DNA of 64,000 bases from Spinacia oleracea (taxonomy: Eukaryota > Streptophyta > Magnoliopsida > Caryophyllales > Amaranthaceae). Both the position numbers and the translations under genes were made by a program. Positions within the stretch are counted from its first letter, which is position 1, and each line of letters opens with the position of its first letter. The notes under the pieces are model-generated. The model was not told the DNA's origin. It did no database searches and was given only the letters and a program-made list of their open reading frames with translations. The stretch is taken from the NCBI RefSeq assembly GCF_020520425.1, contig NC_079490.1, forward strand, positions 6,386,001-6,450,000. Direction: 5' to 3'. Below, piece after piece: positions 1-64,000 of the stretch.

Positions 1-657
1 ACTCTGTCAAAACGGCTAAAAATATAAAGGTTGGTGTGTGATGACATTGACAAATAAATTAGACGATTTATTTGGGCAGACAATGACGAGAAAAAAAAAG
101 CTTGTTAACCTTATTTCACGGGAAATACTTTCGTAATCGACTAACTGTAGATGGATGCATAAAAATCCGTTCGGTTAAACAAGTCATTATTCATTAAGCA
201 ATTGAGACCATCTTATGTTTTAACTGATGAACATACAGTCAAATTGTTATGATTATTCTGTGGATGTCAACCAACTTAGTTGGTAAGGTATTAAGGAGGT
301 GATACCCCTTACCCAAGAGTCCAAGACCTGAAATAGAATCATATGTACATAATTTATCGTATTGCCCTAGTTATAAATTTGCCCCGATCAACAATAGCCA
401 GACCCGCTGGCTCGACCCAAAAATTTTTAAAATTTGACGGGGTTGGGAAACGTAAAACTATATTTTTTAGTTATAAATTTGTCCCCGGCGCGAAATGGTC
501 CGAAAGCCCAATGTTTTAGGCCTGAAATAGCGGGTTTGAGCATAAACCCCGGCCTGAATTTTGACCCGGCCCGGTCCGGTCCGGCCCGGAAATACTCTGA
601 AAACAAACGCGCCCTTAAAAGCAAGAGAGAGACTAGACTGGTAAGTAGATAACGAAA
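1..657 (+). promoter_or_regulatory. Upstream region of the PPD2-like gene
   Basis: No gene is seen in this stretch. The first 350 bases are ordinary AT-rich sequence. From about 360 to 640 it becomes rich in GGGTC/GACCC and GGCCCGG words, the same flavour of degenerate repeat found near 4.3, 8.2, 25.3 and 53.5-54.2 kb, so it is probably an old transposon edge. Small open frames here overlap on both strands and have no recognisable content. The bases just before the start codon at 658 (purine-rich, ending in gaaaATG) fit a plant 5' leader. No convincing TATA box was picked out. Confidence 0.4.
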
Positions 658-3600
658 ATGGCGTCCATCGTCTTCCTCAAATCACTACCGGCGCCTTCTC
701 TCTCTTCTTGTGGTAGCTATGTACCCACCACCACCACCACCGATTCCTCCAAGCTTCAAATGGGCTCGTTTGTTTCCCCGCACTTACCTCCTCGATTGAA
801 GCCAGAATTCAGGACAATTTGCAAAGCTCAAACTGTAAGCTTTTTGCAATCTCCTATCCTCTTCAATTTTTTTACTGATTGTTCATTTTTAGCTTATGGG
901 TAGTGTTATTACTCATAATTCTGCCTATTAATTGCTTAAATTTTTTATTTTTGGTGGGTTTTCTTGCACAATTTGAGCCGTATTTGTTTGGTATATTTGC
1001 TAAAAGGGTATGATAAGAACAATCAACCTAGTATGGAAATTAGCTTAGAAAATACTATGGAGTAATTGACAGTCTAATAAGATTTCATCTGAAATTCCGA
1101 TTAAGTTGGACTTCCCATTTCCCAACATCATGTGGTTATCCCCAAGAATTTAGTGTGACAAACCATGAAAGAGTTCTAATTGTGGTTATCAACTTGCATA
1201 ATGATGCTGGAGTCCGACACCCGTATTCGAGTCCGGCGTTACAAATATAGGGAAAGATCTCTTATTGCTATTGAAAATACATGAACTGTTGTTAGTTTTT
1301 TCAAAATATCTGCTGAAAAATAGAGAGAAAGATCTTGAATTGCCAGGATATATTGCATTATTGATTACTTGGCTTCTTTGGAGGTTGTGGAACCTGTGCT
1401 TTGTATTCTATAGATAAATTACAAAGATAACACACAAAAGATAACTATCTTACTGGGCTACAACTATCCAATAAAAGATAACAGAAGCTTGGCTTTTCTC
1501 ACCCAAAAGTGTAAAACAAAGCTAAGGAAACACTCTATCTATACATTCCTTCTCTATAATGTGTTAGAGAGGGAGTATTTACTAGAAGCAAAAAAAATTG
1601 TGATTTTTGATGGAGTTGATCAGCTTATAAATAGAAGTTTGATACGGACTTAAACGGTAAGTGGTAAGAAACTAAGAACTTTATGAAACGGAGGGAGTAT
1701 TTACTATAAGTCTATAGCCCATGTTTCTCACGGAGTTCAACCCTAGTCTTGTTGGTGTATTTTAGGATGTTTTGAACTTTTGATTAGCTTTCTTGTATTG
1801 TTTTTTATCCTACATCAATAGGTTCATTCACTCATTGCTTAGCTTCTTCAATGATTCTCATTTCTTTCATTAGTAACACTTGCATTATTACTGCAATGGG
1901 TTTCTCACAGGACATTTTCTACCATATAATCAGACTACAGCTTTTGCCGTCTCAAGAAGGAACGCATTGGCGGGGCTTTTCTCAGGATGCATTGCCACAC
2001 AAATCATAACCCATGACCCTGCACTTGCTGAACAGTCGGCTGGTTTTAGAGAGTATATAGATTTCTTTGATGGTTATTCCTTAACGTACCCTAAGAACTG
2101 GATTCAAGTTAAAGGTGCTGGGGCAGACATATTCTTCAGGGATCCTTTTGTTCTTGATGAAAATATGTCTGTGAATATATCTTCACCCTCGTCATCTAGG
2201 TACAAGAGTGTTGAGGATTTGGGCCCACCAGAAGAAGCTGGGAAGAACGTACTGAAGCAGTACCTAACAGAGTTCATGTCTACAAGACTTGGTGTTAGGC
2301 GTGAAGCAAACGTTGTCTCAACATCTTCTAGGGTTGCTGATGATGGGAGGCTCTATTATCAAATTGAAGTAAGGGCCTTACTGATCTAAAATCTTAGTAT
2401 ATTGTTATAATTTGTTCAGGTCATGTGTTGGCTAGCTACTTAGCTAATTGGATTAACTACGCATTTGGTAAATTTTAAATGTGTTAGTCACTTAGTTGGT
2501 TTGACCAGCTAAATAGCATTAGTGGTCAGTGAAGTATGAAATATGCTTGGTCGGATTGGCAATAGGTGCTTTTGGTTTATGGAGTCTTTAGGTGAAGTTA
2601 TGGTCAATAAATCCTTAGTTTCCCAAATGGCAGAGAAAGTGTTTTTCCCCCTTCTTTTTGCAGCGGGTGGGGGTTGGGAGCTAGGAAAAGGAAAGTGATT
2701 GGTGTTTTAAGGCTCTATTTGGTTGGGTGTAACCGTGTAAGACATTTTCAGTGTAAAATGGTTTTCATGGAAACAATTTGCAATGGAAGACACAATTCCA
2801 AAATTTGTTTTCCGTTGTTTGGTTCCATGTTAGAAAATCGAAAAGGAAAAAGAAAAAGAAAGTAAACAGGTAGTGAGAGGAGTGTATAAGACATATAAGG
2901 AAAAGGAAGGAAAACTGTTTTCCCTTCATTTTGAAGGGGAAATGGTTTTCCATCATTGGGAGAGCAACTTTACTCTAGGGAAAATGGTTTTACACACCTC
3001 AAACCAAACAATGTAAAATTGAAAATAGAGGAAAACCGTTTTCCCGGAAAATGTTTTACACCCTACCAAACAAATAGAGCCTTAGTGAAGTGTAGTGAAA
3101 TTGCCAATGGGTGCTTTTGGTTTATGGAGTCCTCAAGTGAAGTTATAGTCACAAACTCATTGTTAGAATCCAACCTTCCTTTACTTGTATTTCTCCTTTC
3201 TATTGCTTTCTAGGATCTTTCTAATAGTTTTCTAGGCTTTAGGGAGAATTATTATGTTACTGTAATTCCAGTGTTCACTGACAAGTTTTAGCTAATTCAA
3301 AATAAACCTCTATGAGGGGTATGAACCAATACCTCTCATCAGAAGTTGTCTTTGCTTAATTCATGTGTTGTTGCTAGCCTTTATAGATATTGTGCTGTCG
3401 CATGCTTTTAAGCTTTCTAAGACCCAACAAAGTCCCCCTCAAAACAGATACACTCTCGTCGACGGTCCCGCTTGTGCCCGCTGTGCGCACACAAGCGCCC
3501 CGTTCGACTCTCGACCCTCGCTCTTGCCGCCAATAGGCAAGAGTGCCCCTTTCGGATTAGACGCTTACTCGTGCCCCTACGAGTCACAAGACACTCATTC

Positions 3601-4052
3601 CGCACAAGGCTTGCCTCCTTGCCGCCAATAGGCAAGAGGGCGCCGCACGGATCCGGTGTCAAAACATTCAGACCGTGACACTCATGGTCTTTTCAAGTCA
3701 ATTAGCATGTCTATGACTTACAGAAAATTTAGGTTTTTGCTGTTGAATTTGGAGTTTTGGACTACTAGCTCATTTATATTAGGGATGTTACTGTTTTCCC
3801 TTCTGACACACTTTGATGGCATAAAAACAGGTGAATGTCAAATCGTATGCCAACAACAACGAGTTGGCCGTGATGCCTGAGGATCGAAAGGTTAGGCTTG
3901 AATGGGATCGAAGGTACCTTTCTGTTCTCGGAGTGGAAAACAACAGGCTATATGAGTTGAGGTTACAAGCACCAGAAGATGTATTCAGAGAAGGAGGAAG
4001 CAATATTCGTCAAGCAATGGATTCCTTCAGAGTAAACAAGATTACAGCTTAA
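658..4052 (+). CDS. PPD2: PsbP domain-containing protein 2-like, thylakoid lumen (3 exons)
   Basis: Exons are 658-834, 1934-2368 and 3831-4052; all junctions are phase 0 and GT-AG, giving 277 aa. Residues 1 to about 60 are Ser/Thr-rich and suit a chloroplast transit peptide. Residues 66-75 (SRRNALAGLF) have a twin-arginine motif and hydrophobic stretch, followed by an ALA cleavage motif at 89-91, as in Tat-routed lumen proteins. The rest is a PsbP fold: FREYIDFFDGYSLTYPKNW, GADIFFRDPFVLDE, LTEFMSTRLGVRR and SYANNNELAVMPEDR closely recall Arabidopsis PPD2 (At2g28605). PPD proteins are lumenal relatives of the photosystem II extrinsic protein PsbP; the precise role of PPD2 is not settled. The exon 2 acceptor at 1933 was chosen because it alone among nearby AGs (1910, 1933, 1940) keeps phase with exon 1. 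Intron 2 holds a MITE and a GC-rich island. Confidence 0.88.
1560..1702. mobile_element. Stowaway-like MITE remnant in PPD2 intron 1
   Basis: The sequence GAAACGGAGGGAGTA near 1684-1698 is the typical right end of the plant Stowaway consensus (CTCCCTCCGTTTC). A second GAGGGAGTATTTACT lies about 120 bases upstream near 1570. No clean left terminal inverted repeat is visible, so this is a fragment. It lies inside intron 1 of the PPD2-like gene. Confidence 0.4.
2711..3081. mobile_element. TIR MITE (Tourist/Harbinger- or hAT-like) in PPD2 intron 2
   Basis: The left end GGCTCTATTTGGTTGGGTGT and the right end CACCCTACCAAACAAATAGA-GCC are near-perfect inverted repeats of about 25 bp. Flanks are TTTTAA on the left and TTAGTG on the right, suggesting a short TTA/TAA target duplication. 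The interior is AT-rich with GGAAAA words and no coding content. The element is bracketed by imperfect direct repeats of host sequence (about 2525-2612 and 3083-3157). Confidence 0.7.
3430..3690. other. GC-rich island inside PPD2 intron 2
   Basis: About 250 bases are strongly GC-rich inside an otherwise AT-rich intron. The inverted motif CTTGCC-gccaata-GGCAAG occurs twice (about 3521-3541 and 3619-3639) and could form two identical small hairpins. There is also a TGTGCGCACA palindrome near 3481. Open frames exist on both strands but none is recognisable, and the base composition alone would produce them. It may be part of an unidentified insertion; its identity is unknown. Confidence 0.45.
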
Positions 4053-4293
4053 TCTCTTTATTAATTATGCTTGGAAGCCATTTTCTTTCACAATTACATC
4101 CATAGCCCACATTTTGCAGTCTATCTAAGCTGTATCATTTTGCAATTACACTGTTATATACGAAGTAGCTATTTTGTAAAGATCATGAATGCAATTGCTT
4201 GTATTTGCTTCTCTTCAAATTGTTGCTTCTCATAAAATCACAGGGAGAGAAAGCAGAATTGCAGAAAATGATTTCAGTAGTATCCATTGCTAG

Positions 4294-4792
4294 TAGACCT
4301 GTCAAACGGGTCGGGTTGTGAAAATTTGCTTTCGGGTTCGGGTTTACACATGCTTGTTCAAGACCCATAACTTTCGGGATCGGGTCGACCCAAAGGGTTG
4401 AGATATTTTAAAACATATATGGAGTACTACGTATTATGTTTTCATTAATTTGGGTAATAAGTATACAAAATATGCGCACAAATTAACAAATTTACACACA
4501 CAAGTTTATATTTAGTCAACTTCAACCATAAAATGGTGTATGATTTAAATCAAAATCGTATTACACATTTACACCCATCAATAGTAACAACAACGTGCTT
4601 GATATGCTTAAAATTTCTTATAATTACATTTATAAATTATGAATACAACAATTTTTAATCGGTCGGGTCAAAAACAGGTTCAGTCGGATTTCGACCCATT
4701 ACTTTTCAGGTTCGGTTTAAATTGGGTTATGGGTCACAAAATCTTGTTCAATACCCAAAATTTTCAGGTTTGGTCAATTTTTGACAGGGGTA
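4294..4792. mobile_element. hAT-like nonautonomous element
   Basis: The left end TAGACCTGTCAAA and right end TTTGACAGGGGTA are inverted repeats matching at 11 of 13 positions. They are flanked by 8-bp target duplications ATTGCTAG (4286-4293) and ATTACTAG (4793-4800), which differ at one base. Both subterminal regions are rich in GGGTCGGGT / CGACCC words. The interior is AT-rich and noncoding. An 8-bp duplication and a TAG-type terminus fit the hAT superfamily. It lies just downstream of the PPD2-like gene. Confidence 0.65.
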
Positions 4793-4800
4793 ATTACTAG

Positions 4801-5145
4801 CATTAACTGAAATTACAGTGGTGACCGAAGAGAGTCCAAAACTTGGTTTTTTTTTCAACCTCTTCATATCTCTATTTCCTTCTGAAATTTTACAGACGGA
4901 TTTTTTTTTTTTTTTTTGAGAAACAGAAAGTAGCTGGAAAAACCCAAAAAATAGATGGTTGATATGATAACACGTGGTCGGTTGACATTGCTGGAAAAGC
5001 ACCATGGATTGTAAAAGTGCATAACCACTAACCAAGTAACCAACCATGAATATGTTGACTTACCAAAAATGGGTTGAAAAGAAGGGTTCACTAAAAGTCA
5101 GTTACTAAGAAAAGAAACCAAAACCAGAAAAATGCAAAAACAAAC
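4801..5145 (+). promoter_or_regulatory. Upstream region of the membrane-protein gene
   Basis: The first about 105 bases are duplicated near 8401-8515 on the other side of the next gene. A T16 tract lies near 4902-4917. The rest is AT-rich sequence leading into the start codon at 5146 (caaacATGAG). No strong TATA box or other site was identified. Confidence 0.3.
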
Positions 5146-7796
5146 ATGAGTTCTTCTCGAAAATGGGCAAAATCCATTTCTTCAATTGCTTCTCGTCTTT
5201 ATTTCCTTCTCATCATCTTTCAAGTCCCTCTCTTTAGGTACATTACTCACCTTTTTACATTTTATTATTTCTTGTCAATTTTAATTTCCATGTTATTTAA
5301 AAATTTGATACATTTGTAAATTAATGGTAGGAATTGTCAATGTTGCTCACATTTCATTCAATTGTCACACTTTTGGAGTTTTGGCCTTTTGGGATTTAAT
5401 TGAATTGCATTGAATTGTTGACATAAATGTTAGTAGGGTGACAATGTGTTTTTAGTCTAGAAAATGATCGTTGCACACTTTAGCGTGTTTTTTTTTTTCC
5501 GTTTTGTTAAGAGTGTATTAGCTAAATGCTCTTTTATTGCTACGACTTTTCCGATTTAGATATTAGGTAACCCATGTGCTAAATATGACGAAGATGATAA
5601 AAACACATCTCTGTCGACAAGTTGTCAAATTACAACACTAGAATAATTGTTACACAACTACCCATTTCCAGCAGACGGACACAACATAATAATTGATGGT
5701 GTTAACATGATACTCGTTGTATAACTACAAAGAAGTATTTTCTCTAAGGTTAAAATTAGTGGATTGATTTGTAATTGCAAATCTTTCGTATGTTACTCAG
5801 TTGTGAAGCGCAATTTGGATTATACACCCGGGTACACAGTGCTCATTGTGTACCCTGTTGAACATTTATTGAAAATCTAATGAACATGGAGAATGATTTC
5901 GATGTACATGTACTAGTGAAGTATTTTAACTATATGTTCTATGGATTTAAACTATATGTTCATTGGTTATATGTTCTTTGGATGTGAACATTATGTTCTT
6001 TGTATTTGAACTATATGTTCATTCAAAAATAGGGTGCACAGTGAGCATTGTGCACCCGGGTGTATAAACCATGTTTTGCTTGGTGATGAATTTCAGGGTT
6101 TCATGTCGAAGTGGAATATGCATAAATCCGGTCCAAGTAACGTCTTCTCAACTAATAGCAAGTGAAATGTTGCCTGTTTCATTTGTGAAGATCCTTCTTT
6201 ATCCAGGATCGATTGTGAATGCTGTCATCAATGGTGTAAGCATTCCTAGTTATGATGATTTGTTGGATGTTTATAATTTTACTCATGTAAAAGAGGCTTT
6301 TGCAGTCATTGATCTTAGGCATCTTGAGGTATGTTTATAATGACTTGTATCATAATATTGCTGCAAGTCTAATTAGTTTGAATTTTGATCTTATGACTTA
6401 GATTATGTTGTTTTCACCTACATAAAGTAAATTCAGGTGAAAAGAACGAAGTCTAAATCTTTGAATAACTGGTGAAAAGAATGAAGTCTTAATCTTTGAA
6501 TAACTTGTATCATGCTGATGTTTTCAGAGTATTGCAGACTTAATTACAATTGATGTTGTGAAGTAATTTTGTTACACTCACTGCTTAGAATGTACTCCTA
6601 TGCACTTGTGCAGAATGTACCCTCTCTGTTAAAACAAGAAAAAAACGAATCTGTAAAGTTAATAGATCAGTTACATTAAGGAACCGGTCTCTTATTTAAT
6701 ACTAAATATACCCAGCGCCGCAAATAAGAGACCGCATATAGCTGTCACATAAGAAACCGCATATAGCTGTCACATAAGAAACCGCATATAGCTGTCACAT
6801 AGAGACCGCATATAGCTGTCTAATTCTTCACTAAAACTAATAGACCTCTAATTTAAAACACCTGGCTTTTAATCACTGGAATTGTAGCTTCAAAGTTTCA
6901 TTTATAAACTAGAGACCAGTTATTTGAAGACATGGTCTCTTAAATTTAGTTATTCATTCCTCCCTCCACATATTACAACAGATTTACAAATTTTAAAAAA
7001 TTTCCTACTACATATGTATTTAATTATTACAATTTATTAAATAAGTTTCAGTCGTTACACTAACATGTAGTGGAATGAATCAATAACTCATGTAGAGCAT
7101 TTTTATTTTTATTTTTATAATCAAGTCTAGTTTCGTACCCCCATTCCTAAATTCCTAGATCCGCCACTGCTCCTATGTCACTTTAACAGGTTTAGTAACA
7201 CGAAAATTGTCTGACTGTCATCCAGATGTCTTAGCACTCCCATGTCCTATATATGTCATTCTAACAGATTTAATAACGCGAAAATTGTCTATGGACTGTC
7301 ATCTAGAATTTGTTACAGTCACTACTTAGCACTCCTATATCATTCCAACACATTTGTAACTTGAATTTTCTGTGGACTGTTGTTTATGTAGATATTAGCA
7401 GGAAGCTACTTCTGTGTTTTCGGAGCAATACTTGGTCTGCTAAAGTACAACAGGTTAAGCTTATTTGGGATGTTGCTACTTATATGGGGCTTAATTAAAG
7501 AAATCATGAACCAAAAATCGAGTTGCTCAGTCCAAGTTTCTCCATTCATGTTATTAGTAGCTCTATTTACGGCGTTATCATCTATCAAAAGCGATGTAAG
7601 AATCATAATTAGAAGCTTTCAAGCTCACTATTCTGCAACAGCAGCTGCTGAGATGCATGAACATGTAAAGAAGAGGAAGAAAGATAGGGAAATGAAGAGG
7701 CTTGAATGGAATGTTAATTATGTTAACAACAATGCTAAAACTACTAGGTCTACAAAAGTTGCACAAGAAGGAATTACTAATAGTACATTTTACTGA
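5146..7796 (+). CDS. Unrecognised plant multi-pass membrane protein (3 exons)
   Basis: Exons are 5146-5237, 6097-6328 and 7392-7796; phases close exactly and all introns are GT-AG, giving 242 aa. I do not recognise the family. Residues about 17-30 (RLYFLLIIFQVPLF) form an N-terminal hydrophobic signal-anchor. A soluble stretch with a close cysteine pair (CRSGIC) follows to about residue 108. Exon 3 then encodes three hydrophobic segments (around ILAGSYFCVFGAILGLL, LSLFGMLLLIWGLI and SPFMLLVALFTALSS). The tail is strongly basic and charged (HEHVKKRKKDREMKRLEW), typical of a cytosolic C terminus. Consistent phases, clean splice sites and a coherent topology argue for a real gene. Function is unknown. 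A MITE ends about 26 bases before the exon 2 acceptor. Confidence 0.72.
5817..6070. mobile_element. TIR MITE at the 3' end of intron 1 of the membrane-protein gene
   Basis: The left end GGATTATACACCCGGGTACA and right end GCACCCGGGTGTATAAACC are imperfect inverted repeats of about 40 bp. Each arm carries its own internal hairpin of the form GGGTRCACAGTG...CATTGTGYACCC. Between them lie several GAACATATAGTT / TATGTTCTTTGG words. The right end stops about 26 bases before the acceptor AG at 6095-6096, so the element probably supplies or abuts the branch-point region. Confidence 0.6.
6727..6822. repeat. Short tandem repeat, 4 units of about 24 bp
   Basis: The unit ACCGCATATAGCTGTCACAT, joined by AAGAAA or AGAG linkers, repeats four times, the last unit ending TGTCTAATTC. 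It lies in intron 2 of the membrane-protein gene, flanked by AACCGGTCTCTTATTT on the left and a GGTCTCTTAAATT element on the right, suggesting a TIR element with an internal array. Confidence 0.7.
7167..7380. repeat. Degenerate tandem repeat in intron 2
   Basis: About 2.5 imperfect units of roughly 85 bp are seen, each containing CACTCCTATGTC-like, TTTAACAGGTTTAGTAAC-like and GAAAATTGTCT-like words. They run almost up to the exon 3 acceptor at 7391. No function is evident. Confidence 0.45.
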
Positions 7797-7883
7797 TCTT
7801 TTGATGTTGGACAACTTTTTCCTGTGTGATTTTTTTTGTAGTGTGCTTGAAATTCCTTCGTAATTTCATTTATTATTATAAAT

Positions 7884-8393
7884 TAGACCTGGTTTTGGAT
7901 ATGGTAGCTCAATGGGGATTGGGTTTGGTCATGTTAATAGGGTTTTTATTGGGTAGGGCTTTTATTGGACAAGGTCAATATAGGGCCGAACTTATAATAC
8001 AATAATTTTGAAAACTAAATAGTTTGTATTCACTTGTATTCGCATATGGCTCTCTTTATGTTAATTTTACTTTGTTCGTTTATTGACCCGCCTACTATCA
8101 GCCCGTTATTGACCCGCAACCCGCTTTGACCCGCTAAAACTGACCATTTTATTATCCGACTAGCTTTTGACCTACACCGACCCTGACCTAACCCGCCCAA
8201 CGTCTAATATAAATACAACGATTTTTTATCGGTCATGTCAAAAACGAGTTCAGTCGGGATTTGACCCATTACTTTTCAGGTTGTCCGGGTTTGGAAAAAA
8301 TCGGTTATGGGTCACAAAATTTTGTTCAATACCCATTATTTTTGGGTCTGTTTCAGGTCGGGTTTCGAGTCTGGTCAATTTTTGACAGGTCTA
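7884..8393. mobile_element. Second hAT-like copy, rearranged at its left side
   Basis: The right part (about 8210-8393) is homologous to the right part of the element at 4294-4792 and ends TTTGACAGGTCTA followed by ATTGCTAG (8394-8401), the same target word as the first copy. The left end starts TAGACCTGG but lacks the matching 8-bp duplication, so the left side is rearranged or belongs to another insertion. GACCCG / CCCGCC words fill the middle. Confidence 0.5.
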
Positions 8394-8515
8394 ATTGCTA
8401 GCATTAACCGGAATTACAGTGGTAAACTGGTAACTGAAGAGAGTCCAAAACTTGAATTTTGTTTCTACCTCTTCGGATCTCTATTTCCTTCTGAAATTTT
8501 ACAGACTGATACAAA
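8210..8515. repeat. Direct repeat of 4650-4905 (flanks the membrane-protein gene)
   Basis: From inside the hAT-like element to about 115 bases beyond its right end, this stretch matches about 4650-4905 in the same orientation, including non-transposon sequence such as GAAGAGAGTCCAAAACTTG and CCTTCTGAAATTTTACAGAC. Homology therefore extends past the element and marks a segmental duplication, not just two independent insertions. Divergence is visible in many positions, so it is not recent. Confidence 0.6.
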
Positions 8516-8742
8516 TTTCTCATAAATAAACAAATCAACTACTCTATTACACACCAAAAGGCCTCAACATGGCTTACATAAATTTACAAAGAGTCACACA
8601 GGGTAATGCAATTCCCTACATGTTTGGAATACAAGAAAACACCCTGATTTCTGCAAAGCTTCAAAGAGGAAACACCCTCTTTTCTGCATAGTTTCGAAAA
8701 GACCAATGAAAAGGGCCAGTGACAGATTCTGAACTTTCAACT

Positions 8743-11700
8743 TTACGACCTCACTTGATACTCCCCTGCTCGAGTTAGAGCTCTGAAACCCTTGTAAGCC
8801 CGATTTGTTACATTCTTTACTTCGAGTTTATCTATTTTCAAGCCCGAAAGAGCAACACCCATAATACGGAACCCTGCTTCAAATGTTGGGAATACATGAA
8901 GCTTCTCAAAGCCTGCTTCGAGCTTTAATGTTCCCGTCAAAGAAGGGGCTTTGTCCTTTGGTATTCCACCAATAGACCAAGAACATACCTGACAGTTTTG
9001 TGTACGAAGCAAGTTATATGGAAAACCGAGAGAAAATATATATAAAAAATGAAAAAAAAAAACATTTATTCAAAAAATCAAAGGTAACCAGACAAGGTAA
9101 CCAGACAATACGAGCTTTGCACCGATTGCTGAAATAGCATAAATGTGTTACCTTGTTAGCAAGGATGTCAACTGTTCCATGATTTGCAATCAGATCAGAA
9201 GATACCACACAAGAGGGAAGTTGAAACTGCACTGTTATAGAATCTATTGTCTTTCCAGGATCATGCCGTAGTCCAACCATAACACTGACACGACATGAAC
9301 CAGAATCTGAAGTAAACTGTGGTTTGACATATATTGGGGTGCTCTTCAACTTTTTAACCCTGCAAGTAGAAAAGAACATGAAGTAAAGAGATGTTCGAAG
9401 TCGTTCGGTATCACGGCCAGTTTCCAGTTTTTGAAATTTGGTTTTGAAAGTCATACAAGTATAATTTAGATTGAATCATGAACTTAAAAATAGTCATACA
9501 TATAGTAATCAGGTTGATTTTGAAAACTGACAACAAAAAACTGGAAACTACATTTTATGGTTTTTAGTTTTGTAAAAAACCGAAAACTGAAAACAAAAAA
9601 CGATAGCGAACTAGGCCGTAATGGCTTAGAGAATAAGGTAGCCAAAGAATATGCGTCATTCCACACACCTGTAACTCATAAGCTTAAATTGTCCATCAGG
9701 TGGCACAAATGACAGTATTTGTTGTGATTCCCATGGTCGAAACCGGACACAAGGATGAAACCTCACGTCATTTAGGATACTGGGATTTGCAAATGATAAT
9801 GTTAATTCAGGTACACCAGAAAGATGGCAAGTAACTTGAACCTCACCATAAACCTCACACTTAACAAGAGCTCCATCCCTGAGAAACATTAGCAAAGCAA
9901 ATATGGTCAAGCAACATAAGCAACATTTCCAGGGGAAAGTGGCGGACTGGCGGGTATAAAATGGTTATGTGTTAGGCCCAGAGGCTCACATAATTCCAAG
10001 TATATGTTAAACTCCATCTATCGTAGGTTAATATTTAGCTAATGGCAAATTAGCATTTAGCACAAATCATTTTTATTTTTGAGGGGTTTTGGCTCAAATC
10101 AAATTGTCGGAAACTAAAGCTTCAGAATCGACAACACTTTGAATAGTCAAAACGAAAAAAAATCATCACATAGAACATCTAATCCTCAACACACTATTAG
10201 AATGGCAGGATATAGGGGATGAGGTAGTCAAATGACAATTCCAACCTGTTTATAATAGCATCCAATTCTTCAACAAGATCAACATACACTTCGTTGCTTG
10301 AATGCTTAAGTTCTGTTGTCCTCCACGGCACACATGATGCTGTTGCACCTGGGAGAGTGCTACTTACATTGGAGCTATTACCAGTCACAACACTCAATAC
10401 TTTGCTAATAATGTTTGGGGGGGCAATCATCTCTCGCAAGATGTTAGGCTCTGTTGTAAGAGGAAATCCATTATCGATCATCTCATCAAGAAGCTGCAAG
10501 GCAACTTGAGTCACTTTGAGTTCTTGTTAGAAGAAAATCCCAAAGACAGCCTTGAACATATGGGTAACAAACATTACGGACTGAGGTAATATTGAACAAA
10601 AAGCCTAAATTTGAGGGTGATTTCGTAACATCTAGCCACAACAAAGCAACCATAACATACAGAAAGGGTGATTCACTAAATGTCAAATCACACATTGTGA
10701 CTACTTACTATTATAAGGATTATATCTTCTTCACATTGAATAAAATAGCCAAAGTGTCAAATTTGAGTGATAGGATCAAGAGTGAAGCATCAAGCAAATG
10801 TCAAATATTGCCTACTCGACTCAAAAATCTCTACAGCAAACACAATTCAAACTCTCAAAGGATGTCGTAAACCACTGAACTAAGCACACTCAAAATTTGA
10901 GCTACGGTCTGTTTTTGTGCTGTTGCTGAGCAAATACTCCCACATGGCAATACAAATGAAAGGAAGAGCAGGGAATCCTGAAATAAATACAGTACAAAGA
11001 TCTTAGAAGTACCTCATACACAATAACAAAGTTGTCTTTAATTATGTCTTCGTTCAGTCCTCCAAGATAGTCTGAAAGTACATCAGCTGCTCTGCAAAGA
11101 AACTAAAGGTGGAACACTTAAAGTTTAAAAACAATAATGTTGTTCAAATCACAAGTAGATAAAAGCAATTACTAAAACCAAGGGTCAGATGTGATTCAGC
11201 TGACACAAGGACTGTGTCAGGCCCCTCATTTCTAGACAAACACACTATAAATTACAAAGTTCCAATAGATCAATAAAGAGGTGCAGAGAGTAAGGGAAAG
11301 GAGGGAAGAGCAGAAAAGAGAAGAAAACTTATTCTCTTATTTGGATAAGATCAAAAGATGAGAGAAGAAAGGGAAAGGGTAATTTTCTTTCCACTTCGTT
11401 CGAACTTTGGAAGGATTATTGAGAGGGGATGGAAACTAAACTCAGTTCCCTTCCCTGGCACAATCTAATTACATCCAAACAAAGGAAAACTGATACCTTA
11501 CACTCCCTCTCCTCCCCTTCCATCCACATCCCCTTTACCAACTACATTATCAAGTAATGCATCGGACTCCATCCATCCACCAAGAATGTACATCCTCGTT
11601 TGACTACCTCTAAACCAAACACATCACTATGGTTGGAACTCGGAAGGGTCTTGGATAATCATATTAACTATGAAGTGCCCATCCTATATGCCAAGAAGTA

Positions 11701-12518
11701 ATTACGAAACCTATGTAGTATAGCATGTAAGATGCCTATCAAGTAGACAATCCTTCAAAAGTTTTGCCAACGCCACCATCACATCTGGTTCAATGAAACT
11801 ATCCCTAAACCAAGTGTGACATCATTGTCTCGATTAATTTCCTTTTACCAAGCTCGACATCGATTGTAATTCAACTTCTACTAAAGGCAACTAATAATGA
11901 ACTAATTACACCTCAGGTCAATCTTTGAAGTCAAATTACAATAGAAACATTTCCAACATAAAGCAAGTAATCTCACCTCAATTGCCATCAAAGGAGGCAT
12001 TTCAACTTGAGCACAAGCTAAAAATATGATCCCATCACGAAGAATGTGGAAAATGTAATGCGTTGGAGAAGCAATTACAGGCGGAATCTATCATAAAATC
12101 CAAACAATCAACATTGTAACTTTATGGGGTTATTAATTTGACAAGAATTATGCAGAAATCAATCAAATGAAACAAACCTAAAAACAAAAGAATACCTTAG
12201 ATGAATCACCTTGAGAACTGACTTGATCCCAGAACCAATCACATATTGACCGATCAACCCGGTGGCCGATTAGCTGTTTCTCCAGCATAACCTCCCTAAA
12301 ATCAAAATTAACATGGGTTTTTTTCATAATATTAAAATTCCCATATGGGTTTTGATGAAATCAGTAGTATTCAAAATACCCAATTAAGGGATGTAAGAAA
12401 ATGGGTAATTGAAATTAGTTTGAAAGATTGAAGATTATGGAAGGAATTGGGGAATTTGGGATTATAAAGTTAAAGAAATTTACCCGGAATCTGATAAGAT
12501 GAATATGCATTGTAGCAT
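8743..12518 (-). CDS. AP3M: AP-3 adaptor complex subunit mu (8 exons)
   Basis: Exons in transcript order are 12518-12484, 12295-12196, 12087-11977, 11102-11013, 10493-10246, 9878-9669, 9359-9152 and 8988-8743. Every junction is GT-AG with matching phase. The product is 415 aa, the same length I recall for Arabidopsis AP3M (At1g56590). Residues 1 to about 130 form the longin-like domain (MLQCIFILSDSG, HRVDRSICDWFWDQ, FLACAQVEMPPLMAIE). Residues about 180-415 form the mu-homology cargo-binding domain (DGALVKCEVYGEVQV, LSFANPSILNDVRFHPCVR, ALSGLKIDKLEV). AP-3 sorts membrane cargo from Golgi/endosomal membranes to the vacuole; mu reads tyrosine-based signals. The gene is convergent with the membrane-protein gene. 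Introns 3 to 4 are long and contain repeat-like DNA. The gene looks intact. Confidence 0.95.
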
Positions 12519-12866
12519 ATTTGTTTCTCCAAGACAGATTTTCTCTCTCCTGGAGGTTTGATGAAGTTCAACGTTTGATTGAGGCGATGGAGCTTTCGAA
12601 CTCGAAAGGTTAAATTTTCAGTGGAATTTCACAGCGAAGGGAAGAGAGTCAAGAGACCGAGCGTTTCAAAAGTTTGTATGTGCAAATTTTGCTGTCAATG
12701 TTGAGGGTAAAATTGCAAAAAAACGTACCCCTCCATCCATAAATGTTTGCCCATTGCATTTTTTGGGTCAAATTTTAAAAAGATTGATGATAAATCTCAT
12801 TAACCTATGAGAAATTATAATCACTATATATTTTAGCGAACTTTTTTGTCATATTTAAAATTATAA
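12519..12866 (-). promoter_or_regulatory. Leader and promoter region of AP3M
   Basis: Immediately upstream of the AP3M start (reading leftward) lie a pyrimidine/CTCTC tract near 12540 and moderately GC-balanced sequence to about 12700, which fit a 5' leader. Beyond that the sequence becomes AT-rich and runs into a Helitron end at 12867. No definite TATA box was assigned. Confidence 0.3.
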
Positions 12867-13335
12867 CTAGATTATATCTCGTGCATGCACGAATATTTTA
12901 AAATTATTGTTTGATCATATTTTTTATAAAATATTTCTCCTCCTAAAATTTATGCATAATTAATAAATCTTGAACATATTCATATTTAATCATCTGATAT
13001 GAAACTTTTGTCCTATTACGTGTTACATATTTTATATGCATAATATGCTAATTTGAACAAAATATTGACTAAATATATTTTCTATTATTGATATACCGAT
13101 TTGACAAAAATATTTCAATATAATATAATTTTGAGCAAGTTATTAGGTGGTATTTATTATTGTCATATTTAGTAAGTCAATATTTTGTTTCCATACATAA
13201 ACCATTATAAAAACTGATAAAAACTAAATAAATTAGATATATTTTAGAAAATATGCTTTTGGCGGGAAAAAATTGCACCAGGAAGTGACATGTGTCATTC
13301 CTGGTGTTTGTTTTAATATAAAGTAAAGTAATAGA
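12867..13335 (-). mobile_element. Nonautonomous Helitron, both ends intact
   Basis: Read on the minus strand the element starts TCTATTACTTTAC at 13335 and ends CTAG at 12867. The base before the start is A and the base after the end is T, the classic A^T Helitron insertion. Just before the 3' end is a perfect 12-bp palindrome CGTGCATGCACG (12880-12891), the expected terminal hairpin, 9 bases before the CTAG. The subterminal 5' part contains a CACCAGGAATGACA / TGTCACTTCCTGGTG inverted repeat. There is no coding sequence; 469 bp. Confidence 0.85.
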
Positions 13336-13479
13336 TACTATTTACAATTGATCATCATCTTCTAAATTCTTTCCAACATACAGAGTAATATTTATGTGAG
13401 ACTTTTTTATTCGTCTTAGTGTATATTTCTAAAATATCATAATTTTATAATTGGTTATCATGCATATTTAGGTCGTTCT

Positions 13480-13850
13480 TCCGAGCTTTTTTTAGTTGAA
13501 CTGAACTGAACTGGATGAAGCTGAACTAAACTAAACTAAACTAAATTAAATTGATGTAACTGAATGAATAGTAAAATAATAGATAACAAATAATAATAAT
13601 AACGGTAATGGTAATCCTAATAGTAATAATAATAACAATAATAATAAATAAAGATGAACACCACAATATAATTAATAGTACTAATATTTAACATTAAAAT
13701 AATAAACAAAATAATAAAGTAAGATAATTAGAGACGGAGATGAACACGGTGTTGTTGTTTTGAACCGAACTAAATGAAGTGAATTGAAGTGAGCTGAACG
13801 GACCTGAACTGAACTGAACTGAAATTAAGTCCAAAGGAACATGCCTTAGA
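13480..13850. repeat. Simple-sequence-rich stretch (CTGAA / TAA repeats)
   Basis: (CTGAA)n-like and (CTAAA)n words at about 13497-13550, TAA/AAT runs at about 13585-13660, and GAACTGAACTGAA words at about 13790-13825. Similar TTCAG pentamer runs occur in CRB intron 5 (46971-47110). The end word GGAACATGCCTT suggests an old MITE of the same family as near 47.83-47.96 kb. No gene is seen from 13336 to about 14065. Confidence 0.5.
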
Positions 13851-14064
13851 GATATTTGCAATGGAATCTGTAATAGTATAAAATTTGAGAGTTTTACCGT
13901 GTTCAACATATATTTTTCAAATCCATATAAGCACATTTTTCTTAGATTCTTGCCATATATTTATAATAATGAAATACGAAATATAAGAAAAGAAAGTGGG
14001 GTAAATAAATTAATCCTAACACTTATAAAGCTTTGAATTTTGATTACTATTTACGTAACAGTGG

Positions 14065-15757
14065 TATTCCTGATTTTTTTTTGGTGATTAAAGGGGGCAG
14101 AAGCCCAAACACGCAGGAACAAGAAACTAAAGAACTACAGAAAAGAAAAAGCTACAGCAACTCAAACATAACACCAGCTGTCCGTAACTCAAGCTACACC
14201 ACCAGCCTTCTCCGGCACCACTCTTGGCCAAGCCACCCCGCTTATGTCCTCCAATAAAACGGCATGAAGGTCCTTCGGTACGGCTCAAACATGACTAATT
14301 TCTGGTCTGACTCAACGCCATAATTAGCCAACCAATCGGCTACACGATTGGCCTCTCTATAGAAATGGCTCACTGTAACCTCCCAACCTGGACGAGTGAT
14401 GAGAGATTTACACTTACGAAAAATGTGAATGTACGGAGAGTTGGTTGGAGTCTCATCCACCAACATTCTAACTACTACTTCAGAGTCCACAGTAAGTTGA
14501 ACTCTCCTGTGGCCACCATTCCAAGCCATCCCAAGCCCTCTCATAACCCCTAACAATTCTGCTTTAGTACAAGTGCAAACTCCACATTGTACTGCAAACA
14601 TTTCGTGCACTTCCCCTCTATAACCTCGGATCAGACCCCCAGCCTTTCCTGGGTTTCCCTTAGCTGCACCGTCGGTATTCAACCGCACCCACCCCTCTCT
14701 TGGGCTAACCCACCTGACGTACACCTCCTTCTTCGAGCCTTTATCCATATTACCCATCAGCTCATCTCTCTCCATGGCTCTCTTAATGGTGCCAACACGA
14801 GCAAAAATAAAGCTTAACTGGTCTATAGGAATGTTCGGGGAAGGATTAAAAGTTCTCTCATTTCTTCACCTCCATAACCACCAACAGGTAACCACAAACA
14901 CCCTAGGCCATTCGTCTCCTCTAACTGAACTACCCCCCACAATGTTACTTACTACCCACTTAGCAAAGGGTAATTCGTTGACCACATGATCGTTAGGAAT
15001 CCCCAACTTCTGCCACATTCTACGAGCTACTGGGCACAACCTGATCAAGTGCTCACCATTCTCTTGCCCCCCTCCACGGGCCTTACATCTTGGATCATCT
15101 AAAAGAGTACGAGTGAACCTATTGCTATTAGTCATCCACATATCTTGAACAAGCAGCCACATGAATAGCCTAACTCTTTGAGGTGCAGGAACTTTCCAAA
15201 TATTCTTCCATTTTCTACTATCATCAGGTAGTGACTCTTCCTCAGTCCTTATAATCTTCAAGGCATAACTGATCTTGAATCCCCCCGATGGAGACCCATT
15301 GCAATAAACTTCATCTACCGCATTTTCATCTTCGATGAGTTCATGTGAGGCAACTTCTCCAAGCACACTTGCAGGCAAGAAATCTGCGAATAATTCGAAC
15401 TTCCAGCCCACATTCGGATCCCACACTTCCTTTATTGTCATATCTTGCAAGTGTATCGGGGGTTCTTGGATAGCAAGTGAAAGTAACGGTTCCTTCGTAG
15501 CCCACCGATGATGCCAAAAGAAAGTTTTAGTGCCATTTTCTACTGCCATATTCACACCTTTGCGTACTACATCAATACTACTCAAAATACCTCTCCAAGC
15601 ATTGGAGGCATTAGCCTTCTCCTTAAACATATCTATATCACACCGATTATCACAGTACTTAGCCCGCAAAACTCGAGACCACAAGGACCTTGGCTCAGTT
15701 AACACTCTCCAACCCAACTTGGCAAGGAAAGCTGAATTACCCCCAATTTCTTCTTTG
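14065..15757 (-). mobile_element. 5'-truncated non-LTR (L1-type) LINE
   Basis: Only the 3' part of the element is present. Minus-strand frame 15717-14242 encodes the end of ORF2: an LAKLGWRVLTEP-like lead, a zinc-finger reverse-transcriptase-associated domain (KNIWKVPAPQRVRLFMWLL, then C/H residues ending EHLIRLCPVARRMW), then an RNase H-like domain (WVRLNTDGAAKGNPGKAG with Asp, KAELLGV with Glu, LTVDSEVVV with Asp). The two parts are in the same frame and separated by one in-frame TGA at 14866-14868, where a Trp codon is usual (CWWLWR-stop-RNERTF). The forward T-run near 14068-14077 corresponds to the minus-strand poly(A) tail. The 5' boundary sits in a T16 run near 15757. Confidence 0.8.
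14242..15717 (-). pseudogene. LINE ORF2 C-terminal fragment (zf-RVT plus RNase H-like)
   Basis: This is the coding remnant inside the LINE: about 490 codons in one frame, with a single TGA stop at 14866-14868. The first part carries the zf-RVT module and the second the RVT_3 RNase H-like fold with acidic catalytic residues still visible. The endonuclease and the reverse transcriptase core are absent. It is a transposon relic rather than a host gene. The good frame conservation suggests a moderately young insertion. Confidence 0.75.
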
Positions 15758-15901
15758 CTTTTTTTTTTTTTTTTGTCTTTTCCTTAACAATTTCCCTTTT
15801 ATTACACTTCATAGTAGTTGTTTTACCCTTTCTTGTTAGTATATTTAACAATTTATTTGCTTCTTTTTTTTTGTCTTTTCTCTAAACACAATGTTAAACT
15901 A

Positions 15902-16198
15902 CCCCCGTTTCAAAAATGATCTTTATATTTTCCGTTTTAGTCCGTTTTATAATGTTCTTTACCCTTTGCTTTATTCTATTTTTTGACATAAAAATTTACT
16001 ATCTACCCTTCTTATCCCATAATATTTATCATTTCCCACTCACTTTCTCTTACTTTATTCATTTTTTTTCTTATACCCACCTACATTTTTACACATTTAT
16101 CTTACTTTATTCATATTTTATTATATTCAACCAACTTTTCCACTTTTGTCTTAATATTTATGTAAATACTAACTGTAAATATCTTTATGAAACAGAGG
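15902..16198. mobile_element. Stowaway-like MITE
   Basis: The left end (C)CCCCGTTTCAAAAATGATC and right end ATCTTTATGAAACAGAGG are inverted repeats of the Stowaway consensus type, flanked by TA on both sides (15900-15901 and 16199-16200). Internal words TTTTAGTCCGTTTTATAA and TCTATTTTTTGACAT recur in the element starting at 63767, so both belong to one family. It is noncoding, 297 bp. Confidence 0.75.
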
Positions 16199-16242
16199 TA
16201 GTATATCGGTATGCTTTTATATTTGAGTTTTCCCTAGACTAA

Positions 16243-16409
16243 GTTGTATCAAATTGTACAATGATCAAGGGGCATTCAAGTTTATCCAAGAGTTGCTTCG
16301 CACCAAGCATTTGCTGATTGAAATAGGACCACAAAATCACTCTAGAGGAAGAATGTTATGTAGTGGCCCCTCAAGCAAGTTGTTCTGGAAGACGGAAGAT
16401 GGTGAATGA
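16243..16409 (+). pseudogene. Coding-like fragment of unknown origin
   Basis: One frame reads LYNDQGAFKFIQELLRTKHL then LIEIGPQNHSRGRMLCSGPS and SKLFWKTEDGE before a TGA near 16407. Amino-acid composition is protein-like and the following 230 bases resemble a 3' UTR. No start codon, splice acceptor or partner exon was found nearby, and I do not recognise the family. It may be the last exon of a broken gene or a captured fragment. Confidence 0.3.
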
Positions 16410-17150
16410 ATGCAGTTCGGAGATGATGTCCAAGTCTATGTGGCTAAGCATCAGTGTCAGTTTCTATATGTATAAATTACAGAGTAGTTTGGCACTAGCA
16501 GATAATGTTGTATCACCCTAACTCTTCAAGTTTAATGTAGTATGCACTGAGGAATTTTGCAAGGCAATGCTTCATGTTCTTGGCCAATACTCTTTGCCTT
16601 TGCTCCTTTTGTAAAAGTTAAAGAATCTTGGTTGCCAAGCACATCTAATGTATAATATCTATTACCTACGTATTTGTGTTTAAAATTTATATATTTGTGA
16701 TTTTCATGTTTTGTTTTCTCTGGTCTTTACTATACAAGTTTTACAAATTTACTTTCACTAATCAGTTTTACATCCCTTGTGGGACCGCACGCGCTAGCGT
16801 GGTCCAACTACTATTCAAAAATACAGGCATAAGATCCATGTACAATTGTTTATAATACCAATGAGACCATAAAAAAATTGGAAAATAATAAACAATGGAT
16901 GTGTAAGGACATTTGGTGTAATATTTTAATGTAAAAGTTATTAAAAAGGAAAATATAACTCTAACAAATACGGTAAAAATGGTATATATAACTCCTAAAA
17001 TACTATGAACGGATTAGTGTTGTCATAAATATGTTTTAGGAAAATATATATAAAAAAATACTATTTCCAAGAAAAACTAAAAATATTGGGAATAGGAGGG
17101 GAACTTCCCTCCAAAAAAAGAAAGGTATAAGTAGATAGAATCTTGTCAAG
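16410..17150. other. Intergenic stretch, no gene seen
   Basis: AT-rich sequence without recognisable coding content. The palindrome-containing word CGCACGCGCTAGCGTGG lies near 16786. Otherwise nothing distinctive was found. Confidence 0.3.
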
Positions 17151-18191
17151 TATTGTTTCCCACACTATTGGATGCATTGTTAGGGTTATTTGAGGCCGTC
17201 TCAGATGCAACCCTAAACGGGAATGAATGGACTAAAAATTCCTAATGAATACTCAAATTGTAGGAACATATATAATCGATGTGCTTGTAATATGCACATC
17301 TTTAGGAGTCAATTAGCATTATGTTTTTGTACATTTGAGCGTAGTTTAGTTGCATTTTGAGTTGTCTTACTCTATTGCATTTCTTTGTTTGTTTTTTACG
17401 GAGAGCTTCTCTTTCTCTATTTTCATCCAAGCTAAAGAGACGCACCGGAGTATGAATGTCCCGCTAATTCAAATGAGAGATTAACCACGCCAATGGGGTT
17501 CGAGTACAAGTTTCGCGTCATCCTCTTCCTCACACCTCATAACTATCATGCTCTCATGAAGGAAGAAAAGAATGAGTTAAATCTTGCACTAAATCTGATC
17601 TTTGGGCTTGAAGGATGCACGATATTTATCCATGGGAGAGAAGTAGAAGAGAAGTGAAGCAGCTAGGCAGCTAGGGTATGGTCCTAGCTTGCACGAACCA
17701 TGCAGCCCTTGTATCGCATTGGAGGAGCTTCAACCAAGGATAATTGTGCAAGGATCGTGCACGATTCGACATGGATCGTGTAGTATCTGGTGGTGCACGA
17801 CCCTCTGCACGGGTCGTGCACATTTTACACGGAACGTGCAGCGCTGCTACTCCTCCCCCATCGTGTTACATTGCATGGGTCGTGCAACTCTGATGAAGAC
17901 CGTGCGAAGCATGACAGTCACCCCACTTTTTGGGTACATGTTCCCCCTTAGTATAAATTGAATGTTACCCTAAAACCCACTTATGTGGAGTGTGTATTAG
18001 ACTTTATTTTCTCTCATTTTATTTTCTCTTGGGTTACGCACTCTCACCACTTTATTTATTTCTGGTATAACTTTTAATTTGCTTTAATTTATCTTTTGGA
18101 TTCTGCACTTTGATGAGAAGATCTCCTCTTTCAATTCAAGTAATTTTGGTTGTTTATTGCTTAATCTCTTTATTGCTTTCATTTATAGGTT

Positions 18192-18288
<97 letters not shown>

Positions 18289-19050
18289 TTTTTTTTAATG
18301 TAATTTTGGTGTGAAGGGTGTGAGCCTGCAAGATGGACTTAGGTTGGTCTGGCTTGTTTGTTTGCTTGTTCCAAACCCCAAGGAAAAGTTGTGATTCATG
18401 TGCTATAGTTGTTATCTGATAGGCATTGAGCGTGGAGCCGTTGACACCGAAAATACTTCCTTAACACGGGAAAGCGTTTGTTCTTCATGTTGACCATAAA
18501 AGCGTGATTATAGTGGGTGCTTAGCTTCATTTCTATTTACCTAGTTGTCACTGTGACCATCAGGAACCTAGGTAGGAAATCAGAAACACAACTTAGACTC
18601 TTGAACCACATCGTGACCATCGGGTAGGAATGGTTTGTAGTATTGTGCAATGCTCCCTAAACTACGGAGTAACTTTTAATTTGCCAATTATTCATGCTTC
18701 AGTAGAGTAAAAGAGTCATTGACTTTTCATAGATATACTAGGTGGAATCCCACTTCCCTAGTTCTATCCCTTGGTATAGAATACTCTGTTTGTGCACTTA
18801 GTGACAAGTTGTGCAAACAACCCAACCAACGATTGTTTTTGTTGTGAAGTGTGCTAGTAGCTACATGTGTTCTTGCTAGTGTAGAAAACGTTTGATCCCC
18901 GAGAGTTCGACCCTTACTTACCCCTTGTCTACTATACTTGTTGTAGTGTCATAACATTGAGTCAAGTGGACTAAATTATATCACTCGATGATGCTCTAGG
19001 TGTTTAACAACGCGAGTAGAGTGCCATCAATAATAATTGGTCATTTGTAG
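17150..19050 (+). mobile_element. Possible Ty3/gypsy (Athila-like) LTR relic
   Basis: The stretch around 18890-19030 (CCCCGAGAGTTCGACCCTTA, then a run with TACTATACTTGTTG, then AGAGTGCCATCA) resembles the 3' end of an Athila/Calypso-type LTR and the start of the region after it. Upstream, 17660-17900 is crowded with CGTGCA / TGCACG words and 18000-18110 has LTR-like T-rich sequence. No internal coding region follows; the next element begins at 19115. It is a fossil, an incomplete fragment, and boundaries are approximate. Confidence 0.35.
18194..18280. repeat. (TC)n microsatellite, about 43 units
   Basis: An uninterrupted TC dinucleotide run of about 87 bases followed by GTGTGTG and T9. It sits inside the putative LTR relic. 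Confidence 0.97.
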
Positions 19051-19201
19051 GGCAAAAAGATCCTCGATTGGGTTGATTCTTAAGGTCCACCATAATTTGG
19101 CCCAATGAAGACAATCTATATAATATACTAAAAGAGAGGAAATCAATGTGGTAATGACAAATGTCACTCATTGATTCGCCTCTCTTTAAAATAAAATAAA
19201 A

Positions 19202-20350
19202 ATTATTTTTCTCTAACTATCTCTAAATAAAAAACTATTATGGACTACATAATATTATATTTTCTAAATGCAAGGAAACTATATATGCATATACGATTAA
19301 CTAAATGTACTATTGATTTTATTTATATATAACATGGATTTCTTTACATTTTACAAAGTATATGACTACTTTTCCATTATATTTTATTCTATATATACAT
19401 TATTGGATCTTCAATATATATATCTGATATCTATAAACTATAGTAAATGAAAGGAAATCAATGTGGTTAACTAACTTATTCGGCAATTTAACTTAAGCAT
19501 CATAACTTTAATGAAAGTGGCCGTGCATTATTATGTATACAAAGTATTTATTGATTATGGTCTACAAAGTTTATTTATTGATTATGGTCTATCAAGTGTT
19601 TATACTCTATTTTTAAGGTATTAAACAACTTTTAGGGATAGTAATTTTTACATTCATGATTACAAATACTAGCATTGTCATAACCAAAGTGATGCTCAGT
19701 ACTATACATGGTCTCTTTTATAGCAAATATAATACCACTCTATTATAAACTTTGTACCGTACATTGTCATAGCAAAAAAAATATTATTTTTCTCTAACTA
19801 TCTCTAAATAAAAAACTATTATGGACTACATAATATTATATTTTCTAAATGCAAGGAAACTATATATGCATATACGATTAACTAAATGTACTATTGATTT
19901 TATTTATATATAACATGGATTTCTTTACATTTTACAAAGTATATGACTACTTTTCCATTATATTTTATTCTATATATACATTATTGGATCTTCAATATAT
20001 ATATCTGATATCTATAAACTATAGTAAATGAAAGGAAATCAATGTGGTTAACTAACTTATTCGGCAATTTAACTTAAGCATCATAACTTTAATGAAAGTG
20101 GCCGTGCATTATTATGTATACAAAGTATTTATTGATTATGGTCTACAAAGTTTATTTATTGATTATGGTCTATCAAGTGTTTATACTCTATTTTTAAGGT
20201 ATTAAACAACTTTTAGGGATAGTAATTTTTACATTCATGATTACAAATACTAGCATTGTCATAACCAAAGTGATGCTCAGTACTATACATGGTCTCTTTT
20301 ATAGCAAATATAATACCACTCTATTATAAACTTTGTACCGTACATTGTCA
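19202..20350. repeat. Tandem duplication, two units with 581-bp period
   Basis: The block beginning ATTATTTTTCTCTAACTATC at 19202 and ending TTTGTACCGTACATTGTCAT near 19770 repeats almost unchanged from 19783 to about 20350. Every stretch I compared is identical. The duplication lies inside the first Helitron unit and looks recent. Confidence 0.9.
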
Positions 20351-20450
20351 TAATTAACCAAAGTGTTTAGTTCGAATAGTATGTGTAGCAATAAGGTAAT
20401 GACAATGTACGGTACAAAGTTTGTACTATTCGAATTAAACACTTGGTAGA
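20329..20450. repeat. Interleaved inverted repeats A-B-A'-B'
   Basis: A = CTTTGTACCGTACATTGTCA (about 20331) has its complement TGACAATGTACGGTACAAAG about 70 bases later. B = GTGTTTAGTTCGAATAGTA has its near-complement TACTATTCGAATTAAACAC after that. The order A-B-A'-B' interlocks the two potential stems instead of nesting them. Confidence 0.75.
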
Positions 20451-22922
20451 GTTTGTATCTATATCTATATATTATACTAAAAGAGAGGAAATCAATGTGG
20501 TGATGACAAATGTCACTCATTGATTGGCCTCTCTTATAGATATAAAAAAAAATTAAACAAAAAATTTATTTTGTTAACTTTCACTTTATAAAGTATTTGA
20601 TTCCATTTTCCTAAAAAAAGATATCATTCTATACCTGGGGAATATTTTGTAAAATCTTTTCTATATTTGTTAACAAATAACCAATGTGCTTATCTTTTTA
20701 TAAAAAATTAGTCCATTATATGGAGTACGTAGTAGGATATTTATAAAAAAAAGTTTACAGTAATCTACCGATTTGTACTTACATAATATATTAGAATACA
20801 AATAAATTAGAAAATCAATACAATATGTATAGAGTGTATAAAAAAATTACTGTAGTACTCTATAAAATTTTAACAACTAAATTCGATATTTATAGCCTCC
20901 AATGGTTGTACTATTTTTTTTATTATAGACGTATTATATTTAGCAACTAAATTCGGTAATTATCACCGCCATTGATATGATAGTAATATTTTACTACTTT
21001 TAAAAAAAGTATGTAACTTCCTTAAATATGAGCAAAAATTGCGTAATCTAATCTATCTACTACGTAATTCCTCAATTTTTTAGATGTAACTCTTTAATTT
21101 TTACATTAGCTTTTATATTCACACATCGCTATACTTTTTCTAACTTTTTGATGATTATTAATACTGTATGATGAACATAGTTATGGATTCCGTAGAATTT
21201 TGTTGACTTTGTCTAAATATTTACATAATACTACCATTTTATCTATTAATCTATATACTATACTAAAAGAGAGGAAATCAATGTGGAGCTGACAAATGCC
21301 GGTCTCTAATTTTCTCTTATAGATATACATAAATACTAAAAAAAGAAAGAAAGTATTTGACTCTATAATTATTTTGTTAACTTGCAACTCATAAATATAT
21401 TTGATTATATTTTCCTTAAAAAAAAAGCATTCTACACATGGGAATTATTTTGTAAATTATATTTTCTATAATCTTGTAACAAATATGACAAATATAAGAT
21501 TATCTTTTTATAAAAAAATAATCCATTATATGGAATACATAGCAGGATTTTTATAAAAACTTAAAAGTAGTCTACTGATATTGGATAATTAGAATACAAA
21601 TAAATTTGAAAATCAATCAAGTATATGTGATTAAGAGTGTATAATTTTTTTTTTTACTATAGTACTCTGTAATAGTATCAATTTTTGTTTAGAAATTATG
21701 TCATATACTGGATGCGGTTAATTATAACGAATGTTTACCTTTGATCATTTATTATTTGTAATTCAATGAATCTTTGCATGCATTTTCTGATAACCGATAT
21801 AGAAAATCTTATAATAGTTGAACATGTACTATCAATTATATTATTATAATATTATCATCTTTCTAAGAATTAGTGTCATATAATGAATACGGATATGAAT
21901 AACAAACTTGAACTCTAAGGTTGTCTTAAATATTTTATATGCCCAATTTCAATTAACAAAATGAAACTCCTACCCATATTTTTTTTATGGCGGGTCCTAG
22001 CCTATACTTAATCTTAAATACCAAATATTTTTTTTCCACATTCACATTATTGTAATATTTTTTCCATATATTTAAAAGTTAGTTGAAAGGAAAAGTGGAT
22101 TATTTATCGAATATAGTGATGTTATATTGTCAATGGGGCAGGTTTTTGGGAGATCCCGTGCATCCGCCCCAAATGGATTATTTGTCGAAAGTAGTGACGG
22201 GGACGAGGATAAATTTTAGATTGGACATGCACGTGTTGCTAATCCTGCATCTAATTGATTATGAATATATATAAAAAACGTTACTACTAACTTACATATT
22301 ATAATGTTTTATTTATTTACTCAATTACTCTAATCAGACAAACGGATTGTCAAAAACTCTAGAATAAGTTTTAAGATTCAAAACTATCTTACCAAAATAA
22401 AAATACACTGAGTCAAGGAGTGGGTTATTTTAGGCCGGGGTACTGGATACACCGGAGGGGGAGTCATGAAGCAGGGATAAATTTTATTGTGTACCTCTCG
22501 AGACGGGAATTGAGAGTAATGAGTATCGTTCCTATCGTGGATGAGTGTTCAGGCCTCGCCTCGCCTCAAAGTCATCTCTAACTGAATAAATTAAATGGTG
22601 TAGTTAGGTGTTAAGTGGTCGGGTAATAAAGTTAATGGGGCGACTGTGCAAGTATTAACTGGGTATTACTGTCGAGTGAATGGTGGAGAAATCATTAAGT
22701 TTATTCTTGATACAAGAGGTGAATGAGAGAGAAAATAAATTTATTTATGTACCCTTATTTGTTTTAATAAATATGACACCGTATAGGAAATAACAAATTT
22801 ATCCATCGTTAATTATAATTTGGAGGATATCTATAAGCTCTATTTTGATGATAATTTTCTACCATATTTCATATATTTTATGTTTATATTATAAATCGTG
22901 CATCGTACGGGTGTTATACTAG

Positions 22923-24532
22923 TTATCGAGCTAAGTTTTGGATCGAGGTTCGGAAATGTGGGCTGATGCAACAATAGTTTCGGTTGGAAGCACTTGGAAG
23001 CTCTAGCATGAGAATTGCGTGGAAGGTTCGATCATGAATCATGATCGAGACGAAAACCCCTTTACCTACTTTTAGGGATGTATCTAGAAAATTCATTGTA
23101 TTTAACAGTTCCTTAGAAGGTGAGAACTTTCTAAAGAATTGGAGAATTTTCTTAGAAGGAAATTATAGAATATTCTAAAGTTGAATGTCCATGGACTAAG
23201 AGGTCTATATATAGACTTCCGTATTCAATTGTATAACAACCACCACAAGTAATTTGCAAACACTTTAATCAAATCATCCTTTGAACCCACTCTTGCAAAT
23301 CATCCGGTAACCTTACACTAATGATCCAAGGGGTATTCTCCATTCCCTTTTCAAAACAATTACGACCAAATTAAAGCGTTATACGATGCTTCAAACAAAC
23401 ACCATATCACTAATCACTTTAATTACCATATGACTATACGCATGTGTAAGTAGCCAAGTATTATATCGGCACTTATAATATATATGTAAGAAACCAAAAT
23501 AACAATAAACCTATACTGCCTCCCAAAACAACCTTGAATCATTTCTTAATAATCAATCAGGGCCGTCTTAAAAAAAAAACACTACATATTAATCAAATAT
23601 GTATTTCTTAATAAATAAATAAATAAAGTATATTTGAATTACAAACCTGTTATCCACCAAAAAAAATATACGTTCTATTTTTTAAAAGTCACAAAATATT
23701 ACACATACAAATCAAATACCCTACATTATGCACTTTTATGTGACATTAATTAGACAATATCAATTAAGTAAAGATAGCTAAACGGTTAAAATATACGTAG
23801 AAAAGATAGGGAAAAAAATTCAATCTAGAAAAAATACAAAGTACTTTAAGGTATGGAGTATGTAAATGGAGAGGAACAAAAACGAAAAAGAACAAAAAGC
23901 AATAAAACATTGTACTTGGAATCAAACACTGATCTTTTGGTATTATCTCCTTTAGTCCGCAACCAACTCAGCTATACAGACAGTGTTTGTCTAAATGCAC
24001 AAGGAAAACTACTCTGTAATAGACGGTGTTTGTCTAAATGCACAAGAAAAACTAATATTTAATTTCTTTAGATTTTGGCGCCCAAAAAAATCGGTTGGAG
24101 TTTGGAGTTTCGGGGAGCATTTATGAATCAACAAGGATGATGAGAACAACAAATGCGACTTTTCCGAAAATTCAGTCTGGTCTTGAACTTCTCACGTGAG
24201 ACGAAAAAGTAAGCGAGAGGAGAGAGTAAGTTGGAGAAGAAAGATAGAGGTTTGAAAAACATAGAAGAAGGAGAAAAACAAAATAGGATAAAGTTGTGTT
24301 TCTCGTACTCGATATTTCTCTTGCTATGATCATACAGTGTACTAAATAGTAGAATCGTCGACTTTTTTATATATTATTTTCTTCACCGTAAAAGTATCGT
24401 GTAAGTATGAGTGTATGACTAATGAAAAATAAAAAATATATTGTGGTTGATAGGTTAATTAATCATGAAACTAAAAATGAACACGGCAGTAACTCTAATT
24501 ATAGCTTAAACTATAGTTAACAATATGGTACA
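22923..24532. other. Spacer within duplication copy 1; possible LTR promoter relic
   Basis: No gene is seen. Around 23190-23320 the sequence (AGGTCTATATATAGACTTCC, then CAACCACCACAAG) looks like a TATA region of an old LTR, but no ends or coding partner could be found. The rest is AT-rich, with a duplicated GTTTGTCTAAATGCACAAG word at about 23987 and 24028. The same DNA recurs at 36487-38096. Confidence 0.3.
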
Positions 24533-24540
24533 GTCTAGAC

Positions 24541-25223
24541 TAGGGATGGCAATGGGTCCAAGACCCGATCCAGATCCAGTTGGACCCGGTCCATTTTTAA
24601 GGGTCTGGGTCCAAAAAATTTAGACCCTGTGGATCTGGGGCGGATCTGGGTCTTTGTTCAATGGGGCGGGTCTGGGTCCGGGTTCAAGAACTAAATATCC
24701 AGATCCGATCCAGATCCGACCCACAGACCCATATATATAATTTTTAAAAAATATATTAAAATTTAAACATAATTCAATCTTTACATGCTAAACTTTATTC
24801 AGTTCTTATGATACTAAACTATTTAAAAATTGTTTGACGTGACATATACATAATAATATTAGAAACTTTAAATACTTATTGTATTACAGGGCTAATATGA
24901 TTTTTTTTCCTAAACAAAATTAACGAATATTCCATATTTAGTGGTTTTATTAAAGCAACGATACGTTTATATACAAAAAATGGGAGAAAAAATTACGTAA
25001 TATAAGAAAAATGAGGGACAAATTTTTTTGGAAAAGAAATACGCTTAGACCCATTTAGGACCCAGATCCGACCCTAGACCCATTAGACCCAGTGGATCTG
25101 GGTCTGGATCTGATTTTTTTAGACCCAGTGGATCTGGGTCGGATCTGGATCCACCTCTTAAAAAGCGGGTCTGGGTCTGGATCCTATCGGACCCGGTCCA
25201 GATCCGACCCATTGCCATCCCTA
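24541..25223. mobile_element. hAT-like MITE with 8-bp target duplication (copy 1)
   Basis: The ends TAGGGATGGCAATGGGTC and GACCCATTGCCATCCCTA are perfect 18-bp inverted repeats. Flanks are identical 8-bp words GTCTAGAC at 24533-24540 and 25224-25231. Subterminal regions are dense in GGATCTGGGTC / GACCCAGATCC words; the centre is AT-rich. It is noncoding and its minus-strand open frame is a by-product of the repeat. It also occurs in duplication copy 2. Confidence 0.9.
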
Positions 25224-25231
25224 GTCTAGAC

Positions 25232-26066
25232 CTGATCAAAAGGCAGACCGGGTTCGGACATGGTCGAGGGAACAAAAATATGCCCATTATGTCGGGCCAG
25301 GCCAAGCTTCGGGCCGGTTTTGTGCACAAAACCCGCTATTTCGGCAAAATTAGCTGGCTTTTCGAGCTATTTTCGAACCTGGCCAAATTTATAACTAAAT
25401 TTGTTATTTTACGTTGCCCAAAGCCCACAAATTTTTTAAAAAAAGTTCATGCCTGGCTCGAAAATCGGGCCAAAATATTCTGCCCAAAACCCGCTACTTT
25501 TAGGACCGGGTCAGGCCAGGCCCATGATGATCGGCTTTAGTACAGTCACAAAGAGCACTATTTATAAAAAATTAAAAAAACTAATGTAAAAATGTTGAAA
25601 ATTAAAAAACAAGTAAACTGTTTTACTTGATCCCGTAAACATATAAAAATGAACTTTTGTTATTGATGTCAAGGACAATGGTCAAAATCACTAAATCAGT
25701 CCATAGTTTGTGTAATTAATTGTAAATTTCATTCTTTTTCCAAAGCGTAAATCGAAGGTAACCTTGTAAAAGACATTCCGACATATTCCAAATTTCTAAT
25801 TCGTTAGACCCAGTATAAATGAAGCATTAAAAAAAAATAAGTTCCCTTTATACTCTACTTAGTGTTTATACAAAATCATTACGAATTCCGTGAAATTCGA
25901 GCCCACATCTTTACATAAAACAGACACCAAAAATGAATTCAGTCAAGATAAAAGTTGATCAGCGGCCGGCCCTGACAAATTCTCCAAGTATTCAGCTTTG
26001 AATATCTTCTACAGAATGACATCTATGCATACATCACACACAAATCCATTTCATTTCCTGCTTCCA
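25232..26066. other. Spacer and ECHIDNA 3'-flank, copy 1
   Basis: From 25232 to about 25540 the DNA is rich in GGGCCAGGCC / GGCCCG words, probably another old element edge. From 25541 it is AT-rich and leads into the 3' flank and UTR of the orphan ECHIDNA exon. The open reading frames here are short and unconvincing. Confidence 0.35.
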
Positions 26067-26155
26067 TTAAACAACACTGAAGGCTGATTGTAAAGTGGAA
26101 GTAAACTGAGATGTTAGTGTCTGTGTGGCAAACTGTTGGAATTGCTTCTTAGCAT
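26067..26155 (-). pseudogene. Orphan last exon of ECHIDNA (duplicate)
   Basis: On the minus strand, after the acceptor TTCTTCGCAG, the exon encodes DAKKQFQQFATQTLTSQFTS then TLQSAFSVV and a stop, identical to exon 6 of the ECHIDNA gene at 39632-39720. The acceptor, stop and about 765 bp of upstream intron are retained, but beyond 26920 the gene is replaced by retrotransposon sequence. No other ECHIDNA exon is present here, so this copy cannot encode the protein by itself. Confidence 0.93.
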
Positions 26156-27459
26156 CTGCGAAGAAGACGGATAATATCTCAGTGAACCAAACTAATTTCA
26201 AAACACAGCAAAGAAATACAACTAATTATATATATTTTATTTTTTTAAATACAACTAATTATAGAACTGCAATTCGTGAACTGATTGTAACAAAACCAGA
26301 TTTCATCCAAATGATTCTCACATCACATCCCACATCCTACTTCACAAGGTTGTTCTTTAAAATATAGGACGGAGTTTCCTTTTTCCAGGCATAAATGCAT
26401 CATTTCCCAGATAAACGCTAGTGCTGTTTCTTCAAATCAGACATTGAAGATATACAGTCTATGACCAAACCACTTTTACCACTAAATGCAGTAAGCCAAT
26501 CACCTACACGGTTGCAATGTGAAAGAAGCTTGAATGATAAATCTACACATAAATTTTTTTTTTTTTTTTTTGTAGCAAATAAAATCTGCACATTATAAAC
26601 CCAGTACTACTATAGGCCCCCCAAAACTCTTAAACTACCTGCTGAATGATGGTAGGACATAAATCTATCAACTCGGCATGACTTTACTAGCATCTATAAT
26701 CAGTTGATCCCCGAGATAGAATTTCCTACAATCTCTCTGACCAAATAAGGGAATTCGTCAGGCAGGAAGGGGGTGGGGGAAGTGAAAAGAAAAGGAGGGA
26801 CTTTATTAAGGGGTGAGATTGTGCCTTCTGTGAGATTGACGCTGTTCATCAATCCCAGAGACTGATCTGTACTCAAGGTCAAATAGTTCTGCTTTTTAGA
26901 AAGTCTTCTATCCTCTGACTATGACTTTTCGAAGCCTAACTATGACTTTTCGAAGGTTTTAGTTTTTCGAATGCAAAATTTCGTAAATTTAAGATGTTAA
27001 ATTAAATATTTGCGATTCTTGTTGATAAATCTTGAATTTTTGATTGACCTACTGCATATGTTTAACAAGTTTGAATGCCTAGTCTTGTTAATTATGCAAT
27101 CTAATTTGTAATTATGATTAATTTGTTGAAAATTAGAATAATTTAGAATTAATTTGATTTTCATAATTAATTGTAATTTAATTAGAAACCTATGATTAAA
27201 AACCACCATAAAAATTGTAAATTTATGATAAATTTTAAATTTTTATGACCTAGACTTGAATCCATAAAAATCGGAAATCAATTGGATAATAAATTTTCGA
27301 TTTTTCGCCCTAAAATTATGAAATTAATATTATTTATTAATTTGTCATTAATTTTAAATATAAATTTTAAATTTTTATGCGATTCGTTCATAAAACTTGC
27401 ACGCACGAAGCAATGGACGCTTCGTGTTACCCTTAAGGGGTGTTGTATAATGCGGGCAT

Positions 27460-28040
27460 GCGACGACGAGCAAGGGAGCTCGTCGCCCGTGCGGCACGAA
27501 TGCAATGAGCAAGGGCGTAGTGCACGAGCACAAGGCAGCAGCCCTGCCTTGTGTCGTGTGCCACGAGCAATGGACGAATGGGCATGGGCGAAGGGCGAGC
27601 CAAGGCAGTCGCGTGTGGGCAGCAAGCGAGCTGCGCCACAACGCGCGCTGCCTCGCACAAGAGCGCGCAGCCTCGCGCGCAGCGAGCGCAAGCTCGCGTG
27701 CCACGAGCGCTGCGCCCAGCATTGCTCGCGCGCACAGCGAGCGATGTCGCCCGCCCAGCGAGCGATGTCGCGCGCCCAGCGAGCGATGGCTCGCGCGCCC
27801 AGCGAGCGATGTCGCGCGCCCAGCGAGCGATGGCTCGCGCGCCCAGCGAGCGATGTCGCGCGCGCACTGCGAGCGATAGCTCGCGTGCGATGAACGCTGA
27901 CGCGCGCAGCGAGCACCAATGCGTGCGGAGGCTTGCGATGGGGATGCAGCAGCTATGCGACGAGCGCATGGGCTGCGCGCACATGGCCAGCAATGGCTGT
28001 GTGCGTGCGGCCCATGGGCGTGCAACGCGTAGGGTGTTTG
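27460..28040. repeat. GC-rich tandem array inside the copia element
   Basis: About 580 bases of extreme GC content in an AT-rich setting. Between about 27730 and 27870 a 21-24-bp unit built on CAGCGAGCGATGTCGCGCGC repeats six or seven times. Compositional bias opens long frames on both strands at once, none recognisable. A similar GC-rich block lies in the element's LTR (about 34940-35140). Confidence 0.85.
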
Positions 28041-31000
28041 CGTTACTATTAAAGATCGTTTTGAATGTTTAATTTGAAAATTTCAGTTCACGTAATTTTA
28101 ATTAATTTTAAAATTAATAATTTAAATTATTTTCTTGGATTTTAATTTTGAATATTGTAATTATAATAAATTTTATTTATTCTAATTATTTTACTAAAAT
28201 TAAAATCATGAATTAATTTAAATACGACTGAAATTAAATTAAACTTTTTGGATTCAATTATAAATTTATATGAGCTTTAAATTTTAATTAAATTTGTATG
28301 TTTCCGGTTAGACTAGAAATACATTTTTATGTTTAAAATTAGTAAAGCATATAAATTTATTGGTTTAAGTGGGAGCGTTTTTTAGTCATAAACTCTTGAT
28401 TAGGTCTACAAATCCTTAAGGTTAAAACAACTTGATTAGAATTAATAAGGACTGAATAATTGGTAGATTATTGGTGCCCTTGATTAATTGCTGCAAATGT
28501 TTACGTGATGCATAATGTGTTTTACTAACCAGCTATGTGGGCCATTCATGATAATGAATGGGTGAATGGTATATATTGTATATGTACTGTTTTGCAGGTT
28601 ATGAAGTGACTAGTATGGCCCAAATAGGATAGAAAATATGGTATGCGTACCATTAATTTGAATGTAATTGGTCTAAAGTACCAAAGTTATTTTTCAATTC
28701 AAATGTGGTCTGCGTACCATCAAATAGTTGTAATTAGTTATAGCTTATCCTATTTGAAGAAGATGGTGCCTCCCACGGAGATTTTCAAGACGGACTTTGA
28801 AGTCAAAGCTTCAAGATGAAGTCGGGCCATACTAGATCACAAATATCTTATGCATGTTTTAAGTTATTTATTGTTTTAAATATGTCTTAAAATGCATGAG
28901 ATCAAAAGCTTGATTATGTTGCATGATTAAGGATTTTAGTTCACTTAAAATCTAACCAACATAGTAAGAGCCTTAAGTTCCAAACTTAAAAATTGAGTTA
29001 AAAGGTGCCATGCCAAAATATACACTTGCTTGGATATCCTTTACATCAATCTAGTAATAGTTTTCGCTCAGCGAGGTGTTACTTATTGGTCCTAAAGGGG
29101 CAAGGTACACAAATAATTGTGAGTACATGTTAGTTTTGGTGAAACTCAACGATATAAGTAAGGAGTCCTTTTATGTCGTGGCAAAATCGATAGGTTTACC
29201 TAATAAGTTCTTAGACGTACCTATCAACCAAGAGTAGTTTCTAGACTATTAGCAAAAGGCTTTTGCTTACCTAAAATGTTTTAGAATTGAGTCGACAAAC
29301 TGTGCTTAATTCTTCAATGGTTTTAGGGTCTTGGAATCATTTTATTCACACCTGCCGGAACAAAAAAATCGAATAAAATGCTAATAACTTGAATTGCATG
29401 GTTGCTTTAATTTCAAGTTATTATTCATGATAAATGTTTAGACTTTGCATGCTTCAATGTATGTTTTAATTATTGTTTATAATTAAATATCTTGCACTGC
29501 AATAAATCCTTTTTGAAAGGTAACAGTAAATTTCCTCGATTGGTAGTGAATCCAAGAACGATTCACGGAAATGAGAGAAAATGAGCAATTTAAAATGTAC
29601 GTTTCTTTTAGCAACTTTTATGGTTGTTTTCGAATATCAAAATCGAATGGCAAACCAATTGGTGCTTGTGAAATCAAGATACAATGTAGTTTTGAGATCA
29701 TAAAGCATTGAGTTTAAACGCTCAGCTTTACCAATGGTTAACAACCTAATATCTTTGTCCATTTAATTCTCGAATGAGTCTAGTCCCTAGACATTCGAAT
29801 AGATCGATACTTAGAAAACTTTAGAAGCTTCTGATAAGATCATCTAGTTGAAACAAAATATTCAACGTAAATTAAAATGGTAAAGAACCTTGTTGGTGAC
29901 ATTGGACATGTCTAACAAAGTATAAAAGTCAACACTAAAGAATTCAATTCTTAAGACTATAAGAAAGGGTACAAGAAATAGGAAAACGAGGAACAAATAA
30001 AAGGAATTTACGATTCCGTTTCTACCTATAAGTTTATGTTTAAAGAGAAGTGACCTAGCAATCAAACTTCCTTGGTATCATATACCGCTTGAGGTTCTTA
30101 CTTCGGTAATAACTCAAACAATGGAAGCTAGGATACACTAATGACCTACAAGTGGGAAATGAAGCATGGCAATGCTACATTAGTTGTAGGGTCATCTAGT
30201 TTGTTTTAAGTCCTTTCAAAGGCTGGAACTTAATGGCTATTTTGTTCCATAATCAACATACCTAAATTTCTGTTTTCAAACACAGAAAGACTCACATTCA
30301 AGAAAAAAACAAAGACAATGTTTGTTTGTTTATTTGAATGAAATGGTCAATTACAGGTTGAGTCAATATGCTTGATTAAAACAAACAACTCTTTAAAGAA
30401 CTTTACTAGGTTCAAATCAACCCCTTGATTTGAGTTCCACTAATCTTTGGCATTGTTGCTTAGACCATATCAACAAGTTAACATTCAAAAAGCTCTATTT
30501 TGATAAACTTTTGAAAGTTGATTGATTTCTAGATCATTTTAAGACAACTAGTCTTACTTGTTGAAAGTAACAAAAGATATGAACTATTGTTAGAACGCCT
30601 AGACAATAGAGTTCAAAGCTAAAGAAAGATTTTATGACTTTATTATTTCACATGGATTTGAGTGAATATAGGTTTATTTACTCAATGTGATATAAGTTTG
30701 AATCTGTTTGGCTAGTTCAAAGATTCAGAAGTATAAAATCCACTTGGCAAGAAATCATAAAGATCTAGGTTAGATCATGTTCATGATTACTTGAGACCAA
30801 ATATGATCATCAATGATTGTGTGTTCACAATCTAGGTCCATAAGATATGGCATATCTACGTTGGAATGATCGAAGTCAATTAGTACTTGATTCGATCAAT
30901 GAGGAATCATAAAGACTTTTCCTATAATTTCTAAAACAAAATGCTCAACTACCACCAAACTAAACCAAATTCGTCAAAGCTATTGAAAAGTAATTTCAGA

Positions 31001-34000
31001 ATATCTTTTCATAATATATCTAAAGAGTTCCTAAACTCAGTGGGAGCTTAGTTTTTGTTATTCAACAAACTAAGGCCCAAGCATAGATATATGTTTCATT
31101 GTGATTTATTCAAATGAGACACAAGGGTATTGTTTCTACCACGAATTTTTGAGAACATAATGTTTGTTTGCTCGAAATAATGTCCTTTTGGAGATTCGTT
31201 TCCAAAATGACAAGTGGGAGAAAATAGACCTCGAAAGTTTTCGAGGCGAACAACAAACATAAACGGACATTCCGGAGGCTTTTCGAAGTGCTTCAGAAAA
31301 TCCGAACTTATTCTTTAAGGACTTTAGAAGTGGCTTTAAAGAATAGATATCTCTTAGTAGACTTTACAAGTGCTTCAAGGAGAACAGAATATTCAAAGGA
31401 CTTTCAAGTGGCTATTGATATTCTATTGTTTGATGTTCTATACCCTAGTAGGCATAGAGTTCAAGTCACTGGAACTATGAGATTCTTCTATTAGATAGTG
31501 AAGAAACATAGAGATCAGGTCAATGAAACTATGAGATTCTTCTATTAAATAGTGAAGAAATCTACAACTTGCAGTCAAACTATTATCATGTAGATTAATG
31601 AGTTTGTGACTTGTAAGAAAGCTATGACGAAACCCAGATTCCCTAAAATGGTTAGAGGCCATATATAGACTATATGTTTAATTGGTTAAAGGCCATAAAA
31701 CATACTCAATGTTTTGATGACAAAATTGAAATTTTGTTGATTTGCAAGAATAGTTTCACACCTATTGGTTGCAAGTTTGTTTTAAGGATAAAAACCATCA
31801 AACATGAAATTATGTTCACACACAAAGCTAAATTAGTTGCTAAAGGTTACAAGCAAATTCATGGCATGGATTGTGTTGAAACCTCATGCAAAATCGTAAT
31901 GCTTAAGTCTATAATTCAAGCAATGATTGCATATTGGTACATATGGCAATTGGATGACAAAACGTATTCCTCAATCAAATGATGGAATACAATATGTACA
32001 TGGTATGTCATAGAGTTTGTGGATCCAAATAAATGCTTGAAAAGGAAAGCTAGCTTATAAAATCTAAGTACAGATTTAAGCAAGCAATTGGGAATTGGAA
32101 CTGTATTTTAGTGAAACTAATAAGTATTTTAGTTTCATAAAATATACATGATTCTTATAGATATATAAGAAGTTTAGTGGGAGTACTTAAAACTTAATTG
32201 GTCCTATGTATATCACACACATATCTCTCTATTGTGAAATAACATTCAAATACTAATGACTTAGATTTGAAATTATTCATCAATAATGGACCATGGCGAA
32301 ACTTAGTACATACTGGGTATTAAGATCTATTTACAAAGATCTTATGATATTATTTTGGATTAAGTAATGGCATTTACTAAATCAAACACGAAAGTCTCCA
32401 TTGGAGATGTTCGACCCATGTGAATAAATCTAAGTAAAGGATGTTTGAACTATGTATAAGCATTTACTAAGTTAACATCAAATCTAATGAGATTCTTCAC
32501 CTATATTATATGTCAAAGAATTTAGCTGGATTCAGTATCTACTGAAATTGAATAAGCTAAAGTTACATGAATAGAATTCAATTGGGAATTATTCTGCAAA
32601 AGAATTTATCATGTATGATATAATATGAGGATCGCCAAAAACGTATCGTATGACTTTAGCCATGACGAACATATACCAATCTCTATTGATCTAAGTAAAG
32701 ATCAACTAGATTGAGATCAAGAATACTTATGGTACTTGAAAAGGTACATAGGAATAGTTCTTGATTCAAGGAAATAAAGATATGCTAAATATTGATGCTA
32801 CACGCATAAACACTGGCAAAGGATCAAGCAAGACCCTTTGGAGTTAACCATTGATAAGGACGAGCTATAGAGCATCGTGTTTTGAAATGGCAACATGGAT
32901 TGGAGACCATGAGTTGTTGCGTGGGAAATTAAAATAATAATTTCTATGTTCTAAGATATAGTTGGAGAGTCTTCCACATATCTATGAACTGCTTGGATAG
33001 GTAAATCCAAACAAAGCATCACTAGCAACCTATACAGTTGAAGTAAAAGTAATTATTGCCTAAGAAGCAATAAAACAGGGTTGTTTAAAGTTCTTCACTG
33101 AACTTGGGTAGATCACCTATCTGCTGGCTTGATGGTTCTTCATTGAAAAATGCGTAGAACCACTCTTGAAGCAAGAAAAACGTCTGCTAACTTGATGGTT
33201 CTTCATTGCAAAGTGAATAAAACCACCATCGAAGTAAGAAAGACTAGATCACATAATAAACAAACTCGAAAAGATCTTATCATCATATCTCGAAGAACAT
33301 TCGATGAAAAGGATATTAAGATTGGCAAAGCATGATAACTAAACCTATGCAACAAGTGAGAAGCAACACTCACATTGTAGCACTGGAAATCAAGCATAGC
33401 TTTGAATTCCATGAATTGTTTTAGAAGATGGGTTTAAGGCCCATGGTTATAAAACATTGGGGTTGAACATTTATCATATATGAAATGTATTTTCATATTC
33501 CATTTAATCTTGGTTTAGTATTAAATGATGAGTCCCTTCAAATTTGACGATATATTCAAGATAGACTGTCAGGACCAGTCCTGTGACTAAGAAATGTCTA
33601 TCAAGTGAACTTGAATGTCAAAGGTTGAAAATGGTCCCTAATCGGAGTTTTCTATAAAATTGGACGCATAGAAAACGTTAGACGATTAGAATGCAAGATG
33701 ACTAGTAGTTCTGTTTCTTGAACTATGTGGACATGGCAATGTCATAATCATTTGCATAGATACTTACTTTGGGAAGACTAGTATCGGACAAGACCTATGA
33801 AACTTTACTGTAAGAGATGAAAATCTGTCATAAGTAAATTTCATTAAATTATTAGACACTAAATCCTCAATACCTGAGTGATTTGAGATTACTTGTTTGA
33901 GAACTGGTTGCTTTGACGTTGACCAACCGTCGCACCGTAAAAGGAGGCTATAAAGGCAACGCTCAGGTAATCACCTATCAAACGAAGTCTAATCTCAAGA

Positions 34001-34273
34001 TCGCAAGATTGGGATTGTCCTCCCATAAATCGGGATGAGATGCTTAAAAGTTGTACAAGGCCACTCGGAGAGCTAGAAACTGTGAAATGCATGGCCGTGC
34101 TCGGATGAATCATAGGCTATGATTATCTGTTTATTTGATCAGTTGAACTCTGAAACCGAGGAACACCTCTGGACGTAATAAGGATGACAACTCTTACCTT
34201 ATGTTCAAGAGCAAGCATCGAGCGACAAAGGAATTAGGAAATGCACACTTGTCCCTAAGGACAAGTGGGAGAC

Positions 34274-35692
34274 TGAAGGAAATAATGCCCTTGGTCCAAG
34301 TATGCATTCTATGTTAAGTCTAATAAATGCGGTTCAGTATTAATTAACAAGTTAATAATTCAGTGAGATCAAGTGAGCTGAATGCCTAGCTAGAGGCCGC
34401 TTCAGTTCAAGTGGAATTAATGATATTAATCCACAGCTTACTCTTGACTGAACCCGTAGGGTCACACAAATAGTACGTAAACGGATCAAGTATTTAATGG
34501 CATTAAATACTCCATCTATGAATATTCGGAACCGACGGATCTTGGTTTCAGTGGGAGCTAAGATCGTCACAGGCAAGGAATGAATACTCCGGAAACGATA
34601 ATATTGCCGGAAACGGAAATATGGATCGTATCGGAAATATAAATATTATCCAAGTCGTAGATGTTGCCGGAAACGGAAACATGGTACGTGTCGGAAAATA
34701 TTATCGGAAATGGAAATATTGCCAGAATCGGAAATATTGCCGGAAACGGAAATATTGTCAGAATCGGAAATATTACCGGAATCGGAAAATAATTCCGGAA
34801 ACGGAAATATTAAATATTTGTTCGAAACGGAAATTAATTCCGGAATCGGAAATATTAAATATTGTTCGTATCGGAAAAGAATTCCGGAATCGGAAAATTT
34901 AATCGGAAGCGCATCGTACGAATAAGCATCGGACGAGGCCTGCCGGACGAGGCCCAGCACGAAGCCAGGCCATCGCCCAGCAAGCCAAGCGCGCCGCACA
35001 AACAGCCACGCCAGGCCCAGCGCAAGGCCAGGCCCAGCAGGCTGCGCGCAGCGCGCAGCGTGCACAGCGCGCACAGCACGCGCAGCGCGCAGCGCGCGCG
35101 GGCGCTGAGTGGGCTGCTGCTCGCGCGCACGCATGGGGCCCATCGTGGCTGCCGTGCGTGTGTGTGCAAGTGTTTGTGTTCGTGCACGTTTCCTAAAACA
35201 TGCAGAGTTCGGTTAATGATTAAATTCCTAATTCTATTTGATAAATTAATTAAATTAGAGTTCTTGTAGGATTCTAGGTTTAATTAATTTGTATCTGAAT
35301 AGGATTTCGATTCCCTTTCCATACCGCTATAAATATGAGGCTAGGGCTCACAATTTATAACACAAGTTTCAAAGTATTTAAAGTGAGTTTTTGAGAGAAA
35401 AATTCAGTCACACATTTGCCTATAAAGTGCCGAAAATAATAGTACCTTAAGGGCGATTCTAGTTGGTCAATCTTAAGGCGGATCCGGACGTGCTGTGGAC
35501 TATCTACGGAGGGACGACACTTGGAGTCATAAAGACTTGTTCTTGTTCGGTTCGGGCGCAGCTAGGGAGGGCACGCAACAAAGAGTATGCATCTAAATTA
35601 TGCTATATGATTATGTGTAAATAATATGTAATCCTGGGTTAATGGTTGTTTCCGCATGATTTATGTAATATCATATGTATCATAACCTAACA
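34274..35692 (+). repeat. LTR (right end) of the copia element
   Basis: It begins TGAAGGAAATAATGCCC right after a purine-rich tract (GGACAAGTGGGAGAC) and ends CCTAACA, giving TG...CA termini over 1419 bp. Inside, 34585-34900 holds many degenerate CGGAAATATTGCCGGAA units, 34940-35140 is GC-rich, and TATAAATATGAGGC near 35330 is a plausible promoter box. No second copy of this LTR is present in the window. Confidence 0.85.
34585..34900. repeat. CGGAAATATT minisatellite inside the LTR
   Basis: More than a dozen degenerate units of the type CGGAAATATTGCCGGAAA spaced by about 18 bp. The units may bind host factors or simply be slippage-driven expansion; the sequence does not tell. Confidence 0.85.
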
Positions 35693-36486
35693 GTCAATGG
35701 GGCAGGTTTTTGGGAGATCCCGTGCATCCGCCCCAAATGGATTATTTGTCGAAAGTAGTGACGGGGACGAGGATAAATTTTAGATTGGACATGCACGTGT
35801 TGCTAATCCTGCATCTAATTGATTATGAATATATATAAAAAACGTTACTACTAACTTACATATTATAATGTTTTATTTATTTACTCAATTACTCTAATCA
35901 GACAAACGGATTGTCAAAAACTCTAGAATAAGTTTTAAGATTCAAAACTATCTTACCAAAATAAAAATACACTGAGTCAAGGAGTGGGTTATTTTAGGCC
36001 GGGGTACTGGATACACCGGAGGGGGAGTCATGAAGCAGGGATAAATTTTATTGTGTACCTCTCGAGACGGGAATTGAGAGTAATGAGTATCGTTCCTATC
36101 GTGGATGAGTGTTCAGGCCTCGCCTCGCCTCAAAGTCATCTCTAACTGAATAAATTAAATGGTGTAGTTAGGTGTTAAGTGGTCGGGTAATAAAGTTAAT
36201 GGGGCGACTGTGCAAGTATTAACTGGGTATTACTGTCGAGTGAATGGTGGAGAAATCATTAAGTTTATTCTTGATACAAGAGGTGAATGAGAGAGAAAAT
36301 AAATTTATTTATGTACCCTTATTTGTTTTAATAAATATGACACCGTATAGGAAATAACAAATTTATCCATCGTTAATTATAATTTGGAGGATATCTATAA
36401 GCTCTATTTTGATGATAATTTTCTACCATATTTCATATATTTTATGTTTATATTATAAATCGTGCATCGTACGGGTGTTATACTAG

Positions 36487-38096
36487 TTATCGAGCTAAGT
36501 TTTGGATCGAGGTTCGGAAATGTGGGCTGATGCAACAATAGTTTCGGTTGGAAGCACTTGGAAGCTCTAGCATGAGAATTGCGTGGAAGGTTCGATCATG
36601 AATCATGATCGAGACGAAAACCCCTTTACCTACTTTTAGGGATGTATCTAGAAAATTCATTGTATTTAACAGTTCCTTAGAAGGTGAGAACTTTCTAAAG
36701 AATTGGAGAATTTTCTTAGAAGGAAATTATAGAATATTCTAAAGTTGAATGTCCATGGACTAAGAGGTCTATATATAGACTTCCGTATTCAATTGTATAA
36801 CAACCACCACAAGTAATTTGCAAACACTTTAATCAAATCATCCTTTGAACCCACTCTTGCAAATCATCCGGTAACCTTACACTAATGATCCAAGGGGTAT
36901 TCTCCATTCCCTTTTCAAAACAATTACGACCAAATTAAAGCGTTATACGATGCTTCAAACAAACACCATATCACTAATCACTTTAATTACCATATGACTA
37001 TACGCATGTGTAAGTAGCCAAGTATTATATCGGCACTTATAATATATATGTAAGAAACCAAAATAACAATAAACCTATACTGCCTCCCAAAACAACCTTG
37101 AATCATTTCTTAATAATCAATCAGGGCCGTCTTAAAAAAAAAACACTACATATTAATCAAATATGTATTTCTTAATAAATAAATAAATAAAGTATATTTG
37201 AATTACAAACCTGTTATCCACCAAAAAAAATATACGTTCTATTTTTTAAAAGTCACAAAATATTACACATACAAATCAAATACCCTACATTATGCACTTT
37301 TATGTGACATTAATTAGACAATATCAATTAAGTAAAGATAGCTAAACGGTTAAAATATACGTAGAAAAGATAGGGAAAAAAATTCAATCTAGAAAAAATA
37401 CAAAGTACTTTAAGGTATGGAGTATGTAAATGGAGAGGAACAAAAACGAAAAAGAACAAAAAGCAATAAAACATTGTACTTGGAATCAAACACTGATCTT
37501 TTGGTATTATCTCCTTTAGTCCGCAACCAACTCAGCTATACAGACAGTGTTTGTCTAAATGCACAAGGAAAACTACTCTGTAATAGACGGTGTTTGTCTA
37601 AATGCACAAGAAAAACTAATATTTAATTTCTTTAGATTTTGGCGCCCAAAAAAATCGGTTGGAGTTTGGAGTTTCGGGGAGCATTTATGAATCAACAAGG
37701 ATGATGAGAACAACAAATGCGACTTTTCCGAAAATTCAGTCTGGTCTTGAACTTCTCACGTGAGACGAAAAAGTAAGCGAGAGGAGAGAGTAAGTTGGAG
37801 AAGAAAGATAGAGGTTTGAAAAACATAGAAGAAGGAGAAAAACAAAATAGGATAAAGTTGTGTTTCTCGTACTCGATATTTCTCTTGCTATGATCATACA
37901 GTGTACTAAATAGTAGAATCGTCGACTTTTTTATATATTATTTTCTTCACCGTAAAAGTATCGTGTAAGTATGAGTGTATGACTAATGAAAAATAAAAAA
38001 TATATTGTGGTTGATAGGTTAATTAATCATGAAACTAAAAATGAACACGGCAGTAACTCTAATTATAGCTTAAACTATAGTTAACAATATGGTACA
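36487..38096. other. Spacer within duplication copy 2
   Basis: Same content as 22923-24532: AT-rich, a possible old LTR promoter relic near 36754-36884, and no gene recognised. Confidence 0.3.
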
Positions 38097-38104
38097 GTCT
38101 AGAC

Positions 38105-38787
38105 TAGGGATGGCAATGGGTCCAAGACCCGATCCAGATCCAGTTGGACCCGGTCCATTTTTAAGGGTCTGGGTCCAAAAAATTTAGACCCTGTGGATCT
38201 GGGGCGGATCTGGGTCTTTGTTCAATGGGGCGGGTCTGGGTCCGGGTTCAAGAACTAAATATCCAGATTCGATCCAGATCCGACCCACAGACCCATATAT
38301 ATAATTTTTAAAAAATATATTAAAATTTAAACATAATTCAATCTTTACATGCTAAACTTTATTCAGTTCTTATGATACTAAACTATTTAAAAATTGTTTG
38401 ACGTGACATATACATAATAATATTAGAAACTTTAAATACTTATTGTATTACAGGGCTAATATGATTTTTTTTCCTAAACAAAATTAACGAATATTCCATA
38501 TTTAGTGGTTTTATTAAAGCAACGATACGTTTATATACAAAAAATGGGAGAAAAAATTACGTAATATAAGAAAAATGAGGGACAAATTTTTTTGGAAAAG
38601 AAATACGCTTAGACCCATTTAGGACCCAGATCCGACCCTAGACCCATTAGACCCAGTGGATCTGGGTCTGGATCTGATTTTTTTAGACCCAGTGGATCTG
38701 GGTCGGATCTGGATCCACCTCTTAAAAAGCGGGTCTGGGTCTGGATCCTATCGGACCCGGTCCAGATCCGACCCATTGCCATCCCTA
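38105..38787. mobile_element. hAT-like MITE (copy 2)
   Basis: Same element as at 24541-25223, with the 18-bp inverted ends and the GTCTAGAC flanking duplication. It was copied passively as part of the large duplication. Confidence 0.9.
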
Positions 38788-39631
38788 GTCTAGACCTGAT
38801 CAAAAGGCAGACCGGGTTCGGACATGGTCGAGGGAACAAAAATATGCCCATTATGTCGGGCCAGGCCAAGCTTCGGGCCGGTTTTGTGCACAAAACCCGC
38901 TATTTCGGCAAAATTAGCTGGCTTTTCGAGCTATTTTCGAACCTGGCCAAATTTATAACTAAATTTGTTATTTTACGTTGCCCAAAGCCCACAAATTTTT
39001 TAAAAAAAGTTCATGCCTGGCTCGAAAATCGGGCCAAAATATTCTGCCCAAAACCCGCTACTTTTAGGACCGGGTCAGGCCAGGCCCATGATGATCGGCT
39101 TTAGTACAGTCACAAAGAGCACTATTTATAAAAAATTAAAAAAACTAATGTAAAAATGTTGAAAATTAAAAAACAAGTAAACTGTTTTACTTGATCCCGT
39201 AAACATATAAAAATGAACTTTTGTTATTGATGTCAAGGACAATGGTCAAAATCACTAAATCAGTCCATAGTTTGTGTAATTAATTGTAAATTTCATTCTT
39301 TTTCCAAAGCGTAAATCGAAGGTAACCTTGTAAAAGACATTCCGACATATTCCAAATTTCTAATTCGTTAGACCCAGTATAAATGAAGCATTAAAAAAAA
39401 AATAAGTTCCCTTTATACTCTACTTAGTGTTTATACAAAATCATTACGAATTCCGTGAAATTCGAGCCCACATCTTTACATAAAACAGACACCAAAAATG
39501 AATTCAGTCAAGATAAAAGTTGATCAGCGGCCGGCCCTGACAAATTCTCCAAGTATTCAGCTTTGAATATCTTCTACAGAATGACATCTATGCATACATC
39601 ACACACAAATCCATTTCATTTCCTGCTTCCA

Positions 39632-42600
39632 TTAAACAACACTGAAGGCTGATTGTAAAGTGGAAGTAAACTGAGATGTTAGTGTCTGTGTGGCAAACTG
39701 TTGGAATTGCTTCTTAGCATCTGCGAAGAAGACGGATAATATCTCAGTGAACCAAACTAATTTCAAAACACAGCAAAGAAATACAACTAATTATATATAT
39801 TTTATTTTTTTAAATACAACTAATTATAGAACTGCAATTCGTGAACTGATTGTAACAAAACCAGATTTCATCCAAATGATTCTCACATCACATCCCACAT
39901 CCTACTTCACAAGGTTGTTCTTTAAAATATAGGACGGAGTTTCCTTTTTCCAGGCATAAATGCATCATTTCCCAGATAAACGCTAGTGCTGTTTCTTCAA
40001 ATCAGACATTGAAGATATACAGTCTATGACCAAACCACTTTTACCACTAAATGCAGTAAGCCAATCACCTACACGGTTGCAATGTGAAAGAAGCTTGAAT
40101 GATAAATCTACACATAAATTTTTTTTTTTTTTTTTTGTAGCAAATAAAATCTGCACATTATAAACCCAGTACTACTATAGGCCCCCCAAAACTCTTAAAC
40201 TACCTGCTGAATGATGGTAGGACATAAATCTATCAACTCGGCATGACTTTACTAGCATCTATAATCAGTTGATCCCCGAGATAGAATTTCCTACAATCTC
40301 TCTGACCAAATAAGGGAATTCGTCAGGCAGGAAGGGGGTGGGGGAAGTGAAAAGAAAAGGAGGGACTTTATTAAGGGGTGAGATTGTGCCTTCTGTGAGA
40401 TTGACGCTGTTCATCAATCCCAGAGACTGATCTGTACTCAAGGTCAAATAGTTCTGCTTTTTAGAAAGTCTTCTATCCTCTGACTCCTCTCCCCACTATT
40501 ACCTGATTCGCTAGTATGAGCCTAGTATGAGCCTGGGTACGGGATCGCAATTCGCAACCTACGTTGCTAAGTTAGACCAAAAATGTACCATTTTCATGTT
40601 ATAATTCGCCTTTTCGGTTCCCGGTTCGTAGGGTGATTAGAGAATTAGGTAACACTGCCTCTCCCCTTTCTAAAAGCCAAAAAAAGCATTAACCAAGGTG
40701 CTGTGTACTTAACCAAGGTGCTACACTAGGTGCTGTGTACTTAACCAAGGATCCGGATCCAAAGAGGATGTTCGCAAATCTTAAGCTAGCTAAAACAACC
40801 TAATACATCCTCCTCTAAAGTAAATGGATATGAAATTCCCACCCCTAACCCGTTAGTTCCTCTTAAGATATTAATTAAGAAATACTGGACTTTAATCATA
40901 CAACTACCCTTCAAAAACCGCAGTCTTTATCTGGTTACATATCTGCTCAGTTTTAAACTATTTATGCTGAAAATATACCTAGTTGGACCTGCACACTCAT
41001 TTCCTCATCAAAGAGGGCCAAATTATTCCCTCTTCTACACCTATATGGCTATATGTATATATTAGCAGTTGCCCTTAGACCTTCACAAGTCAATGCAATA
41101 GCTTTACCAGAGAAGGGATGGTCAATCAGCATTTAGCAATTGCAAGGAATTGAAAAGCACCAACAACTAGGCAAACAGCCAAATAGCTGCCCCCAGTTTA
41201 TCAGATCTAGCTCATTAAGCTAGCACTAATGCATCGGAAATGCATGCTTCGAATGGTTTAGGTAACCTCCTCCATCCCAACTCCCAAATAATATGTATCC
41301 TGATAACACAAAGTGATTATCAACTTCTATCATAATAGAACTTTCTTTTGCAATAGATCATATTAGATAATACTTTGATGGCTTTTCCAGAGAAAAACCA
41401 CCCAGTTGCAACTTGATTTGCAAACAGAAATGCAAAAGGATCTTTACTTATTGCATTCTAGTGTCTAAGTAATCATACACCTATCCAGAAAGGAATTAAC
41501 TTAGAGTTCCCCTCAAACTAAGCAACCATAAACGGACGCACAAAATTACGGAGTAGCATTTAATTCCGTTCAGATAATCAACAATGACCTGTGCAGATTT
41601 CACTCACCTTTGCGGCATTTAGTAAAGCCAACAATGTTTGCAATGCTGAGGGACAAACACACTGCTACAACAAGGAGATAATCAGCTTGAAACCGTATCA
41701 GAGAAAATATTCCGAGAATGATCCACAAAGCAGCCTACAGAGAAGAACAATGAACAAACCGAACTTATATTACAAACGTAACAAAACAAGAATCACATAT
41801 TGTAGAAAACATAGTACCAAAACAAGACCTCACAGAAATTCAGGAACAGGATGTTATATTTAAGAAAGTACCACGTGACAGTTAATTTGCAATGCCCTAA
41901 AGTATAAGTGCTACTTATGTGCAAGGAAGGACTACATAGTTTTTAAAGGAGACAAAATTAAAAAAGTAACTTCACTCACTGTAAGATAAAGGCTCCACCA
42001 AAACAGCCACGAGTCCTTCTTGTTCATGCGAGCCAATGACTGTACAACACAAGAAGATGATATTACAAAGAGAAACTCAGTAAGCCGCACCTTTGGGCTA
42101 AAAAAACATTGACAAGTAAACTTTGTCTAGTGCAATAATGAATACTGACCTCTGGATCAAGAGACTCAAACTTCCATATACTTTCACCCAAATCATTAAT
42201 TTCATTCCACCACCTCAAACCAACCAAAATGCGACCACTTACATTCTTGACAACCCAAAAGTCAAGAGCAGCAAGGAGAACAGTAACCACAAAGATAATC
42301 ACAAAGTTGTCAAAGAAAAGTGCAGAGAGAATGTAAAACGCCAAAGCTGCACCCTGCATAACAAAACCCCCATGATATTACAGTGTTGCCACAACTAAAA
42401 TAGTTAAGAATGAACCATCTACTAATAGGACCAAGCGTGCCATGGCTTCTTATAACAACATACCTTGAAAAAAACATGGAAGAAACATGTCCTTGGGTTT
42501 GCATAGTTTTCGGTAGGAGCCTGTAAATCAGAAGTAGAATATATTAATTATTGGAAAGTGAAATGAAGAGATTCCAGATTTCATGTTAAATTAAATGACA

Positions 42601-43368
42601 AAGGAAATTATACTACTCCGTATGTAAAATCAAAGCTGTGTACTTGTGTCGATGAAATTTTTGTAAGTTTTTAGTCCAAAATGAAGTGCCAAGTATTCAT
42701 ATTCACGTCAAAGCTTCAAAAACTGAAGACAAATATTTTAGGGGGAATTGGGCAACAGTTTTTGATAATAAATCCCTCAATTAAGGCCCCTCACACAGTT
42801 TCATCAAATTTCGACAGTGAAAACTTCGGGTTGGCTTGACTTGCTCTAAAATTTTAAGCTAGTTAGTCGATCACCATAAACAAACAGAAAATACAACAGG
42901 ATCATAACATCAGAAGAAATCAAACCGTCTCCTCCAGCAAAATAAATAAATAAACACCTCTCTAAACACAATTTGCAGATCAACATGATTGATTATTAGT
43001 ATTTCTTACTACCGCATTGACATTATTAAAAGGTTTCTGACAACATGATGTTCTCAGAAAAATGTTCATGCCTAAAATTTCTACAGAAGCATTGATGCAT
43101 TTAGCGCGAAATTCAAGATGAACAACATAACTAGCAACACTGAGAATTGAGATCAAGGTCAACAACATCATGAACAACAACAAACAATACCTAAGAATTA
43201 AATCAAATTGATACATCAGATCTAAAAACCATAATGAACAATCACAAATACACAATTAGTTTATAGAAAAGAACAATTGAATTGAGCAGCATAACCCTAG
43301 AATTTCTAGCACATGCATCTCGAATTCAATTGATTTGGAGAGAGAGAAATTACTTGAACTGGATCCAT
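39632..43368 (-). CDS. ECH: ECHIDNA / TVP23-like trans-Golgi membrane protein (6 exons)
   Basis: Exons in transcript order are 43368-43354, 42520-42464, 42353-42150, 42039-41980, 41734-41608 and 39720-39632, all GT-AG with matching phases; the product is 183 aa, near the 186 aa I recall for Arabidopsis ECHIDNA (At1g09330). Characteristic stretches are ENYANPRTCFFHVFFK, ILSALFFDNFVIIFVV, NVSGRILVGLRWWNEI, ARMNKKDSWLFWWSLYL and a C-terminal KKQFQQFATQ. Two hydrophobic hairpins (about residues 26-59 and 105-155) suit a four-pass membrane protein. In Arabidopsis, ECHIDNA acts with YIP4 proteins at the trans-Golgi network in secretion of cell-wall material and cell elongation. Intron 5 (39721-41607) contains the right edge of the large duplication. 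CRB lies head to head upstream. Confidence 0.95.
40486..41607 (-). other. ECHIDNA intron 5, non-duplicated part
   Basis: Unique intron sequence to the right of the duplication edge. It includes a small tandem TTAACCAAGGTGCT word (about 40690-40750). No coding content or transposon ends were recognised. Confidence 0.5.
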
Positions 43369-45053
43369 GGAGAAGAGCTAAACGAATGGAAGATTGGGCG
43401 TCGTAATTTGCGAGATTAGCAACAATGGCTTCTGTTTATCTGATCTTGGGGAAGTAAAAGCGACCTTTCTTCTTCCACCTCGTTCCTCTTTTTGTTTTCT
43501 CTCTCTCTTCTTCCTGCTTGTTTGTTACAGACGCTATCAAATCATTTTTTGTTTTACCCGAGTCCGACCCGTTATGAGGGAATTGGGCAGGTCTGGGCTT
43601 GTGTTGTATGGCTCAAATGGTTGAGTTTCTGGGCTGGCCCAACTTTATTTAAAGACTAATTTAAGTGAATTTAATTAATTTCAATTTGTGTTTTTCTCAA
43701 AAAGAAAATGTGTGAAAAATATTTCAACTTGAACTGTTTATAAACTTTATTAGAACAGAAATGATAAAGGTCGCAACATGCGACCTTTATTAGAAAATGT
43801 TACTAGAGTTGGTGTATGGAGGAGTACGAGGACTCGAACTTGATATGTATACATGCTCCCAGTCTCAACTATGAGGCCAAGATCTCATCGATTATGGTGA
43901 GTAACGAATTTTGATAGTAGAGGAGTGTTTGTATAATTGTATTATTAAATGTTGAGGAGTGGTATAGGTATATGACTATCTGTGAGTTGTGACATTTATG
44001 ATGCAAAAGTTGCCTTTGATCTAATAGAGAGTCTAAGGGAATGGCTTTGTTGAAGAGCTTAGACTCTATTCTGTTCACCTTATTTCAGGGGGGGGGAGTC
44101 CAGATAAGTTCAGATAAGATTAATTAAGGAAAAATATTGACCAAGTACAATTTATAACTAAAATAAGTTTTGATAATTTCAGATAAGTTCATATAATTTC
44201 AGTTAAGATAAATTCAGAAAAAATAAGTCAAAATTAGATGAATAAAGCGCACCTTATGTCACCTTGTATGCGACTTGTTATACTTAATCATGCCTAGTTG
44301 AAGATCTTACTAAAGTATTCGATGTTTGCAAAATTTGTATGTGTAGGTATTGAAGGAAAAGATTATTTTTGTATTTCATTTGTCCCATATTAGTTGCAAA
44401 ATAAGGGGGCACAATTTTGAAGGTAAGAGAGATAGAGAGAAATAAAAGGAGCTGCCTATTTGATGAGCTGAGAGATAGAGAGAAATAAAAAGAGGAATTC
44501 GTGTGATGAGCATAGAGATAGAGAAAACTCATTACAAAACTTCAAAAGGGTGGCTCATGCACAACTCAATCCCAAGTTCCCTTATGTAGTGTCAAGCCGT
44601 GTCGGATATTCGTGTCTAAGTGTAATTTCACTCCATTTAGTGTGCATTGTCAGAACGTGACATGCCTTATTGTGCTTTTTCCCAACAAACGTGGCCCAAT
44701 TGCAGCCCAGGACCAATGGCTTTGTGCCTTTGTGTCCATGCCGGGCCATACTTTTATCCTATTGGTCCGGGTTGTCCGCGGCCCAACCCGGCCCAATGCT
44801 ATATTTAAGTGCAGCCAGAGAGTGTGGACGTTATAAACCGAGGTGTGATGTGGGGTCATCGTCTTATCCTAACCGTTATTGAATGGTGAAAACAGAGAAG
44901 AAACCAACTGAAAGAATACCACAAACTACTACAAAGAAAGAAAAAGATGGGATTGATCAATATTATTAAGACCAAACTTATCCCCTTCAATTTACAGCCA
45001 TTGTCAAATACCCAGAAACTGCTTAGCCAATTACCCAGTAAGAAGCAGGAAAG
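43369..45053. promoter_or_regulatory. Bidirectional ECH-CRB intergenic region
   Basis: A 1.7-kb gap between divergent starts. The ECH side has a CTCTCTCC-rich leader. 43560-44520 is AT-rich repeat-like DNA, including a ggggggg run near 44091 and AGATAAGTTCAG words shared with 47.9 and 56.8 kb. On the CRB side, CCAAT (44793-44797) and TATATTTAA (44800-44808) make a plausible promoter, with CTTATCC, an inverted GATAA I-box-type word, near 44863, as often found before light-regulated plastid-protein genes. Confidence 0.45.
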
Positions 45054-45222
45054 ATGGCAAGCAGATTGGTGGTTGTTCAACAACATCAACCTTCTTCTTT
45101 GGCATTCCTTCATTCTTCTCTCTCCTCTGACTTTAATGGCTGCAGACTCACTCACTCTGTTCAGGTATCACTTTAATTCCTCTCCCATTTTTCTATTTGT
45201 TTTGGGTATTGATCGAGTTTAA
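44848..45222 (+). promoter_or_regulatory. Upstream ATGs ahead of the CRB start
   Basis: If transcription starts about 30 bases after the TATA-like word at 44800, the leader contains three ATGs: a 14-codon frame (44848-44889), a 29-codon frame (44883-44969) and a frame starting at 44947 that overlaps the CRB start out of frame and ends at 45222. Either translation of CRB is modulated, or the real transcription start lies further downstream. The peptide sequences are not recognisable. Confidence 0.35.
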
Positions 45223-48200
45223 GTTCGGAGTAGTACATTTGTCGGGATTAATAGTCAAACGTACTATTTAGGTTGTTCTGAATTAACAATCACGTATACG
45301 ATTGATTATTGTTTGAATTAATAGTCACGTGTACTATTTAGGTTATTCAGAGTTAATAATCACGTATACCCTTGATTATTGTTGCCTTGTTGAGGGTTTT
45401 TGTAAAATCGTGGGATTGAGACAATGTAACAACTATTTTCCCGGCCTTGGGATGGATGGATGGGAATGTTTGCTATTGTAAGTTCATTTGGTTATAATTG
45501 GGAAAGAGATTGCCTCATGCCCATTAATCCTTATCAATTCGAAAAATGTACTAGTCTTCACTAGATAAGGATAAGGTTGCGTACATTTGGACTTGTCAAC
45601 AACGAGAAAATTGATGTGTTGTTGGTGTTTTCTATGTCATGTTTTGAGTGTTTTTGCAAACATTTAGCTTGTACATTAGTGTCCTACTATGTTGGTGATT
45701 GGTTATGATAGGTTTGGAGAAGAAAAAAAAGGTTTTTGAAATGAAATTATAGATTTGACAATTTCAAAAAGCTAATGTGAGTATTTGTTTAGGAGGGGTT
45801 TGGATGAGAGTTTTGGGATGAAAAAATTCAATGTAAGAGTTTTTTGCATTAGAGGTTTGAAGAATTAAGTAGGTGTAAAATGACAACTTTATCCTAATAT
45901 ATCTAGAATTACAACTTTTAACAACTTACTTCACTTTATGTCAATAAACATTACTAGTCATTTACCCATCAAACAACTAACAACCAATTTGCCAAACACT
46001 ATACATAAACAACAACTTCAAATTGTCGGTCAAACCAGCTAGTACTGAGAGGTAACAGTTAGTCAAACCAGCTAACAACTAATTGCCAAACATGGCCATG
46101 GCATCAGAATTTCGAATTATACTTCATAATCAATAATTAATTTTACTTGATGTTGGTTATTGTTGCAGTTCAAGAGAAATGTAGTGCAACCAAAAGGAGC
46201 ATTACATGTTACAGCATCAAGTGCCAAGAAAATCCTTATTATGGGAGGCACCCGATTCATTGGTTTATTCTTGTCAAGACTCCTTGTCAAGGAAGGACAT
46301 CAGGTAATCGCGTTGATTCCAAATCTTTTATCCCACATTTTGTGTGCCACTCGTATTTAGTACTGTATTTTATTAGTTGGTACTAGGAATATGGCTCGAC
46401 CCTTTGCAAGAACCAATCAAAATAAAAATGAGACACTAACTTTTCGTGTTAACAATAAGTTTGTGGTTGTGCTTGACATTAGGTGACTCTATTTACAAGA
46501 GGAAAAGCACCAATTGCCCAACAGTTGCCTGGTGAATCAGAAGCTGAATTTGCTGATTTTTCATCCAAGGTAAATATGCTGATAGCTAAAAATGGAGATG
46601 ATTTCATCAACATAATTTTAGTTGTATATATAATCAGGAGTAATATGGTTAGTGTACTAATCAGTAATCACTTTTCCTGATTCATAGATCCAGCACTTGA
46701 AAGGTGACAGACAGGATTTTGATTTCGTCAAAAGCAGCCTGTCTGCTGAAGGCTATGATGTTGTTTACGACATAAATGGTGGGTTTACATTGTTAATGGA
46801 TTTCTTTAGAAGGCTCCTAATGAGTTTGTGTTTGGAAATTTGACCTTATATATATACCTCGTCACATTTCAGGGAGAGAGGCAGTTGAGGTAGAACCAAT
46901 ATTGGACGCGCTTCCAAAGCTAGAACAGTAAGACCCATTTCTTTTTGGTTGAATTTCAGGATTTCTGATTTCAGTTCAGTTCAGTTCAGTTCAGTAGCAT
47001 TCAATTCAGTTCAGTTCAGTAGCATTCAGTTCAGTTCAGTTCAGTAGCATTCAATTTAGTTCAGTTCAGTAGCATTCAATTTAGTCAATTCAGTTCAGTA
47101 AAGTTCTGCTCAAAATAACAACGCCTAAACCTTGTCTTCTATAGTACTGATTTTCTCATGGATTCAGGCAGATTAAGGTTCAGAATTGTTCTGAATATGA
47201 AGATCACACTTTTTCGCAGTTGTTTTGTAGTAACTTATATAATATGTTCCTTTTCTTACCAGATATATTTACTGCTCCTCGGCTGGTGTCTACCTTAAAT
47301 CAGACCTCATGCCACATTGTGAGGTAATCTGTAATCCTTTACATTTCCAAATTTAAGAGTTGAATACTGCCTTAAAGCATGGATTCAGAAGTTGACACAG
47401 TTGTAGCATTGAAATCTCATGTTTTCCTAACATTACTGATTACTGATTACACTATATTTTTCAGGTAGATGCTGTTGATCCGAAGAGTAGGCACAAGGGA
47501 AAGCTTGACACAGAGAGCTTGCTTCAGACAAGGGGGGTAAATTGGACTGCTTTAAGACCTGTATACATCTATGGTCCATTGAACTACAACCCTGTCGAAG
47601 AATGGTTCTTCCACCGACTCAAAGCTGGCCGCCCAATTCCTATCCCTGGTTCAGGAATTCAAATTACCAGTCTTGGTCATGTTAAGGTGAGCAACAAATA
47701 ACTCAGTCTTACCTGTTTTTAAATCCATTTGTGCCATCAGAAAGTAGTAATACATTAGTGCAGTTTCTTGTGAACAAACCGCACTTCCTAGAGAAACAAT
47801 ATGAGAAAAGAGCTGAGCTTGAGGCCTTGTTCTGTTCAACTTATATAAGAAAAATCAGTTCAAATGATTAAAAATGAGTTTTAATTTATAATAAGCAAAA
47901 ATCAGTTTTAGTCGGTAATAATCAGTTCAGTTCTGTTAAGATCAATCAAAGATGTTAGAACATGCCTTGAATCAGTCTACTCCGCTTTCTGTTTTGGCCT
48001 ATTTTCTTGGAAAATCCGCATCTGTCTACAGATTTCTATATTAACTTTTTAGGTCATAACCTAGTTGTATTGTGTAATATGTACTCCTCAAGATCAATAA
48101 AACTTCCCTCTGCTCTGCATGTGATCCACGTTAAATCTCTATGTTCTTTATTACGTCGTTTATTGTCTTTATCGCTTCTGTTATAACAGATGATAATATT

Positions 48201-49615
48201 GCATGTAGTTGTATGCATGAGTATGTACTTGCATGATGGCAAGATTTGCAGATTAATTAAATAGTCTAATATTGAGATCATTATTCTAGGATTTGGCAGA
48301 TGCTTTCGTACGTGTTCTTGGAAACGACGTAGCAAGCGGGCAAGTCTACAACATTTCTGGAGACAAGTATGTAACCTTTGATGGACTAGCAAAGGCGTGT
48401 GCTAAGGTAATGTAGCTAAAATTTTGAACTTGTTAAAGATAAGACAAAGGCCTAAATTATATGTACTCGAAACCAACTGTTAATTTTCTGATTATTGTGT
48501 TGATTTATTGCATTCGTTGTTCAGGCTGGTGGATTTCCAGAACCTGAGATAATCCATTACAACCAAAAGGAGTATGATTTTGGCAAAAAGAAGGCTTTCC
48601 CCTTCCGTGACCAGGTATGTACGATCAATAAACTCGATTAATGCTTGACAGTTTTTATCAGTAGTTCTTCTACATCTTCCTGTAGTAGTTTTATCAGTAT
48701 GATTTTAGACAAGTCTTTCTGAATGCAACTCTATGCTCATTTGCTCATGAGTCATGAATCATGATCAGTTAGACAAACACATAGGAAATTCCCAAGTAGG
48801 TTCCCGTTAAAGTTTCAAGGCCTTAGGAGGTGTTTGGTTATGAGAGATTTGGGAGAAATGATGGCTTTTTGAGGTGCATTTGTGGTTTGAGCATTTCAAA
48901 AAGCTAATAGGAGTGTTTGATGAGGAGAGGTTTGGGATGAAAAGGCTCAACATAGGAGATTTTGGCATTGGAGGTTTGAAAAAATGATTTTTAAATGATA
49001 ACTTTGTCTTAATATTGTCTAAAGATTACAACACTTACCAACTTACATCACTGTATGTAAATGACCTTAATGGTAAATTTACACATTAAAAAGCTACCAA
49101 CTACGCAGTAACAGCTAATTTATCAAACACTTAATACAACCAGCTAATTCAAACAGCTAACAACTAGTCAAACCTAACAACTAAGTTAAAGTGTTTGCAC
49201 AACCAGCTAATTCAAACAACTAACAACTAGTCAAACCATCTAACAGTTAATTGGCAAACAGCGTTATTGCATAAATGCTTAAATTTACCCCTTATGAGTT
49301 ATGACCAGCTTTTTCTTCCAAACTAAAACCATGCAAACTGCTATTTTTTCACCAGACACATGATATATAACTGAATACTCTTGCTTGAAGTCCTTGAACT
49401 AGTCCTAATCATAAGGTTGTTTAATTTCTTAAATGCAGCATTTCTTTGCATCAATCGAAAAGGCGAAGAAAGAACTTGGATGGAAACCAGAGTTCGACTT
49501 GGTGGAAGGTCTTACAGACTCATACAACCTTGACTTTGGAAGGGGAACATTCAGGAAAGCAGCTGATTTCTCTACAGATGACATGATTTTGGGCAAGACC
49601 CTTGCTACTGTCTAG
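45054..49615 (+). CDS. CRB: Chloroplast RNA-binding protein CRB / CSP41b (10 exons)
   Basis: Exons are 45054-45164, 46169-46303, 46483-46569, 46688-46778, 46873-46927, 47263-47323, 47465-47686, 48290-48406, 48525-48614 and 49439-49615; phases all close, giving 381 aa (Arabidopsis At1g09340, about 378). Residues 1 to about 52 form a Gln/Ser-rich plastid transit peptide. The body is an atypical SDR/epimerase-like fold with the Rossmann loop GGTRFIG (63-69), the strand YIYCSSAGVY (161-170) and PVYIYGPLNYNPVEEWF. The Lys of a canonical YxxxK is Asp174, consistent with a non-dehydrogenase role. The family binds and cleaves stem-loop RNAs and stabilises plastid rRNA and mRNA. Introns 1 and 9 each carry a related MITE; intron 5 holds a TTCAG microsatellite. 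Confidence 0.96.
45740..46097. mobile_element. MITE in CRB intron 1
   Basis: Words such as AGGGGTTTGGATGAGAG at the left and GCCAAACATGG at the right, with internal AGCTAACAACTAATTGCC and CATTACTAGTC, match the element in intron 9. Exact ends could not be fixed. The TTTGG/CCAAA ends suggest a hAT- or Harbinger-type element. Confidence 0.5.
46971..47110. repeat. TTCAG pentamer microsatellite in CRB intron 5
   Basis: Runs of (TTCAG)n interrupted several times by TAGCATTCAA, forming a higher-order repeat of about 25-35 bp. Confidence 0.9.
47820..47965. mobile_element. Short MITE relic in CRB intron 7
   Basis: Begins near GGCCTTGTTCTGTTC and ends near GAACATGCCTTG, a short inverted repeat, with AAAATCAGTTC words inside. 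Similar words occur at 13.5-13.85, 44.1-44.2 and 56.7-56.87 kb. Confidence 0.4.
48827..49265. mobile_element. MITE in CRB intron 9
   Basis: Starts near AGGAGGTGTTTGGTTATGAG and ends near TAATTGGCAAACAGCGTT. Internal GAGAGGTTTGGGATGAAAAG and ACAACTAGTCAAACC words recur two to three times. It is related to the element in intron 1. Confidence 0.5.
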
Positions 49616-50825
49616 AACAAGAACAACTATCTCTTGTTGTAACCTACAATTTTCGTCTTCTTTAAGAATATTTTGATTACAATATGAGATTAGTGTCTGT
49701 AAAATGAATGAATTATGCAAATATTATACCGCGAATTCCAATTTGTATTGGCTTGTTTCTTGAAGTAGCTCTTGATAATACGGAGTATTAGTTACCACTT
49801 ACGAGTACGTAGTACTCGTACGTAGTAGTTGGTAATTCTTACTCCGTATAGGTTGCTATCAATTGGTAGAAGGTACAACCCGGTTACATGTAGAACTACA
49901 CGCAACTGGTTCATTTTATACAATAAACCTCTCGAAAAACATAAATCTACAAATTAAAAACACTTTTAACAGTTTTTAAGCACATTGTTGCAGATGACTT
50001 AAAAGACAATTGTTGCAAGTAAAAGATATGGAAGATATATAAGTATGTGCTTTTAAATCATTAATGTGCTTTAAATCATTAATATGCTTTTAAATCGTTA
50101 AACTGTGCTTTTATGGTGTAAAAAAATGTGCTTTTATCCTGGTTGCACGTAGAATTACATACAACCGGATGCACCTTCTAATTTTTGAGGTAGTTATCCA
50201 ATTTGAAACTGGTAATTTTAGGCCACCACATTGTGGTTTTCCAATCATGAAAAACAGATTTCCCATAGGCCACAAGAATCTGATTGATGGCTAACCCAGG
50301 ACCAAGCGGGCTTGACAGAGCAAAAGCTTTTAAAGGCCCAAATTTTGATATGGTTGAATTAAGACAATACCTTTGGAATTTGGAAAGTGAGGAATACTAC
50401 CGTCTACTCCCTCTGTTCCTGAATATTCGTAAGCTCTTAACAATAGAGTTTACCTGTAGCTTTAGGAGGGGAGTTGAGTATAGGTAAACAATAATAAATT
50501 ATGAAAGGATTAAAAGGTAAATTAAAGTCCCGTATAAAACGGTCTTAGCATTAATTACAATATGGAGTAATTTATTCTCTAATATGGGCGTTTTGGGGCA
50601 TCGTGGGATGAGTGACGGACCAGGGCCCTATTTTAGATATAGTATAATTAATTCCTACACATAAACGGAAACAAAACAGGAGTAATGGTTAAGGTGTTGT
50701 TGTGTAATACGCAAGATGCCTATCAAGTCCTTTTTCCTTTAAGAAAAATGCTTTATTTTGAGAAATTGAACAAGGCCTTATAATCACGATTGTTGTCTAA
50801 TAATATACTTCGTATTACAATAGCT

Positions 50826-50870
<45 letters not shown>

Positions 50871-52607
50871 TAATGATAGTGATGAAATTTCATCAGGGAT
50901 ATATTTATTACATGATCACTTTTTCTAAATTTTAAAACCAAATCTAAACACTCCATAATCTATGCTTATTATCCTATATTATAAGTAGCCAATGGTGGAA
51001 ACATTGCCATAACACGAAACTTGAGTATTTTCAAAGGGCGGTAGTAAGTAGTCATCATGTGTGACAAATCTTAAACACTAAACGTCGGTGGTTTACCCAA
51101 ACAAACAAAAAAACATTATCTAAAAGTTTGTTTAGTTATTCATCTTATCCTAAAATTAGTCATCCTTTTACTAGAATTATCCTAATTTGTTTTGTTTGAA
51201 TTAGTCTAATCTTAGACAATCTAGTAGTGTGTAACCCCAACTAATAACTAACAACTATCACCTCACTATTTTAACAAAAAAAAAAATTGTGTGTCCTTGA
51301 TCTACGGTATTTTACATAAATGTAACCCTAACCATTGAAAAGATGCGACCCTAACAATAAACATTGAAGTGCCCTGATCAAGAGTGATATGCTTGTTACA
51401 AGTTATAATTACGACCAATACAACACCAACAATGAAAATATACACCAATACACAAGTGTAATATAGGTAGTAGGCTACGTGGACTTTGACCCCCACACCA
51501 TGTATAATATTATACATTGTTCTACATTTGAGCTAATACCTTTGAAAATAAGGTAACTTATAAGTACAATAAAGAGAACTTATAACATCAATAAGGGTAA
51601 CTAACAGAACAGATTAGGTGCGGATAACCTTCCTCTTTTAAGCCGCCACATAATATATTATGGTAGATCGGCATTTCTGAAAGTTTGTGCTATTCTAATT
51701 AGCGTAATTAAGATTGAATTTAGAAAGCGAAATACGGTGACGTACGCCAAGGTTAACGTTAATAGAGGTTGAGTGTTTAAATTGCCACGTGGGTGAAAGC
51801 TAGGCTTTCAGGTGGTGACATTTGGCACTTTTGCAAACGCCACACATGTTTCATAAAGCCACGTATTAAATTATTGTGGGTCCCTTTTGTTTTTGTCGGC
51901 TGGGAGTCTGGCACCCGTTGTATACTTGAATAGTTGAATTGTTAAGGTAGCTTGGACGTGCCACGACTCATGAGCATTGATCTTACGTCGAAGCATCATC
52001 ATGTACGTGGTTTATGGCACAAATTAAAAGTACGTTTTTTTCCCTTGTAAGTTGTAACGAGATTATGTTGCAAAATTAAAGGCCTATCCATTTTGTAAAG
52101 ACTACCTTCATGAAACGTCAAGTTATCATATAACTAGATATCACTTGAAAAATAAAAGAACAACCGAAGTACCAAGTACCAAGGCCCACGGCCCGCGCCC
52201 AGCCCGGTCCGGCGCGCGCGTGTGTGATGTGTCCACCCATACCATTCTCACACTTTCTTAAACAAGAGTTACACTCATTCCCCAATTAATAAACAAGAGG
52301 AATATGAAGAGTTTTTCCAATGTGGGACTCTTGAATTTTCACTCACCCTTTTTTCCTTTGTGTTTCCCAATGAGAATTTCCAACAAAAAAGACATACGGA
52401 GTATTATTTTATACGTAGTACTACGTTCTATCTTAGTCAAATTAACGTAGCATTTAGCGTAGCCTCACATTACAAAGACAATCTTATACTTCGTAGGATT
52501 ATATCCGGTTGCCATTTATAGCTAGATATACGTTTAACTTTATGCACAGAATTGGGTCGAATCAAAGATTATTATTTTTTTATTTTTTATTTTTGACAAA
52601 AGGACTA
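49616..52607. other. Intergenic stretch between CRB and GolS
   Basis: No gene is recognised. It contains an inverted ACGAGTACGTAGTA / TACTCGTACGTAGTA word near 49801-49830, ATTAATGTGCTTTTAAATC-type short repeats (50040-50140), a poly(A) run of 36 (50832-50867) and a G-box CACGTG near 51786. One open frame starting at 50284 has an initiator context and a plausible first 35 residues but then runs into repeat-like DNA; it is not supported as a gene. Confidence 0.4.
50832..50867. repeat. Poly(A) tract, 36 bases
   Basis: An uninterrupted A run. It could be the tail of a retroposed sequence, but no retrogene or SINE body was identified to its left. Confidence 0.95.
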
Positions 52608-52932
52608 CTCCATCCGTATTTATTTAAGGGAATACACTTGGCCGGACACGAATATTAAGAAAAAGAATTGAATGAAATAAAATAATAAAGCAAGTGGGGT
52701 TGGATAGATATTTTAAAAATTAAACAAGTGGGGTCCATATCATTTTGGTGGGTGGGAGGTGGGGTGGGTTTACGAAATTATTTGTTTAATATGATGGTGG
52801 GTCATAAGGTAAATTAGATGTATTATTTAATTAGATAGTGGGGTTAATAAGTTACTAAAAATGGCAAGTGTATCTATTAAATAAATACGGCCGGAAAAGG
52901 CAAGTGTATCCCTTAAACAAATACGGAGGGAG
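52608..52932. mobile_element. Stowaway MITE upstream of GolS
   Basis: The ends CTCCATCCGTATTTATTTAA and TTAAACAAATACGGAGGGAG are inverted repeats extended inward by GGGAATACACTTG / CAAGTGTATCCC. TA flanks both sides (52606-52607, 52933-52934). 325 bp, noncoding; same family as 58119-58410. Confidence 0.9.
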
Positions 52933-53001
52933 TACAAACGAACAAGCAAACAAAACCAAATGAAAACCTAAAATCGATGCATATATAAGAAGTTATACTA
53001 A

Positions 53002-53313
53002 GAGCATCTTCAATGGTAAGCTAATTTGACAATTAGCTGTCATGCCACATAAGATTTCAAGCTATTTCATTGTCTAGCTAATTTTTGCTCCAATGGCTAG
53101 CAACTAGCTTATTATTTAAATTGGTCCCATTTGGCGCACTTGTCAATTAATTAATTAGCAACATTTGGTAGCTAGTTGTCAAGCAAATTAGCTTGTTTAA
53201 GCTAATTTGCTTGGCCAAGCTAATTTAATATTTTCACTCCAATGGTCTAGCTATTAGCTTGAAACTTTTATAAATTTCAAGCTAGTCCCTATCTACAACC
53301 ATTGGAGATGCTC
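53002..53313. mobile_element. Tourist-like (PIF/Harbinger) MITE upstream of GolS
   Basis: The ends GAGCATCTTCAATGG and CCATTGGAGATGCTC are inverted repeats, with TAA on both sides (52999-53001, 53314-53316), the 3-bp duplication typical of Harbinger-type elements. The interior has repeated AAGCTAATTTG words. A related, inverted copy lies in GolS intron 1. Confidence 0.85.
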
Positions 53314-53464
53314 TAAGTAAGATCACTATATAAACATTAATATAAAAAAAACCGACTAAAATTAAGAAATGTAATACAAACTAATGAAAAATTAATGATG
53401 CAAATGTTTGTATAAAGTGAGAACACGTGACCCAACATATTACACATTGGCTCCGTCAAGTAGA

Positions 53465-54175
53465 GCGGTCAAAAGTTTATCCGACCCGAAAATCCGACTT
53501 GAACCGACCGAATCCGTAATCGATCATGCCTCGAAATTTTGACAAAATAGGTAACTCATAATCCGACTTGTATCCGACCTGAAAAAATCGAAAACTGATT
53601 TTAACCAGATGTTGTATAACCCGAACCCGAACCCGATACCCGGCCAAAAGATGACCGATAACCGAACTGACCCGACCGAATTGAACAATGACTCGAATCC
53701 GATTCGGTACACCACCCAACAATGACATTAACCCGATTTACTACATAACCTATTAGTGGCTCGGCATGTGGAGTAAATATTTGACTCTTGAATATTTTGA
53801 GATTACCAAATCAGTTATTGACTCGATCATAACTCGTGTCCGAGAACTAACTCGACATAAATTTTAAACTCGACCTAAATTTTAAACCCAAAAATTATCC
53901 GATCCGAACTTGACCCCAAACCCGAGATTAACTGCTACAAATACGATTCAAACCCAACTATATAAGACCCAAACCCGAAATTGAACACGACCAAACATAA
54001 CTCGACCGTACCTGACTTGTACCTGAAATGGGAAAAAGCCCGACATGTCTCACCGAAAAATCAACCCGATCGAACCTGGCCTACACCCGAATGATAACGT
54101 GACCCGATACGACCCGATCTGATCATGAGATGACCCGACCAGCCGACCTGCACCCGACCTGACCTGTTTTGACTC
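53465..54175. repeat. GACCCGA-rich repeat block in the GolS promoter
   Basis: About 700 bases crowded with ACCCGA, CCGACC and TCGGGT words on one strand, similar in flavour to the blocks at 0.4, 4.3, 8.2 and 25.3 kb. It probably derives from an old transposon. It contains the word RCCGAC, the DRE/CRT core, at 53503-53508 (ACCGAC) and 54142-54147 (GCCGAC). Confidence 0.6.
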
Positions 54176-54228
54176 TAAATATACACTTGAACAGCCAGGT
54201 AAGAGATTCTCCCCACACTCTATATATA
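54142..54228 (+). promoter_or_regulatory. GolS core promoter: DRE/CRT-type core and TATA box
   Basis: GCCGAC at 54142-54147 lies 74 bases upstream of TATATATA (54221-54228), and the start codon is 143 bases after the TATA box. Another ACCGAC lies at 53351-53356 and a CACGTG near 53424. Galactinol synthase genes are known targets of DREB/CBF factors that bind RCCGAC, so these words are credible, but binding is inferred only. Confidence 0.5.
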
Positions 54229-54370
54229 CCCCTTAAAGCCTACTCTTTCAACATATAAGTAACACAAAATCAAACTCTTTCGTCCTACCAAAAATAAAAC
54301 AAAATCCCACTCCAAAATCAACAAAACTCGCACATTTCTTTTCCTTCCCCTATATTCAACAAAAAAAAAA

Positions 54371-57300
54371 ATGGCACCACCAAGCTTTGAAACCGCGACC
54401 ACGAAGCCAACTTTGACACCATTAGGAAAGCATATGGGTCGGGCCTATGTAACCTTTTTGGCGGGCAATGGAGACTACGTAAAGGGCGTTGTTGGGCTTG
54501 CTAAGGGTTTAAGGAAGGCCCAATCAGCTTACCCGTTGGTGGTTGCGGTGCTACCCGACGTGCCCGAGGAGCACCGAAGGATATTGGTTTCTCAAGGGTG
54601 TATCGTTCGAGAGATTGAACCCGTTTACCCGCCTGAAAATCAGACTCAGTTTGCTATGGCTTATTATATCATTAATTACTCTAAGCTTCGCATTTGGGAG
54701 GTAATCAACATCCTATTGTTTTTAAGTTAGTGCATCTCCAATGATTGTAGATAGGGATTACCTTTAAATTTATAAAAGTTTTGAATTAATAGCTTAATTT
54801 GTTTGATAACTAGCTCCTAAAAATTGTCAAATAATTTATTGATAACTGAGATCAATTTAAATAATAAGCTAAGTTAAGTTGCTAGCGATCGAAGCATACA
54901 TTAGCTAAAAAATAAAGTAACTTAAAATTTTACGTGACATAACAAGCTAATTGTCAAATTAGTTTGTCATGGAGATAGCTCTTATGTCCTCATAATTATC
55001 GTTTTTTAATATTCGCACCTGTTGAACTTTTACAATTCATCAATTCTACTTTAACTATAGTGTGTGATTTTTACTTAACATTAAACATTGTCATACACTT
55101 TGTAAGATTTTGTTACATTCGTTTTATTTTATATTTTTAAATATCAATTTTTTACTTTGCTAGTTTGTTGCGAGAAAAATAATATGGAAAAAAAAACAGA
55201 GGAATTATTTAATTACTTATATATTTTTTGTTTACATGAGACCAAAAGATCGGTCCAACCTTTTGATGCCCCTTTATTATGTACGTAGTACAATTTTTTG
55301 TTGTTGGGTACGTGTGAGATAAATTAGGAAAAGATACAATATGTGACCCTCCTCGCGACTAGCTAGGGTAACATATGAATAATTATTGTTCAGAAATGAA
55401 AGTAAAAGTTGATTATTACAAAGTTGAATACACATCTAATCTCTTATAAGAGGACCTATGTAACTGCATTTGTTATCTAATCTGCCGAATTATTAACTTC
55501 TATATAGAAGTGTTAAGTATGAGCCGAATTGAAATGTTTAAGAAGATTTTTAATGTCGTTGATGATATTTATATGCGAATTATCTTGCATAACTATCTTC
55601 GACTGCTAGATGTTAACATAATGGTAGCGGATTGACCACGTTAAAAAGCCAAAAATTCGATAACAAATATCGAATAATATGGTAATTGTAACATTATAGC
55701 TAATCAAAACAATTTTTTTTTGTGTGTAGTTTGTGGAGTACACTAAGATGATATACTTAGACGGGGATATTCAAGTGTACGATAACATAGACCACTTGTT
55801 CGACCTCCCCAACGGCTATTTCTACGCTGTTATGGACTGCTTTTGCGAAAAGACATGGAGTCATACTCCTCAATACAAGATTGGATATTGTCAACAAAGC
55901 CCAAATAGAGTCTGTTGGGCCGAAAAGGAATTGGGCCCAAAGCCTGCACTTTACTTTAATGCTGGTATGTTCGTTTTTGAGCCCAGTATCTCTACTTACC
56001 ATGATCTCCTCAAGACTGTCCGACTCACCTCTCCTACTCCTTTTGCTGAGCAGGTACATTTTTTATTAAATATTTTTTTTCATAAATGTTTATTTTTATA
56101 AGAGTGTTTGTCACGGAATACTCGTACCGTTTTGACTTTTTACACTATTTACATGATTCACTTTGACCCTATTTTATTTCTAGTATGAAAATAAATGTTA
56201 GATTATTATATATTTTTGGCTTCATCTTAATATATATTTTCAAAATATTAATATTTTATACGTTTTATAATATGTAGTTAAAGATATTGGTGGTCAAAAA
56301 ATTTCATTAGCAAGCATGTTCAATCAAAACGGTGCGAGTATTTTGGGATAGAGGAGTATAACCTAATTAAATCGTACAAATTATTTAACTAGGGGGCATA
56401 TATTATTTAGATTCAAAATCATGTGAGAACCGTATCTAAGATGAGAAAATAGAACCAATTTGGGTTTTAGATCATTGTGATCGGATCATTGTTGCATTTT
56501 AGTAATTATGTAACTTTAAGAACCGGTTCTTTTGCAGAAATTTCATTTACTTTTTGAACGATTTTATTTAGTTTTCAAAGTAAACGATTAAATTCTAATT
56601 CAAAACTACGAAAATATCATTGATGATATGGAATTCATTTGGACCATCCTATGTTGATGACATAAAGGCCCAAATTAGTATTTTTTTTTGTCTCACTGAA
56701 ACTTGGGTTTTGTATCTTGACTTGATTCTAGAAAAGATAAGTTCAGTGAAGTTCAGAAAAAATAAATTTATTTTCTGAACATATTAACACATAAATAAGT
56801 TTATTTATGTCAAAAATAAGTTATTTCAAATAAGTTCAGTTAAATTCAGCCAAAATAAGTCGAATGGTGCAGAGCTTTGGTTTTGTTAACAAATTATGAT
56901 TTTTGAGGTAACCTTATAAAAAAGACAGTTAATGAAGATCATATTGGTGATTTATTATGACTTGTTTTAGTTGCAAATTGAAAGAGAGTGGATGCCATCT
57001 ATCATCTATCCTTTTTGAGGTAATTTGCTTTAAAAATAAATGAAAATAAGGTGATTACAATATGAACTTAATTATTTGTGTTTTGTAAGATTATATATTT
57101 CGAATTTTAATTAATTTGAGGTAGAGTAGTAAAATTAACTTATTACGGTGATCTTGTGTATGTAGGATTTCTTGAACATGTACTTCAAGGATATCTACAA
57201 GCCCATCCCACTAAATTACAACCTAGTGTTGGCCATGTTATGGCGCCATCCAGAGAACGTTAACCTTAAAGAAGTGAAAGTTGTTCACTATTGTGCAAAT

Positions 57301-57615
57301 GTACGTGAAATCCCTATCTTACCCTTCATTTTTAATTTATTTCTGTCTTTTTATTTTGTTTCATAGATATTAATGTAAATTAAGTTACTCTAATTAAACA
57401 TATAGGGTTCAAAGCCTTGGAGGTATACAGGAAAAGAAGAGAACATGGATAGAAAAGACATAAAAATGCTAGTGAAGAAGTGGTTTGACATATACGACGA
57501 CGAATCACTTGATTACAAGTCGGAAGTTGAGAATCGGGAGAAGTTCTCGTCTTATAAGGCGGCAGTCACGGAGGCTGGTGTTGTTCGTTATGTTACCGCC
57601 CCGTCTACTGCTTAG
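54371..57615 (+). CDS. GOLS: Galactinol synthase (4 exons)
   Basis: Exons are 54371-54700, 55730-56053, 57166-57300 and 57406-57615; phase 0 throughout, GT-AG, 332 aa, the usual family length. It is a GT8 glycosyltransferase: AYVTFLAGNGDYVKGVVGLA near the N terminus, the metal-binding DGD (121-123) in MIYLDGDIQVYDN, the YFNAGMFVFEPS core and HYCANGSKPW (His259, Lys266, Pro267, Trp268). It ends APSTA, close to the APSAA-type tail typical of galactinol synthases. It transfers galactose from UDP-galactose to myo-inositol, making galactinol, the donor for raffinose-family oligosaccharides; these enzymes are cytosolic and often induced by cold, drought or heat. The start follows a poly(A) stretch (aaaaATGGCACC). 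No defect is seen. Confidence 0.97.
54730..54982. mobile_element. Degenerate Tourist-like MITE in GolS intron 1
   Basis: Begins GTGCATCTCCAATGATTG and ends GTCATGGAGATAGCTC, inverted repeats of the same type as 53002-53313, with AAGCTAATTGTC-like words inside. It lies in opposite orientation to the promoter copy. Confidence 0.6.
56700..56875. mobile_element. MITE relic in GolS intron 2
   Basis: AAGTTCAGTGAAGTTCAG and ATAAGTTCAGTTAAATTCAG words with AAAATAAGT tracts, the same family as near 44.1-44.2 and 47.8-47.96 kb. Ends are unclear. Confidence 0.35.
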
Positions 57616-57974
57616 AGTTGGATTTATTTTCTAGTGTATATATTGATATATAGAGCATTTTTTTTGTGAGAATTGTTTTCTTGTTTTGATTTTGTTCAAT
57701 TTGTTTAAAAAATAATTAAAAAGGAAGAATTTCCTTTTGGATTTAGAAACAAGGGGAAGAATATATAGAGACTTAGTTTAGGAGAGTTGTGATTGTTCTG
57801 AAGGATATATATGTAATTTTTAAGGTTCTTGTCTTTTCTGTTTGTAAAATTTGGGGTACAATGTGTATAAAACTTTTATGAAATGAAAGGGAAATTAGAA
57901 AAATATATAAATAAATATTTCTACGGTTAAGGTTTTATTTTTATTTTTTGGGTATTTTTCGTCTTTTTTATTCT

Positions 57975-58039
57975 TTACGTTTGGTGTTATACGTGATTTA
58001 ACAAATAATTAATGCGGATGAAGATTCTATTTTTTATTT
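57975..58039. repeat. Left flank repeat of the TIR element
   Basis: About 65 bp (TTACGTTTGG..., GATTTAACAAATAATTAATG, then GATGAAGATTCT) repeats at 59233-59299 on the other side of the element, in direct orientation and with few differences. It is far longer than a target-site duplication. Confidence 0.8.
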
Positions 58040-58118
58040 CAGCACGTCTCCTGTGTGATCAGCCACACCATCAACTTGATGGTGTGACGCGCGCGTGCAA
58101 TTTCCTTGCTCGCAACTA

Positions 58119-58410
58119 CTCCCTCCGTATTTATTTAAGAGATAAACTTAGTCGGGCACTTGTATTAAGAAAAAAGAATTGAATGAAATAAAGTAATAAA
58201 ACAAGTGGGGTTGAGTAGATATTTAAAAAAGAAAAACAAGTGGGGATCATATCATTTTAGGGAGTGGGGGGTGAGGGTAGGGTGTAGAACTGTAGATATA
58301 TTATTTAATTAGATGGTGGGGTTGATAAATTACTAAAAATGACAAGTGTATCTCTTAATTAAATACGGCCGGAAAAGGCAAGTGTATCCCTTAAATAAAT
58401 ACAGAGGAAG
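58119..58410. mobile_element. Stowaway MITE nested in the TIR element
   Basis: The ends CTCCCTCCGTATTTATTTAA and TTAAATAAATACAGAGGAAG are inverted repeats with TA on both sides (58117-58118, 58411-58412). Same family as 52608-52932. Together the two bracket the galactinol synthase gene. Confidence 0.88.
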
Positions 58411-58432
58411 TACTATGCAGAAGGTTATTAAT

Positions 58433-59128
58433 GGTGTTACTTGACTTTCTACACTGGTGTTACTTATATATGTATTCGCTGTTACTTTTATTGTTTTATT
58501 GCAGTTTCTTGAATTTCGTGTTAGAGGTTCATTGTAGAGACTGGTATTACTTGACTTTCTATGCTGGTGTTACTTATACATTGTATTCGCTATTAATTTT
58601 CTTGTTTCATTGTAGTTTCTTGAATTTCGTGTTAGATGTTCCTTGTATAGACAGGTGTTACTTGACTTTCTATACTGGTGTTACTTATACATATATTCGT
58701 TGTTACTTTTCTTGTTTTATTACCATTTCTTGAATTTCGTGTTATATGTTCCTTGTCTAGACTAGTGTTACTTGACTTTTTATGCCGGTATTACTTATAC
58801 ATTGTATTTTGTGCTACTTTTCGTGGTTTATTGCAGTTTCTTGAATTTCGTGTTAAGGTTCCTTGTGTAGACCGGTGTTACTTGATTTTTTTATGCTAGT
58901 GTTACTTATACATTGTATCCGTTGTTACTTTTCTTGTTTTATTGCAGTTTCTTGAATTTCATGTTAGAGGTTTCTTGTATAGTCATGTATTACTTGATTT
59001 TCTATGCTGATGTTACTTATACATTATATTCGCTATTACTTTTCTTGTTTTATTGTAGGTGCTTCAATTTAATTTTAGAGTTTCCTTGTATAGACTGGTG
59101 TTACTTATTTTCCATGTTGATGTTACTT
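58433..59128. repeat. Tandem array, about 6.5 units of 108-112 bp
   Basis: The unit begins GGTGTTACTTGACTTTCTA, then a TGGTGTTACTTATACAT word, then TCTTGTTTTATTGCAGTTTC and TTGAATTTCGTGTTAGAGGT. Units diverge by several percent. Open frames rich in Leu/Phe/Cys run through the array as a by-product of the repeat period. Confidence 0.92.
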
Positions 59129-59331
59129 TTAGGTTCCGTTAACCAACGCACTTGACTTATTTATAAGTGTGAACGTGCCACACCATCAAGTTGATGGTGT
59201 AGCTGGTCTCATATAAGACATTATGTCGCAAATTACGTTTGGCGTTACACACGCGATTTAACAAATAATTAATGCGGATGAAGATTCTCTCTTTTATTTA
59301 ATTTTAACCATGCAAATTAAATTTATTAATA

Positions 59332-60312
59332 CTCCCTTCGTCCCAATTTATTCTTTACGCTTTCCGTTTCTAGTGTCCCATTTTAATCTTTACCCTTCGA
59401 ATATTTCCTTTTGTATTGTAGCATAAAAGTCCCTAATATTCCGTTAAAAATCATGTCAAATGATTATTTTAAAGAATTAATTCATTGGGACATTTTAATG
59501 ATTAAATCTCTTACACTTTCTCGTTTGAACGTTTAATATTTCTCCTTTTTTCAATGTTAGATTTTTTATAAAACTAAAAATATTATTAATAAATGGCTAT
59601 TTAAGTAAACAAAAAGAGAAATTTCATCCATGTACATTAATAATTTATTAAATCGTGTGCATGATACCAAACGTAAAAAATAAAAAGGAATAGAGAGTGT
59701 AAATTTTCACTTTTATAAAAAAAATTGACATTGAAAAAATGAGAAAGATTTAATACTCCATCCGTCTCTTTTAGTTCTTTACGTTTTCCTTTTTTGGATG
59801 TTCCAAATGTTTTTTATATTACCTTTTATATTATCAAATAAATGCTTTAACATTCTATCAAAATTTGTGTCCTGTAATTATTTTAATCAATTAAATTCAT
59901 TGAGTAATTTAATCTCTTACACTCTTCCTTTGAGACATTAATTTTTTTTTCTTCTCATTTTTCCAATATCATAAGTTTGATAAAAGTGAAAATATTATAA
60001 ATAAACGTAATTTTATCTTGTTTAAAAATAAATAAATAGAGGAATCTCATTGTACATTAATAAGTTGTTAAAACGCGTGCAAAATACTAAATGTAAAGAA
60101 CAAAAAGAGACGGATGAAGTATTTCATTGGTGTGAAAGATTTGATAGTTAAAATAACCCAATGAATTTAATTGATTGAAATAATCATTTGATATGAGTTT
60201 TGACAGAATATTAGGGACTTTTATACTAAAACACATATATAAAAAAATTAAGTATAAAGATTAAAATGAAATACTAGAAACAAAAAGTGTAAATAAATAA
60301 ACCGGAACGGGG
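59332..60312. mobile_element. Long-hairpin Stowaway-like MITE interrupted by another MITE
   Basis: The left arm from CTCCCTTCGTCCCAATTTAT and the right arm ending AATAAATAAACCGGAACGGGG are inverted repeats that match over roughly 200 bases each, including AATCATTTGATATG / CATGTCAAATGATT and AATATTAGGGACTTTTAT / ATAAAAGTCCCTAATATT. TA flanks both sides. A second element (59756-60119) sits inside, splitting it. Confidence 0.8.
59756..60119. mobile_element. Inner Stowaway-like MITE
   Basis: The ends CTCCATCCGTCTCTTTTAGT and AAAAAGAGACGGATGAAG are inverted repeats, with TA on both sides (59754-59755, 60120-60121). It is inserted in the spacer of the outer hairpin element, so it is the younger of the two. 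364 bp, noncoding. Confidence 0.85.
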
Positions 60313-62100
60313 TATTTCTTTTACATGGAATCTTTTAGTTGATCTTGTAAGTTTTTTTTGACGGGGAAAAACAATATCATTAATAATCAGCCATACGACA
60401 TCTTTAATGATAAAATAAATCTGCATAACACAGATTCAAAGAAAATACATAACTGTAACAATCAAAACAATTACTATTTTGCATCCTAAAGCACATCTCA
60501 TACTCTACCGCTTCTAGCTTGACGCGGGCAGTGATTTTCGATGATTTCACGTCTTTCCAAGTAGAGCCATTCGCAATCTGCGCACGAATTGTTCTGGTCG
60601 ACGAGCTGATGATAAACCCTAAACCTGTATAAAACCCAATTCTCCTTCCCAATTATTGAAACCCTAAAAATATTCCAATTCATGAATGAGAGTCAAGAAT
60701 TGTAAGTTAATTGGCTTTCATTGAATGGTAATGGGAAAGAGACATAATTCCACAAATTTTGTGTAACTTCAAACTAACTAGAAGGACCTAATCAATGTCG
60801 GCAAACATAAAGCATAATTGCATTCTAGAAGATCTACTGAAATGTTTTCCACCGCCATAATCTCCTATAAATATGGAGTTGTTCATCCATTGGAGATATA
60901 AACATGAATACAACTACAAGAAGCCATATATTTTAAGCTTTTCTCCATAAACCCTCTTTGTACAATATCTACTATACTTGTTGTAATTGTATAATTCCCT
61001 AATGATATAGGGGTTTTTGTACTCTCCTACTTCGATTTCTCAATCTTTTATATTTAAATAAGGCAAATTACGTTTATTTATAATGTTTTGTAAATTTTGA
61101 TAGAATATTGAGATACTTATATGACAATATAAAAGGAAATGTAAAAAATAAAATAGGACACCTGAAAAGAAATACGTAAATATTTTCATAAATAGTGGAT
61201 TTTGGATTTTTCCTCTACTTAGAGGATTTTTCCCATGTTGAATTGTGTGTCCATTTTTACTAACTTTCTTGTCATATATTTTCCTTCTATTATTTATCCT
61301 TTCTCAATCTCTAACTCTTTAATCTCCTTTCCGTAGTTCATTCACAACCCCTAATAATTACTATGGCAAACAACCAAGAAACATAATCCTCAAACAACAC
61401 CAATAACCTTGATCTGATCCGATAGAATTATAATTTAGATGAAGATGATGAGATGGAAGCAACACAATACTTTTCAACATGTAGCCAGATTACTAAATTG
61501 AAATATGCTATGAACATCTCAGTTATCATCAGAAAAAATGTGTTAACTGGACAACCGCAAGCCTGTGGCTACAGAAAAGAATATCAGAAGTACATGACAA
61601 TACAGAAAGATGATTAACCTTAAACATGACCAGAGAAGAAAAACCAGTAATACTTTAAAAACAGAATTTCAAAACAGAAAGAGATGAAGTCACTATAAGG
61701 TAGGTGCATAGCTTCATCTGCATAATGGTTTCTATTCGTGTTTCATATACTTAGAGGACAGCTAACAATCTACCCTGAGACTATGGCAAGCAACCAAGAA
61801 ACATAATCCTCAAACAACGCCAATACCCTTGATCTGATCCGATAGAATTATAATTTAGATGAAGATGATGAGATGGAAGACTGTAAGAATACATGCAAGT
61901 GGGGTATTACGAAGAAGATTATATTAAAATTTAAGTTGAATGAGACGCATTCGAATGCTTTTGTTCACAAATTGCAGATTCCAACACCACTATCCTTATG
62001 GTGATGACTGATGAGGTCCTCGACCATCTCGATGAGATATGTGTACATTGGCACACAACTACATTTCAGGGCTAATACAACGCCTAAATCCACTTGGCCA
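60313..62100. other. Intergenic stretch with a 95-bp direct repeat
   Basis: No supported gene. A block of about 95 bp (starting CAACCAAGAAACATAATCC, with TGATCTGATCCGATAGAATT in the middle and GAAGATGATGAGATGGAAG at the end) occurs at about 61370-61459 and again at about 61790-61879. Around 60870-61010 there is an LTR-like TATA/leader stretch (CTATAAATATGGAGTTG then ATACTTGTTGTAATTG) without recognisable partner. Confidence 0.5.
60498..60683 (-). other. Coding-like fragment of unknown identity
   Basis: A minus-strand frame begins at an ATG at 60683 shortly before a TTTTTAGGGTTTC telo-box-like word, reads MNWNIFRVSIIGKENWVLYR and ends at 60498 after about 61 codons. A second overlapping frame (60652-60404) starts only at TTG. 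Composition is higher in GC than the neighbours, which hints at a captured gene start, but no domain was recognised and no partner exon was found. Confidence 0.2.
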
Positions 62101-62103
62101 GAA

Positions 62104-62310
62104 AATCTGTTGCATTAGATCGATCTAATGCAACGACTCTCTACCGTTGCATCTGGTGGCATTGAATAAGACCTAATGCGACGGTATTAAAACTTAATGC
62201 AACGGCTATCCTCTTACCGTTGCATTCACTATATAACTAATGCAACAGAAATTGTTGTAACAATTTTTAGTGATATTGCAACGGCTTTAACCTAATGCAA
62301 CGACCATGTT
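62104..62310. mobile_element. Possible CACTA-type subterminal repeat cluster
   Basis: About ten copies of TAATGCAACGG-like words occur in both orientations within 200 bases, including a perfect 26-bp palindrome at 62109-62134 (half-site GTTGCATTAGATC). The word TTTTTAGTG near 62260 resembles a CACTA right end. Dense short subterminal motifs are typical of CACTA elements, but no transposase or opposite end is visible. Confidence 0.4.
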
Positions 62311-63766
62311 AAAAAAAATGTATAATATTATATGTTTTATATATTTATTTATTTATATACATTATGCAAATCTAATTATTGAAAAATAACAGGAAATTTC
62401 ATTGAGATATAAAATTAAGAGTATGTACAATGTTGCAATTGTTTCTGTTAGAAAAATTACAATTTAACTAAAATATCACATAATTTTTTTGAGAACTAAT
62501 CAAACATTTTCATCTAAAATAAAGGGGTTGCCACCATATTTCGTTGAAGTCTATAGTTCTCTGATTTGCTCATGATGCACCACCAAGTTGGATAAAAATA
62601 ACTGAATTAATTTCAGACGCTGCCATCTTCACACTTTATTTTACACTTCTGTCATATGTCTCTCTATCCCATTAATCTTTTTCACCCTTACACAAAACAC
62701 GACACTGCACATGGATGAACTGAAGCATATTTCATCAAATAAAACATATGGAATAAAAAAGGTATATAAACACTAATATAAACCTGGTCCACACTAATTT
62801 AGCGTGGACCAGAACAATGCAGTAATTTGGTTGGGCAACATGTGTGATTGTCACGTAACAACTATTTTGTAATTTTAAATAGTAACTATATGCGTATTAC
62901 AGTAACTATGTGTTTTAAAGAGTTATTATACGTTTTGAAGAGTTTTTGTGCGATTGTGTTTAGCCCACTTTATATACGTTTTTTAATTTTTCTTCATAAC
63001 TATAGCGCACGGTCCCCCAAGATATACAAAATTATCTTGTAAAAATGTAACTTAAATACAAGAATTGACAGTTTTTGAGAAAATGTGGTAGATAATTTGT
63101 CTTTTAGTTGAATTAAATAATAGTGTGAGATGAGAGAAATGTGAGTACCACACACCAAATAAGGTATGAGGCAAACAAATAGGGACGTCCGTTTATGGTA
63201 TATGGGGAAATCTTCTAGGGACGGAGGGAGTACATTGTAAATGCTAGAAAGTTGAATTTGCATATAATAAGCAATACACAACCTTAAATGTCGAATTTAG
63301 GTACCATTGATAATTCGGTGGCACATTAGCATGCTGATTGTATGGGTATTTTCAAGGAACAATTTTTTTTTTTATGTATATAAGACAAATGATCCTACTG
63401 AACCAACACCTATCTCATGTTAATCTATGTAAGTAAACGCTTGAGCTTCTCCCAAACATAAACGCAATTTATAAGGCTTGACAGTATGACCTCCAAATCA
63501 TATGATGAGTTTCCCACCAACTCTACAATGTTAATTAGTTTCCTAAGAATATGAGGTTTCAAACTCATAAATCTATACCTAGTATTTAAAAACTATAACC
63601 ATAGGTGACAATATGACATGTGTTATCACCCCCATTAATCTACCTTTTCCCTCCATTTTTTGTAATTAAAATAGAAAACTCAAAAGACAATCATATAAAG
63701 AATAAAGAATAAACAACTCAAAAGACACATCTATACATAGCATTTAAAAACTACTTCTCATAACTA
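62311..63766. other. Intergenic stretch, no gene seen
   Basis: AT-rich, with a GGACGGAGGGAGTA word near 63219-63232 marking the right end of an old Stowaway-type MITE whose left end is unclear. A GGTCCACACTAATTTAGCGTGGACC imperfect palindrome lies near 62788. Short open frames show nothing recognisable. Confidence 0.35.
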
Positions 63767-64000
63767 CCTCTGTTTCAAAATAACCTTTACACTTTCCTTT
63801 TTAGTCCGTTTTATAAAGTTTTTACACTTTACTTTGTTCTATTTTTTGACATGAAAATGTACTATCTTACCCCTCTTACCCCACAACATTTTCAATTACC
63901 ACTTACTTTTTCTTACTTTATTTATTTTTTTCTTACACCAACCCACTTTTTTTACTCATCGACCATACTGTATCTATATTTTATTATATTCACCCACCTT
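63767..64000. mobile_element. Stowaway-like MITE, cut by the window end
   Basis: Starts CCTCTGTTTCAAAATAACC after TA, followed by TTTTTAGTCCGTTTTATAAA and TTCTATTTTTTGACATG as in the element at 15902-16198. The right end lies beyond the window. Confidence 0.7.

Follow-up and report, generated by a model that had tools for sequence, protein, structure and literature searches.

A probably genuine and recent duplication of host DNA around a 5'-truncated copia retrotransposon in Spinacia oleracea

Illegitimate recombination of plant LTR retrotransposons yields truncated LTR elements and joins without long homology, and a sister or homologous chromosome has been invoked as the recombination partner in such cases; in these truncated and tandem structures, it is the element or its LTR that is duplicated (PMC11899658). 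Tandem duplications attributed to alternative end joining are kilobase direct repeats with a few base pairs of microhomology at one new join (PMC7407515). False duplications in assemblies likewise consist of near-identical neighbouring copies, possibly allelic. The spinach locus described here shares features with all of these. Unlike the retrotransposon cases, it is flanking host DNA that is duplicated, and unlike the end-joining duplications, the join has a retrotransposon leader as one of its partners, with the element lying between the two copies. Set against assembly false duplications, the line is reportedly homozygous, there is no gap, the join shares 3 bp and no third full-length place was found among the scored candidates. 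We regard the locus as instructive and probably real, an event of a kind already known.

The window, that is the whole 64-kb stretch of DNA that was analysed (C4:6386001-6450000), has the order X-Y1-copia-Y2-Z, where Y1 and Y2 are the copies of the duplicated block and X and Z its outer flanks (Table 1). Comparison of the window with itself by BLAST placed 22129-26920 and 35693-40485 in one alignment of 4793 columns with 99.958% identity. The sole substitution is C at 24705 against T at 38269, and the sole indel lies in the A-run at 25828/39393, where copy 2 has one A more (39393); the initial annotation had counted these same two differences by eye, and its count was exact. The block was also searched for in the whole genome (894,210,420 bp in 242 contigs), and among the scored candidates it matched at full length in two places, both in the window. 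The substituted site lies in a MITE that we take to be hAT-like by the usual marks of that class. Two relatives of this MITE were fetched; one, on another chromosome (L074), carries C at the equivalent position, and the other (L075) had no match to the motif searched. The T of copy 2 therefore looks like the derived state. The family of this MITE is young: the best other scored place (C3:2218680) is given as 100% identical, and the rest range from 94 to 99%. A second direct duplication lies 1.8 kb upstream of the block, amid an array of Helitron-like ends: 19193-19771 and 19774-20352 (579 bp) have two differences, both within the first 9 bp, the other 570 bp being identical.

Table 1. Features of the duplicated locus, in positions of the window
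Feature	Position	Strand	Remarks
Helitron-like repeat holding the copia insertion site	21248..22922	+	dispersed copies; 3' part (from 22129) also opens copy 2
Y1, block copy 1	22129..26920	+	native-looking left flank before it; 99.958% to copy 2
GTCAA, presumed right-hand copia target duplication	22129..22133	+	again at 35693-35697 behind the LTR; left one absent with the left LTR
hAT-like MITE inside copy 1	24541..25223	+	GTCTAGAC on both flanks; contains substituted site 24705
Orphan copy of presumed last exon, TVP23/ECHIDNA-like gene	26070..26225	-	copy of 39635-39790
Junction Y1/element	26918..26955	+	ACT microhomology, then ATGACTTTTCGAAG and 21-bp unit again
Copia element, 5'-truncated, stop-ridden	26921..35692	+	without left LTR and start of leader
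Right LTR	34274..35692	+	1419 bp, TG...CA
Y2, block copy 2	35693..40485	+	begins at LTR end, continues into gene in Z; T at 38269
Same hAT-like MITE in copy 2	38105..38787	+	placed by adding 13564 to the copy 1 coordinates; apparently derived T at 38269
TVP23/ECHIDNA-like gene region	39635..42377	-	PF05832 matched by 41603-41734 and 42066-42377; copy 2 holds the presumed last exon
Small MITE right of block	40494..40657		164 bp; direct repeats CCTCTCCC(C) start at 40486 and 40658

The 3' part of a dispersed repeat that starts in X makes up the first ~795 bp of the block. Helitrons have a 5' TC and a 3' CTRR with a hairpin and insert between A and T; the termini of this repeat, TCTATATACTATACTAAAAG and ...CTAG, are compatible by eye with the 5' TC and 3' CTRR, and we presumptively call it Helitron-like on that basis. 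Of the 38 loci listed by the search, three belong to the window itself; the remaining 35 represent 30 distinct places. Position 22128/22129 is uninterrupted in 27/27 of the places that span it (at most 15 gap letters per 200 bp); the remaining three of the 30 (L035, L037 and L038) match the query in part without spanning this position and are outside the 27. The closest other copy is on C5 (98.4% over 21343-22923), a match that is not a strict date for the repeat in the window, as the latter may be older than the one on C5. The sequence at X|Y1 is ATATT|GTCAA, and the right LTR ends exactly at that point before copy 2. Since all the spanning places are uninterrupted, copy 1 presents the site in its uninterrupted form, and the left outer border looks native. 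We assume, from common practice with copia elements, that GTCAA is a 5-bp target duplication; the right-hand copy agrees with the uninterrupted site and the left-hand counterpart is lost, so the presumed duplication is seen on one side. The scenario first proposed, which starts from a copia inserted at 22128/22129, is supported in part.

The element between the copies has the right LTR only, as first described: self-comparison gave no second LTR copy within the 64-kb window. This LTR has TG...CA ends and the purine-rich AAGTGGGAGAC directly before it, and relatives have both LTRs. Pieces of the internal region matched the copia reverse transcriptase (PF07727; E 1.7e-6, 28.3 bits, below the Pfam cut-off of 31.6) and the GAG-pre-integrase domain (PF13976; E 9.7e-5, 22.5 bits, below the cut-off of 28.4), so that both domains expected of a copia element are represented by sub-cut-off matches. 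Both matching pieces are stop-free; the copia body has no intact frame. A primer-site-like sequence and a purine tract are likewise found, the tract in the window element and the primer-site-like sequence in its relatives: of 29 family members fetched, 27 have the primer-site-like GTG(G/T)TAT... right after the LTR end, and then 228-278 bp up to the motif at which the window element is broken. The two exceptions are L044 (680 bp of different sequence) and L055 (LTR end unaligned). Because these 27 relatives have an LTR end, primer site and leader at this place, the window element is, by this comparison, without its left LTR and ~260-270 bp beyond it. Across the genome, the LTR's best relatives show 98-99% identity, some with a second LTR match ~9 kb off (C1:92985519-92996033, for example).

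A search with the body (29000-32000) gave 5,428 first-look candidates, of which 40 places were scored, the window and 39 others; 39/39 of the latter match at 97-98% over 1.9-2.7 kb, in a comparison of overall identity and not stop by stop. To judge from these matches, the stop-ridden body is common to a large family, and its decay probably predates insertion in the window since the other places share it. Decay of the element in place was rejected on the same evidence. Stop-ridden copies common to a large family must, we infer, have been mobilised in trans.

At the other end of the structure, the Y2|Z border also looks native, because the TVP23/ECHIDNA-like gene runs continuously across it. The last exon of this gene is presumably the one in copy 2, an assignment that follows the typical sequence of the family, and the orphan exon of copy 1, submitted alone, gave no Pfam match. 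Parts of the gene region (within 40865-42000) also have copies elsewhere. One at C2:16029036-16029970 (94%) covers the exon 41603-41734, and 41065-41266 recurs at many places (95-96%); these copies are possibly captured gene fragments or transposons inside introns. Further to the right, four stretches of 54443-57519 have collinear matches (~77-82%) in L041, immediately beyond the right edge of the window, as would be expected if a gene had been tandemly duplicated at an earlier time, and 58432-59128 is a tandem array of a 111-bp unit (~6.3 copies, 84%).

With both outer borders looking native, 26920/26921 is the abnormal join, where Y is spliced into the copia leader ~260-270 bp past the position of the left LTR. 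The end of Y1, ...CCTCTGACT, continues as ATGACTTTTCGAAGCCTAACTATGACTTTTCGAAGG across this point. The two sides share 3 bp (ACT), a microhomology that leaves four possible positions for the join. In trials at least 3 bp of microhomology occurred in 6.2% of random joins, so the support it gives to end joining is weak and mild. As in microhomology-mediated duplication, there is one new join, with 3 bp, between native-looking borders. How the join was made depends on what the element carried. Of the 29 fetched relatives, 28 carry a single 21-bp unit in the leader, slightly varied among them, and L043 carries two units, and the exact two-unit 38-mer occurs at two genome places, window 26919-26956 and L043 (C5:87218579-87218616). 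L043 is the nearest fetched relative in 3/4 segments; in 26956-27420 seven others are equal or closer. If the element already carried the two-unit tandem, Y was joined to it at ACT through 3 bp of shared sequence, without filler. Against this, the genome holds LTR relatives at 99%, no more distant than L043 (98.1% over 1.24 kb), and a genome search showed that the exact two-unit 38-mer is absent from their places. For this reason a 7-nt filler (ATGACTT) templated from 21 bp downstream is a live alternative to the 3-bp join. Such templated filler is ascribed to alternative end joining (PMC7407515).

The structure could also come from an assembly in which an empty allele (X-Y) was strung to the tail of an insertion allele (copia-Y-Z). 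Such a merge would look like this structure, and near-identity suits allelic copies. Against it, the window has no N, no third full-length place of the block was found among the scored candidates, and assemblers do not join on the 3 bp shared here, which a simple assembly bubble does not explain. The probable source line, inferred to be Monoe-Viroflay, is moreover reported as homozygous, with more than 10 generations of selfing and only a homozygous k-mer peak, and was assembled with Canu from 118x PacBio CLR reads after shearing to ~20 kb (PMC8668906). The two full-length places, the reported homozygosity and the 3-bp join make a merge unlikely, and the duplication is probably real rather than an assembly error, in so far as sequence can tell.

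We consider the best explanation to be insertion of a defective copia followed by microhomology end joining with an empty chromosome, and we hold it to be moderately probable. The element would first have inserted at 22128/22129 of one chromosome, and the Y end from the empty homolog would then have been joined illegitimately to the leader at 26920/26921. The join needs a Y without copia before it, and therefore either an empty homolog or a truncated cDNA captured during integration. The structure is accounted for by a single insertion plus a single illegitimate join. In favour of this sequence of events are the near-identity of the copies, the uninterrupted site, the continuous gene, a family with left LTR and leader, decay before insertion, the 3-bp microhomology, the two full-length places of Y and the reported homozygosity of the line. 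It presupposes a full-length insertion allele with ATATTGTCAA adjoining the left LTR, and none is known from the one assembly. Against it, the right end of the block at a MITE target-site edge is left unexplained, the microhomology is weak, and end joining between homologs is less usual than between sister chromatids. The initial annotation had proposed unequal recombination with a chromosome free of the insert. The join at 26920/26921 was retained and an empty homolog is preferred as the partner. Homologous unequal crossing-over was rejected, as the abnormal join shares only 3 bp. In our literature search on hemizygous insertions and unequal crossing-over, no paper contained all the terms used.

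The capture of an incomplete copia cDNA in one step is not decisively set apart from insertion and later end joining, and we rate it as unlikely. The right LTR end would have been joined precisely to the start of Y, while microhomology would have tied the ragged left end of the cDNA to a sister or homologous chromatid broken at the end of Y; the 4.79-kb repeat would then be a giant target-site duplication and the full-length allele would never have existed. A single event without a heterozygote, the precise right and ragged left ends, and the fact that element and block may share one age speak for it. It requires a simultaneous second break 4.79 kb away, however, and as nearly the whole leader is present the cDNA would have been cut just short of the left LTR. 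Retrotransposon capture at breaks was reportedly observed in a mouse-zygote study; we know of no described plant case.

The age of the duplication bears on another route. With substitution rates of 6.5e-9 and 1.3e-8, one substitution per block corresponds to ~16,000 and ~8,000 years (Poisson limits ~200-89,000), and the duplication would be recent, about 8,000-16,000 years old. Of the two suggestions made at first, a very young age or a haplotype merge, the latter is unlikely for the reasons given. LTR-divergence dating is impossible for an element with one LTR; published mean ages of spinach copia elements are ~1.2 million years (PMC6337768), far above the age of the duplication. A larger tandem duplication, with copia inserting into the second copy and a deletion then running from the end of copy 1 through the left LTR into the leader, would give the same structure without a heterozygote. 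We give this little credence: three events would have to fit in the short time set by one substitution in 4.8 kb, and self-comparison showed no remnant of a larger duplication within the window.

The feature that insertion followed by end joining leaves aside is the right end of the block. Its last position, 40485/40486, adjoins the first base of the direct repeat flanking the small MITE, so that both block ends coincide with transposon target cuts, the copia site on the left and the MITE target-site edge on the right. Nine dispersed relatives of this MITE are listed, with starts at 40492-40494 (six) or 40522 (three) and ends in every case at 40656-40661. Its ends are imperfect inverted repeats, and whether the direct repeat counts 8 or 9 bp depends on the element start chosen. 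hAT MITEs have inverted ends and an 8-bp target duplication; since the repeat may be 9 bp, the class may be hAT or Mutator-like. We put the chance of both ends coinciding at ~1%, which is a guess and not a computation, for a coincidence noticed after the fact in a region rich in transposon edges, with four possible placements of the join. A hairpin-driven stall at the MITE was unsupported (DNA fold z -0.90, 32/200 shuffles as good). That the rearrangement happened all at once, by the joining of two transposition-made breaks, one from a one-ended copia integration and the other from target cutting or excision of the MITE, is very unlikely; if true, two unrelated transposons would together have duplicated host DNA including the presumed last exon of a gene.

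The case is clean and young: uninterrupted site, truncated element and repair join can each be read. By the preferred route of insertion and end joining, a retrotransposon insertion in the hemizygous state may cause end joining to duplicate the host DNA beside it.
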